A stretch of DNA of 41,967 nt from Kordiimonadaceae bacterium (GTDB taxonomy: Bacteria; Pseudomonadota; Alphaproteobacteria; Sphingomonadales; Emcibacteraceae), in contig JABJKT010000088.1 of NCBI GenBank assembly GCA_018660225.1, positions 1-41,967 on the forward strand, written 5' to 3'. How positions within the stretch are numbered: position 1 is the stretch's first letter; each line of letters opens with the position of its first letter. The notes below the pieces were generated by a model that saw nothing but the letters and a program-made list of their open reading frames with translations, made no database searches and was not told the origin of the DNA. Below, piece by piece: positions 1 to 41,967 of this stretch. The translations under genes and the position numbers were made by a program.

Positions 1-1236
1 CCTGCATTCCTCCAATGACATTATAAGGATCCTGATTATCAACAGACACTTCATAAAACTGACCAATGGGTAACGTGGTAGAGGCCCAAGTCTTTGAGCC
101 ATCAAAGCTGATATTTACACCGCCATCGCCGGACAGGATCATATGATCATTGTCGGCCGGGTTTATCCATAAAGAGTGGAGATCAAAATGCACATGACGC
201 ATATTCATCTTCGCGAACGTCTTACCGCCATCGGTAGAGCGGTGAAGCTCAAGAAGAGGTAGCCAGATCGTGTTGTCATCTTTTGGATCAATAGTGATAT
301 TTGAATAATAATAAACAGGTCTTGTCGGTGCCGTACTTTGATGGGTCCAGCTTGCGCCGCCGTCCTCGGAGCGGTAAATGCCGTACTGATGATTACCGTC
401 CGGATCGCGGTCAGTCATAAGGTGGGCATATAGGATGTCAGAATTATTCTGAGCCACCACAAGATGGATTTTACCCATATCGACAGTAGGAAGACCATTT
501 GTTAAGTGGGTCCAGCTTTCACCACCATCAAGGGTTTTATATATACCGCTGCTCGGGCCGATATCATCCATATCACCACCGCCAAAACGAAAACGCTGCC
601 ACATTGACGCATACATAATGTCCGGATTATGGGGATCAAATTCTATATCATGACCACCGGTTTCTTCGTCAATATAAAGCACTTTGCGCCAGCTCATCCC
701 GCCGTTGGTGGTTTTATAGATGCCTTTATGTTCGCTTTCCCCCCACAGATAACCGCTCGCGGCCACATAAACGATGTCGGGATTGGTTGGATGAATTTTA
801 ATATCGGAAATATGATAACTTTCCGGCAGGCCCATATTTTTCCATGTTTCACCGCCGTCAGTTGATTTATAAACACCGTCACCATAAGTAGTGACCCGTG
901 TTCCGGCATTTTCACCGGTCCCAAGCCAAACAACATCACTGTCCAACTTTGATACGGCCACATAACCAGTCGAGGCGACATTATACTGGGCGAAAACATT
1001 CCTGAAGGTAACACCGTTATTATCACTTTTCCAAAGGCCACCGCCAGCAGCCGTGGCAAATATAACCTTGGGATTATTTTCATCAGCCACCACATACCAT
1101 GAACGTCCTGCGGGCAATGCCGGGCCAAGCTGTCGCCAATGCCAGTCTTCTATTAGGTCCGCGTTAAAACCCTCTTGGGCAATCGTTGTACAGAATGATG
1201 AAAAAAAGATAGCAATCGCGATAATTATTTTATTCA
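1..1236 (-). CDS. Secreted BNR/Asp-box repeat (sortilin- or WD40/YVTN-like) protein, 3' end outside window
   Basis: A frame stays open from an ATG at 1236 to the left edge of the window, giving 412 residues and no stop, so the C-terminal part is missing. The N-terminus is a signal peptide (hydrophobic residues 4-20, likely cut after TIA). Five Asp-box repeats of the S-x-D-G-G-x-[TS]-[WF] type are visible near residues 125, 176, 235, 290 and 334, interleaved with NPD(I)xY/W strands, as in beta-propeller proteins of the VPS10/sortilin, BNR and photosystem-II-stability-factor superfamily. Such proteins are secreted or outer-membrane associated; no catalytic residue can be assigned. It is transcribed divergently from the OsmC gene across an 83-bp gap. 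Confidence 0.85.
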
Positions 1237-1319
1237 TGATATATCCCTCAGAAATATTGATTTTTTCAAAGACTATCGTCTAAACTTGTAAATGTATAGA
1301 TAGGATTGAGGAATATTAT

Positions 1320-1757
1320 ATGTCAGATACACAAACAGTTGTCGTTTCGCAGACGGAACAAGGTAAATATACCAATAGCATTGAAACCAGTTCGGGCCAC
1401 AAGATGATAGCCGACGAGCCATTATCAGTTGGTGGGGATGACCTCGGCCCCTCACCTTATGACTTTTTATTATCAGCGCTCGGTGCTTGCAAATCCATGA
1501 CCATGCGCATGTATGCGAACCGAAAAGGATATAATCTTGATCATGTGGAAGTGAAACTATCCCATTCAAAAATACATGCAACTGACTGCGAAAATTGCGA
1601 AACAAAAAAAGGCCTGGTCGATCATATCCAAACTGATATTACAATTGAAGGCGATCTGACCGACGAAGAGCGGCAAAAAATATTCGACATTGCCGCACGC
1701 TGCCCAGTTCATAGGACAATCACCAGTGAAATAATTATTAATTCCTCACTGCGGTGA
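1320..1757 (+). CDS. OsmC family peroxiredoxin-like protein
   Basis: A 145-residue protein with the OsmC fold signature. The resolving-type cysteine lies in SALGACKSMTMRMYA (Cys57) and the second redox cysteine in ARCPVHRTI (Cys128). An additional CxxC (Cys90/Cys93) sits in the segment HATDCENC, a variant seen in OsmC domains that also occur fused to alpha/beta hydrolases. These proteins reduce organic hydroperoxides in the cytoplasm. The start ATG follows a GAGGAA purine stretch. The last 12 bases overlap the 3' end of the convergent sulfatase gene, so there is no room for an independent terminator between them. The physiological thiol partner is not evident. Confidence 0.9.
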   Translation: MSDTQTVVVSQTEQGKYTNSIETSSGHKMIADEPLSVGGDDLGPSPYDFLLSALGACKSMTMRMYANRKGYNLDHVEVKLSHSKIHATDCENCETKKGLVDHIQTDITIEGDLTDEERQKIFDIAARCPVHRTITSEIIINSSLR

Positions 1758-3401
1758 AGCGTATGGGTTTTCACCGTTTATGGGCAGAATAATATTGTTA
1801 TTAGCCACATAATCTTCCCATAGTAGCTCTAGTGCCGCTATTTTATCAGAATTCAGTGCTGCAACATCTTTTGTTTCTGATGGATCATCATCCAGATTAT
1901 AGAGCTGCCATTCTCCGCTTCCAATCGGTTCAGCCTGCATTGTCATTTTCCACGCTCCTTGTCGAATTGCGCGGCGGCCAAAAAGTTCCCAGACGATGAT
2001 TTCTTCGGGCTTATAAACGCTCGTATCCAAGTCATTTAAATGAGGCAGTATTGATTTCCCGGTTATCGGATATACATCACGGCCTTTATACTTAGTTCCG
2101 GGGTGAGTTGTATTTGCCAGTTCAAGTAACGTCGGCGCAATATCCTTTACGGTCATAAATCCATGATCAATATCCCCTTTATAAGGTAGATCACCATAGC
2201 GAATTATCGATGGCACTTTAATGCCGCCCTCACCAACAAATGCTTTAAAATCACGGTATGGTCCGGAACCAACTTGGGCCCACTGCGCACCATAATGGAC
2301 AAAAGAGTTTACCGTTCCCATGCTCTGGACACTGTTATCGAAGGCTTCTGGTATCCACTCTGCATTTGAGCCCATATTACCGATATTATTTCCTTCGGCC
2401 CCATTATCAGACATAAAAAGGATAAATGTATTATCATACTCGCCTATTTGTTTGAGATGATCGATCACCCGGCCGATATTACGGTCAAGATTATCAACCA
2501 TCGCCGCAAAAATTTCCATTTTTCGCGCTTCTGATCGTTGCTCGTCAGCGCTTAACTGGTCCCAGCTTTCAATATAATCCGGGGCCATACTGGTTATGGT
2601 TTTTTCATCAATGATACCAAGCTCTCTTAATCTAGCGATGCGGTCCGTCCTGATCTGATCATATCCGCTGTCATATTCCCCTTTATAAAGGTCTATATCT
2701 TCTGGTGCCACCTGTAATGGCCAGTGCGGTGCAGTATAGGCGAGATAGCCAAAGAAAGGATTACCGTCAGCACGGTCCTGATCGATATAGCCGATCATTT
2801 TGTCGGTATAATAGTTTGAGGAATAAAAATCATCTGGAATTTCAGCAACTTCGCCGTTTTCAATATAATCCGCTATAGCACCTCGGGCCAAGCCGCCCCG
2901 ATCACTAAAATGGCTCGCTCCGCCTTGAAGCAGGACGAATGACTGCTCAAAACCCCGGCTTTGTGGCTGCAGCTCCTGCACATACCCCAAATGCCATTTA
3001 CCGGTCATATAGGTATGATAGCCACTATCCTGCAAAATGCTCGATACGGAAACCACGTCTTTATTAAGAACGGCCTCATAACCCCTTTTACCCAATTGAT
3101 TGGTATCCCAGCTACCGTTCATAGTGCCAAGCCCTGCTAGGTGATAGTCGGCACCACTAAGCAGCATGGCTCTCGTTGGTGAACAGGTCGGTGCGGCATA
3201 AAAATTGGTCAGCAGCAAGCCATCTCCGGCAAGATCATCAAGGTTAGGCGTGCGAATTTCACCGCCATATGCGCCAATATCCGTATAGCCAAGATCATCA
3301 GCGAGGATGATTAGAATATTGGGTCTTTCCGGCTCATTACTTTGCTCTGCACAGCCCACAAGAAGAAGTGCGGCAAAGATATACCCTGTTATATTTCTCA
3401 T
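1746..3401 (-). CDS. Lipoprotein arylsulfatase-type sulfatase
   Basis: A 551-residue type I sulfatase. A lipoprotein signal ends in LLLVGC (Cys17), so the enzyme should be membrane-anchored on the periplasmic side. Metal-binding Asp35-Asp36 occur in ILADDLGYTD, and the formylglycine motif C-x-P-x-R is present as CSPTR (73-77), the cysteine being the residue converted by a sulfatase-maturing enzyme. Downstream motifs TGKWHLG and MSDNGAEG are also family hallmarks. Length is typical. It is the last gene of the minus-strand run, 12 bp after the tryptophan-dioxygenase-like gene. Its relation to aromatic catabolism is unclear; an aryl sulfate ester is possible but unproven. No maturase gene is in the window. 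Confidence 0.88.
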   Translation of the reverse strand: MRNITGYIFAALLLVGCAEQSNEPERPNILIILADDLGYTDIGAYGGEIRTPNLDDLAGDGLLLTNFYAAPTCSPTRAMLLSGADYHLAGLGTMNGSWDTNQLGKRGYEAVLNKDVVSVSSILQDSGYHTYMTGKWHLGYVQELQPQSRGFEQSFVLLQGGASHFSDRGGLARGAIADYIENGEVAEIPDDFYSSNYYTDKMIGYIDQDRADGNPFFGYLAYTAPHWPLQVAPEDIDLYKGEYDSGYDQIRTDRIARLRELGIIDEKTITSMAPDYIESWDQLSADEQRSEARKMEIFAAMVDNLDRNIGRVIDHLKQIGEYDNTFILFMSDNGAEGNNIGNMGSNAEWIPEAFDNSVQSMGTVNSFVHYGAQWAQVGSGPYRDFKAFVGEGGIKVPSIIRYGDLPYKGDIDHGFMTVKDIAPTLLELANTTHPGTKYKGRDVYPITGKSILPHLNDLDTSVYKPEEIIVWELFGRRAIRQGAWKMTMQAEPIGSGEWQLYNLDDDPSETKDVAALNSDKIAALELLWEDYVANNNIILPINGENPYASPQ

Positions 3402-3413
3402 ACCCTGTTCTTT

Positions 3414-4349
3414 CTATAATTCAGTGCGTATTGTCCACAGTTCAGGAAAGAACCTGTGATCAACGGCTTGCTTGAGCCAGCCTACCCCTGCCGAGCCACC
3501 CGTTCCCGGTTTAAAACCTAATATCCGCTCAACGGAAACAAAATGACGGTGGCGGTACTGGGAAAATATATCGGCTATTTCGGTCAGTCCCTCGCCGAGC
3601 ATATATAGCTCGTTTTCTGGTGTGGGATCAGAATATACTTTGAGCCAAGCCTGCTCGACCGACTTGTGAATTTTATATTTCTCAGACCAGTCCCGATCAA
3701 GGCATTCATCCGCAACCTCATAACCATTTCTATGAAGAAGACCTATTACATCATCATAAAGGCTTGCTGAGTTGAAATTTTTCAGAAGTGCCGGATAAAC
3801 ATGGGGCACATTGCTATGGGCATCGCACATTTTTTTATTCTTATTACCCAGAATAAATTCAATATGGCGGTACATGAAGGAAAGCTGCCCTGACGCGACA
3901 CTTAAATAATCACGGAATTTATTAAAGCCGTCAGTTTTAATGGTCGATAGCACTTCCCAGACATTTATGATCAGTGTTAATATTTTTTTACAGCGGTCAA
4001 GGATGACAAAGGCATTAGCAATATCATCATCTTTGATGCGAAGTTGAAGATTATAAAGTTCATAATAAAGCGATTTAAACAGAAGTTCTTTGGCTTGACC
4101 CATAATGATAAAGCACATTTCATCATAACCGTCCGAGCGCGGATGCTGAAGGCTGAGCAAAAGATCAATACTTTCATAATCAATATAAGGATTGCTGCCG
4201 CCGTAAAAATCAGTGATCGGATCACCTTCTGTTTCAATGACCTTCTTCTCTCGGTCCTGATCATTAAAAACGTCCATCGGCCGGGCGTGTGCCGCAGCGT
4301 CCACACCGGTCGGATCAACGACCTTAGGAATGACAAACTCAAAACTCAT
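3414..4349 (-). CDS. kynA: Tryptophan 2,3-dioxygenase-like haem protein
   Basis: A 311-residue protein of the tryptophan/indoleamine dioxygenase superfamily, which opens the indole ring to N-formylkynurenine. Visible family features are YGGSNPYIDYESIDLLLSLQ near the N-terminus, ASGQLSFMYRHIEFILG (Arg161 aligning with the substrate-carboxylate Arg), the axial haem histidine in YRHRHF (His269) and the GTGGSAG loop (282-288). The C-terminal FPELWTIRTEL is also typical. At the position of the conserved active-site His before Asp-Glu (His76 of human TDO), this protein has Tyr75 (GYDEMCF). An AAGGGAG ribosome site sits 6 nt before the ATG, overlapping the end of the decarboxylase gene. Substrate may be tryptophan or another indole; activity is uncertain given the substitution. 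Confidence 0.8.
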   Translation of the reverse strand: MSFEFVIPKVVDPTGVDAAAHARPMDVFNDQDREKKVIETEGDPITDFYGGSNPYIDYESIDLLLSLQHPRSDGYDEMCFIIMGQAKELLFKSLYYELYNLQLRIKDDDIANAFVILDRCKKILTLIINVWEVLSTIKTDGFNKFRDYLSVASGQLSFMYRHIEFILGNKNKKMCDAHSNVPHVYPALLKNFNSASLYDDVIGLLHRNGYEVADECLDRDWSEKYKIHKSVEQAWLKVYSDPTPENELYMLGEGLTEIADIFSQYRHRHFVSVERILGFKPGTGGSAGVGWLKQAVDHRFFPELWTIRTEL

Positions 4350-4360
4350 TAATTTCTCCC

Positions 4361-5353
4361 TTAAATATTAAAGAAACCTGCCGCATTATCCGCCAAAATG
4401 GAAGCTTTTTGTTGATCCGATAGCGTTGGATGTCCGCGCACCAGTGCGCCCATTTCAATTTCACCAAGCGGGAATGGATAATCGGTGCCAAACATTATCC
4501 GCTCAGTACCGCTGCATTTCACAAGTAAATCCAAAGCATCATCACTAAATACCGCGCTATCAACATAAAAGCGGTCCATATATGACGAAGGAAGATTTGG
4601 GCAGTCATTACGGACAATGTCGCGCTCACGCCATGCATTATCAACCCGGCCCATAAGATAAGCAAAACTACCACCGCCATGGGCAAAGCAGAGCTTTAAA
4701 TTTTCAGGCAACCGCTCAAAAGAACCGGAAAGAATAAGTGATAAAATCGAAAGCTGAGTTTCGGCGGGCATAGCGACGAGCCACTGCAGCATATATTTAG
4801 GCATTCGCTCAGGCGACATCATATCCCACGGATGAATAAGCACCGGTGCATTGATACTCGCGCAATGTTGCAAAAACGTAACGATTCCTTCATCATCAAG
4901 GTTTTTATCCTTAACATGATTGCCGATCTGCACCGCAACATGACCGCACTCCATAGCCCGGCTCACCTCATAGCAGGCCATATCAATATCCTGAAGTGGC
5001 ACCTGACACATGGCTTTTAGGCGCGCCGGATTATGGGAACACAGCCTAAGCGCTTCGTCATTTATCACTTTTGCGCATTCGAGCGCTTGTCTCGCCGGTT
5101 TCTCATAGGCAAAGAGTATCGGCGTGGCACACATGATTTGAACATCGACCGCATATTTATCCATTTCTTCAATGCGCCGCTCGCCCTTCCAACAGGCATC
5201 ATATATGGGACGGTAATCTTCACCACCCAGCGTAATCATGCCTTTCTCATCTGATACTTTACGAAACCCCGGCCAATCACCATCACCGAAGCGGGTGTCG
5301 AGATCCGGGAAACTATCCGGATAAAAATGCGAATGGATGTCTATTGTTTTCAT
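4361..5353 (-). CDS. nbaD: 2-amino-3-carboxymuconate-6-semialdehyde decarboxylase (ACMSD)
   Basis: A 330-residue amidohydrolase-superfamily decarboxylase that converts ACMS, the product of 3-hydroxyanthranilate ring cleavage, to 2-aminomuconate semialdehyde. Metal ligands are visible as H-x-H in DIHSHFYP (His7, His9), His174 in LIHPWD and Asp291 in FGTDYPFP; His225 in the AHGGG motif is the second catalytic-site histidine. These positions agree with animal and bacterial ACMSD. I take the ATG at 5353, directly after the stop codon of the dioxygenase gene, over an in-frame ATG 18 bases upstream that lies inside that gene, because family proteins begin at M-K-x-I-D-I-H-x-H. It is translationally linked to the upstream 3-hydroxyanthranilate dioxygenase. 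Confidence 0.92.
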   Translation of the reverse strand: MKTIDIHSHFYPDSFPDLDTRFGDGDWPGFRKVSDEKGMITLGGEDYRPIYDACWKGERRIEEMDKYAVDVQIMCATPILFAYEKPARQALECAKVINDEALRLCSHNPARLKAMCQVPLQDIDMACYEVSRAMECGHVAVQIGNHVKDKNLDDEGIVTFLQHCASINAPVLIHPWDMMSPERMPKYMLQWLVAMPAETQLSILSLILSGSFERLPENLKLCFAHGGGSFAYLMGRVDNAWRERDIVRNDCPNLPSSYMDRFYVDSAVFSDDALDLLVKCSGTERIMFGTDYPFPLGEIEMGALVRGHPTLSDQQKASILADNAAGFFNI

Positions 5354-5355
5354 AT

Positions 5356-5922
5356 TTATAACTCTACCCATCCCTCAGGTGGTTTGCCTTTACCGGGATG
5401 GACTTCGCCGCAATTCTTGCACGTCCGCGCATCCATATTATCGTGATAATCCTGATATAATTTTGGTAGCGCCGTGACAATCATGCTCGGGTCCGTAAGG
5501 GCAACCTCAACACGGTGAACTTTATCACCGCAGTTAAAGCAGTACCATTCAAAACCTTCCATCATATCCGGCTGGCGCGGTGCTTCAACAACGATACCGA
5601 CCGAGCCTTCCTGCGGTCTTTGCGGCGCGTGAATTACATGTGGCTGCATTAAAAACACTTCTCCCTCACGAATAGGAACATCATATATTACACCATTTTC
5701 AGCGATTTTAAGCATCATATCGCCCTTGATCTGATAGAACCATTCCTCGACCGGGTCATCATGAAAATCAACTCTAGTGTTGGGGCCACCAACGACCATA
5801 ACAATCATTCCAGTTGTCTCGTCATGAAGCATCTTATTGCCAACGGGCGGCTTTAATTGATCTTGATTATCTTCGATCCATTTTTTAAAATTAAACGGTA
5901 TTAATGTTGGATGTATGGGCAT
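5356..5922 (-). CDS. nbaC: 3-hydroxyanthranilate 3,4-dioxygenase
   Basis: A 188-residue cupin dioxygenase that opens the ring of 3-hydroxyanthranilate to ACMS. The non-haem iron triad is clear: His54 and Glu60 in DFHDDPVEEWFYQ and His98 in QPHVIHAPQRP, with the same spacing as the Ralstonia enzyme (51/57/95). Substrate residues Arg50, Arg102 and Glu113 are also in place. The bacterial rubredoxin-like second iron site is complete, with CFNC (128/131) and CKNC (168/171). A strong GGAAGGA ribosome site precedes the ATG, which overlaps the stop of the RidA-type gene by one base (TAATG). The gene sits in correct pathway order between the deaminase and the decarboxylase genes. Confidence 0.95.
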   Translation of the reverse strand: MPIHPTLIPFNFKKWIEDNQDQLKPPVGNKMLHDETTGMIVMVVGGPNTRVDFHDDPVEEWFYQIKGDMMLKIAENGVIYDVPIREGEVFLMQPHVIHAPQRPQEGSVGIVVEAPRQPDMMEGFEWYCFNCGDKVHRVEVALTDPSMIVTALPKLYQDYHDNMDARTCKNCGEVHPGKGKPPEGWVEL

Positions 5923-6338
5923 TATTCTTCCTTCCTCATAGCAACGGCTTTTATTTCGATAAGTAAATTGGGATGAGGTAGCGCACGTACGGCAACGGTG
6001 GTTCTTGCCGGGCCTGTTTCGCTATCAAAAAATTCACTGTAGACATCATTATAACCTTTAAAATCATCCATATTAACCAGATAGCTACTAAGTTCCACCA
6101 GATCAGAAAGCTCGGCACCAGCGGCTTTTAAAGTCGCTTCGATGTTTTTGATAACGGCCCTTGTTTGCACCGCTATATCAAGCGTAACATCACCATTTTC
6201 CGCTATTTCCACTCCCGCATGGCTATTATCAGAACGCCGCGAGCTGGTTCCTGAAATATAAATATAATCACCAGCCCTTTTATAGTGGGGATAAGCACCA
6301 AGCGGCTTTGCTTTTCCTTCGATCACTTCACTTTTCAT
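5922..6338 (-). CDS. nbaF: RidA/YjgF-family 2-aminomuconate deaminase
   Basis: A 138-residue Rid-family protein. The C-terminal half shows the family pattern GPARTTVAVRALPHPNLLIE with the Arg that in RidA holds the substrate carboxylate. Rid homologues placed beside ACMSD and the semialdehyde dehydrogenase in 2-nitrobenzoate and aminophenol clusters act as 2-aminomuconate deaminases, releasing ammonia to give 4-oxalocrotonate; the same context supports that role here. An AAGGA site lies 6 nt before the ATG, overlapping the end of the aldehyde dehydrogenase gene. General enamine/imine hydrolysis, the usual RidA role, is the alternative. No gene for the following step (oxalocrotonate decarboxylase) is present in the window. 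Confidence 0.85.
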   Translation of the reverse strand: MKSEVIEGKAKPLGAYPHYKRAGDYIYISGTSSRRSDNSHAGVEIAENGDVTLDIAVQTRAVIKNIEATLKAAGAELSDLVELSSYLVNMDDFKGYNDVYSEFFDSETGPARTTVAVRALPHPNLLIEIKAVAMRKEE

Positions 6339-6340
6339 TT

Positions 6341-7801
6341 TTATTCCTTAATGCAAATCGTTAGCGGCTCTGAGTAAAATTCAAGACTGTGAATTCCGCC
6401 TTCACGGCCAATACCGGAAAGCTTTACCCCACCGAACGGTGTTCTAAGATCGCGCAGGAACCAGTCATTGACCCAGCAAATCCCCACTTCCATCTGTCTC
6501 GCCACACGGTTTGCCTTATCCATATCCGTGGTCCAGATAGCGGCAGCAAGGCCATATTCACTGTCATTTGCCTTGGCTATAACCTCATCTTCTTGATCAA
6601 AAGGTGAAATATGGCAAACGGGGCCAAAAATTTCCTCTTTTATTATACGGGCCTCTTCAGATAATCCTGTCCAAATGGTTGGTTTAATGAAAGCGCCATT
6701 ATCACGTTCATCGCCAAATTCCGGCACGCTGCCGCCGGTAATTACCGTTGCCCCTTCCTCAAGTGCCAGTGAAAAATAGCCAAGCACTTTATCCTTATGT
6801 TCTTTGGAAATAAGTGGCCCCATATCGGCGTCGTCTTCTGGCCTGCCGATTTTTATAGCTTCGGCCTTTTCCTTTAAGGCGCTGACAAACTTATCAAATA
6901 TCGCTCGCTCAACATAAACACGCTCTGAACATAGGCAAACCTGCCCACAATTTGAAAAAGCAGAACGAACGGTTCCGGCTAACGCCGCATCAAAATCCGC
7001 ATCAGCAAAAATAATCGCGGCATTTTTACCGCCAAGCTCAAAAGAAACTGGTTTTAATCCAACAGCAGCATTTTTCATAATGGTGGAACCGGTACTGCTT
7101 TCACCGGTAAAAGTTATTGCATCCACATCTTTATTAGCCACCATAAATTCACCGGCTGAATTTGGTCCAAAACCATGTAACAGATTAAACACGCCCTTCG
7201 GCATCCCTACGGTGTCCATAACTTCGGCAAGCAATGTCGCCGTTGACGGTGTTTCTTCAGATGGCTTTACAACAACCGTATTGCCGACAGCAAGCACTGG
7301 CGCCACTTTCCAAGTCATTAGTAGAAGCGGCAGGTTCCACGGCGATATAACCGAAACAACGCCAATTGGTTTATTGACGATTATATTTGTTGCACCCTTC
7401 CCATCTGGCGTATCCATTTTAAAGGACTGCTCATTTTGGCTCGCCGCAAGATCAGCGAAAAAGCGAAAATTGGCAGCACCGCGGGGAATATCAATATTTT
7501 TTACCTGAGCGTGTGCCTTGCCGGTATCGGCAATTTCCGCAGCAACAAAATCATCAAAACGCTGTTCTATTTCATCAGCGACTTTATTGAGCATTTCGCT
7601 GCGGTCCTTTTGTGACATTGCCCCCCATTCACCATGAAGAGCATTCTTTGCTGCCTGCACAGCATTATCAACAATTATTTCGTCTGCTTCGGAAACTTTC
7701 GCAACCAACGTGCCATCAACCGGACTGATATCATCAAAATAGTTTTCACTATCGACAAATTCACCATTAATATAATTCTTAATAATCTTAAGAGAAGTCA
7801 A
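6341..7801 (-). CDS. nbaE: 2-aminomuconate 6-semialdehyde dehydrogenase (ALDH superfamily)
   Basis: A full-length aldehyde dehydrogenase of 486 residues. The general-base Glu is in FELGGKNAAII (Glu255) and the catalytic Cys in SNCGQVC (Cys289); the coenzyme segment ISPWNLPLLLMTWK and the FGG-x-K-x-SGIGREGG C-terminal motif match the 2-hydroxymuconic/2-aminomuconic semialdehyde dehydrogenase group. It should oxidise 2-aminomuconate semialdehyde with NAD to 2-aminomuconate. There is no ATG near the N-terminus. I place the start at a TTG (7801) because GGAG lies 6 nt upstream of it; another TTG four codons earlier lacks such a site. It follows the permease gene by 15 bp. Confidence 0.9.
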   Translation of the reverse strand: MTSLKIIKNYINGEFVDSENYFDDISPVDGTLVAKVSEADEIIVDNAVQAAKNALHGEWGAMSQKDRSEMLNKVADEIEQRFDDFVAAEIADTGKAHAQVKNIDIPRGAANFRFFADLAASQNEQSFKMDTPDGKGATNIIVNKPIGVVSVISPWNLPLLLMTWKVAPVLAVGNTVVVKPSEETPSTATLLAEVMDTVGMPKGVFNLLHGFGPNSAGEFMVANKDVDAITFTGESSTGSTIMKNAAVGLKPVSFELGGKNAAIIFADADFDAALAGTVRSAFSNCGQVCLCSERVYVERAIFDKFVSALKEKAEAIKIGRPEDDADMGPLISKEHKDKVLGYFSLALEEGATVITGGSVPEFGDERDNGAFIKPTIWTGLSEEARIIKEEIFGPVCHISPFDQEDEVIAKANDSEYGLAAAIWTTDMDKANRVARQMEVGICWVNDWFLRDLRTPFGGVKLSGIGREGGIHSLEFYSEPLTICIKE

Positions 7802-7816
7802 TATTCGCTCCAATTG

Positions 7817-9043
7817 TTAATAAACAGGCAACACTCCTGCGATACTTAGAAAATAACATACAAACAGAACCACTGAATATCCAAGGATAAATATTACCAT
7901 TTTATCCCCGCCGCGAACCCTAAATAACGGACTACCATGTTTTTTACGACTTGCGCGCACGCATAGAGCAGGAATGAGCGTTGCGACGACAATGCCGCAT
8001 AGGCCAACGAGGCCAATGGCATAATGAAAACCATTTGGGAAAAACACACCGCCGATTGTAGGCGGCACAAAACATATAAGCGCAGTTTTAAGACGGCCCA
8101 TTCCGCTATCACCTAATTTAAATTTATCTGCCATATAATCAAACAGGCCAATCGCAGCCCCAAGGAAAGAGGACACCACCGCCAAATTGGCAAAAGCATT
8201 AATAAATCCCGCCAGACTGCTACTCGTGCCAACATTAGTAAGTGCACCAACCATATCACCAATATTACCGCCGTTATCAATGACCGGTCGCATATCGGCA
8301 CGAGAAATATTGCCCTGCACCACCATCATCCATAAGGCATAAATCACCAATGAAATTAATGTGCCGTAAAACAGGCAATCGCGAATTACATTTGGATTTT
8401 TCCCATAAAATTTCACCAGACTTGGTACGGAAGTATGAAACCCGAATGAGGCCAGAAAATAAGGCAGTGCTGCAAAAACAAAGGGTGTGTAGCTCATTTT
8501 AGTATCAAGCAATATTGGAAGCTTAATTTGGGTCGTCAGATCGCCTACAGACAGAATAAAAGTTATCAACATACCACCAACGAATATTGCATTCATGCGG
8601 CCAAGAAAACCTGTGCTGACCCATACAATTGAAGAAAGTCCTATCGCAAAAATCAAGCCCGCCATAATCGGTGGCAAAGATATTCCAAGGGAGACATCCA
8701 AAGTATGACTAACGATTGAACCACCACCGCTAATATAGGCATAAGCTAATATATAAAGAATAAAAGCCAGCGTTATACCATTTACAACATTCCACCCCTT
8801 GCCGATGGTATCTTTAACAAAAGTATCAAAACTGGCCCCCGGGGTATAGTTCAGGTTCGTTTCAAGTATCATTAAACTGGAATGATAAAGACAAAACCAA
8901 CTGAATAATAATGCAATTATTGACCAATTAAACCACATTCCAGCAGAGGCAACAGGAAGTGCAAACATTCCTGCACCAACCGTTGCTCCTGCAACAATAG
9001 ATATACCGACTAACCTTGAAGGTCCTTTTACCTCACCTGTCAT
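7817..9043 (-). CDS. Aromatic amino acid permease, Mtr/TnaB/TyrP (HAAAP) family
   Basis: A 408-residue integral membrane protein with about eleven hydrophobic segments. The N-terminus (GISIVAGATVGAGMFALP) is the unwound first helix typical of the hydroxy/aromatic amino acid permease family, whose E. coli members take up tryptophan or tyrosine by proton symport. Length fits the roughly 400-residue family norm when translation begins at the ATG at 9043, preceded by GGGA at a suitable distance; a longer frame to 9106 would run into the preceding gene. Within a cluster for 3-hydroxyanthranilate breakdown it is the obvious importer of tryptophan, kynurenine or a related compound, which is an inference from position. 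Confidence 0.88.
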   Translation of the reverse strand: MTGEVKGPSRLVGISIVAGATVGAGMFALPVASAGMWFNWSIIALLFSWFCLYHSSLMILETNLNYTPGASFDTFVKDTIGKGWNVVNGITLAFILYILAYAYISGGGSIVSHTLDVSLGISLPPIMAGLIFAIGLSSIVWVSTGFLGRMNAIFVGGMLITFILSVGDLTTQIKLPILLDTKMSYTPFVFAALPYFLASFGFHTSVPSLVKFYGKNPNVIRDCLFYGTLISLVIYALWMMVVQGNISRADMRPVIDNGGNIGDMVGALTNVGTSSSLAGFINAFANLAVVSSFLGAAIGLFDYMADKFKLGDSGMGRLKTALICFVPPTIGGVFFPNGFHYAIGLVGLCGIVVATLIPALCVRASRKKHGSPLFRVRGGDKMVIFILGYSVVLFVCYFLSIAGVLPVY

Positions 9044-9065
9044 TTTTATTTCCCATTTTATTTTG

Positions 9066-9689
9066 TCATAACGGATCCGGGCCCCAATCATCCGGGATAT
9101 GTTCATTTAGCCTGATTATAAGATTGTTTTTATCGGGGAGCTTAGTCGCCATATGAAGTGCCATTGTATTAAAGGGCGCGAGCGGAACATGAAAAAGTAA
9201 ATTATATTTTTCCCGGACAAGCATTTTACCAACATGCCAATTAAGCGCTGCGGCATCCGCTTTTCCGTCCAGCACATCCTGAAGTGACGTGTCATAGTTT
9301 TCACTGGTCAAAAGTTCTATTTCCGGAAATAGCGCTTTAATCTGCCCGACCAGTGGTCCTACTTTTGGTGTGACAGCCATTTTTGGAAGTTCCCCGTCCA
9401 TTAACGGTACTGAATTTGACGCCTTAAACCATGCTGCGCCACTAACGATAATTGGATTACTGAAGGATAAGGTTTTTTCTCGCTCGGGCGTTTTGGCAAG
9501 GGCAGCTAATATGTCAAATTCACCTTGCATTAGACCGCTTGTTAATCCGGTGAGTTCCGCGGGTACCAGTTCATATTTAATTCCGGATTTTTCAAAAATA
9601 CCCACGATCCGCTCAATAACAATGCCGCTTGGTTTGCCGTCTTTCAGATAACTAAACGGTGCAAAATTAGGATTAAAACCAATCTTCAA
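9066..9689 (-). CDS. Periplasmic-binding-protein-like (SBP family 3) domain protein without signal peptide
   Basis: A 207-residue protein matching family-3 solute-binding proteins of polar amino acid ABC importers (GFNPNFAPFSYLKDGKPSG, then GLMQGEFDILAALAKTPER and SFSNPIIVSG). The fold begins at residue 2, with no signal peptide or lipobox, and there is no in-frame upstream room because the reading frame begins at the stop of the preceding gene. Start is a TTG with GGGAG 6 nt upstream, overlapping that stop (TTGA). Total length covers one whole bilobal domain, so this looks intact and cytoplasmic. No ABC permease or ATPase of the matching type is nearby. A ligand sensor, chaperone or enzyme role like cyclohexadienyl dehydratase is possible; no function is assigned. 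Confidence 0.78.
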   Translation of the reverse strand: MKIGFNPNFAPFSYLKDGKPSGIVIERIVGIFEKSGIKYELVPAELTGLTSGLMQGEFDILAALAKTPEREKTLSFSNPIIVSGAAWFKASNSVPLMDGELPKMAVTPKVGPLVGQIKALFPEIELLTSENYDTSLQDVLDGKADAAALNWHVGKMLVREKYNLLFHVPLAPFNTMALHMATKLPDKNNLIIRLNEHIPDDWGPDPL

Positions 9690-10363
9690 GATAGTCTCCC
9701 GATCATTTCATCGGTGGAGATTACATCAGTCCATAATCTTGCCATGGCATTTAGTGCATCATTATGATCATCATCCGACCCAGCGGCATTGGCATCCGTA
9801 ATCACAATGGTTTTAAAATTACGCATCATCGCATCACGGGCGCTGCTTTCACAGCATACATCGGTTAAAGTACCGGTGATAATGACCGTATCAATGTTCG
9901 CTTCTTTCAGGCGCTGTTCCAAGTTACTTGATCCCTGAATAAACGCGCTGAAGCGGTTTTTTTCCACCTGCCAATCATGATTCTCAACCGTTAGCGCAGG
10001 CCACAGCGCATGCCCCTTGCCACCAACCGTGATATTCTCCATCATGGCATCACAGCGATCAGGTGAAAACAGATCTTTAAGCACCGACCAGTTTTCTAAA
10101 ACATCGTCATCAAAGGTGGTAATTACCCATACCACCTGTCCTCCTGCTGCACGCAAGCATGACGCTAACTTATTGATATTGGGAACAATTTCACGGGCTT
10201 CCGGCACTTCAGCTGCCATGCCGGGTTCAAGAAAATATTTCTGCATATCAATAACGATAAGCGCCGTGCGGCGTGCGTCAATATCAGCAAAAGCATATTG
10301 CCGACCTCCCCTTCTCTTGATCGCTGCGTCCATGGTTTTTTGTGATATTTTTATTTTATGCAT
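9686..10363 (-). CDS. Isochorismatase-family cysteine hydrolase (RutB-like)
   Basis: A 225-residue hydrolase with the complete triad: Asp39 in ALIVIDMQKYF, Lys135 in VEKNRFSAF and the nucleophile Cys170 in TGTLTDVCCESSARDAMM. The pattern is closest to the ureidoacrylate/N-carbamoyl amidohydrolase branch (RutB), which splits C-N bonds of ureido or formamide-like groups. It is the first gene of the minus-strand cluster, sharing TTGA with the next one. In a tryptophan/kynurenine context, an amidase could remove a formyl group in place of the missing kynurenine formamidase; this is speculation. No clear Shine-Dalgarno precedes the ATG at 10363; another ATG ten codons in (10333) also lacks one. 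Confidence 0.85.
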   Translation of the reverse strand: MHKIKISQKTMDAAIKRRGGRQYAFADIDARRTALIVIDMQKYFLEPGMAAEVPEAREIVPNINKLASCLRAAGGQVVWVITTFDDDVLENWSVLKDLFSPDRCDAMMENITVGGKGHALWPALTVENHDWQVEKNRFSAFIQGSSNLEQRLKEANIDTVIITGTLTDVCCESSARDAMMRNFKTIVITDANAAGSDDDHNDALNAMARLWTDVISTDEMIGRLS

Positions 10364-10380
10364 TTAGGCACGATATAGCT

Positions 10381-10405
10381 TTAATGTTATCAAGAAAAGC
10401 ATTAA
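10381..10405. promoter_or_regulatory. Inverted repeat in divergent promoter region
   Basis: The 80-bp gap between the divergent hydrolase (minus) and PLP-lyase (plus) genes must hold both promoters. It contains TTAATG and CATTAA separated by 13 bases, a possible operator for one or both units. No sigma-70 boxes could be assigned confidently and no riboswitch fold is apparent. Confidence 0.3.
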
Positions 10406-10443
10406 TAGTTTATATCAGTTAGATAAATAAAAAGGTCAACAAT

Positions 10444-11634
10444 ATGACAAATCAAAAGTGGGATGGCATCAGTAAGAGCACAAAAGCCGTCTGGGCCGGC
10501 GAAGAAGAAACATTTTTCGAAGGTGCCGCGCAGGTTCCAATTATAAACAGCGTATCCTATAATCATGATGATGTAGATGAATGGCTTGAAGTGGCCCTAG
10601 GTAAACGTGAAGGCCATATTTATAGCCGTAACACTAACCCAACCGTTAAAGTATTTGAAGAAAAAATGCGTGTGCTTGAAGACGCAGAAGCCGCGACCAG
10701 CTTTTCCACCGGCATGGCGGCGATCAGCAACATATTATTCACTCTGCTTTCACCGGGCCAGCGCGTTGTATCGGTAAAAGATACTTACGGCGGCACCAGT
10801 ATTGTATTTATGGAACATCTGCCACGTTTTGACATAAATGTTACCATGTGCGAAACCCATGATCAGGATGCCATTGAAGCCGAAACCTTAAATGGCTGCG
10901 ATCTGCTTTATCTGGAAACCCCAACCAATCCGACTATGAAAGTGCTTGATTTAAAAAGGCTTATAGCGGCAGGTAAAAAAGCCGGTGCCATTATTGTAGT
11001 TGATAACACCTTTGCCACACCGATCAATCAAAACCCACTTGCGCTTGGGGCTGATCTGGTTGTGCATAGTGCGACAAAATTCATAGGCGGACATTCTGAT
11101 GCGCTTGGCGGCATTGTTTGTGGTCGTGAAGATTTAGTCAACAAAATATACGGCTTTAGAGAAATTAATGGCGCGACTTTGGACGCCAATTCCGCATATT
11201 TACTGCTGCGCGGACTTAAGACACTCAAGCTTCGCATTGAGTGTCAAAATTCAAATGCCATGGCTCTCGCTCAGTTTCTTGAGACCCACGAAAAAGTTGA
11301 TAAGGTATTCTATCCCGGCCTAAAAAGTGATCCAGCGCACGATATTGCCAAAGCACAAATGAGTGGATTTGGCGGCATGCTGAGCTTCTCTCTTAAAGGC
11401 GGGTTTGATGCCGTGCGTCATTTTCTGCCGCAAATTCGTTTTGCTCACCGTGCGGCCCATCTGGGCGGCGTTGAAACCATTGTCGGCCCACCGCGCACCA
11501 CAAGCCATGTTGAACTTACCGAAATACAGCGCCAAGAACTCGGTATTCCAGAAAGTCTGATCCGCTGTTCTGTCGGCATTGAGGGTATAGAAGATATCAT
11601 CGCCGATTTTGACCAAGCGCTGGCTGATATTTAG
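10444..11634 (+). CDS. Cys/Met metabolism PLP-dependent enzyme (cystathionine gamma-synthase/lyase type)
   Basis: A 396-residue fold-type I PLP enzyme of the trans-sulfuration family. The Schiff-base Lys212 lies in VVHSATKFIGGHSDALGG; the PLP-phosphate motif YSRNTNPTVKVFE, the TGMAAI segment and the VDNTFATP aspartate (Asp187) are all present. The C-terminal SVGIEGIEDIIADFDQAL is typical. Members include cystathionine gamma-synthase, cystathionine lyases, methionine gamma-lyase and O-acylhomoserine sulfhydrylase; sequence inspection does not separate these. AAGG precedes the ATG. It ends 9 bp before the first transporter ATPase and so probably heads the same transcript, which hints that the transported compound could be its substrate or product. 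Confidence 0.9.
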   Translation: MTNQKWDGISKSTKAVWAGEEETFFEGAAQVPIINSVSYNHDDVDEWLEVALGKREGHIYSRNTNPTVKVFEEKMRVLEDAEAATSFSTGMAAISNILFTLLSPGQRVVSVKDTYGGTSIVFMEHLPRFDINVTMCETHDQDAIEAETLNGCDLLYLETPTNPTMKVLDLKRLIAAGKKAGAIIVVDNTFATPINQNPLALGADLVVHSATKFIGGHSDALGGIVCGREDLVNKIYGFREINGATLDANSAYLLLRGLKTLKLRIECQNSNAMALAQFLETHEKVDKVFYPGLKSDPAHDIAKAQMSGFGGMLSFSLKGGFDAVRHFLPQIRFAHRAAHLGGVETIVGPPRTTSHVELTEIQRQELGIPESLIRCSVGIEGIEDIIADFDQALADI

Positions 11635-11643
11635 GGGAAATCT

Positions 11644-12732
11644 GTGTCGCTCATGCTTGAAAATATAACGCTGACAGAGAACGACCAGCCGCATATTTAT
11701 GAGACAAATCTTCGCTTGGAAAAAGCGACCATGAATGTGCTGCTTGGCGCGACACTTTCCGGCAAAACAACCCTTATGAGGCTAATGGCCGGACTTGATA
11801 AACCAAGCTCGGGAAGTATTTTATGGAACGATGAAGATGTCACCGGTGTGCGGGTTCAGGACCGCGATATAGCCTTTGTTTATCAGCAGTTTATCAATTA
11901 TCCGTCGCTTACGGTTTATGAAAATATCGCATCGCCGCTTCGACTTATGAATAAAAACAGTGCTGACATTGATAAGGCCGTCAGACAATGCGCCGACTTA
12001 ATGAAGCTCTCGTCTTTTCTTACACGAAAACCACTTGAACTGTCCGGTGGACAGCAACAAAGATGCGCCCTCGCCCGGGCACTGGTTAAAGGGTCGGGGC
12101 TGGTTTTGCTTGATGAACCACTGGCTAATCTGGATTATAAATTACGCGAAGAACTACGCGCCGAAATTCCGAAAATTTTTGCAGATTCCGGCGCCATTTT
12201 TGTTTATGCCACGACTGAACCGGAAGAAGCGCTACTGCTAGGCGGCAATACGGCGACGCTCCATGAGGGGCGCATTACCCAGTTTGGCAAAACATCCACC
12301 ATATACCGTCAGCCAAAAGATGCTACCACGGCACGGATATTTTCAAATCCACCGATGAATTTTCTTAAACTAAGTAAATCTGGCAACAAAATCACCTTTA
12401 GTGACGGAACAAATGCAAAGGCCAGTGAGGCTTTATCGAAATTAGGCGATGGGGACTATATAGCAGGTTTTAGGCCTAACCATCTTGAGCTTGCACAACA
12501 TAGCGACATGGCCATTAAATTTAACGCAAAACTTGATGTGACTGAAATAACCGGATCTGAAACTTATATGCATATGCGCCATGGTGGTGAACGCTGGGTG
12601 GGGCTGGTCCACGGCGTTCATGATTTAACACTCGGTGAAGAAGTGTCCGTTTTTCTTGACCCGTCGCATATTTATACATTCTCGCAGGATGGCAATATGG
12701 TTCTTCCAGCGTTTTATGCGAAGGGGATATAG
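11644..12732 (+). CDS. glpS: ABC transporter ATPase, GlpS-type
   Basis: A 362-residue MalK/UgpC-like ATPase. Walker A is GATLSGKT (35-42), the variant characteristic of GlpS of the rhizobial glycerol importer; Q-loop Gln81; intact signature LSGGQQQR (133-140); Walker B LVLLDEP; D-loop ANLD. The switch (H-loop) reads VYATTEP, so the usual His is Thr191. A regulatory OB-like domain follows residue ~235. Translation starts at GTG (11644) with AGGGG six bases upstream; an ATG three codons later is too far from it. The gene opens a six-gene transporter operon and pairs with the following ATPase. The substrate is glycerol in the studied homologue but no glycerol enzymes are near here. Confidence 0.9.
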   Translation: MSLMLENITLTENDQPHIYETNLRLEKATMNVLLGATLSGKTTLMRLMAGLDKPSSGSILWNDEDVTGVRVQDRDIAFVYQQFINYPSLTVYENIASPLRLMNKNSADIDKAVRQCADLMKLSSFLTRKPLELSGGQQQRCALARALVKGSGLVLLDEPLANLDYKLREELRAEIPKIFADSGAIFVYATTEPEEALLLGGNTATLHEGRITQFGKTSTIYRQPKDATTARIFSNPPMNFLKLSKSGNKITFSDGTNAKASEALSKLGDGDYIAGFRPNHLELAQHSDMAIKFNAKLDVTEITGSETYMHMRHGGERWVGLVHGVHDLTLGEEVSVFLDPSHIYTFSQDGNMVLPAFYAKGI

Positions 12733-12734
12733 CC

Positions 12735-13793
12735 ATGGCAAAAATCACCCTTTCCAATCTGGCCCATAGTTATACATCCGATAATGAATACGCCCTTAAA
12801 ACCATGAACCATGTCTGGAATGATGGGGAGGCTTACGCGCTGCTTGGTCCTTCGGGCTGCGGCAAAACCACTTTGCTCAATATTATTTCTGGATTGCTCG
12901 CACCGTCGCAGGGGCAGGTTTTATTTGATGATCAGGATGTAACAACCCAAGATACAGCACACCGAAATATCGCCCAGGTTTTTCAGTTTCCGGTGGTTTA
13001 TGACACGATGACGGTACGGGAAAACCTCGCCTTCCCGCTTAAAAACAGAAAAATGAGCGCTAATTATATTGAAAAACGTGTCGCCGATATTGCATCAATG
13101 ATTTCGCTCAATGATATTTTAGATAAAAAAGCCAACGGACTTACTGCTGATATAAAACAAAAAATAAGTCTTGGTCGTGGGCTGGTGCGTGAAGACGTGA
13201 ATGCTATCCTTTTTGATGAACCGCTCACGGTTATTGACCCGCAAATGAAATGGGAACTACGTACTGAACTAAAAGCACTGCATCAGCGTCTCGGCCACAC
13301 GATGATTTATGTAACCCATGATCAGACCGAAGCACTAACCTTTGCTGATAAAGTGGTCGTGATGTCGGACGGTGAAGTGGTGCAGATCGGCACACCGACA
13401 GAACTATTTGAAAAACCGGCTCACACATTTGTCGGTTTTTTCATCGGCTCACCAGGAATGAACGTGCTTGGCGCTGAAATTAGCGGCAACAAAGCCCGAA
13501 TTGGCGGCCATGAACTAGACCTCGGCCATGGCTATCAAAACCTAAGCGGAAAGTTGGAAATTGGTATTCGACCTGAATTTGCGTCACTTTCCAGAAACCC
13601 GGATGATCTGCCGATAACAATTAACCGCATCGAAGATGTGGGCCATTATAAAATAGTTAGAGCCAGCCATCAGGATATGGATATTAATATCATTTCTGAT
13701 GAAGGTGCTGAGATTTTCGAAGATATGAAATTTGTCAGTTTCGATAGCTCAAAAATCAACATCTATGCCGATGACTGGTTGGTGGAACCATGA
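12735..13793 (+). CDS. glpT: ABC transporter ATPase, GlpT-type
   Basis: A 352-residue partner of the preceding ATPase. It has canonical Walker A GPSGCGKT (38-45), Q-loop Gln84, Walker B AILFDEP and an intact switch His195 (VTHDQTEAL), followed by an OB-like C-terminal domain. The signature, however, is degenerate: LTADIKQKISLGRGL replaces LSGGQ. Together with the partner, whose signature is intact but whose switch His is lost, this predicts one working and one defective ATP site per heterodimer. An AAGGGG site precedes the ATG two codons after the previous stop. The 3' end overlaps the first permease gene by four bases (ATGA). Confidence 0.9.
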   Translation: MAKITLSNLAHSYTSDNEYALKTMNHVWNDGEAYALLGPSGCGKTTLLNIISGLLAPSQGQVLFDDQDVTTQDTAHRNIAQVFQFPVVYDTMTVRENLAFPLKNRKMSANYIEKRVADIASMISLNDILDKKANGLTADIKQKISLGRGLVREDVNAILFDEPLTVIDPQMKWELRTELKALHQRLGHTMIYVTHDQTEALTFADKVVVMSDGEVVQIGTPTELFEKPAHTFVGFFIGSPGMNVLGAEISGNKARIGGHELDLGHGYQNLSGKLEIGIRPEFASLSRNPDDLPITINRIEDVGHYKIVRASHQDMDINIISDEGAEIFEDMKFVSFDSSKINIYADDWLVEP

Positions 13794-14665
13794 AGAAAAC
13801 GACCAATCAAAAAGCATGGTTCATGGTGCTACCGGTTTTATTACTGGTGGCCTTTTCGGCGATTATCCCGCTGATGACGGTGGTCAATTATTCGGTGCAG
13901 GATACGTTTGGCAATAACGAATTTTTCTGGGTTGGTCTTGAATGGTTTGAAGAAATTCTCGGCTCCGAGCGTATGCATGATGCACTCGGCCGTCAGGCGA
14001 TATTCACCACCATTATTTTACTTATTGAAGTGCCCCTTGGTATTTTTGTTGCCCTTCATATGCCGAAAAAATCAGGCGTGTGGTCTAGCCTTTGCCTGGT
14101 TCTCTGCGCGCTTCCCCTGCTCATTCCGTGGAATGTTGTCGGCACCATCTGGCAGATCTTTGGCCGCATTGATATTGGCCTGCTTGGATATGCGCTTGAC
14201 CAAATAGGCATTGATTATAACTACACGCAAGACAGTTTCGCCGCATGGATTACCATCATCGTTATGGATGTATGGCACTGGACATCTCTAGTTGTTCTGC
14301 TGAGCTATGCAGGGCTTAAATCAATTCCTGATGCTTTTTACCAAGCGGCAAAAATTGATCAGGCCAGCCGCTGGAGCATTTTTCGCCATATTGAACTGCC
14401 GAAAATGAAAGGCGTGCTGCTGATCGCAATCCTGCTGCGCTTCATGGATAGTTTCATGATTTATACCGAACCTTTTGTTGTCACAGGCGGCGGGCCAGGT
14501 AACGCGACGACATTTCTTTCGATAGATCTGGTAAAAATGGCCATTGGTCAGTTTGATCTTGGACCGGCGGCGGCGTTTTCGCTGATATATTTTCTGGTAA
14601 TTTTACTTGTTTCATGGGTTTTTTACACGGTGATGGTCCATTCGGATAAGGAGAGCGGGTCATGA
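13790..14665 (+). CDS. glpP: ABC transporter permease, GlpP-type (MalF-like)
   Basis: A 291-residue inner-membrane permease with six predicted helices; the first spans about residues 9-30. The cytoplasmic EAA loop that docks on the ATPase is visible as YQAAKIDQASRWSIFRHIE. The Pro-rich segment YTEPFVVTGGGPGNATTFL matches carbohydrate/polyol-type importers. It starts within the stop codon of the ATPase gene and overlaps the next permease by four bases, so the four genes are translationally coupled. It forms the channel with the second permease. Substrate follows that of the system, which is not determined. Confidence 0.9.
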   Translation: MKKTTNQKAWFMVLPVLLLVAFSAIIPLMTVVNYSVQDTFGNNEFFWVGLEWFEEILGSERMHDALGRQAIFTTIILLIEVPLGIFVALHMPKKSGVWSSLCLVLCALPLLIPWNVVGTIWQIFGRIDIGLLGYALDQIGIDYNYTQDSFAAWITIIVMDVWHWTSLVVLLSYAGLKSIPDAFYQAAKIDQASRWSIFRHIELPKMKGVLLIAILLRFMDSFMIYTEPFVVTGGGPGNATTFLSIDLVKMAIGQFDLGPAAAFSLIYFLVILLVSWVFYTVMVHSDKESGS

Positions 14666-15465
14666 AAATAAACAAATCCGCTATAGTGATGATTTTTTAT
14701 ATCCTGTTTCTGATGCTGCCTATTTACTGGCTGATTAATATGAGCCTTAAGACCAATCAGGAAATCCTTTCCACATTTTCACTTTGGCCAAATGATCTTA
14801 CATTTGATAACTACATGGTGATTTTCACCGACCCGAGCTGGTACGGCGGATATTTAAATTCGATCACTTATGTTGTTATGAATACGGTGATATCGGTGTC
14901 CGTTGCCCTGCCCGCAGCCTACGCCTTTAGCCGTTATAATTTTATGGGTGATAAGCATCTTTTTTTCTGGCTGCTGACCAACAGAATGGCCCCGCCTGCC
15001 GTCTTTGCGCTTCCATTCTTTCAGCTTTATTCAAGTGTCGGGCTGTTTGATACCCATATTGCCGTCGCTCTTGCCCATACGCTTTTCAACGTGCCGCTTG
15101 CGGTATGGATCTTAGAGGGTTTTATGCGCGGTGTGCCAAAGGAAATCGATGAAACGGCTTATATTGACGGCTACTCATTCTTCGGTTTTTTTAGAAAAAT
15201 ATTTATGCCGCTTATCGCTTCTGGCATCGGTGTCGCGGCCTTTTTCTGCTTTATGTTCTCGTGGGTGGAACTGCTACTGAGCCGAACATTAACGTCTGTC
15301 GACGCTAAATCAATTGCCGCCACCATGACGCGGACCGTTTCTGCTTCCGGCCTTGACTGGGGCGTACTGGCCGCAGCGGGGGTGCTGACGATCATTCCGG
15401 GTGCACTGGTTATTTATTTCGTACGAAATCACATTGCTAAGGGCTTTGCCCTAGGGAGGGTGTGA
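14662..15465 (+). CDS. glpQ: ABC transporter permease, GlpQ-type (MalG-like)
   Basis: A 267-residue second channel subunit with six hydrophobic helices, beginning with YILFLMLPIYWLINMSLK near the N-terminus, as in MalG-type permeases. The EAA loop reads IDETAYIDGYSFFGFFRKI. An AAGGAG ribosome site lies in the end of the preceding gene and the ATG overlaps its stop (ATGA). The 3' end overlaps the small DUF2160 gene by one base (TGATG). Family, order and spacing match the rhizobial glycerol importer operon. Confidence 0.9.
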   Translation: MKINKSAIVMIFYILFLMLPIYWLINMSLKTNQEILSTFSLWPNDLTFDNYMVIFTDPSWYGGYLNSITYVVMNTVISVSVALPAAYAFSRYNFMGDKHLFFWLLTNRMAPPAVFALPFFQLYSSVGLFDTHIAVALAHTLFNVPLAVWILEGFMRGVPKEIDETAYIDGYSFFGFFRKIFMPLIASGIGVAAFFCFMFSWVELLLSRTLTSVDAKSIAATMTRTVSASGLDWGVLAAAGVLTIIPGALVIYFVRNHIAKGFALGRV

Positions 15466-15746
15466 TGGAAATACTCGCATGGATGGGTTGGACAATGCCA
15501 ACGGCGATATTCTTTATAGTAATTGCCAGCGCCCTTGTTATTATGATCATCTGGAGCATAAAAGCACCGCAGGCACCAAGGGTTGGCATTTTGCGTATTG
15601 AAACCACACCGGGTGACCGGCTCTTTATAAGCTTACTGGGATCGGCCTTTATATGCCTGATCTGGCTTGCAATTTTCGGCGCGCCGCTATGGTGGGCTCT
15701 TGGCGTATGTTTATTATACGGCGCCGCAGTATTTAAATGGGTTTAA
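15465..15746 (+). CDS. Small DUF2160-type membrane protein of the transporter operon
   Basis: A 93-residue, strongly hydrophobic protein with three membrane segments and the internal motif RVGILRIETTPGDRLFISLLGSA (only its first part is quoted as RVGILRIETTPGDR in family alignments). A protein of this size and kind sits between the second permease and the binding protein in GlpSTPQ-type operons, where its role is unknown. I choose ATG at 15465 because GGGAGG lies at better spacing than for the GTG one codon upstream. It may be an accessory subunit of the channel. Four-base-scale overlap with the upstream gene supports joint expression. Confidence 0.82.
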   Translation: MEILAWMGWTMPTAIFFIVIASALVIMIIWSIKAPQAPRVGILRIETTPGDRLFISLLGSAFICLIWLAIFGAPLWWALGVCLLYGAAVFKWV

Positions 15747-15756
15747 GGACTTTATA

Positions 15757-17448
15757 ATGAAACATAACTTTAAAATAGCCGCTCTTATTATGGCAATAAG
15801 CTCGAGTGCATTTGCGGATGACGCAACGACCGATAAATGGATTGAAGAGTTTCAGCCATCAAGCCTTTCCAAAGGTGAGCAAAAGACCGAAATTAACTGG
15901 TTCATTAAAGCGGCTGAGCCTTATAAAGGCATGGAAATTAAAGTTGTTTCAGAAACCATTGCCACCCATGAATATGAAAGCAAAACACTGGCCGCAGCGT
16001 TCACGGAGCTCACCGGCATCAAAGTCACTCACGATTTGATCGGCGAAGGTGATGTTGTTGAAAAGCTACAAACCCAAATGCAGTCAGGCGAAAATATTTA
16101 TGATGCCTATATCAATGACAGCGACCTAATCGGCACCCATTGGCGTTACCAACAAGCCAGAAACCTCACCGATTTTATGAGCGGTGTGGGAAAAGATGTC
16201 ACCAATCCGGGGCTTGACCTTGATGATTTTATCGGCACATCGTTTACTACAGGACCCGACGGTAAGCTTTATCAACTTCCCGACCAGCAATTCGCTAATC
16301 TTTACTGGTTCCGTTATGACTGGTTCACAGATCCAAAAAACATGGCCGATTTTAAAGCAAAATATGGCTATGAGCTCGGCGTTCCGGTCAACTGGTCCGC
16401 ATACGAAGACATCGCAGAATTTTTCACAGGCCGCGACATTGACGGCGTGAGCGTTTATGGTCATATGGATTACGGCAAAAAAGATCCATCCCTCGGCTGG
16501 CGCTTTACAGATGCGTGGATGTCCATGGCAGGTATGGGTGATAAGGGTGAACCAAACGGCCTTCCGGTTGATGAATGGGGAATTCGGGTTAATGAAAATT
16601 CACAGCCCACCGGATCATGCATGGCCCGCGGCGGCGCAACCAACAGCCCAGCAGCGGTTTATGCACTGCAAAAATATGTCGATTGGCTTAAAAAATATGC
16701 TCCGCCCGCCGCAGCTGGCATGGTCTTTTCCGAAGCGGGTCCTGTTCCCGCGCAAGGCAACATCGCCCAGCAAATATTTTGGTACACCACCTTTACCCCC
16801 GACATGGTCAAAGAAAATACAGCCGTCGTCAATGATGATGGCTCGCCCAAATGGCGCATGGCCCCGTCCCCGCACGGCGCATATTGGAGTGAGGGCACTA
16901 AAGTCGGTTATCAAGACGCTGGCGCATGGACATTGATGAAATCAACTCCGGATGAGCGTGCCAAAGCAGCATGGCTTTATGCCCAGTTCGTCACATCAAA
17001 AACTGTCGATGTGAAAAAATCCCATCTTGGCCTGACTTTCATTCGTGAAAGTTCTGTGAGCCACGCATCATTCACTGAACGCGCACCAAAACTTGGCGGG
17101 CTTGTGGAATTTTACCGCTCCCCTGCGCGCATTCAGTGGTCACCAACCGGCACAAACATTCCCGATTATCCAAAACTGGCTCAGCTTTGGTGGCAGAATA
17201 TTGGCGATGCCTCATCAGGTGATAAAACAGCGCAGGAAGCGCTCGACGGATTATGCTTTGCGCAAGAAAGATTGCTTAGACGCCTTGAGCGCGCTGGTGT
17301 TCAGGGCGAGTTCGGCCCTAAACTAAACGACGAACAAGGTGCAGATTACTGGCTCGCCCAGCCCGGCGCCCCAAAAGCAAAAATTGCCAATGAAAAACCG
17401 GTGCCCGTCACCATCGGCTATGACGAGCTAATTAAATCCTGGCAGTAA
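15757..17448 (+). CDS. glpV: ABC transporter substrate-binding protein, GlpV-type
   Basis: A 563-residue periplasmic binding protein of the large extracellular solute-binding family 1. A signal peptide occupies residues 1-20 (cut after SAFA). The segment GMEIKVVSETIATHEYESKT followed by FTELTGIKVTHDLIGEGD is the usual start of the first lobe. The length is that of GlpV of the rhizobial system, about 150 residues more than typical sugar-binding proteins. Start is the ATG at 15757 with AAGGAC seven bases upstream; an upstream in-frame ATG lies inside the preceding gene and would abolish the signal peptide. It delivers the ligand to the two permeases. Confidence 0.9.
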   Translation: MKHNFKIAALIMAISSSAFADDATTDKWIEEFQPSSLSKGEQKTEINWFIKAAEPYKGMEIKVVSETIATHEYESKTLAAAFTELTGIKVTHDLIGEGDVVEKLQTQMQSGENIYDAYINDSDLIGTHWRYQQARNLTDFMSGVGKDVTNPGLDLDDFIGTSFTTGPDGKLYQLPDQQFANLYWFRYDWFTDPKNMADFKAKYGYELGVPVNWSAYEDIAEFFTGRDIDGVSVYGHMDYGKKDPSLGWRFTDAWMSMAGMGDKGEPNGLPVDEWGIRVNENSQPTGSCMARGGATNSPAAVYALQKYVDWLKKYAPPAAAGMVFSEAGPVPAQGNIAQQIFWYTTFTPDMVKENTAVVNDDGSPKWRMAPSPHGAYWSEGTKVGYQDAGAWTLMKSTPDERAKAAWLYAQFVTSKTVDVKKSHLGLTFIRESSVSHASFTERAPKLGGLVEFYRSPARIQWSPTGTNIPDYPKLAQLWWQNIGDASSGDKTAQEALDGLCFAQERLLRRLERAGVQGEFGPKLNDEQGADYWLAQPGAPKAKIANEKPVPVTIGYDELIKSWQ

Positions 17449-17472
17449 ATAATAAAAGAGAAAGAAAATAAA

Positions 17473-17919
17473 ATGAGAAAACTGATTATAATTTTCATAG
17501 CATTGTTCCCTCTAACACTATTTTGGAACGCTTCGCTGGCAGCCACTGCTGATCAAATTAAAAAAGAAGTGGCTGAGACCGAACGCGCCTTTGCCAAATC
17601 CATGGCCGACAGAGATTTTCAAGCATTTCAATCTTTTATCGCCGAAGACACAGTATTCTGGAGCGGTACTGAGGCTCAACAAGGCAAAGAAAGTGTTCTC
17701 GAGGGCTGGAAAGGTTTTTTCGAAGGACCTCATGCCCCCTTTAAATGGGAACCTGAAACAGTATTGGTTCTGGAAGAAGGAAATCTAGCCTTAAGTACCG
17801 GACCCGTTACAGGACCAGACAATATCATCAGCTCATATTTCACTTCCGTCTGGCAAAAGAATGATCAGGGCAAGTGGAAAATAATTTTTGATAAAGGCCA
17901 AAAATACTGTGCACCATAG
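17473..17919 (+). CDS. Secreted NTF2/SnoaL-like (DUF4440) protein
   Basis: A 148-residue protein with an N-terminal signal peptide (hydrophobic residues 4-22, likely cut after SLA) followed by a cone-like NTF2 fold: an N-terminal helix (ATERAFAKSMADRDFQAFQ style), FIAEDTVFWSG, and VWQKNDQGKWKIIFDKG as the final strands. DUF4440 proteins bind small ligands or act as ketosteroid-isomerase-like enzymes; function here is unknown. It follows the binding-protein gene by 24 bp with only a weak AGAG ribosome site, so it may be the last gene of the transporter operon, and it ends 6 bp from the convergent RraA-like gene. Confidence 0.8.
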   Translation: MRKLIIIFIALFPLTLFWNASLAATADQIKKEVAETERAFAKSMADRDFQAFQSFIAEDTVFWSGTEAQQGKESVLEGWKGFFEGPHAPFKWEPETVLVLEEGNLALSTGPVTGPDNIISSYFTSVWQKNDQGKWKIIFDKGQKYCAP

Positions 17920-17925
17920 TTTTGT

Positions 17926-18663
17926 TTAATAAGGATAGGCGCTTCTTAGGGTTTCGCCGGCTTCCACTTTTGCTCGCACTTCTTGTTCATACGCTAAATG
18001 TTCGGCGACACCTTCGTTGAGCTGCATTATTAATTCTTTCGGGATAACGATGACACCGTCAATATCAGCGGCAATCAGATCACCGGGATTAACCGTCACC
18101 CCGCCGCAGGTGATCGGCACATTTGCGCCAACTGGCCTAAGACCTTTAGGACCATAAGGAATGGTTGATTTGGCAAAAACGGCAAAGCCTTGTTTTTTTA
18201 TTTCTTCGATATCGCGACATCCATTATCAGTGACCGCGCCGAGCATTCCGCGCTTTGAACAGGCCAGGGTAATAATATCGCCGAACATGCTGTATATTTC
18301 ATCGGTGCCACTTTCGATTACCCAGACGGATCCTGCCGGGGCCTGATCAAGCGGATCATAAATATATTTATTGACATCCTCCATATCTTCGATCGTACCA
18401 ATTTCCCATTTACAAGTAACCGCCGGGCCGATCATGGTTTTACCGTCAGGTGTGAGCGGCTTGATATCATGGCTCATAGAATAATCCAGTTCGTTAATTC
18501 CCATTTTACTGTAAGTGGTGGCGATTAGGCTGACATTGGCACTTTTAATACCTTCCGGCAGATCGAGTGAACTCTGTGCCACCGCTGCCTGCGCGGCACT
18601 AGCGACAACTATTGCTCCACCCGCCCCTAGAAGTTCCCGTCTTGTTAAATCTTGCTTTTTCAT
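17926..18663 (-). CDS. RraA-family protein with Tat signal peptide
   Basis: A 245-residue protein. The first 30 residues are a twin-arginine signal (LTRRELLGAGGAIVVASAAQ, Arg8-Arg9, then AxA). The rest is an RraA/HMG-aldolase-like fold: GAVTDNGCRDIEEIKKQGFA provides the conserved G-x-x-x-D...RD metal/substrate motif, and CGGVTVNPGDLIAADIDGV the C-terminal hallmark. Family members are 4-hydroxy-4-methyl-2-oxoglutarate aldolases, oxaloacetate decarboxylases or regulators of RNase E; all are normally cytoplasmic, so predicted export is unusual. It is the last gene of a four-gene minus-strand unit. Confidence 0.82.
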   Translation of the reverse strand: MKKQDLTRRELLGAGGAIVVASAAQAAVAQSSLDLPEGIKSANVSLIATTYSKMGINELDYSMSHDIKPLTPDGKTMIGPAVTCKWEIGTIEDMEDVNKYIYDPLDQAPAGSVWVIESGTDEIYSMFGDIITLACSKRGMLGAVTDNGCRDIEEIKKQGFAVFAKSTIPYGPKGLRPVGANVPITCGGVTVNPGDLIAADIDGVIVIPKELIMQLNEGVAEHLAYEQEVRAKVEAGETLRSAYPY

Positions 18664-18675
18664 ATGTTTTCTCTT

Positions 18676-19551
18676 TTATTTTGTGAAATTGTTGGTGTAT
18701 TTTTTCACCCAATCCTCAATTTTCGTCATAGTAACTGGTAACAACTCAAGAACCTCAGTCATATCATGAAATTTAGGCTCCGGATTGGGATCAGTTTGTT
18801 CTTTTCGGTAAAGTTCGGCGATCCTATCACCCACCCCAGCACCAAATGCCTGATCAATAGTCGTTCCCATTTCTTCAGGTGTCATGGCACGGTAATTTAT
18901 ATCACGGTCAAGGGCGCGGCTATAAATTTCTGCAAGCTCTGGCCCGGTTGGTGTTTCAATGCCGCTGATTTCAAATCGCTCATTGGCAAGGTCATTATTT
19001 TCTATGGCCGCCACCACAAGCGAGCCAACATCATCCGAGGCCATCCAGCCCATTTTAACATGGTCAAGCACCGGGTAAGTAACCTGATCATCATTTTTAA
19101 CGGCTGATGCCGTCCACGGGCCAAGCCAGTTTTCCATATAGGTTGTCGGCTCAAAAATAACCCAATCGAGTGGAGAATTTTGCAGTTCATCCAAAATCTG
19201 CTTCTTTGGATCATTTTCATCATCCGGTATCGGGCCGCTGGCATTCCAAACGAATTTCTTTACGCCGCTGCTTACCGCCGCATAAATGGCATTGCGTCCG
19301 AACGGCACCGCATCATCATCGCTATCCAGAAAGGCCGGCACCAGAAAAGCAACTGCATCAACTCCTGCCGTTACTGATCTTAAAAAATCAGCATCATTCA
19401 TGTTGCCCTCAACTAGTTTCGCTCCCGAAATATCAGGTGCACTAGAAGCATTTCTGGTCACGACGATCGGTTGATGGCCTTTTTCGATCAGCCGCTCAAC
19501 GGTTGGGCGGGCCTGCGACCCTGTGCCACCATAAACCAGAACTTTGCTCAT
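18676..19551 (-). CDS. NmrA-like NAD(P)-binding atypical SDR
   Basis: A 291-residue Rossmann protein beginning VLVYGGTGSQARPTVERLIE, a glycine-rich dinucleotide loop (GGTGxQ) like that of NmrA, HSCARG and quinone oxidoreductase 2. The segment AVSSGVKKFVWNASG is typical of the family; the classical SDR Tyr-x-x-x-Lys is not evident, consistent with an NmrA-type sensor or an atypical reductase. The ATG touches the stop codon of the aminotransferase gene (TAAATG), and the gene precedes the RraA-like gene by 12 bp. The substrate is unknown. Confidence 0.85.
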   Translation of the reverse strand: MSKVLVYGGTGSQARPTVERLIEKGHQPIVVTRNASSAPDISGAKLVEGNMNDADFLRSVTAGVDAVAFLVPAFLDSDDDAVPFGRNAIYAAVSSGVKKFVWNASGPIPDDENDPKKQILDELQNSPLDWVIFEPTTYMENWLGPWTASAVKNDDQVTYPVLDHVKMGWMASDDVGSLVVAAIENNDLANERFEISGIETPTGPELAEIYSRALDRDINYRAMTPEEMGTTIDQAFGAGVGDRIAELYRKEQTDPNPEPKFHDMTEVLELLPVTMTKIEDWVKKYTNNFTK

Positions 19552-20688
19552 TTATGCCCCCAAAATTTCTTTAAGGGCGGCGAAGAAAGTCTGGTTTTCA
19601 TGATCAAGGCCATATGAAATTCTTGTATGATTTGGCATGCCCCACTCGGCACCGGGACGGACAAATATTTTTTGCGCCCGAAGCTCGGCCGCTATTGCAT
19701 CCGTGTACTCACCGGTTTCAGCGAGGAAGAAATTGGGTGGTCCCGCCATGTAAGAAAGGCCAAGTTTATCACATTCACTGGAATAGTAAGCCCGCGCCCG
19801 ACTTACAAAGTCGCGGGATTTCTTAACATGATCCGTATCACCAACCGATGCGGCCATTGCGCCAAAACCAGCCATATTGGTGCTGGTCGGGCCACAGCCG
19901 AAGCGGGATATTTTCTTCATCACATCAGGATGGCCAATGCCGTAACCGCATCTTAGCCCGGCCATGGCATAAATTTTTGAAAAGGTCCGCGTGACCAGTA
20001 TATTTTTATGACCGCCTTTAATCAGATCAATACCGTCCTTATCCACATCCTGAAAGTCAGTATAGGCCCCATCAACGATTAGCAGCACATGATCAGGAAG
20101 ACCGTCCGCCAGTTTATGCATATCATCAAAGCTCAGTATAGTTCCTGTCGGGTTATTGGGTGTGACCATGAAAAGAAGTCTTGTATTTTCATCAACCGCA
20201 GCAAGCAGCCGGTCGACATTATATTCGTATTTTTCCTCCTCAAGCAGATGAACCCATTTGACCTTATGGCCAAGTCTTTCCACCCGGCCCGGAACGGCGC
20301 GGTAACTTTCCCAAGTGGCAACCATATTATGATCCGGTTCCGACATGGTAATCATCGGCGCGATGTTAAGCAGCTCACCGGACCCTGCCCCCACCAATAT
20401 ATAATCTTCTTCGATATCATGATGTTCCGCGAGCAGGCTTTTGATCAAAATACTATCCGCATAACGAAATGATTTTTCAACACCCACTTTGGCCGCCTCA
20501 ATCGCTCTCTGCGAAGGGCCGATTGGATTTTCATTTCGGTTAAGAAGTGTTGCCCCATCAGGAAACCCCATTCCCCAGTCAATGTCATCGGCGGCTAGTT
20601 GCGCACTTGCGCTTGCATTAAATAATAGCGGTGAAGCGGCGGCCGCGGCAGCAGTACTACCCATAAATTTACGACGTGAAATTTTCAT
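19552..20688 (-). CDS. Class I/II aminotransferase (HisC-like fold) with Tat signal peptide
   Basis: A 378-residue PLP enzyme. Residues 2-30 form a twin-arginine signal (KISRRKFMGSTAAAAAA, then ASASA). The catalytic body resembles histidinol-phosphate-type aminotransferases: LNRNENPIGPS, NNPTG (179-182 region), the aspartate in VDGAYTDF (Asp206) and the PLP lysine in TRTFSKIYAMAGLR (Lys238). I prefer the ATG at 20688 because GGGAG lies 7 nt upstream; an ATG six bases earlier directly abuts that site. Exported transaminases are rare, since PLP is loaded in the cytoplasm, which would fit Tat export of a folded holoenzyme. The amino donor and acceptor are unknown. Confidence 0.88.
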   Translation of the reverse strand: MKISRRKFMGSTAAAAAASPLLFNASASAQLAADDIDWGMGFPDGATLLNRNENPIGPSQRAIEAAKVGVEKSFRYADSILIKSLLAEHHDIEEDYILVGAGSGELLNIAPMITMSEPDHNMVATWESYRAVPGRVERLGHKVKWVHLLEEEKYEYNVDRLLAAVDENTRLLFMVTPNNPTGTILSFDDMHKLADGLPDHVLLIVDGAYTDFQDVDKDGIDLIKGGHKNILVTRTFSKIYAMAGLRCGYGIGHPDVMKKISRFGCGPTSTNMAGFGAMAASVGDTDHVKKSRDFVSRARAYYSSECDKLGLSYMAGPPNFFLAETGEYTDAIAAELRAQKIFVRPGAEWGMPNHTRISYGLDHENQTFFAALKEILGA

Positions 20689-20690
20689 TT

Positions 20691-21731
20691 TCATTCTCCC
20701 TTTTCATTAACTTTAATTACCATTTTGCCGAAATTTTTACCGTCGAGCAAATCTATTAAGGCTTGCGGCGTGTTCTCTATACCATCCACCATATGTTCGC
20801 GGTATTTAATTTGACCAGAAGCAACCCATTCAGACATGGTTTTCACAAATTCTGCGTAATGATCCGCATAATCGTCAAAGATGATAAAACCTTGTATTTT
20901 CAATCTCTTGACAAGAACTGCATACATCAATAATGCGGTTCTGTCTGGACCTTCCGGTAATGTGGTGGCATTATAATGGGCGATCAATCCACAAACGGGC
21001 ATCCGGGCGCAGGTATTAAACAATGGCAATACGGCCTCAAACACTTTTCCGCCAATATTTTCAAAATAAATATCAACGCCGTCTGGACATGCCGCATCAA
21101 GCTGCGCTGCAAAATCGTCTGATTTATGATCAATGCAGGCATCAAAGCCAAGCACGTCAACCGCATGACGGCATTTTTCAGCACCGCCTGCGACCCCGAC
21201 AACTTTGCAACCTTTAATTTTTCCGATCTGGCCAACGGTTGCGCCAACCGGTCCGGTTGCCGCACCAACAACAATCGTTTCACCTGGCTTTGGTTTTCCG
21301 ATATCAAGCAAACCCATATAAGCGGTAAAGCCGGGCATACCGAGCACACCAAGTGCATATGATGGATTAGTGAAATCTGCGCCTAAACTTGTAAGTCCCT
21401 CGCCATCCGAAAGCGCATAATCCTGCCACCCCGTATAACTTAAAACCCAGTCACCAACAGAAAAACCATCATGCTTGCTTTCAATAACCCGGCCAACAAC
21501 GCCGCCAACCATCACATCGCCAATTTCCATAGGCTCCGCATATGACGCTGCGTCGCTCATGCGTCCGCGCATATAAGGATCAAGTGACAAATAAACTGTG
21601 CGGAGTAAAACTTGCCCCTCTCCCACACTGGGTATAGCCGTTTCTATAAGGTCAAAATTTTCAGTTGTCGGCGCACCATGCGGACGTGACGCAAGAGTAA
21701 TTTGTCGATTTATAGTTTCAGATTGAGGCAT
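20691..21731 (-). CDS. NADP-dependent MDR oxidoreductase, CurA/leukotriene B4 dehydrogenase type
   Basis: A 346-residue zinc-independent medium-chain reductase. The N-terminus (QITLASRPHGAPTTENF) and VLLRTVYLSLDPYMRGRM are hallmarks of the CurA/YncB/PTGR family; the nucleotide-binding segment VGAATGPVGATVGQIGKIKG is complete and YFENIGGKVFEAVLP is typical. Zinc-ligand cysteines are absent, as expected. Such enzymes reduce carbon-carbon double bonds of enones with NADPH. It is the first gene of a minus-strand unit and overlaps the aminotransferase start region. A TATAAT sequence precedes the gene within the 283-bp upstream gap. Confidence 0.9.
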   Translation of the reverse strand: MPQSETINRQITLASRPHGAPTTENFDLIETAIPSVGEGQVLLRTVYLSLDPYMRGRMSDAASYAEPMEIGDVMVGGVVGRVIESKHDGFSVGDWVLSYTGWQDYALSDGEGLTSLGADFTNPSYALGVLGMPGFTAYMGLLDIGKPKPGETIVVGAATGPVGATVGQIGKIKGCKVVGVAGGAEKCRHAVDVLGFDACIDHKSDDFAAQLDAACPDGVDIYFENIGGKVFEAVLPLFNTCARMPVCGLIAHYNATTLPEGPDRTALLMYAVLVKRLKIQGFIIFDDYADHYAEFVKTMSEWVASGQIKYREHMVDGIENTPQALIDLLDGKNFGKMVIKVNEKGE

Positions 21732-21837
21732 ATTCTGATTTCTTTCATTATAATTTCACATAGCTTAATAAGCGTAACGTTTATTGGCAACGAAATTCAC
21801 AAAAAGGCAGGAGTAGGGAATTATTGGAAAACCGAAC

Positions 21838-21863
21838 GACTGCTTCCGACGACATAAGCAGAC
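21838..21863. repeat. Dispersed intergenic palindromic motif, copy 1
   Basis: GACTGCTTCC...ATAAGCAGAC: a short imperfect inverted repeat (TGCTT/AAGCA) in the gap between the MDR gene and the FtsX-type permease. It resembles five other copies in the 25.4-29.1 kb region. Confidence 0.45.
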
Positions 21864-21967
21864 ACTGGAAGCTTACTAAAAACTTCGTCGCATTTAAACG
21901 ACCTTTTGTCGCAAAACTCTCGTGAAGACCTCAGAAATCATATCTAATTATACTCAAAAGCCTCTTA

Positions 21968-21985
21968 CCGTTTAAATCTAAACGG
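21968..21985. promoter_or_regulatory. Perfect inverted repeat upstream of the FtsX-type permease gene
   Basis: CCGTTTA and TAAACGG form a perfect 7-bp inverted repeat with a 4-base spacer, 30 bp before the permease start. It could be an operator or a 5'-UTR hairpin. The rest of the 283-bp gap shows no coding sequence. Confidence 0.35.
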
Positions 21986-22014
21986 ATATGGGAGAAGACA
22001 ATGGGAACTGAGGG

Positions 22015-24486
22015 ATGATACTTGCAAATTATTTGACGGCTTCGTGGCGTCATATGTCGAGACATAAACTGTTTAGCTTGATCAATGTACTTGGCCTTGC
22101 CATCGGCCTTGCTGCTGTTATTTTGATCGCTCTATTTGTGCGTGATGAACTCAGTTACGACGATTTCTGGTCCAATGCGGACAATATTTACCGCACAGAA
22201 GTCATTTTTAAATCGACGGGACGTGAAGATATGGAGTTCGTGCAGACGCCTGGCCCCGTAATTCATGCATTCAGAAAAGACTTCCCACAAATTGAACATG
22301 CCGCACGGCTTTGGCGAAATGAGCCTACTCTTATTCAAGACGGTAATATTTTCACCGATGAAATTACTCTTGTAGATCCTGAAATAATAAATATTTTTGA
22401 TTTTGAAGTCGTAGAAGGTGATCTGGAAGCTGCACTGAGAAATAACAACGGCTTGGTGTTCAATGAAACAATGGCAGAAAAATATTTCAAGGACACAAGC
22501 CCAATCGGCAAAACCATAACCATAGATCTTAACTGGTTCGTGCGCGACTACGTGGTGATGGCGGTTATCAAAGATATGCCGACCAATAGCCAGCTTGCCA
22601 TAAAATCTATGGTACTCATTGTCGAAGAAGACTGGATAGAAGTAGATTGGATTTTTCATGATTGGACTTCGTTGGGGTCGCATTTTTTTTATACTGTCCC
22701 ACCCGGAACCAAGATAGCAGAAATTAATGATCAAATGCCTGAATTTGTTGACCGCAATGTTCCCAAAAGAAGATCTGATCCCGCCTATAAAATATCGAGC
22801 GGATATTTAATCAAGTCCGTCAATATAAGAGACCTGCATCTAAAGTCGACCGGATCGGGCGAGTACCGGGTACGCGGTAGCATGACAACTGTTATCAGTT
22901 TTTCGGCTATTGCCAGCTTAATTTTGATTATAGCTCTGATAAACTTTATCAATTTAAGCACTGCCCGTGCAAGCCAGCGCGCCAAGGAAGTAAGCTTACG
23001 CAAAGTGGTTGGCGCGTCGCGAAAAGATTTGATTGTTCAGTTTTTGGGCGAGTCAATTATACTGACAATCATCGCCTTTCTGATTTCAGTTGTCATGGTT
23101 GAGCTGGCGCTGCCAATTTACAATGAAACACTCGTTAAGGAACTTAGTTTAAGTTATCAACTTAAAGATATTGTCATTTTTAGCAGCTTTGTGTTGATAG
23201 TGGGGATATTAAGTGCAATTTATCCTGCCTTGGTGCTATCCAGTTATCGGCCGGCGGAAGTTCTTAAAGCCAATAAATCTAGTGAATCCGTTGCATCAAC
23301 CAAATTAAGAATGGCCTTAGTAATTATACAGTTTTCTGTTTCAATCTCACTATTCGTGTCCTCCGCCGTCGTTTACGGCCAGACGCAATATGCGAAAAAT
23401 ATGGATCTGGGATTTAACGAAGAAAATCTTTTGGTAATCGACAGAATTTACCGTGGAAACGTCACAGAGAAACTGCCAACATTAGTTAATGAATTTAAGC
23501 GCATTCCCGGGGTGTCGAACGTGTCTTGGTCTAATTTTGTCCCTGGCCATATGAATGAAAATAATACTGCGGTCCGTAGAACCAATATGGCCCGCGAGGA
23601 TGCTTTGCCAGTGGGCGTAAGAAGGGTGGGCTACGATTTCTTTAAAACAAGTCAGACAGCACTATTAGCGGGACGTGAATTTGACATTAACCGAAACGAC
23701 GGACCGGCCGAGATTGACGATGATGATGCAGGCAAAGATAACTCGAAGGCTTCGATAATTATCAATCAGTCAACCTTACGTAATCTAGATCTAGGTAGCC
23801 CTGAAGACGCCATTGGCGTGTCAATCTTAAGAGGTGACGGCGACAGTTTGACAGAATATGAAGTCATCGGTGTCATTCCTGATCTGCACCTTGAAAGCCT
23901 CCGAAAAAGTACGCGCTCTGAAATTTATACCTTGAGATTGTCTTCAGCGGACGCAATATTTGTCCGGTTTGCAGGAGAACCACAGGCATTGGTGGAAGAA
24001 ATTGACACAATATGGACACGAGAAGCGGACGGAATTCCGCTTGAATATGAGTTTTTAACCGATGCAATTGCCGGGCAATATCAATCAGAGCAAGGCCAGA
24101 CGATCATGCTCTCTGCCTTCACTGGTTTGGCAATTTTTATTGCCTGTCTTGGTCTTTACGGCTTGGCTAGCTTCATGGTTGATCGGCGCAAAAAAGAAAT
24201 TGGCATTCGCAAGGTAATGGGAGCAAGCAGCACAAATATTGTAAGACTTATGCTTTGGCAATTTTCTAAACCAGTTATCGTAGCTAACCTGATCGCATGG
24301 CCATTTTCCTATTTTGTCATGTCCGCTTGGCTTGAAGGTTTTGTCTACCGCATTGAGAGCTTTGAAATTATCATCTACTGTTTTCTAGCAGGGATCGCAG
24401 CCCTTATACTTTCTTGGGTTACGGTAGCAAATAATACCTACCTGATTGCTATGACAAACCCGATTAAAGCGTTAAGGGATGAGTAA
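22015..24486 (+). CDS. Orphan FtsX/MacB-type ABC transporter permease
   Basis: An 823-residue inner-membrane protein with the duplicated MacB architecture: first helix at about 20-42 (INVLGLAIGLAAVILIALFV), a periplasmic core domain to ~280, an FtsX domain (~285-430, ASQRAKEVSLRKVVGASRKD), another helix and periplasmic domain, and a second FtsX domain (~695-815, VDRRKKEIGIRKVMGASS). Proteins of this class transmit mechanical force across the membrane together with a MacB-like ATPase for export or lipoprotein/antibiotic handling. No ATPase gene is adjacent; neighbours are unrelated. GGGA lies 8 nt before the ATG. Nearby repeats and unlike neighbours suggest a mobile or recently rearranged region. 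Confidence 0.88.
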   Translation: MILANYLTASWRHMSRHKLFSLINVLGLAIGLAAVILIALFVRDELSYDDFWSNADNIYRTEVIFKSTGREDMEFVQTPGPVIHAFRKDFPQIEHAARLWRNEPTLIQDGNIFTDEITLVDPEIINIFDFEVVEGDLEAALRNNNGLVFNETMAEKYFKDTSPIGKTITIDLNWFVRDYVVMAVIKDMPTNSQLAIKSMVLIVEEDWIEVDWIFHDWTSLGSHFFYTVPPGTKIAEINDQMPEFVDRNVPKRRSDPAYKISSGYLIKSVNIRDLHLKSTGSGEYRVRGSMTTVISFSAIASLILIIALINFINLSTARASQRAKEVSLRKVVGASRKDLIVQFLGESIILTIIAFLISVVMVELALPIYNETLVKELSLSYQLKDIVIFSSFVLIVGILSAIYPALVLSSYRPAEVLKANKSSESVASTKLRMALVIIQFSVSISLFVSSAVVYGQTQYAKNMDLGFNEENLLVIDRIYRGNVTEKLPTLVNEFKRIPGVSNVSWSNFVPGHMNENNTAVRRTNMAREDALPVGVRRVGYDFFKTSQTALLAGREFDINRNDGPAEIDDDDAGKDNSKASIIINQSTLRNLDLGSPEDAIGVSILRGDGDSLTEYEVIGVIPDLHLESLRKSTRSEIYTLRLSSADAIFVRFAGEPQALVEEIDTIWTREADGIPLEYEFLTDAIAGQYQSEQGQTIMLSAFTGLAIFIACLGLYGLASFMVDRRKKEIGIRKVMGASSTNIVRLMLWQFSKPVIVANLIAWPFSYFVMSAWLEGFVYRIESFEIIIYCFLAGIAALILSWVTVANNTYLIAMTNPIKALRDE

Positions 24487-24541
24487 AGTGTTGCGTTGAC
24501 CCGTTGAGATGACCACCCAAAGCGGCACTCGCGAACAATTC

Positions 24542-25342
24542 TTATGGCCTTGCTAGTAGACAACGAAAAGTAGCAATTGCACAATAACTACCATCAGCTT
24601 TACGGTACGGCGCAAGTGCCTCGGCGTGGGCCTTGATGACAGCGTCTTCGCTAGAATTATCCATCGCCCGAGCAGCAACTCCCGAAGAATTAAGCCCGCG
24701 AATACCCGTTGCCTCATCCTTATAGGCAAAGGGAGATTCTGCGTCAAAAATTTCAACGGGTGTTAAGCCTGCGTCAGTTGCAAATTTACGTAATAATGCG
24801 TCATCGGATAACGCAAAGGGGCCAGCCGCACCGGGAGGCGGGGAAGGCATTAACGGCCCTAACGCCTTAACAAGTGTGGCTGCTTCCATTCCTTCAGGAT
24901 TGCCCCAGGTCATTATAATGATAGAACCACCGGGTTTTGTGACACGCCGAGCTTCTTCGAGCGCAACAACAGGATTTCCAGCATATTGAAAAGCATTGAA
25001 GCCAGTGACAACGTCAAATGACTGGTCAGCAAAGGGGAGTTCCTCGAGATCACCGATCCTAAAATCACCATCTTTGACCCTTGATTTGGCAATTTCTAGT
25101 AACTCCTGTGCAGCATCAATGCCTGTCACTACTGCACCGCGGGAGCTCGCGATTTGAGCGGCCATTCCAGAACCGCATCCGACATCAAGATAACGTGTTC
25201 CCGGCCCGACACCCGCGCGCTCAATTGCAACCTCATATGCTGAACGCGCTGTTCCTTCTTGAATATCGGCCCAGTCTTGGGCGTGAGCTCCCCACAATTT
25301 TGCATTAATTTCTGAAGTTTTTGGTTTTAGTTGATTGTCCAT
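24542..25342 (-). CDS. Class I SAM-dependent methyltransferase
   Basis: A 266-residue Rossmann methyltransferase. Motif I is YLDVGCGSGMAAQIA, followed by the acidic residue at the end of strand 2 (VVTGIDAAQELLEIA), FRIGDLEELPFADQSFDVV (motifs post-I/II) and RRVTKPGGSIIIMTWG. This is the Methyltransf_11/25 group acting on small molecules, quinones or lipids. I start at the ATG at 25342, which has AGGAGAG 5 nt upstream, instead of an in-frame ATG eleven codons earlier lacking one. It is convergent with the FtsX-type permease gene across a 55-bp gap with no evident terminator. Substrate unknown. Confidence 0.88.
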   Translation of the reverse strand: MDNQLKPKTSEINAKLWGAHAQDWADIQEGTARSAYEVAIERAGVGPGTRYLDVGCGSGMAAQIASSRGAVVTGIDAAQELLEIAKSRVKDGDFRIGDLEELPFADQSFDVVTGFNAFQYAGNPVVALEEARRVTKPGGSIIIMTWGNPEGMEAATLVKALGPLMPSPPPGAAGPFALSDDALLRKFATDAGLTPVEIFDAESPFAYKDEATGIRGLNSSGVAARAMDNSSEDAVIKAHAEALAPYRKADGSYCAIATFRCLLARP

Positions 25343-25443
25343 TTTTCTCTCCTGGATTACTTTGTTAAAAACCAACTAAATACTTACTCTTTTAATTTAA
25401 TGTACATTAACACGTTAACCGTGCATTTCAAGTTATTTTAAAC

Positions 25444-25470
25444 GTCTACTTTTGGTCAAAAGCAGAAATT
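25444..25470. repeat. Dispersed intergenic palindromic motif, copy 2
   Basis: GTCTACTTTTGGTCAAAAGC followed by AGAAATT, upstream of the methyltransferase gene; the pattern CTTTTGG-TCAAAAG is a near-perfect dyad. Confidence 0.5.
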
Positions 25471-25563
25471 CGGTCTTGAAAAACTCAGAAACGTTAAAAG
25501 AGGTCTTAATCCAGTATCAAGCTGGAGAAAAAATTGAGAAAGTAAAATTCCAATAATTTGAAC

Positions 25564-25587
25564 GACTGCTTTCGGCCTTAACCAGAC
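25564..25587. repeat. Dispersed intergenic palindromic motif, copy 3
   Basis: GACTGCTTTCGGCCTTAACC followed by AGAC, just downstream of the small basic protein gene on the minus strand. It keeps the left arm and centre of the motif and a degenerate right arm. Confidence 0.45.
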
Positions 25588-25787
25588 CGCGCAGCACCGC
25601 GGCTAGAAGCTGCTAAGTTGGGAACGTTCTTACCGCCTCCGCCTTTGCCGCCTTTGTTTAATTGAGCGTCAAATGCACCCGTATTATGATTTTGCTCTGC
25701 GATGGCAGCGGGGATAGGGGCTACGCCCGTCTCATGTGCTCTAGCTAATCTTTTTTTCTTACGCTCACGTGCTCTGGCTTTGCTCAT
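25578..25787 (-). CDS. Small basic Gly/Ala-rich protein, unknown function
   Basis: A 69-residue protein with a very basic N-terminus (SKARARERKKKRLARAHE) and a C-terminal part rich in Gly, Lys and Ala (NKGGKGGGGK). A GAGAGGGT purine stretch precedes the ATG. Charge and low complexity suggest nucleic-acid or ribosome association, but I do not recognise the family well enough to name it. It stands alone between the methyltransferase and the PQQ dehydrogenase, all on the minus strand. A repeat copy overlaps its stop codon region. Confidence 0.6.
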   Translation of the reverse strand: MSKARARERKKKRLARAHETGVAPIPAAIAEQNHNTGAFDAQLNKGGKGGGGKNVPNLAASSRGAARSG

Positions 25788-25872
25788 TGGGCTACCCTCT
25801 CTTTTTGATTAATAAATACATTAGCCTATATTCAAAAAAAAAGGAAGAGAGGTTATGTTGAATAATCAATCG

Positions 25873-25896
25873 GTCTGCTTCTCGTCCAAAGCAAAT
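25873..25896. repeat. Dispersed intergenic palindromic motif, copy 4
   Basis: GTCTGCTTCTCGTCCAAAGC followed by AAAT, immediately downstream of the PQQ dehydrogenase stop codon. Confidence 0.45.
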
Positions 25897-25900
25897 ATAT

Positions 25901-27982
25901 TTAGTCGTCAGGAAGGGCGTAGGCCAGAAGCTCACCGCCGTAATTACCGCCGCTAACGGCGACGACAATATATTGCTTTCCGTTTAACATATATGTCATG
26001 GGTGAGCCTGATTGCCCGCTTGGCATCCATACTTCACCAACTTCCACACCGGTCATTTTATTATAAGCGCGCAGCATACCGCCGCGTTCACGGTCGCCGG
26101 GACTGGTGGCAAAAGGATCACCAATAATCGCCAGTGTTTTTGTAATGACCATGCCGACATCGGCACCCTGGCCTGTGCGAGGAATATCCAAACCTGCAAG
26201 TTTTGGATGGTTACGCACATTATCCGGTGTTTCACCGTGGGCGATCCGCCAAAGCGGCTCACCCGTGTTCAGATCAATCGCCGCAACAATACCGTATGGT
26301 GGCTTTAATATTGGTAGTCCCTCAATTCTCAACGTTGGGGCCACGGCGGTTGGAGTAGTTGAGGGCGGTGGTGGTGGACTTTTGGGTGCGTCAGGATTTT
26401 GCCCTGCGCCGCCGGCACCTGATATCCTGAGTGGTTGTCCAATGCGGCCACCGACATAATCAAGGTTTGAAAAATCGTCAGTCGGCGCGATCAGTGAAAT
26501 GGAACCAATTTGCGAAGTTGATGCCGGTAAATAGACGATCCCGGTTTCAGGGTCAAACGCCCCGCCCGGCCAATTGGTGCCGCCGGTGGCGTTACCAATG
26601 GCAATCGCGCCCATAATGCCGTTTATATCACCAAGGATCGGAGGATTATAAAGCGTTGCCCCTTCCCAGTCCCATTTTTCAAGTCTTTTAAGGGCTTTAG
26701 CCTTTAATTCTGGTGTAAAATCAATCAAGCCATTTTCAACATCTAGTTCGGGACGGCCGTAGATAAATTCATCGCGCGGGCGTGGCTGGGTTGGTGAATA
26801 CCATTCCCCCGGCACATCACCGGCAGGTACGGCGACTTCCGGTATCGGCCAGATCGGCTCACCAGTTAAGCGGTCAAACACATAAAGCATGCCCTGTTTC
26901 ATGGGCTGTGCGACAATTTCACGTTTTTCCCCTTCAAATTCAACGTCCATCAAAAGCGGAGCCGACGATACATCATGATCCCATATTGGGTGATGGACAA
27001 ATTGGAAATGCCAGCGATATTCGCCAGTATTTAAATCAACAGCAACCAGGCTATCACCAAACAAATTATCGCCCGGACGGTGACCGCCGTAATAGTCTGA
27101 TGACGGACTTTCCACTCCGAGGAAAACCAGTTCATTTTTTTCGTCCACAGTGATTTGGGTCCAGACACCTGTGTTGCCATTATTTTCCCATGAATTATCA
27201 AGCCACGTTTCATTGCCGAACGAACCGGGGCGTGGAATAGGGTCAAACTGCCAGACAAGTTTGCCGCTGAGCACATCAAATGCCCGCACAAGCCCCTTGG
27301 TGTTATCATGATTATCAATGGCAAGGCCCGATCTCATGGACGAGCCGACGATGATTAAATTACGCACAACAGTTGGTGTCGAATGAAGACCCACTTCGCC
27401 GGTCATCAGATCTATTTGAACTTCGTTACCGTGCACGACACCGATTTTAAGATCAAGAATACCGTTGCCGTCCGTGCCAAAACTATTGATGGGAATACCT
27501 GTATGAGCATCAAGTGCCACGAGCTTATAACCGGTTGTTACATAATAAATGCGGTCATCGCCATTACCGTCTGACCAGTAAGATAGGCCACGTCCCGAAA
27601 GTTGGCGTGGGGCAAGACCAGCGCGCAGCCCTTCACGCATACTGTGAAGCCACATCAATTCCCCGGTCCCAGCGTCCAGCGCATATGCGGCGCGGCGGGT
27701 TCCGCCGGTACCGTAAATAACACCGTCAATCATCAGCGGTGTTAATTCAAATAAAAATTCAGGCTGTGAGCCGAGACTTTTTGTATCAAACGACCAGACA
27801 AGCTCAAGGTCAGCGAAGTTATCCGCGTTAATCTGATCAAGTGGTGAATAGCGCGATCCTTTAAGATCACCAGTATATTGATGCCATTCGCCGCCAGCCG
27901 TTCCCGGCTCATCTGCATGCGCAAAAATTCCAAAAACAAAAACCATGAACAGTGCCACAGATGTAAAAAGCTTATTTTTCAT
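25901..27982 (-). CDS. Periplasmic PQQ-dependent dehydrogenase (glucose dehydrogenase-like)
   Basis: A 693-residue quinoprotein with a signal peptide (cut after FAHA). Propeller motifs start with GEWHQYTGDLKGSRYSPLDQ, the usual first blade of PQQ alcohol/glucose dehydrogenases; tryptophan-docking repeats such as LDAGTGELMW, FDVLSGKLVWQF and IDLNTGEPLWRI recur through the chain. There is no N-terminal membrane domain (unlike E. coli Gcd), no C-terminal cytochrome c domain, and no vicinal Cys pair of the methanol dehydrogenase type. A proline run (PPPPPSTTPT, about residues 530-545) is an inserted linker. Substrate (sugar, polyol or alcohol) cannot be decided. GGGA precedes the ATG. Confidence 0.9.
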   Translation of the reverse strand: MKNKLFTSVALFMVFVFGIFAHADEPGTAGGEWHQYTGDLKGSRYSPLDQINADNFADLELVWSFDTKSLGSQPEFLFELTPLMIDGVIYGTGGTRRAAYALDAGTGELMWLHSMREGLRAGLAPRQLSGRGLSYWSDGNGDDRIYYVTTGYKLVALDAHTGIPINSFGTDGNGILDLKIGVVHGNEVQIDLMTGEVGLHSTPTVVRNLIIVGSSMRSGLAIDNHDNTKGLVRAFDVLSGKLVWQFDPIPRPGSFGNETWLDNSWENNGNTGVWTQITVDEKNELVFLGVESPSSDYYGGHRPGDNLFGDSLVAVDLNTGEYRWHFQFVHHPIWDHDVSSAPLLMDVEFEGEKREIVAQPMKQGMLYVFDRLTGEPIWPIPEVAVPAGDVPGEWYSPTQPRPRDEFIYGRPELDVENGLIDFTPELKAKALKRLEKWDWEGATLYNPPILGDINGIMGAIAIGNATGGTNWPGGAFDPETGIVYLPASTSQIGSISLIAPTDDFSNLDYVGGRIGQPLRISGAGGAGQNPDAPKSPPPPPSTTPTAVAPTLRIEGLPILKPPYGIVAAIDLNTGEPLWRIAHGETPDNVRNHPKLAGLDIPRTGQGADVGMVITKTLAIIGDPFATSPGDRERGGMLRAYNKMTGVEVGEVWMPSGQSGSPMTYMLNGKQYIVVAVSGGNYGGELLAYALPDD

Positions 27983-28006
27983 AGCGATTTCCCAAATTTA
28001 AATTTT

Positions 28007-28126
28007 TTATTTTAATATTACAATGACAGTATAATGAAGAGTAGCTTGATTGCAAACCAGACAGAACCTGTCGACAGCAAACCAGTTCTGATCGGTGATG
28101 TATTTCATAAAACGACGAAGTAACAT
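28007..28126 (-). pseudogene. Truncated relic of a DUF6090-type gene (N-terminus only)
   Basis: An ATG at 28126 opens a 39-codon frame whose first 18 residues (MLLRRFMKYITDQNWFAV) match the N-terminal pattern M-[IL]-[IL]-x-R...I-x-x-Q-x-W of the intact neighbour at 28274-29020; the following residues do not continue into the family's membrane helix. The ATG lies exactly as far from an upstream 48-bp repeat as in the intact gene. I read this as a duplicated gene that lost all but its 5' end, abutting the PQQ dehydrogenase gene. It is too short for function. Confidence 0.6.
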
Positions 28127-28132
28127 TACATT

Positions 28133-28180
28133 CTCCCCTGATTTTTTGAGAGCTTACATTAATTGATTTAATAGGTCAAA
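28133..28180 (-). repeat. Diverged 48-bp upstream repeat, copy A
   Basis: This sequence matches 29027-29074 at 38 of 48 positions by eye, with no gaps. Both lie 6 bp upstream of the start codon of a DUF6090-type frame, so they are duplicated promoter/leader DNA. Confidence 0.65.
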
Positions 28181-28196
28181 ACCACAAAATGTGAAA

Positions 28197-28223
28197 GTCT
28201 ACTTTCGGCCAAAAGCGGACATT
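28197..28223. repeat. Dispersed intergenic palindromic motif, copy 5 (best-formed)
   Basis: GTCTACTTTCGGCCAAAAGC followed by GGACATT. The arms GTCYGCTTT / AAAGCGGAC surround CGGCC. It lies upstream of the relic gene, just outside repeat copy A, and is the clearest of six related sites. Confidence 0.55.
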
Positions 28224-28273
28224 CAATTATGACATAGTTTCGCTCTTTTAGGTACTGTGTAAACGACGTTGTA

Positions 28274-29020
28274 TCAAGAGCTTTCCTCCGGATGGGAAAT
28301 ATTGAGGAGGATATCAAGATGTGCATGGAATTCTTGCAGTGTTTTTACTGCTTGTTGCAAAGATCCTGTAGTCCCGTCGACACGTAATGCATTTGAATTG
28401 AGCGCGTTTTTAAAGCCTTGATGTTTCATCATTGCTGAAAAATCGCACTGATCACGCTGAAGCGTTCTGTTTGGTGCTGTTGTTATTAATGCGCCCCGCT
28501 TAATCAATTCTGGATACATTACGCTCAGATTTTCAACATTAGCTCGCCGCCTGTCATTGTTGGATGCGATGAGTTCAAGACGGAACATATAATTTGAAAT
28601 CATAGATCTGATCTTCTGATCTTGAAATATAGCAAGTTGACCACTACTTACGATTTCGGTCAACGTCGTCAGGGGTAAAGTAGGGTTGAACATGAAACTC
28701 GAACCTCTAATTGCATTGCAATATTCGTTATTAAAGTTTTCCTGTATTACACCTTGCGCAAAATACGTATTAATTTCAAGTAAGCGGTTATTAGCTCTTG
28801 TAGATGTAAGAAGCCTTCTTTGCCCGATGGTCATTGCATCGGTCATTTCCTCATGAAGCTGGTTTAAATATATTTGTTCCTGCCCGCGCAGTGCCTGATC
28901 CTCGGCCCAGTTTGTTACTTGAAGCCCAAGAAATATACCGATCACTACAATGAGTATTTCGGTAATGATCTGTGACCATTTCTGATGACGGATGGCTGAT
29001 GCCAGACGATGAATTATCAT
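28274..29020 (-). CDS. DUF6090-type single-pass membrane protein
   Basis: A 248-residue protein whose N-terminus (MIIHRLASAIRHQKWSQ) is followed by one membrane helix (IITEILIVVIGIFLGLQVTNW, residues ~18-38) and a long, largely helical soluble region. This arrangement is that of a family of uncharacterised proteins common in marine Proteobacteria, which I assign tentatively to DUF6090. No catalytic motif is visible. It is monocistronic, with a duplicated 48-bp leader also found upstream of a truncated relic just downstream. Confidence 0.7.
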   Translation of the reverse strand: MIIHRLASAIRHQKWSQIITEILIVVIGIFLGLQVTNWAEDQALRGQEQIYLNQLHEEMTDAMTIGQRRLLTSTRANNRLLEINTYFAQGVIQENFNNEYCNAIRGSSFMFNPTLPLTTLTEIVSSGQLAIFQDQKIRSMISNYMFRLELIASNNDRRRANVENLSVMYPELIKRGALITTAPNRTLQRDQCDFSAMMKHQGFKNALNSNALRVDGTTGSLQQAVKTLQEFHAHLDILLNISHPEESS

Positions 29021-29026
29021 TAAATA

Positions 29027-29074
29027 TTCCCCTGTGTTTTGGAGAGCTTACTTTAATTGATATGTAGGGTCAAA
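29027..29074 (-). repeat. Diverged 48-bp upstream repeat, copy B
   Basis: Counterpart of 28133-28180, situated 6 bp before the ATG of the intact DUF6090-type gene. Shared blocks include TCCCCTG, GAGAGCTTAC and TTAATTGAT as read on the plus strand. Confidence 0.65.
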
Positions 29075-29080
29075 TCGGTG

Positions 29081-29115
29081 GTCTGCTAATGCCTGCTTAT
29101 GTCATCGGAAGCAGA
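29081..29115. repeat. Dispersed intergenic palindromic motif, copy 6
   Basis: GTCTGCTAATGCCTGC at the left and GGAAGCAGAC at the right form an inverted pair (GTCTGC/GCAGAC). It lies outside the 48-bp repeat, matching the arrangement of copy 5. Confidence 0.5.
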
Positions 29116-29155
29116 CTCTCAGAATTTTACTGTATAATCTTAAAAATTGTTTCTA

Positions 29156-30355
29156 TCAAACACGCTCGATGACCATGGCGATGCCTTGGCCTACGCCTAT
29201 GCACATGGTGCACAGCGCGTATTTTCCGTCCCCTCGCTCAAGCTGATTTACGGCTGTGGTGATAAGGCGTACGCCGCTCATGCCTAGTGGATGACCGAAT
29301 GCGATCGCGCCGCCTTGCGGGTTGATACGCGGGTCATCGTCGGCTAGCTCTAACGTACGAGTACAGGCGAGAACCTGTGCGGCGAAGGCTTCGTTAAGCT
29401 CAAGGATATCTATATCATCAAGTGACATTCCAAGACGGGCGAGCAGTTTTTGGCTTGCGAAAACCGGGCCGATACCCATAGTGCGCGGCGGCACGCCAGC
29501 AACGGCCATGCCGAGAATTTGGGCGCGCGGTGTAAGGCCGTGTTTTGTTGCGGAAGTCTCAGACGCTATCAGTGTCGCCCCTGCCCCGTCATTAATACCG
29601 GATGCATTACCAGCGGTGATGGTACCACCTTCAAATATCGGGCGGAGAGTTGCCATTTTTTCCAGTGTTGAGGCACGAGGATGTTCATCAACATTAAAAA
29701 TTATAGGATCGCCTTTTCGTTGCGGTATCGAAACAGGTGTTATTTCATTTACCGTATGACCGGCCTCAATGGCGGCAGCGGCTTTTTGCTGGCTCCAAAA
29801 TGAAAATTTATCCTGATCTTCACGGCTGATATTTAGCTCGCTCGCAAGATTTTCGGCCGTTTGCGGCATAGCGTCTGTGCCATATTGTTCGTGCATTTTT
29901 TTATTAATAAAACGCCACCCCATTGTCGTGTCATACATTTTTTGTGTGCGGCCGAAAGCGCCTTCTGCTTTGCCCATAACAAATGGCGCGCGGGACATAC
30001 TTTCAACTCCGCCAGCGATGCAGAGCTCTGCTTCACCAACCATGATAGAATTAGCGGCAATACCAACCGCATTAAGGCCAGAACCGCAAAGACGGTTAAT
30101 GGTCGATGCTGCCACTTCAAGTGGAAGTCCTGCCAAAAGTCCGGCCATACGGCCGACATTGCGGTTATCTTCACCGGCCTGATTAGCGCAGCCATAGGTG
30201 ATATCATCCACCGCAGACCAGTCGACGTCTTTATTTCGTTCCATCAATGCGGATAGCGGAATTGCCGCTAGGTCATCAGCACGAACAGTCGCTAGAGCGC
30301 CGCCATAACGACCAACAGGAGTACGAATTGCATCACAAATAAAAACGTCTTTCAT
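29156..30355 (-). CDS. pcaF: 3-oxoadipyl-CoA thiolase (PcaF-type acetyl-CoA acyltransferase)
   Basis: A 399-residue thiolase. The nucleophile Cys90 is in STINRLCGSG, the general base His355 in AIAFGHPLGMSG and the second Cys385 in LCTMCIGVGQG. The stretches VFICDAIRTPVGRYGGALA, YGCANQAGEDNRNVGRMAG and GGVESMSRAPFVMGKAE follow PcaF of Pseudomonas closely, so the favoured reaction is 3-oxoadipyl-CoA plus CoA to succinyl-CoA and acetyl-CoA; other beta-ketoacyl-CoA substrates remain possible. AAGGGA precedes the ATG. It is the last gene of a five-gene operon, 9 bp after the aminotransferase gene. Confidence 0.9.
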   Translation of the reverse strand: MKDVFICDAIRTPVGRYGGALATVRADDLAAIPLSALMERNKDVDWSAVDDITYGCANQAGEDNRNVGRMAGLLAGLPLEVAASTINRLCGSGLNAVGIAANSIMVGEAELCIAGGVESMSRAPFVMGKAEGAFGRTQKMYDTTMGWRFINKKMHEQYGTDAMPQTAENLASELNISREDQDKFSFWSQQKAAAAIEAGHTVNEITPVSIPQRKGDPIIFNVDEHPRASTLEKMATLRPIFEGGTITAGNASGINDGAGATLIASETSATKHGLTPRAQILGMAVAGVPPRTMGIGPVFASQKLLARLGMSLDDIDILELNEAFAAQVLACTRTLELADDDPRINPQGGAIAFGHPLGMSGVRLITTAVNQLERGDGKYALCTMCIGVGQGIAMVIERV

Positions 30356-30364
30356 AATATCCCT

Positions 30365-31672
30365 TTAAAACTGATTTTTCATTTTCTTAAGGCCACCGAG
30401 AACGGCTTCAGCAAGTCTGTCTATTTCTCTTTCAGTCATAACAGTTGAAAGCACACCGGAGCAAGTATTGATCATCATGATGCCATCATCGAATAAATGA
30501 TTAAGTAGGGTTTTTGTAAGCGCAGATTCTCTTGGCGTCACATACCCATCACGGTAACTAACTGGTTCCACCTCTTTCATATGAATGCGGAACATTGAGC
30601 CCGCACCAGATACACAGGCCGGAACATCAGCCAGATTGATTGCTTCCGAAATGGAGTTTCTCGCATATTCGGCCAGTTTATTGATTTTCAAGACGGCTTC
30701 CTCATCAAAAAGTTCCATGGCAACGCGGCCCGCCGTCATCGTGATTGGGTTTGCGGAAAATGTGCCGGAATGGGGGAAAAGAACTTTTTCCGCCAGCGGA
30801 TCCATCACATCCATCACATCAGCACGGCCAGCAAGGGCACCAACAGGGAAACCACCGCCGATCATTTTACCCAAGGCGGTAAGATCAGGGTTTACCCCAT
30901 CATACCATTCCTGCGCACCACCATAATTCATGCGGTAGGTGATCACTTCATCAAATATCAACAAGCTGTCATTTTTACGAGTCCAGTCAAAAATTGCTCT
31001 TACAAAATTATCATGGGCCGGGATTAAGCCAATCCGGTGGGGAAGAACATCAAGAAGCACACAGGCGAGGTCGTCCGCATTTTCTTCTAGAATTTTTATC
31101 GCCAGCTCAGGGTCATTAAAAGGAATGATCACCACATCATCAAGTGCCGCCTGCGGCGTACCGTAAGCAACGGGAATACTTTTTGGATTTTCCTGATCGC
31201 CCCAGTTGCCCGGCTTTGATGTCTGGCTCACTTCAGCGTAATCATAAAGGCCGTGGTAAGCCCCTTCGGCTTTGGCGATTTTTGTCCGCCCCGTAAAGGC
31301 GCGCGCCGCTTTAAGGCAGCTCATCACCGCTTCGGTGCCAGAATTTACAAAACGCATTTTTGCAAAACTATCACTTCGGCTAACGATATGTTCCGCATAG
31401 ATAATTTCCGCTTCCGTACCAATGGTAAAAGCGGTACCCTTTGCAAGTTGTTCGCTTACAGCTGCGGTAATTTCCGGATGGGCATGACCATGAACGAGCG
31501 AGCACATATTATTGGCAAAATCGACCCGCTGAACACCCTCAACATCAGTGACATAGGCCCCTTCGCCGCGTTCCACATAAAGCGGATGAGGTTTGCGCAG
31601 GATCGTGTTTCGGCTGCAGCCACCGGGCATTACTTTTAGGCCACGGTCATATAAATCAGAACTTTTTGACAT
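30365..31672 (-). CDS. Class III aminotransferase, beta-transaminase/GSAM-like
   Basis: A 435-residue PLP enzyme. SGTEA (111-115), DEVITYR (241-247) and the PLP lysine Lys269 in LTALGKMIGGGFPVGA define the class III family, in the glutamate-1-semialdehyde aminomutase-like branch. The pattern MPGGCSRNT with Arg21 and the later GRADVMDVMDP...HSGTFSANPITMTAG resemble Variovorax beta-phenylalanine aminotransferase, an enzyme for beta-amino acids. It is unlikely to be HemL, since it lies between CoA-transferase and thiolase genes. I infer that it deaminates a beta-amino acid to the beta-keto acid used by the CoA transferase. AAGGA precedes the ATG. Confidence 0.85.
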   Translation of the reverse strand: MSKSSDLYDRGLKVMPGGCSRNTILRKPHPLYVERGEGAYVTDVEGVQRVDFANNMCSLVHGHAHPEITAAVSEQLAKGTAFTIGTEAEIIYAEHIVSRSDSFAKMRFVNSGTEAVMSCLKAARAFTGRTKIAKAEGAYHGLYDYAEVSQTSKPGNWGDQENPKSIPVAYGTPQAALDDVVIIPFNDPELAIKILEENADDLACVLLDVLPHRIGLIPAHDNFVRAIFDWTRKNDSLLIFDEVITYRMNYGGAQEWYDGVNPDLTALGKMIGGGFPVGALAGRADVMDVMDPLAEKVLFPHSGTFSANPITMTAGRVAMELFDEEAVLKINKLAEYARNSISEAINLADVPACVSGAGSMFRIHMKEVEPVSYRDGYVTPRESALTKTLLNHLFDDGIMMINTCSGVLSTVMTEREIDRLAEAVLGGLKKMKNQF

Positions 31673-31682
31673 TTAATTTCCT

Positions 31683-32333
31683 TTATGCTGCAACCAAAGT
31701 GCAGCCAGTTCGTTCCTGTACATAGTCAAAATCGACACCCGGAGCGAGCTCAACAATTTTGAAGCCCTCAGCCGTTACATCAATCACGGCAAGGTCGGTA
31801 TAAATGCGGCTTACTACAGCTTGTCCGGTAAGAGGAAATGTGCATTTTTCAACCAGTTTCGGATAGCCTTTTTTAGTAACGTGCTGGGTTATAACATTGA
31901 TGGTTTTTACGCCAGCCACCAAATCCATAGCCCCGCCAACCGCTGGAATAGCGTCTGGATTACCGGTTGACCAGTTAGCCAGGTCACCATTTTTTGCCAC
32001 CTGCATCGCACCAAGTACACAAATATCAATATGACTGCCGCGGATCATGGAAAAACTGTCCGCATGATGAAAATATGCGGCGCCAGGAATTGCGGTCACC
32101 AGTTTTTTACCCGCGTTAATCAGTTCCGGGTCTTCTTCGCCCGGCGCAGGTGCATCACCCATGCCAAGCAGGCCATTTTCCGTATGATAAATTACTTCAC
32201 GGCCTTCGAGCACATAACGCACGACTTTTTCCGGAATGCCGATGCCAAGATTTACATATGCACCATTAGGAATATCCTGCGCGGCACGCTGCGCCATTTG
32301 TTCACGGTCCCAGCCAATAATTTGTTCACTCAT
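31683..32333 (-). CDS. pcaJ: 3-oxoadipate CoA-transferase subunit B
   Basis: A 216-residue beta subunit of a 3-oxoacid CoA-transferase. The catalytic glutamate is in YHTENGLLGMG (Glu52), and the stretches APGEEDPELINAGKK, FHHADSFSMIRGSHID and IPAVGGAMDL follow PcaJ very closely. With the alpha subunit it moves CoA from succinyl-CoA to a 3-oxo acid, 3-oxoadipate by homology. Its ATG overlaps the stop codon of the subunit A gene by four bases, with GGGGAGAG upstream. Acetoacetate (SCOT-like) activity is the main alternative. Confidence 0.92.
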   Translation of the reverse strand: MSEQIIGWDREQMAQRAAQDIPNGAYVNLGIGIPEKVVRYVLEGREVIYHTENGLLGMGDAPAPGEEDPELINAGKKLVTAIPGAAYFHHADSFSMIRGSHIDICVLGAMQVAKNGDLANWSTGNPDAIPAVGGAMDLVAGVKTINVITQHVTKKGYPKLVEKCTFPLTGQAVVSRIYTDLAVIDVTAEGFKIVELAPGVDFDYVQERTGCTLVAA

Positions 32334-33040
32334 GGGTAGCTCTCCCCGGCATTAACCAGTACGGATTCGTGTAAAGGATCAGAGACCGTAATGACTTGAT
32401 CAACAAATATACCCGGTGTGACAACCGTTTCCGGGTCAAGATCACCAACAGGGACAAACTCTTTAGTTTGCACGATGGTCGTGTTCGCCGCCATAGCCAT
32501 TACGGGGGCGAAATTACGGGCAGTTTTATTATAAATAAGGTTGCCGTAACGATCCGCTTTCAGGCATTTGATAAGCGCAAAATCCGCAGTCAGTCCGTAC
32601 TCAAGAACGAAATCACGGCCATTGATATTGCGAACTTCTTTACCTTCGGCTAGCGGTGTTCCCACTGATGTTGCAGTATAAAAAGCAGGAATGCCAGCGC
32701 CACCTGCTCTGATCCGCTCAGCGAGTGTGCCTTGGGGAACCAGTTCCAGTTCAATCTCGCCTTTTGTATAAAGATCAGGAAAAACAAGAGAATTAGCTGA
32801 TTTAGGGAATGAGCAAATCATTTTCGCCACTCTGCGGTTTTCAATCAGTGCAGCAAGACCCACATGGCCGGAGCCCGTGTTATTATTAACGACGATAAGG
32901 TCTTTTGCCCCTTGATCGATCAGCGCGTGGATCAGCTCGATAGGGCTTCCCGCCTCACCAAAACCTCCGATCATCACGGTGGCGCCATCATGGATTTCTG
33001 CCACCGCTTCCTCAACCGAGTTTATTTGTTTATTGATCAT
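32330..33040 (-). CDS. pcaI: 3-oxoadipate CoA-transferase subunit A
   Basis: A 236-residue alpha subunit. The glycine-rich TVMIGGFGEAGSPIELIHAL, CSFPKSANSLVF, ELELVPQGTLAERIRAGGAG and LIYNKTARNFAPVMAMAA are all hallmarks of PcaI/ScoA proteins that bind the CoA moiety. It forms the heterotetramer with the product of the next gene. AAGG lies before the ATG, 19 bp after the radical SAM gene. No other beta-ketoadipate pathway genes (pcaGHBCD or cat) are present in the window, so its keto acid must come from elsewhere, probably the operon's own aminotransferase. Confidence 0.92.
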   Translation of the reverse strand: MINKQINSVEEAVAEIHDGATVMIGGFGEAGSPIELIHALIDQGAKDLIVVNNNTGSGHVGLAALIENRRVAKMICSFPKSANSLVFPDLYTKGEIELELVPQGTLAERIRAGGAGIPAFYTATSVGTPLAEGKEVRNINGRDFVLEYGLTADFALIKCLKADRYGNLIYNKTARNFAPVMAMAANTTIVQTKEFVPVGDLDPETVVTPGIFVDQVITVSDPLHESVLVNAGESYP

Positions 33041-33059
33041 AACCTTAAGCCTCTATGAA

Positions 33060-34472
33060 TTAAGCTTTAATACTAAATAGACCTGCTTCATCATAGATCA
33101 CCCGGTCTTTATAACCGTCAAACCAAATGGCGTCCGGGTTACGGCCAACAATCGCTGTATGACCTTTCTTCGGCGCATCTTCCGCTGAACGAAGAAGCTT
33201 AAATATAACCACACCATTTTCACCGCCTTTGACGCCTTCCATTGGCTCATTTGTCACGGCGACAACTTCTGTTTTGCCGTAATAATGGGTGATGGATAGT
33301 CTGGCATGTGCTTCGACACCGGAAAGACCACGCTGCGATGTATTTAAGATGTTCCAAGCTTCTTCAATTGTAACGTTAAAGGCTTTATGGCCAACAATAT
33401 CGCGACCACAGAAGAAATAATGGTTTTCAACTTTCATGCGTCGCAGTTCACGTTGCATAATGCGAAGCGCATCTGAATCGTTATTGATATTTTTAATAAT
33501 TGGTGATTGGTTATCAACGGTAATCCAGCCACGCTTGCCAAATTCTGCCACTGCACGTTTTGTAGCAGGCACCCATTCAAGGCCGCCACCTTCAACATCA
33601 ATATAATTACCGTCTTCGTCTTTGGCGAGAAACTCATCCGGGTGATTAAAATGGATCATGAAACGGATTTTCGTTTCTGGGTAGGCAACGTGGAAATCAT
33701 CAACCATTTTCCAGAAACTATCATCAAAACGTTCCGGGAAAAACGCAAGCTCTTTAGTACCTAGACGGATACTTTCGATACCCGCTTCTGAAAGAGCCGC
33801 CCACCATGAGGCAATGCCTTTATTAGCAAGAACCATTGGATCGCCGCCAGACATAAGAATTTCACGAAGTTTTTCACGGCCCGTATCAGGATGATGGCCG
33901 CCATTTTCTTCAACTAATCTATTATGCTCACGAATATAATCCGTAAGCTCCTGAATTTGCGCAAGTCCTTTTGCCTGAATAGAGCCATCTTCACGAATAA
34001 TTTCTTTTTTGGCGATTAGTTCTTCCCGGTAACAAAAGCGGCAATGAGCCGAACAAGTAGAGGCCACATAAATAAGACCAAGTTCATATTTATGAATAAG
34101 ACCTTCAACAGGGCTATAGCTCATTTGTTTTCCGGGATCTTCTGAACCGTCAAGATCAAAAGTTTCATTTGGGCTAGCTTTAATCAATGTTCTGATCGGT
34201 GAACTCATTCTTGCACGTTCAAAATAATGCCTAGTCATTTTAACAGGCATACGCGCTTCAAGATCACGGTCTGTGCCTTTGAGCGCTGAAATGGCATCAA
34301 TTTCTTCCTGGCTATAAAAACTCTGCATATCTTCATCAACTTTACCATCGATGAATTTTTGTAGGCCAGCAACAATTTTACGGTCGTATTTGGCGTTTTC
34401 AACAGTGCTCAGGAAGTCAGCTTCGCGCTCGCTAGGCTGGTATTTCTTTTTGATCGGTTTTTGAACATTCAT
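33060..34472 (-). CDS. KamA-family radical SAM 2,3-aminomutase of unknown substrate
   Basis: A 470-residue radical SAM/PLP protein. The iron-sulfur motif C-x3-C-x2-C is CSAHCRFC (Cys140/144/147), followed by Arg149 aligned with the carboxylate-binding Arg134 of clostridial lysine 2,3-aminomutase. LMSGGDPMVL, FNHPDEF and the PLP lysine Lys400 (HYYGKTEV) are also conserved. The two Asp residues that hold the lysine side chain in the clostridial enzyme (293, 330) are replaced: FFCGRD gives Gly356-Arg357, and the second site is Ile/Thr. A substrate with a distal carboxylate is therefore plausible. ATG at 34472 has AAGGGG upstream; a longer frame lacks a site. First gene of the operon. Confidence 0.88.
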   Translation of the reverse strand: MNVQKPIKKKYQPSEREADFLSTVENAKYDRKIVAGLQKFIDGKVDEDMQSFYSQEEIDAISALKGTDRDLEARMPVKMTRHYFERARMSSPIRTLIKASPNETFDLDGSEDPGKQMSYSPVEGLIHKYELGLIYVASTCSAHCRFCYREELIAKKEIIREDGSIQAKGLAQIQELTDYIREHNRLVEENGGHHPDTGREKLREILMSGGDPMVLANKGIASWWAALSEAGIESIRLGTKELAFFPERFDDSFWKMVDDFHVAYPETKIRFMIHFNHPDEFLAKDEDGNYIDVEGGGLEWVPATKRAVAEFGKRGWITVDNQSPIIKNINNDSDALRIMQRELRRMKVENHYFFCGRDIVGHKAFNVTIEEAWNILNTSQRGLSGVEAHARLSITHYYGKTEVVAVTNEPMEGVKGGENGVVIFKLLRSAEDAPKKGHTAIVGRNPDAIWFDGYKDRVIYDEAGLFSIKA

Positions 34473-34606
34473 AATAGTGCCCCTTAATGGCTTGGATTTA
34501 CTTGGCTGAAGATAGATTTTATTACCAAAACTCACTTCAAAATATTGCGTTAAATTAAAATTTGTCCTAAAATACATAAAATTAGGTAATAAAACAACTC
34601 ATTGTT

Positions 34607-34624
34607 ACTCATAAGTTCATGAGT
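34607..34624. promoter_or_regulatory. Dyad ACTCAT-N6-ATGAGT in the LysR/KamA divergent promoter
   Basis: A perfect 6-bp inverted repeat with a 6-base spacer, 22 bp before the LysR start codon, in the 174-bp gap shared with the KamA-family gene. Position and symmetry suit a LysR-type binding site used for autoregulation and for the divergent operon. A GTTATTGTAAT box overlapping its right arm (34623-34633) recurs at 37595. Confidence 0.45.
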
Positions 34625-34646
34625 TATTGTAATGGATATTAGATAA

Positions 34647-35537
34647 ATGTTAGGACAAAGAAGGCTCATTCCCAGCACCAGTATGCTGATGGCATTTGAA
34701 GCATCCGCCAGAAACGGCAGCTTCACTCTTGCGGCGCAGGAACTTAACCTGACCCAGGGGGCGATCAGTCGGCAAGTAAGCGCACTTGAAAAACAGTTGG
34801 GTGTCGTGCTTTTTAAACGCATAAAAAAATCGATCAAATTATCTGAAGCTGGTGAAGTTTACGCCAGCGAAGTCGCAAGCGCACTTCGAACAATCCGAAA
34901 CGCGTCTCTCAACGCCATGAGCGATACACAAGGCAAAACCCTCAACCTTGCCATCCTGCCAACTTTCGGTATGCGCTGGTTAATGCCAAGATTTCCAGAT
35001 TTTCTAAAAAAGAACCCGCAAATCACCGTTAACTTCACCAGCAAACTTTCCCCGTTTGATTTTGCCAGTGAAAATTTACACTGTGCCATTCACTTTGGCC
35101 ATCCCAATTGGCCGAGCACAGAAGGCACCTATTTGATGAGCGAGCAAGCCGTCCCAGTCGCTGCGCCGTCTTTCATTGGTGATCATACCATCAGACAGGC
35201 AGAAGAACTGACCCATTTACCACTACTTCATATTGAAACAAGACCTGAGGCTTGGGCCGATTGGTTTAAACAAAATGGCATTAGCCCCCCAAAGGACAAA
35301 GGTATGGTACTAGAACAATTTTCTATGGTCAGCCAAGCCGCCATCGCCGGAATGGGTGTGGCGATCCTGCCCCATTTTCTTATTGAAACCGAACTTGAAC
35401 GCGGTGAGCTTGAGATATTAATGAGCATTCCACTGGAAAATAGCGCCGGGTATTACCTGATCACACCAAAAAGCCATGAAAGCTATGCCCCCGTCGTCGC
35501 CCTGAAGGAATGGTTACTTGAACAGACAAAAGAATAG
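34647..35537 (+). CDS. LysR family transcriptional regulator, GcvA-like
   Basis: A 296-residue LysR-type regulator. The N-terminal winged helix-turn-helix is clear (FEASARNGSFTLAAQELNLT, then QGAISRQVSALEKQLGVVLF), and the effector domain begins near residue 95 (LNLAILPTFGMRWLMPRF), the pattern of the GcvA/AmpR branch. It is divergent from the KamA-PcaIJ-aminotransferase-PcaF operon, the standard layout for a LysR regulator and its target. The inducer would then be an amino acid, keto acid or pathway intermediate. Only a weak GGA precedes the ATG. Confidence 0.92.
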   Translation: MLGQRRLIPSTSMLMAFEASARNGSFTLAAQELNLTQGAISRQVSALEKQLGVVLFKRIKKSIKLSEAGEVYASEVASALRTIRNASLNAMSDTQGKTLNLAILPTFGMRWLMPRFPDFLKKNPQITVNFTSKLSPFDFASENLHCAIHFGHPNWPSTEGTYLMSEQAVPVAAPSFIGDHTIRQAEELTHLPLLHIETRPEAWADWFKQNGISPPKDKGMVLEQFSMVSQAAIAGMGVAILPHFLIETELERGELEILMSIPLENSAGYYLITPKSHESYAPVVALKEWLLEQTKE

Positions 35538-35605
35538 TGAATAGTTATTGATTGAGCCAAAAAAATAATTACAAATAGTATTTAATTATAAATAAAGGAT
35601 CCAAG

Positions 35606-36436
35606 ATGGCCGTATCACGTCAAGAAATGTTAAAAAGACTTCATAAACAAATTGACGCCGGCGTTCCGATCGTCGGCTGTGGTGCGGGAACGGGAATTTC
35701 TGCAAAATTTGCTGAAGCTGGCGGGGCGGATCTGTTGATCATTTATAATTCCGGACGTTACCGTATGGCAGGACGTGGATCGCTCGCAGGATATATGTCT
35801 TACGGTGATGCCAATGGTATCGTCATGGAAATGGGCGCTGAAGTGCTTCCCGTTGTAAAAGACATTCCAGTTTTGGCTGGCGTATGCGGCACAGATCCGT
35901 TTCGCCTTATGCCCGTTTTTCTAAAGCAGTTAAAAGACGCCGGTTTTTCGGGTGTACAGAACTTTCCCACAATGGGTTTGATTGACGGTAACTTCAGAGA
36001 TAACCTCGAAGCGACAGGCATGGGCTATGATAAAGAAGTCGAAATGATCCGGATCGCTCATGAAATGGATATGTTCACTTCGCCTTATGTCTTTAATGAA
36101 CAAGAAGCCATCGATATGGCCAAAGCCGGCGCCGATCAATTAGTGGCTCATGTGGGGCTAACCACCGCGGGCAGCATTGGCGCGTCAGTTGCTTATAGTC
36201 TGGATGAAACCATCGAAAAAGTAATGAGCATTGCTGCAGCAGGTCGCAGCGTTAACCCAGAAGTCATAGTGATATGCCACGGTGGACCGTTAGATGAGCC
36301 GGAATCAGTTGAAATCGCCCTATCTAAAATGCCCGGTATTAACGGCTTCTTCGGCGCATCAAGTATTGAAAGACTGCCAACCGAGCGCGCAATTACAGGA
36401 CAGGTAGAGGCTTTCAAAAAGCTGCCTTTGGCTTAA
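35606..36436 (+). CDS. TIM-barrel protein of the phosphoenolpyruvate hydrolase family
   Basis: A 276-residue TIM barrel of the PEP_hydrolase type. Seen are GCGAGTGISAKFAEAGGADL, IIYNSGRYRMAGRGSLAGYM, VLAGVCGTDPFRLM, GVQNFPTMGLIDGNFR and VAHVGLTTAGSIGA, with the phosphate-binding-like C-terminal FFGASSIERLPTE. Members are named for a proposed phosphoenolpyruvate hydrolase activity or appear as N-terminal domains of sensory proteins and Tm-1-like viral resistance proteins; the true reaction is unsettled. AAGGA precedes the ATG. It lies between the LysR gene and the aromatic oxygenase genes on the same strand and might hydrolyse a ring-cleavage product, but that is conjecture. Confidence 0.82.
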   Translation: MAVSRQEMLKRLHKQIDAGVPIVGCGAGTGISAKFAEAGGADLLIIYNSGRYRMAGRGSLAGYMSYGDANGIVMEMGAEVLPVVKDIPVLAGVCGTDPFRLMPVFLKQLKDAGFSGVQNFPTMGLIDGNFRDNLEATGMGYDKEVEMIRIAHEMDMFTSPYVFNEQEAIDMAKAGADQLVAHVGLTTAGSIGASVAYSLDETIEKVMSIAAAGRSVNPEVIVICHGGPLDEPESVEIALSKMPGINGFFGASSIERLPTERAITGQVEAFKKLPLA

Positions 36437-36497
36437 CGTTCCCTAAAAGCATTATCCTTTTGCCTGAACTAATAGCGGTAATCATTGACTGAATCAT

Positions 36498-36515
36498 CAC
36501 TGTTATGATAATAAC
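36498..36515. promoter_or_regulatory. Palindromic box upstream of the extradiol dioxygenase-like gene
   Basis: CACTGTTATGATAATAAC, 33 bp before the start codon. It matches 37566-37583 at 17 of 18 bases, and GTTATNATAATAAC is a near-perfect palindrome, so both are likely operators for one regulator. Confidence 0.5.
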
Positions 36516-36548
36516 ATTATTAAATGAACATAAATAAAGGGTATCTTC

Positions 36549-37556
36549 ATGGCAGAAATTGTTTTTGGGTTTGGCACTTCTCATAGTCCGCTGCTTTCAA
36601 CGCCGCCGGATATGTGGCATTTACGGGTTCAGGCTGATAAACAAAACCCATCACTGGAATTTCGCGGCAAATCCTATGTATTTGATCAACTTGTGAAGCT
36701 TCGAGCAGATGAAAATCTTGTGCATCAGTCATCACTTCCCGTGCGCACAAAAAGACATGCCGCATGTCAGAGTTCAATTGAGCTATTAAAAAACAAATTA
36801 ACAAAAGTTGATCCTGATATTCTGATTATTATCGGTAATGACCAGCGTGAAGTTTTTAGTGAAGATTTTACCCCGGCCATAAGCATGCTAAATGGAGACA
36901 CCGTTGAACACTCAGCCATTTCGCCCGAACGATTAAAAAAAATGCCGCCCGGGATTGGCATCGCCGCGCAAGGGTCATCTGCTAAAGAAGATACTACCTA
37001 CCCAATTGATAAAGAGCTTTCAAACCATATACTTAGCGCCCTTAACGGCGAAGGTTTTGATATCACAGCCATGAAAACACTGGAAGCCGGCCCCAAGAAA
37101 CGAAAGGGCATGTCACACGCTTACGGCTTTGTTTATAATAAACTTATGACCAAAACTATTCCTGCAGTTCATATTTGTCTCAATACTTTTTATCCCCCAA
37201 ACCAACCAAGTGCCGCAAGGTGCGTTGCGCTCGGCGAAGCGATCGGACGAGCCGTTACAAATTATGACAATAATTTGCGAGTTGCCATATGCGGTTCAGG
37301 CGGACTAACCCATTTTGTCATTGATGAAACATTTGATAAAAAAGTCAACGAAGGGCTTAAAAATCTCGATATGGATATATTATCAAGCCTGCCGGAAAAT
37401 TATTTAACATCAGGGACTTCTGAAATTAAAAACTGGATCACTACGGCGGCTATTTTAAAAGGCAGCGGGCTAAAGATAGATATGTTTGATTATATCCCCT
37501 GCTACAGATCAGAAGCCGGAACCGGTAATGCAATGGGCTTTATGACCTGGGAATAA
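36549..37556 (+). CDS. Class III extradiol ring-cleavage dioxygenase-like protein (LigB family)
   Basis: A 335-residue protein of the LigB superfamily, which cleaves catecholic rings next to the diol using Fe(II). Visible are the first ligand in FGFGTSHSPLL (His12), the catalytic-His region GSGGLTHFV (His255) and the third-ligand motif GTSEIKNWI (Glu292). The second ligand motif, normally a D-H pair after a hydrophobic strand, reads IIIGNDQREVF, so Gln99 replaces His. AYGFVYNKLM and NTFYPPNQPSAARC are family features. The neighbouring HpaB-like hydroxylase could supply the catechol. Given the substitution, a different reaction or metal is possible. AAGGG precedes the ATG. Confidence 0.78.
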   Translation: MAEIVFGFGTSHSPLLSTPPDMWHLRVQADKQNPSLEFRGKSYVFDQLVKLRADENLVHQSSLPVRTKRHAACQSSIELLKNKLTKVDPDILIIIGNDQREVFSEDFTPAISMLNGDTVEHSAISPERLKKMPPGIGIAAQGSSAKEDTTYPIDKELSNHILSALNGEGFDITAMKTLEAGPKKRKGMSHAYGFVYNKLMTKTIPAVHICLNTFYPPNQPSAARCVALGEAIGRAVTNYDNNLRVAICGSGGLTHFVIDETFDKKVNEGLKNLDMDILSSLPENYLTSGTSEIKNWITTAAILKGSGLKIDMFDYIPCYRSEAGTGNAMGFMTWE

Positions 37557-37565
37557 GTCCTAAAA

Positions 37566-37583
37566 CACTGTTATTATAATAAC
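37566..37583. promoter_or_regulatory. Palindromic box upstream of the HpaB-like gene
   Basis: CACTGTTATTATAATAAC, in which GTTATTATAATAAC is a perfect 14-bp palindrome. It lies 10 bp after the dioxygenase stop codon and 91 bp before the HpaB-like start; a partner site lies before the dioxygenase gene. Confidence 0.5.
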
Positions 37584-37592
37584 TTACCTTAG

Positions 37593-37616
37593 GTGTTATT
37601 GTAATAGCACTTTTTT
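37593..37616 (+). terminator. Possible AT-rich intrinsic terminator between dioxygenase-like and HpaB-like genes
   Basis: GTGTTATT and AATAGCAC can pair (one G-U) around a tiny loop and are followed by six T residues. It would end the dioxygenase transcript. The stem is AT-rich and the sequence also contains a GTTATTGTAAT box, so it may equally be an operator. Confidence 0.35.
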
Positions 37617-37674
37617 CTTGATCATTACGACCATAATCTATAGTCTATCCTGATATTAAATTCAGGAGAATAAA

Positions 37675-39180
37675 ATGGATATTAAGACCACATTAGATAA
37701 ACCCGTCACAGAACGGGCAGAAGAAATGCCATCCTATAAAGGGGTAAAAGGCAAAGGCGTTAAAAATGGCGCCGAGTTTTTAGAAAGCCTTAGAGATGGC
37801 CGTGTGATCTACTATCAAGGTGAGCGCGTGGAAGATGTCACCACCCATCCAGCCTTTAAAGATATGGCCCATAAAATTGCTGAGACCTATGATAAACAGC
37901 ATGATCCTGAATATCAGGACAAAATGAGCTTTGTTGATGAAGACGGTGTCCGCTGTTCTTATTCATATGCCGCACCAAACACCCTTGAAGTACTCGAAGC
38001 CAGAAAAGGCAATACCGAAATTTGGGTAAATGATGCTATGGGCATGCTCGGACGCTTGCCTGATTTCGTCGCCAGTATGACCGTTGGTGTTTATGATTTA
38101 CGCCATGAGCTGGAAAAATTAAATCCTGAGCTTTCTAAAAATGCGGAAAGCTATCTACAATATGCTAGACAGAATGATTTGTGTCTTTCCCACGGACTAC
38201 ATGATCCCTGCATGGATAAATCACTGCGTCCGCCAGAAGATCCAGACCGCTGTGTCCGTGTTGTTAAAGAACGCGATGACGGCATCATTGTTCGCGGCGC
38301 CCGCTTTAACACATTCGGACTTTTTTCCAATGAGATTATGATCTGCCCTACTTACGGCTTTAAACCGGAAGAAAAAGAATATGCTATGTGGTTTACAGTA
38401 CCTTGTGATGCACCGGGCCTGAGCCAGATTGCCCGTGAAAGTTACGGTGGGCGCGACCCACTTGATCACCCTGCATCGGCCGTTTACGACGAAGTGGACA
38501 GCCTGATAGTGTTTGATGATGTGTTTATCCCGTGGGAGCGGGTTTTCCTGTACCGCGAACCTGTTATGGCTAATCAGCTTTTCAGAAGCGGTGTTATGAC
38601 ATGGGCCAGTTTTGCCGGTGGATCACTTTCAATTCTTCGTATGGAAATCTTATGTGCTATTGCTGAAATGCTTGCCAAAACATCAGGCATTATCAAAAGA
38701 CCGGAGGTGGTCGCCAAACTAGGTGAAATGTGCACCTTTACCGGCGCTATCCGCTCAAGTTTTGAGCTATCACTTCTAAAAGCAAGCAAAACCGCCGCCG
38801 GAAATTATAAACCGGCCAAAGCACCGGAAAGACGCGCTTTTACCACAATGGTTTCAGAACGTTTCATTGAACTAGTCGAACATATCGGTACCAGTTCACT
38901 CATCTTCCTTCCCACTGCGAAAGACTGGGATAATCCTGAAATTAAAGATTATCTTGATGTTTATATGCGCGGTAAAGAGAGCTCACCGCTCGACCGTCAT
39001 AAGCTTTGTAAATTTGCCTGGGATCTTACCGGAGACGGTTTCGGGTCACGTCAGCAAATGTACGAACGCTTGCATTCGGGCGATCCCAATGTCATGGCTG
39101 CCAATGCATGGCGCAATACTGATTTAAGTCATGCGAGAGAGCTAATCTCGGATTTTCTTGATCTTGAAGGGGACTATTAA
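37675..39180 (+). CDS. hpaB: HpaB-type FADH2-dependent aromatic hydroxylase
   Basis: A 501-residue protein of the 4-hydroxyphenylacetate 3-monooxygenase large-component family (HpaB/PvcC). The N-terminal GAEFLESLRDGRVIYYQGE, the segment RYS-like SYSYAAPNTLEVLEARK, CLSHGLHDPCMDKS and VYDEVDSLIVFDDVFIPWERVF are characteristic; the acyl-CoA-dehydrogenase-like fold binds reduced FAD supplied by a separate reductase, which is not in this window. It should add a hydroxyl group ortho to a phenol, giving a catechol for the neighbouring dioxygenase-like protein. Substrate is not determined. AGGAG precedes the ATG; the end overlaps the likely start of the MATE gene. Confidence 0.88.
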   Translation: MDIKTTLDKPVTERAEEMPSYKGVKGKGVKNGAEFLESLRDGRVIYYQGERVEDVTTHPAFKDMAHKIAETYDKQHDPEYQDKMSFVDEDGVRCSYSYAAPNTLEVLEARKGNTEIWVNDAMGMLGRLPDFVASMTVGVYDLRHELEKLNPELSKNAESYLQYARQNDLCLSHGLHDPCMDKSLRPPEDPDRCVRVVKERDDGIIVRGARFNTFGLFSNEIMICPTYGFKPEEKEYAMWFTVPCDAPGLSQIARESYGGRDPLDHPASAVYDEVDSLIVFDDVFIPWERVFLYREPVMANQLFRSGVMTWASFAGGSLSILRMEILCAIAEMLAKTSGIIKRPEVVAKLGEMCTFTGAIRSSFELSLLKASKTAAGNYKPAKAPERRAFTTMVSERFIELVEHIGTSSLIFLPTAKDWDNPEIKDYLDVYMRGKESSPLDRHKLCKFAWDLTGDGFGSRQQMYERLHSGDPNVMAANAWRNTDLSHARELISDFLDLEGDY

Positions 39181-39254
39181 TCAACATACCTGCAAAGAAG
39201 CAGCGAAAACATATTGATTTAACCACCGGCCCTGTCGGTAAGCATTTATGGAAC

Positions 39255-40535
39255 ATGGGTTGGCCGATGGTCGGTGGCATTGCCGCAACAATGGCATTTA
39301 ATATTGTTGATACCTATTTTATCGGCCAGCTCGGCGTCCCCGAGTTGGCCGCAATGGGTTTTGTTAACCCTGTCGTCATGACAATTGTATCGGCGTCTGT
39401 CGGAATGAGCATGGGAACATCGTCCGTTCTGTCGCGCGCACTCGGTAAAGGCGACCCCACATTTATACGTAATATCGCCAGTAACAGTATCCTTCTATCA
39501 TTACTACTTTCAATTGCGCTTACAATCATTGGACTTACTTTTAATGATCAGCTTTTTCGCATGCTTGGGGCGAATAAAGCCGACTTGGAGCGCATCTGGC
39601 AGTATATGCAAATATGGTGGCCGGGCATTTTTCTTATAATAGTGCCTATGGTCAGCCTCGGTCAGATAAGAGCCATGGGAAGAACCGGACTTCAAAGCCG
39701 GATCATGATTTATGCATCAATTATAAATGCGATTTTAGACCCGATATTAATTATGGGATTTTATATGATCCCGGCGCTCGGCTTAAAAGGAGCCGCTATT
39801 GCTACCATTCTAACGCGCCTGATGACGCTGATATCAGCCTTTTATTATTTAAAATTTGAATTTGACTTGCTTGATTATAGCAAAAATATTCTTGGCCATT
39901 TTTTTGACAATTCAAAAACCTTGCTGCATGTGGCTCTACCCGCCACCTGCACCAACCTGATCACACCTTTTGCCATCGGTGTCATCACCGCAATGGTCGC
40001 CACATACGGCACCAATGCCGTCGCCGCCTTTAATATCGCTAATAATGTCGAGGCTATTTGCCGGATAACATTCTTTGCCGCAGCCGCAGCCATTGCGCCC
40101 TTTATGGGTCAGAATATGGGAGCGGAAAAATTTAAGCGCATGAAAATTGCGGTGCGCTACTGTGCTTATTTCTGTATTTCCTGGGGGCTATTTCTGGCAC
40201 TCGTTATTGCTCTGGTCGGGGAAATGATGGCCCGTTTTTTTAATGACACACCCGAAGTGGTCGAGATCGCCACCCTCTATATGTATATTGTGCCGATAAG
40301 TTATGGCTTCTTTGGATTAGTGCGAAACATAACGTCTGGACTAAACGCAATGGGCCGCCCCTTACCGGGCACGAGCATTTCTTTTGTGCGCGCCATTATT
40401 CTTCAAGTGCCGCTCGCTATATATGGCGGAGCAAATTGGGGACTTGCAGGAATTTTCGGGGCTATATGCCTATCAAACATAGTGGCATCAATTTTAGCTT
40501 TTTTCTGGAACAGGCGAATACTCAGTCGGCTTTAA
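39255..40535 (+). CDS. MATE family multidrug/small-molecule exporter
   Basis: A 12-helix MATE protein, 426 residues from the first canonical start. Family features are MVGGIAATMAFNIVDTYFIG, internal duplication of the two six-helix halves, and LGQIRAMGRTGLQS. The conserved N-terminal stretch of such proteins (DLTTGPVGKHLWNMGWP) lies partly upstream of this ATG, in an open frame back to 39168 with no ATG, GTG or TTG. AAGGGG sits before an ATC at 39180 that overlaps the preceding stop codon (TAATC). Real translation probably starts there, giving about 451 residues. It exports cations or drugs with Na+ or H+ exchange; as last gene of this run it may expel an aromatic compound. Confidence 0.85.
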   Translation: MGWPMVGGIAATMAFNIVDTYFIGQLGVPELAAMGFVNPVVMTIVSASVGMSMGTSSVLSRALGKGDPTFIRNIASNSILLSLLLSIALTIIGLTFNDQLFRMLGANKADLERIWQYMQIWWPGIFLIIVPMVSLGQIRAMGRTGLQSRIMIYASIINAILDPILIMGFYMIPALGLKGAAIATILTRLMTLISAFYYLKFEFDLLDYSKNILGHFFDNSKTLLHVALPATCTNLITPFAIGVITAMVATYGTNAVAAFNIANNVEAICRITFFAAAAAIAPFMGQNMGAEKFKRMKIAVRYCAYFCISWGLFLALVIALVGEMMARFFNDTPEVVEIATLYMYIVPISYGFFGLVRNITSGLNAMGRPLPGTSISFVRAIILQVPLAIYGGANWGLAGIFGAICLSNIVASILAFFWNRRILSRL

Positions 40536-40623
40536 GCTTTTGATGGCTCTGGAATTGTATTTAAAACCTCCCCGATTATGATCCAATCCGAAGCCCGCTT
40601 AAAGGGCTGAGGCAAGGCCAAGC

Positions 40624-40741
40624 GGCCGCCCGAGCCTATGCGAGGTGGGGGGGAAGCGCGCGAGCGCGGGGGGCGAGCCCCCCATTAAAATAATAACCTA
40701 AGTGCTCAGAACCCCAATTTCCGCAGAGCGGGAAATCAATT
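40624..40741 (+). repeat. Long inverted repeat, left copy
   Basis: About 118 bp that match the reverse complement of 41847-41963 with scattered differences. It includes GGCCGCCCGAG, GCGCGCGAGCGCG and GGGGGGCGAGCCCCCC (40668-40683, a perfect 7-bp stem with a GA loop), then CCGCAGAGCGGGAAA. Two adjacent G+C hairpins make strong secondary structure likely. Confidence 0.8.
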
Positions 40742-40746
40742 AATTC

Positions 40747-40791
40747 GGGGACAGTATACCTATTAATTATTTAAATAGGTATACTGTCCCC
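40747..40791. repeat. Perfect 18-bp inverted repeat
   Basis: GGGGACAGTATACCTATT (40747-40764) and its exact complement (40774-40791) are separated by 9 AT bases. It borders the left long repeat. It could be a transposon end, recombination site or cruciform. Confidence 0.75.
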
Positions 40792-40898
40792 CGATTACCC
40801 CGATTACCCCCGATTACGATGCCCGATGCTGCGACATTATAAGACAATGTGTCAACAGTGGTGTCAGACCGATCATAATATTCTACAGGTGTAGTCAT
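40767..40898 (-). pseudogene. 5' fragment of an unidentified gene, cut by the repeat element
   Basis: An ATG at 40898 has a strong GGGAG site 8 nt upstream and opens a frame of 43 codons. The first ~29 residues (starting MTTPVEYYDRSDTTVDTLSY) look like ordinary protein; the frame then runs into the tandem CCGATTAC repeats and the 18-bp inverted repeat, and stops inside the latter. I interpret this as a gene truncated by the element. The family is not recognised. Confidence 0.45.
40791..40817. repeat. Three tandem CCGATTAC units
   Basis: CCGATTAC occurs at 40791, 40800 and 40810, and a related CCGATTAT at 40572 lies on the other side of the left repeat. The pair could be remnants of a duplicated insertion target. 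Confidence 0.55.
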
Positions 40899-41036
40899 TT
40901 CAATTACTCCCAAAGTAATGTTTCATAATTGTTTTGTAACGAGATTGTTTTAGACAAGTGCCTGAAAATATATTTGGCACAAGAGCTACCGAATTAGCTG
41001 GATCATTATTATCGTAAAAAATGATAATTTTTGACC

Positions 41037-41456
41037 CTACAAGAGGTAATGGTCCCCCATAAAAGGGCCATTTTTACCCAAACCTAATTTTGTTCTGACT
41101 TTGTATTCCTTCCCATCCACAGTATACCTACTAGTAAAATCCCATGAGCAGGATGAAGGCGCTATTAACCAATTATAAGCAGACCGCCAAACTTCTCCAT
41201 CAACGTATTCCCATTCATTATAGGGGGAATATGGTTTAGCAAAATAGGTTTTATGAATTTTTAATATAAGAAAAGAAGCAGTAAACGATACTATAAGTAT
41301 ATAAACATTGCTCGTTACTACAAAAACAAATATCATGACAGTAAATGAAAGAAGTAATTCTCTAAAAGCTGACCGAGTGTAGAGATATAATCCCTCCGTC
41401 CGAAAATCACCTTCGGCTTTCAACTTCTCAATATAATCTTTCATTTCAGGGGACAT
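41037..41456 (-). CDS. Hypothetical two-helix membrane protein
   Basis: A 139-residue protein with two hydrophobic helices (around residues 34-68: LLLSFTVMIFVFVV and VYILIVSFTASFLIL) followed by a soluble C-terminal domain rich in Tyr and Trp (WRSAYNWLIAPSSCSW). An AGGGAG site lies 7 nt before the ATG. The start overlaps a 21-codon frame by one base (TGATG). No family is recognised. It lies inside the region bounded by the long inverted repeats, as a cassette gene would. Confidence 0.65.
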   Translation of the reverse strand: MSPEMKDYIEKLKAEGDFRTEGLYLYTRSAFRELLLSFTVMIFVFVVTSNVYILIVSFTASFLILKIHKTYFAKPYSPYNEWEYVDGEVWRSAYNWLIAPSSCSWDFTSRYTVDGKEYKVRTKLGLGKNGPFMGDHYLL

Positions 41457-41521
41457 CAGGCATCTCCCTTACATAGAATTTTTGCAGACATGCCAGCATG
41501 AGTATTCAATTCCATTTTCAT
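41456..41521 (-). CDS. Possible 21-residue leader ORF
   Basis: ATG at 41521 with GGGAG 7 nt upstream encodes MKMELNTHAGMSAKILCKGD plus Ala and stops in a TGATG overlap with the following membrane-protein gene. Spacing and ribosome site suggest real translation, perhaps a leader peptide coupling expression; it may also be the tail of a lost gene. Confidence 0.35.
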   Translation of the reverse strand: MKMELNTHAGMSAKILCKGDA

Positions 41522-41846
41522 CTAATTTCTCCCTTTGTTTAACCATCGAGTGAAGCACTCGAATACGGTCATACTAAGGCATTGGTTGGGAGACTTGTCG
41601 GGAATGAGGAAAAATGAATTTTGATAAAAATTAACGGAAAAATGTCGAGGCAGGGCTGCGTCTAAAATGGCGCTTTCATTTGATGGACTTTTATTATTAA
41701 AACCGGCTTCTGCCACTGCTTTCCCCAATAGATACCTTAAGATCAGCATCTCAGTTAAAATATGATATAAAATTAACTCTTTGTTAATAACAACTCGACC
41801 ACATCTTATGGCTGTTTGTCAAGTTCCGATCAATGGGGTCAGAGTA

Positions 41847-41963
41847 AATTGTTTTCCCGCTCTGCGGAAATAGGGGTTCTGAGACCTTAGGTTTTTTATT
41901 TAATGGGGGGCTCGCCCCCCGCGCTCGCGCGCTTCCCCCCACCTCGAAAAGTCTCGGGCGGCC
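41847..41963 (-). repeat. Long inverted repeat, right copy
   Basis: Reverse-complement counterpart of 40624-40741, with the same GC hairpins. Adjacent to its inner end is GGGGTCAGAGTAAATT (41835-41850). The window ends four bases beyond, so this copy may extend further. Confidence 0.8.
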
Positions 41964-41967
41964 GGTC

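Follow-up and report, generated by a model that had tools for sequence, protein, structure and literature searches.

In the 2-aminoadipate branch of lysine catabolism, which proceeds via saccharopine, lysine 6-transaminase or pipecolate, 2-aminoadipate is formed by L-piperidine-6-carboxylate dehydrogenase. In the sources consulted, the described fates of 2-aminoadipate lead via 2-oxoadipate to glutaryl-CoA or to D-2-hydroxyglutarate (PMC5653290, PMC7286885). The operon considered here was found in a Kordiimonadaceae bacterium (GCA_018660225.1, contig JABJKT010000088.1; the window is the whole stretch analysed, positions 1–41,967 of the forward strand). It probably serves to degrade L-2-aminoadipate supplied by the epsilon-semialdehyde route of lysine, although every substrate and the flux in the cell are inferred and no enzyme has been assayed. 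If this is true, a further fate would be added for a central intermediate of lysine breakdown, with all steps down to 2-aminoadipate shared with the known branch.

Layout of the operon and families of its enzymes

The five-gene operon reported on the minus strand at 29156–34472 in the earlier note was borne out: the KamA-like gene, pcaI, pcaJ, the class III aminotransferase gene and pcaF are all intact, and are separated, in this order, by 19, −4 (an overlap), 10 and 9 bases (Table 1). The longest reading of the KamA-like gene, 33060–34577 (−), encodes 505 aa, and the residue numbers used below (C175, R392, K435, etc.) follow it. The likeliest start is nevertheless the one proposed earlier, 34472, giving 470 aa, because homologues from loci L003, L006 and L008 start at the same MNVQKPI and AAGGGG precedes that ATG. 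A LysR-type gene (cluster 7) was present in 13 of 57 related loci. Some tryptophan routes pass through 2-oxoadipate; a tie to the tryptophan (kynurenine) genes at 3414–9106 was considered, and nothing links those genes to the operon.

Table 1 Operon genes and the divergent regulator gene, with coordinates in the window
Feature	Position	Strand	Basis
KamA-like radical SAM/PLP aminomutase, proposed L-2-aminoadipate 2,3-aminomutase	33060..34472	-	CxxxCxxC, R392, K435; Foldseek match 2a5h; substrate inferred
pcaI, CoA-transferase subunit A, proposed 3-oxoadipate CoA-transferase	32330..33040	-	TIGR02429 (PcaI/ScoA family), 355.9 bits, cut-off 128.5 met
pcaJ, CoA-transferase subunit B	31683..32333	-	TIGR02428 (PcaJ/ScoB family), 295.3 bits, cut-off 243.55 met
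Class III (HemL-like) aminotransferase, proposed 3-aminoadipate transaminase	30365..31672	-	PF00202 (class III), 190.5 bits, cut-off 30.5 met
pcaF, 3-oxoadipyl-CoA thiolase	29156..30355	-	TIGR02430 equivalog, 664.3 bits, cut-off 597 met
LysR-family regulator, divergent, possible operon regulator (role inferred)	34647..35537	+	PF03466, PF00126 over cut-off

PcaF also matched the solved beta-ketoadipyl-CoA thiolase 6pca with 533 bits. The solved chains nearest to PcaJ are succinyl-CoA:3-ketoacid CoA-transferases, and neither the PcaIJ models nor the solved relatives separate 3-oxoadipate from acetoacetate enzymes. The aminotransferase is HemL-like but remained under the HemL cut-off (TIGR00713, 320.9 against 527.3 bits). 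Its nearest solved chains are 6k8h (380.8 bits), ForI (337.3) and 2yku (192.9), the last being the nearest named beta-transaminase, outscored by two other groups; the assignment as a 3-aminoadipate transaminase is a proposal, with the beta-amino acid activity inferred.

The previous “KamA-family” label was only partly appropriate, since the protein is a KamA-like radical SAM protein but lies below the cut-off of every curated KamA family: 86.4 bits were obtained with TIGR00238 (cut-off 199.2), 69.4 with TIGR03820, lysine 2,3-aminomutase (525.4), and 88.2 with the top-scoring named model, TIGR04368, glutamate 2,3-aminomutase (650), and no Pfam family was matched at E 0.001. It is a relative of lysine 2,3-aminomutase, divergent and as yet without a name. 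The predicted structure (mean pLDDT 77.6, low around residues 143–200) has the overall fold of lysine 2,3-aminomutase (KamA/AblA), with 2a5h as the best Foldseek match (E 1.6e-13, TM 0.63 on the target, 417 columns, rmsd 7.9). In 40 aligned relatives (KamA identity 58–93% across those rows), the radical SAM motif CxxxCxxC (C175/C179/C182) and each of R392, R426, H431 and K435 are invariant (40/40); R184 is a further conserved residue shared with lysine 2,3-aminomutase.

Asp293 and Asp330 of lysine 2,3-aminomutase bind the lysine side chain. R392 aligns with the former, but the local alignments score a mere 1.3 and 7.0 bits there, and the profile alignment was made with relatives that themselves fall under the lysine 2,3-aminomutase cut-off; in the window protein the Asp330 region reads SITHYYGK, without a nearby Asp. 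K435 is located at the likely position of the PLP lysine, K337 in lysine 2,3-aminomutase; the global profile alignment, misaligned in its C-terminal part, is unreliable for this stretch and was not relied on for this residue. Unlike in lysine 2,3-aminomutase, the DxPGGGGK loop is gone, with a shorter stretch carrying R426 and H431 instead, and an insert lies between residues 190 and 235. An Arg at the acidic lysine-binding position would fit an acidic substrate, and R392 would suit any side-chain carboxylate. Glutamate 2,3-aminomutase also substitutes the lysine-binding aspartates, but its Lys and Asn differ from the residues of the window protein. Lysine as the direct substrate was rejected because Arg replaces the acidic side-chain ligand and the score falls well short of the TIGR03820 cut-off. 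Aspartate was discounted on theoretical grounds, since its 2,3-shift yields aspartate again.

Conservation of the gene order and association with lysine genes

The KamA-PcaI-PcaJ-aminotransferase order, on one strand, was found in 37 of the 57 related loci. Only 47 of these loci extend 1.6 kb or more downstream, and all 37 are among them; they come from several phyla and share few other neighbours, and this grouping exceeds chance. The refuting condition of the earlier note, a lack of co-occurrence of the genes in relatives, was checked and did not hold. It is the four-gene core that is general, as pcaF follows as the fifth gene in only 11 of the 37 loci. Among the ten exceptions, the aminomutase gene is followed by the aminotransferase gene without pcaIJ in 10 kb downstream (L012, L047) or by the L-piperidine-6-carboxylate dehydrogenase gene (L018, L023), the remaining operon genes are convergent to it (L019, L025) or 8 kb off behind a second aminomutase-like gene (L034), or none of them is within reach (L027, L042, L051). 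The ferredoxin encoded between aminomutase and aminotransferase in L012 (NF045490, 169 bits, cut-off 135) is a plausible electron donor. As most of the loci were recovered from metagenome bins, some may be affected by binning errors.

The L-piperidine-6-carboxylate dehydrogenase (model NF050084, cut-off 730 bits) is encoded no more than 4.4 kb away from the aminomutase gene in six loci of three clades, at distances of 41–4348 bases (tblastn), which corresponds to three changes on the KamA tree. Three of these neighbours exceed the cut-off (L012, 820.5 bits; L018, 766.1; L024, 736.2), and those of L023, L031 and L047 were placed by coordinates. By chance 0.25 loci would be expected (P(≥6) 2.9e-7, P(≥3) 0.002), with the reservation that the gene was chosen after the fact. 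At the same time, NF050084 was matched at E ≤ 1e-95 in 38 of 50 KamA-positive genomes, compared with 72 of the 289 genomes from the class (Fisher 7.5e-12, uncorrected for kinship; the 289 genomes were unmatched for kinship, and at most five candidates per genome were scored). This count took in 50 of the 57 loci, leaving out L009, L052, L053, L055, L056, L057 and L058, mostly fragments. The 38 positives comprise 31 over the cut-off, six at 721–727 bits and one 455-bit fragment. No match at E ≤ 1e-95 was obtained in the other 12; nine of these are Actinobacteria (eight in the tree, forming one clade), in which lysine 6-transaminase (E ≤ 1e-100) and PF16653 were not found either.

The window genome carries lysine-ketoglutarate-reductase-like (LKR-like; PF05222/PF01262) and saccharopine dehydrogenase genes in tandem on contig C67 and no lysine 6-transaminase over the cut-off. 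It has two fragmentary NF050084 matches at contig ends, one of 487 bits on C199 and one of 360 bits on C137, both below 730; their overlapping parts differ in sequence, and they are therefore not simply halves of one copy. Twenty dehydrogenase regions of KamA-positive genomes were searched with nine proteins, with ORFs listed for 10 of them; the dehydrogenase gene adjoins LKR-SDH in L131, a PF16653 protein in L122 and L124, and lysine 6-transaminase (606.3 bits, cut-off 520.8) in L129. PF16653 occurs in 25 of the 50 KamA-positive genomes, lysine 6-transaminase in 12 and either of them in 34. In L030, the gene that immediately follows the aminotransferase gene encodes a glutaryl-CoA dehydrogenase (526.5 bits against 3sf6), which points to the ordinary lysine route in that genome.

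Proposed pathway and alternative readings

The choice of 2-aminoadipate as the best substrate in the earlier note gains support from this genome comparison, that is, from the dehydrogenase adjacency and co-occurrence and the genes leading from lysine to aminoadipate semialdehyde; genomic context, not an assay, remains the best evidence for this putative substrate. In the window genome, lysine would be converted via saccharopine, and elsewhere by a saccharopine-dehydrogenase-family enzyme (maybe lysine dehydrogenase) or lysine 6-transaminase, in each case followed by L-piperidine-6-carboxylate dehydrogenase. The KamA-like enzyme would then shift the amino group of 2-aminoadipate from C2 to C3, and the 3-aminoadipate would be transaminated to 3-oxoadipate, activated by PcaIJ at the expense of succinyl-CoA, and cleaved as 3-oxoadipyl-CoA by PcaF to succinyl-CoA and acetyl-CoA. 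We find it reasonably likely that a complete and widespread lysine route without 2-oxoadipate or glutaryl-CoA exists in several phyla of environmental, many of them uncultured, bacteria, in which a new L-2-aminoadipate 2,3-aminomutase and a 3-aminoadipate transaminase would join the saccharopine/transaminase branch to the lower beta-ketoadipate pathway.

Observed directly are the genes present, their arrangement, conservation and family assignment, and what lies around them; the order of transamination and CoA transfer is, like the substrates, inferred. It is possible, if unlikely, that the CoA-transferase acts before the aminotransferase, which would then use 3-aminoadipyl-CoA, as Kat, a HemL-like class III aminotransferase of lysine fermentation, uses 3-aminobutyryl-CoA (PMC3149608). 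The window enzyme is likewise HemL-like and pcaIJ precede its gene, but the two loci lacking nearby pcaIJ do not agree with such an order, and no Kat model appeared among the best 25 of 68 NCBIfam matches. Glutamate as the alternative substrate is not excluded: that the aminomutase acts on this or some different acidic amino acid, with 3-oxoglutarate or a similar product, seems rather improbable, but would be consistent with the sub-threshold TIGR04368 match, with the carboxylate-compatible R392 and with the absence from the actinobacterial clade of all lysine-side genes searched for. A 2-aminoadipate-forming dehydrogenase would have no evident purpose beside a glutamate pathway, yet it adjoins and accompanies the aminomutase, and the thiolase exceeds the PcaF equivalog cut-off.

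Direct use of lysine, feeding a beta-lysine route of Barker's Pseudomonas kind, has only the fold and general family in its favour; the TIGR03820 score, the Arg at the D293 position in 40/40 relatives, the missing loop of the canonical enzymes and neighbours forming 2-aminoadipate rather than beta-lysine make it scarcely credible. Very little also speaks for a grouping of the genes for some other reason, such as a beta-amino acid made as a solute with PcaIJF working in aromatic degradation. Four intradiol-dioxygenase matches exceed the cut-off in the window genome, and PcaIJF might therefore also serve aromatics; just one other PcaJ-like match (51% identical) was found in it, and aromatic genes of the LigB and HpaB families lie at 36549–39180. 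Yet the four genes retain their order in different phyla while few other neighbours are common to the loci, and aromatic ring cleavage has no use for an aminotransferase ahead of a CoA-transferase or thiolase.

Comparison with known systems

The 2-aminoadipate pathway, if correct, would be carbon-neutral, with six carbons recovered as succinyl-CoA and acetyl-CoA without loss of CO2. Moreover, it would anchor the naming of an unnamed radical SAM enzyme family and warn annotators that pcaIJF need not signal aromatic degradation. Tests in culture may be feasible, as L012 belongs to a named strain record, Mesorhizobium sp. Z1-4.

As predicted from the genes, this pathway of lysine breakdown is likely to be new. 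The earlier statement that no aerobic pathway of this form is described agrees with our literature search, in which none was found (the spelling “2,3-aminomutase” could not be matched), but it requires a qualification: an aerobic beta-lysine route attributed to Barker in a Pseudomonas reportedly has the same general shape, with a beta-amino acid, transamination, CoA and thiolysis, and is said to differ in using a six-carbon diamino acid that is N-acetylated. The final two steps and their enzymes are shared with the lower beta-ketoadipate pathway (PcaIJ, PcaF), in which 3-oxoadipate arises from an aromatic ring and not, as proposed here, from an amino acid. The lysine fermentation with Kat likewise unites KamA chemistry, a HemL-like beta-transaminase, a CoA-transferase and a thiolase in one pathway, but it is anaerobic, starts from lysine itself, and includes a 5,6-aminomutase and acetoacetyl-CoA (PMC3149608).

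Organization and distribution of the operon

The earlier note had described five tightly packed minus-strand genes encoding, in order, a KamA-family radical SAM aminomutase, PcaI, PcaJ, a class III aminotransferase and PcaF, and this description proved right: five ORFs were found there with intergenic gaps of 19, −4, 10 and 9 bases, the longest reading of the first ORF extending to 34577, with the start at 34472 being preferred. Curated models placed the second, third and fifth products over the cut-offs for PcaI/ScoA (355.9 bits, cut-off 128.5), PcaJ/ScoB (295.3 bits, cut-off 243.55) and PcaF (664.3 bits, cut-off 597), and the aminotransferase is HemL-like, yet stays under the HemL cut-off (320.9 vs 527.3 bits). 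The KamA-like protein reached no KamA-type curated cut-off and gave no Pfam match at E 0.001. The substrate specificity of the CoA-transferase (PcaIJ) cannot be read from its sequence.

Coordinates of the operon and of other features considered (L030, L034 and L173 are related loci or fetched regions)
Feature	Location	Strand	Remark
KamA-like radical SAM protein, PcaI, PcaJ, class III aminotransferase, PcaF	window 29156-34472	minus	five ORFs
Tryptophan-degradation cluster	window 3414-9106	minus	curated model scores
PQQ-dependent dehydrogenase relative	window 25901-27982	minus	reaches none of the three family cut-offs listed; 341.7 vs 832.65 for TIGR03074
PEP_hydrolase-family protein, LigB-type dioxygenase, HpaB-type monooxygenase	window 35606-39180	plus	past LysR gene
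Glutaryl-CoA dehydrogenase	L030:12718-13899	plus	526.5 bits to 3sf6
Second divergent aminomutase-like gene, 568 aa	L034:1902-3605	minus	TIGR00238 66.1 vs cut-off 199.2
Distant KamA-like relative, 38% identical	L173:8532-10175	minus	genome of window's class

A single scan of genome contigs with the KamA-like protein yielded 57 loci, most of them from metagenome bins, whose record titles name Pseudomonadota, Planctomycetota, Actinomycetota, Acidobacteriota, Gemmatimonadota, Armatimonadota and Krumholzibacteriota, with Flavobacteriaceae represented by one short contig of a bin. The KamA-PcaI-PcaJ-aminotransferase order was retained on one strand in 37 of the 47 loci having at least 1.6 kb downstream, and PcaF comes next in 11 of these 37. 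In four loci (L041, L045, L046 and L050) a PcaF-like thiolase gene (50–53% identical) directly follows the aminotransferase gene on the opposite strand, which is the same gene set in a convergent arrangement. Some relatives also carry, near the operon, gene clusters similar in size to the window genes past the LysR gene. The family is rare, since only 2 of 289 sampled genomes of the window's class match at E 1e-60, namely the window's own genome and that of the distant relative; the latter gene adjoins another type of aminotransferase, class I/II-looking by eye, and possibly belongs to another aminomutase pathway.

Lysine-side genes and the choice of substrate

When the neighbours around the 57 loci were clustered, one group (cluster 8) proved to consist of aldehyde dehydrogenases; those in L012, L018 and L024 scored 820.5, 766.1 and 736.2 bits, over the cut-off of 730 of NF050084, the curated equivalog model of L-piperidine-6-carboxylate dehydrogenase. 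The same neighbour was assigned in L023, L031 and L047 by coordinates and NF050084 scores, so that a 2-aminoadipate-forming dehydrogenase lies near the aminomutase in six loci, at distances of 41 to 4348 bases. Cluster 8 also takes in genes of L053 and L054, which encode aldehyde dehydrogenases of other kinds. On the KamA tree the six loci fall into three separate groups (three changes; 5–95% bootstrap range 3–3), and the chance expectation from flank lengths and genome sizes is 0.25 loci, with P(≥6) of 2.9e-7 and P(≥3) of 0.002 for a gene chosen only after being seen. In the Mesorhizobium sp. Z1-4 locus (L012), an FdxA-type ferredoxin gene sits between the aminomutase and the aminotransferase.

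Co-occurrence was followed for 50 of the 57 loci, in the 50 genomes that contain them. An NF050084 match at E ≤ 1e-95 was present in 38 of them (31 over the cut-off, six at 721–727 bits and one 455-bit fragment). The window's class gave 72 such genomes among 289, with 65 over the cut-off, a count that may be slightly low because at most five candidates were scored per genome. Of the 14 control genomes, 4 had a match and 1 exceeded the cut-off. Fisher's test for carriers vs class, without kinship correction, gave 7.5e-12 overall and 4e-5 for Alphaproteobacteria alone (9/10 vs 71/288). PF16653, the saccharopine dehydrogenase C-terminal domain, which covers related dehydrogenases too, was found in 25/50 carriers vs 2/14 controls, and lysine 6-transaminase (E ≤ 1e-100) in 12/50 vs 0/14; 34 of the 50 carriers have one or the other. 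Among 20 regions fetched around the NF050084 dehydrogenase from these genomes, LKR-like, saccharopine dehydrogenase and NF050084 genes are consecutive in L131, a PF16653 gene adjoins the dehydrogenase in L122 and L124, a lysine 6-transaminase gene (606.3 bits, cut-off 520.8) does so in L129, and an Lrp-type gene in seven alphaproteobacterial regions (L115–L121). The preference of the earlier note for 2-aminoadipate as the substrate is thus backed by independent genomic context, both in the dehydrogenase neighbours and in co-occurrence.

The genome to which the window belongs (G000) comprises 3.04 Mb in 219 contigs, at 94.55% completeness. On contig C67 it carries, in tandem, genes for an LKR-like protein and a saccharopine dehydrogenase (saccharopine reductase 1e5l being the best solved match, at 138.7 bits), an arrangement recurring in G002, G005, G006 and G008. 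NF050084 is represented there by only two fragments, of 487 and 360 bits, each at an extreme contig end and neither reaching the cut-off; they differ where they overlap and therefore reflect two copies or mixed strains. No lysine 6-transaminase over the cut-off was found in this genome.

Alternative readings and aminomutase residues

Twelve of the 50 carriers lack an NF050084 match at E ≤ 1e-95: nine Actinobacteria, G007 (1.2 Mb), G015 and G034. The nine Actinobacteria, eight of which were placed in the tree as one clade (100/99), also lack lysine 6-transaminase (E ≤ 1e-100) and PF16653 at the thresholds used, and this clade may have a different substrate or a different source of it. In L030, an acidimicrobial bin outside this clade, a glutaryl-CoA dehydrogenase gene directly follows KamA-PcaI-PcaJ-aminotransferase, which is still lysine chemistry, but by the ordinary route. 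The aminotransferase could instead act on a CoA ester by analogy with Kat, the HemL-like aminotransferase of lysine fermentation, which works on such an ester (PMC3149608). Additionally, PcaIJF may be shared with aromatic degradation to 3-oxoadipate in the window's organism, because its genome has four intradiol-dioxygenase matches over the cut-off; one other PcaJ-like gene, 51% identical, is present. Two enzymes of the window's tryptophan-degradation cluster exceed their cut-offs, 3-hydroxyanthranilate 3,4-dioxygenase (245.6 vs 220) and one of the 2-hydroxymuconic semialdehyde dehydrogenase type (833.4 vs 693.25), with tryptophan 2,3-dioxygenase-like (295.3 vs 390.7) and tryptophan permease-like (489.5 vs 515) proteins slightly under them. 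No model matched the cluster's genes at 4361 and 5922 at E 1e-30; by eye, these resemble ACMS decarboxylase and a RidA-type deaminase.

The closest solved relative of the KamA-like protein, by sequence and predicted fold (mean pLDDT 77.6), is lysine 2,3-aminomutase 2a5h. The three CxxxCxxC cysteines, R184, R392, R426, H431 and K435 (505-aa reading) are invariant in 40 aligned relatives. R392 aligns to D293 of 2a5h (position counted from the alignment), one of the two acidic residues holding the side chain of lysine; this stretch aligns weakly (1.3 and 7.0 bits), and a profile alignment with 12 canonical relatives, themselves under the lysine 2,3-aminomutase cut-off, concurs. The DxPGGGGK motif present in all 12 is missing from the KamA-like protein, and K435 is inferred to be the probable counterpart of the PLP lysine. 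Directly before pcaI-pcaJ-aminotransferase, L034 has a second aminomutase-like gene, which looks unrelated and has Arg in the matching YCAR motif (read by eye); the same genome additionally encodes an ortholog of the window's KamA-like gene. This pattern, including that of L034, suits a side chain bearing a carboxylate.

Relation to known pathways

Conversion of 2-aminoadipate via 3-aminoadipate to 3-oxoadipate is inferred from genome comparison, with reasonable though incomplete confidence, to be the main function of the operon in the window's organism. MetaCyc is stated to contain eleven lysine pathways, nearly all ending at glutaryl-CoA (PMC5653290), and conversion of 2-oxoadipate to D-2-hydroxyglutarate is described (PMC7286885). 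Among 5.39 million papers, five names for 3-aminoadipate occurred in only 2, a meteorite study and a paper with the name solely in a reference title on a beta-lactam precursor, and no pathway of this form was found among the papers listed, with subscription papers, preprints and the term "2,3-aminomutase" not covered. The novel element is the aminomutase and the union of two known half-pathways, the enzymes themselves being of known kinds. Barker's beta-lysine route in a Pseudomonas is said to have the same general shape as the route proposed here.
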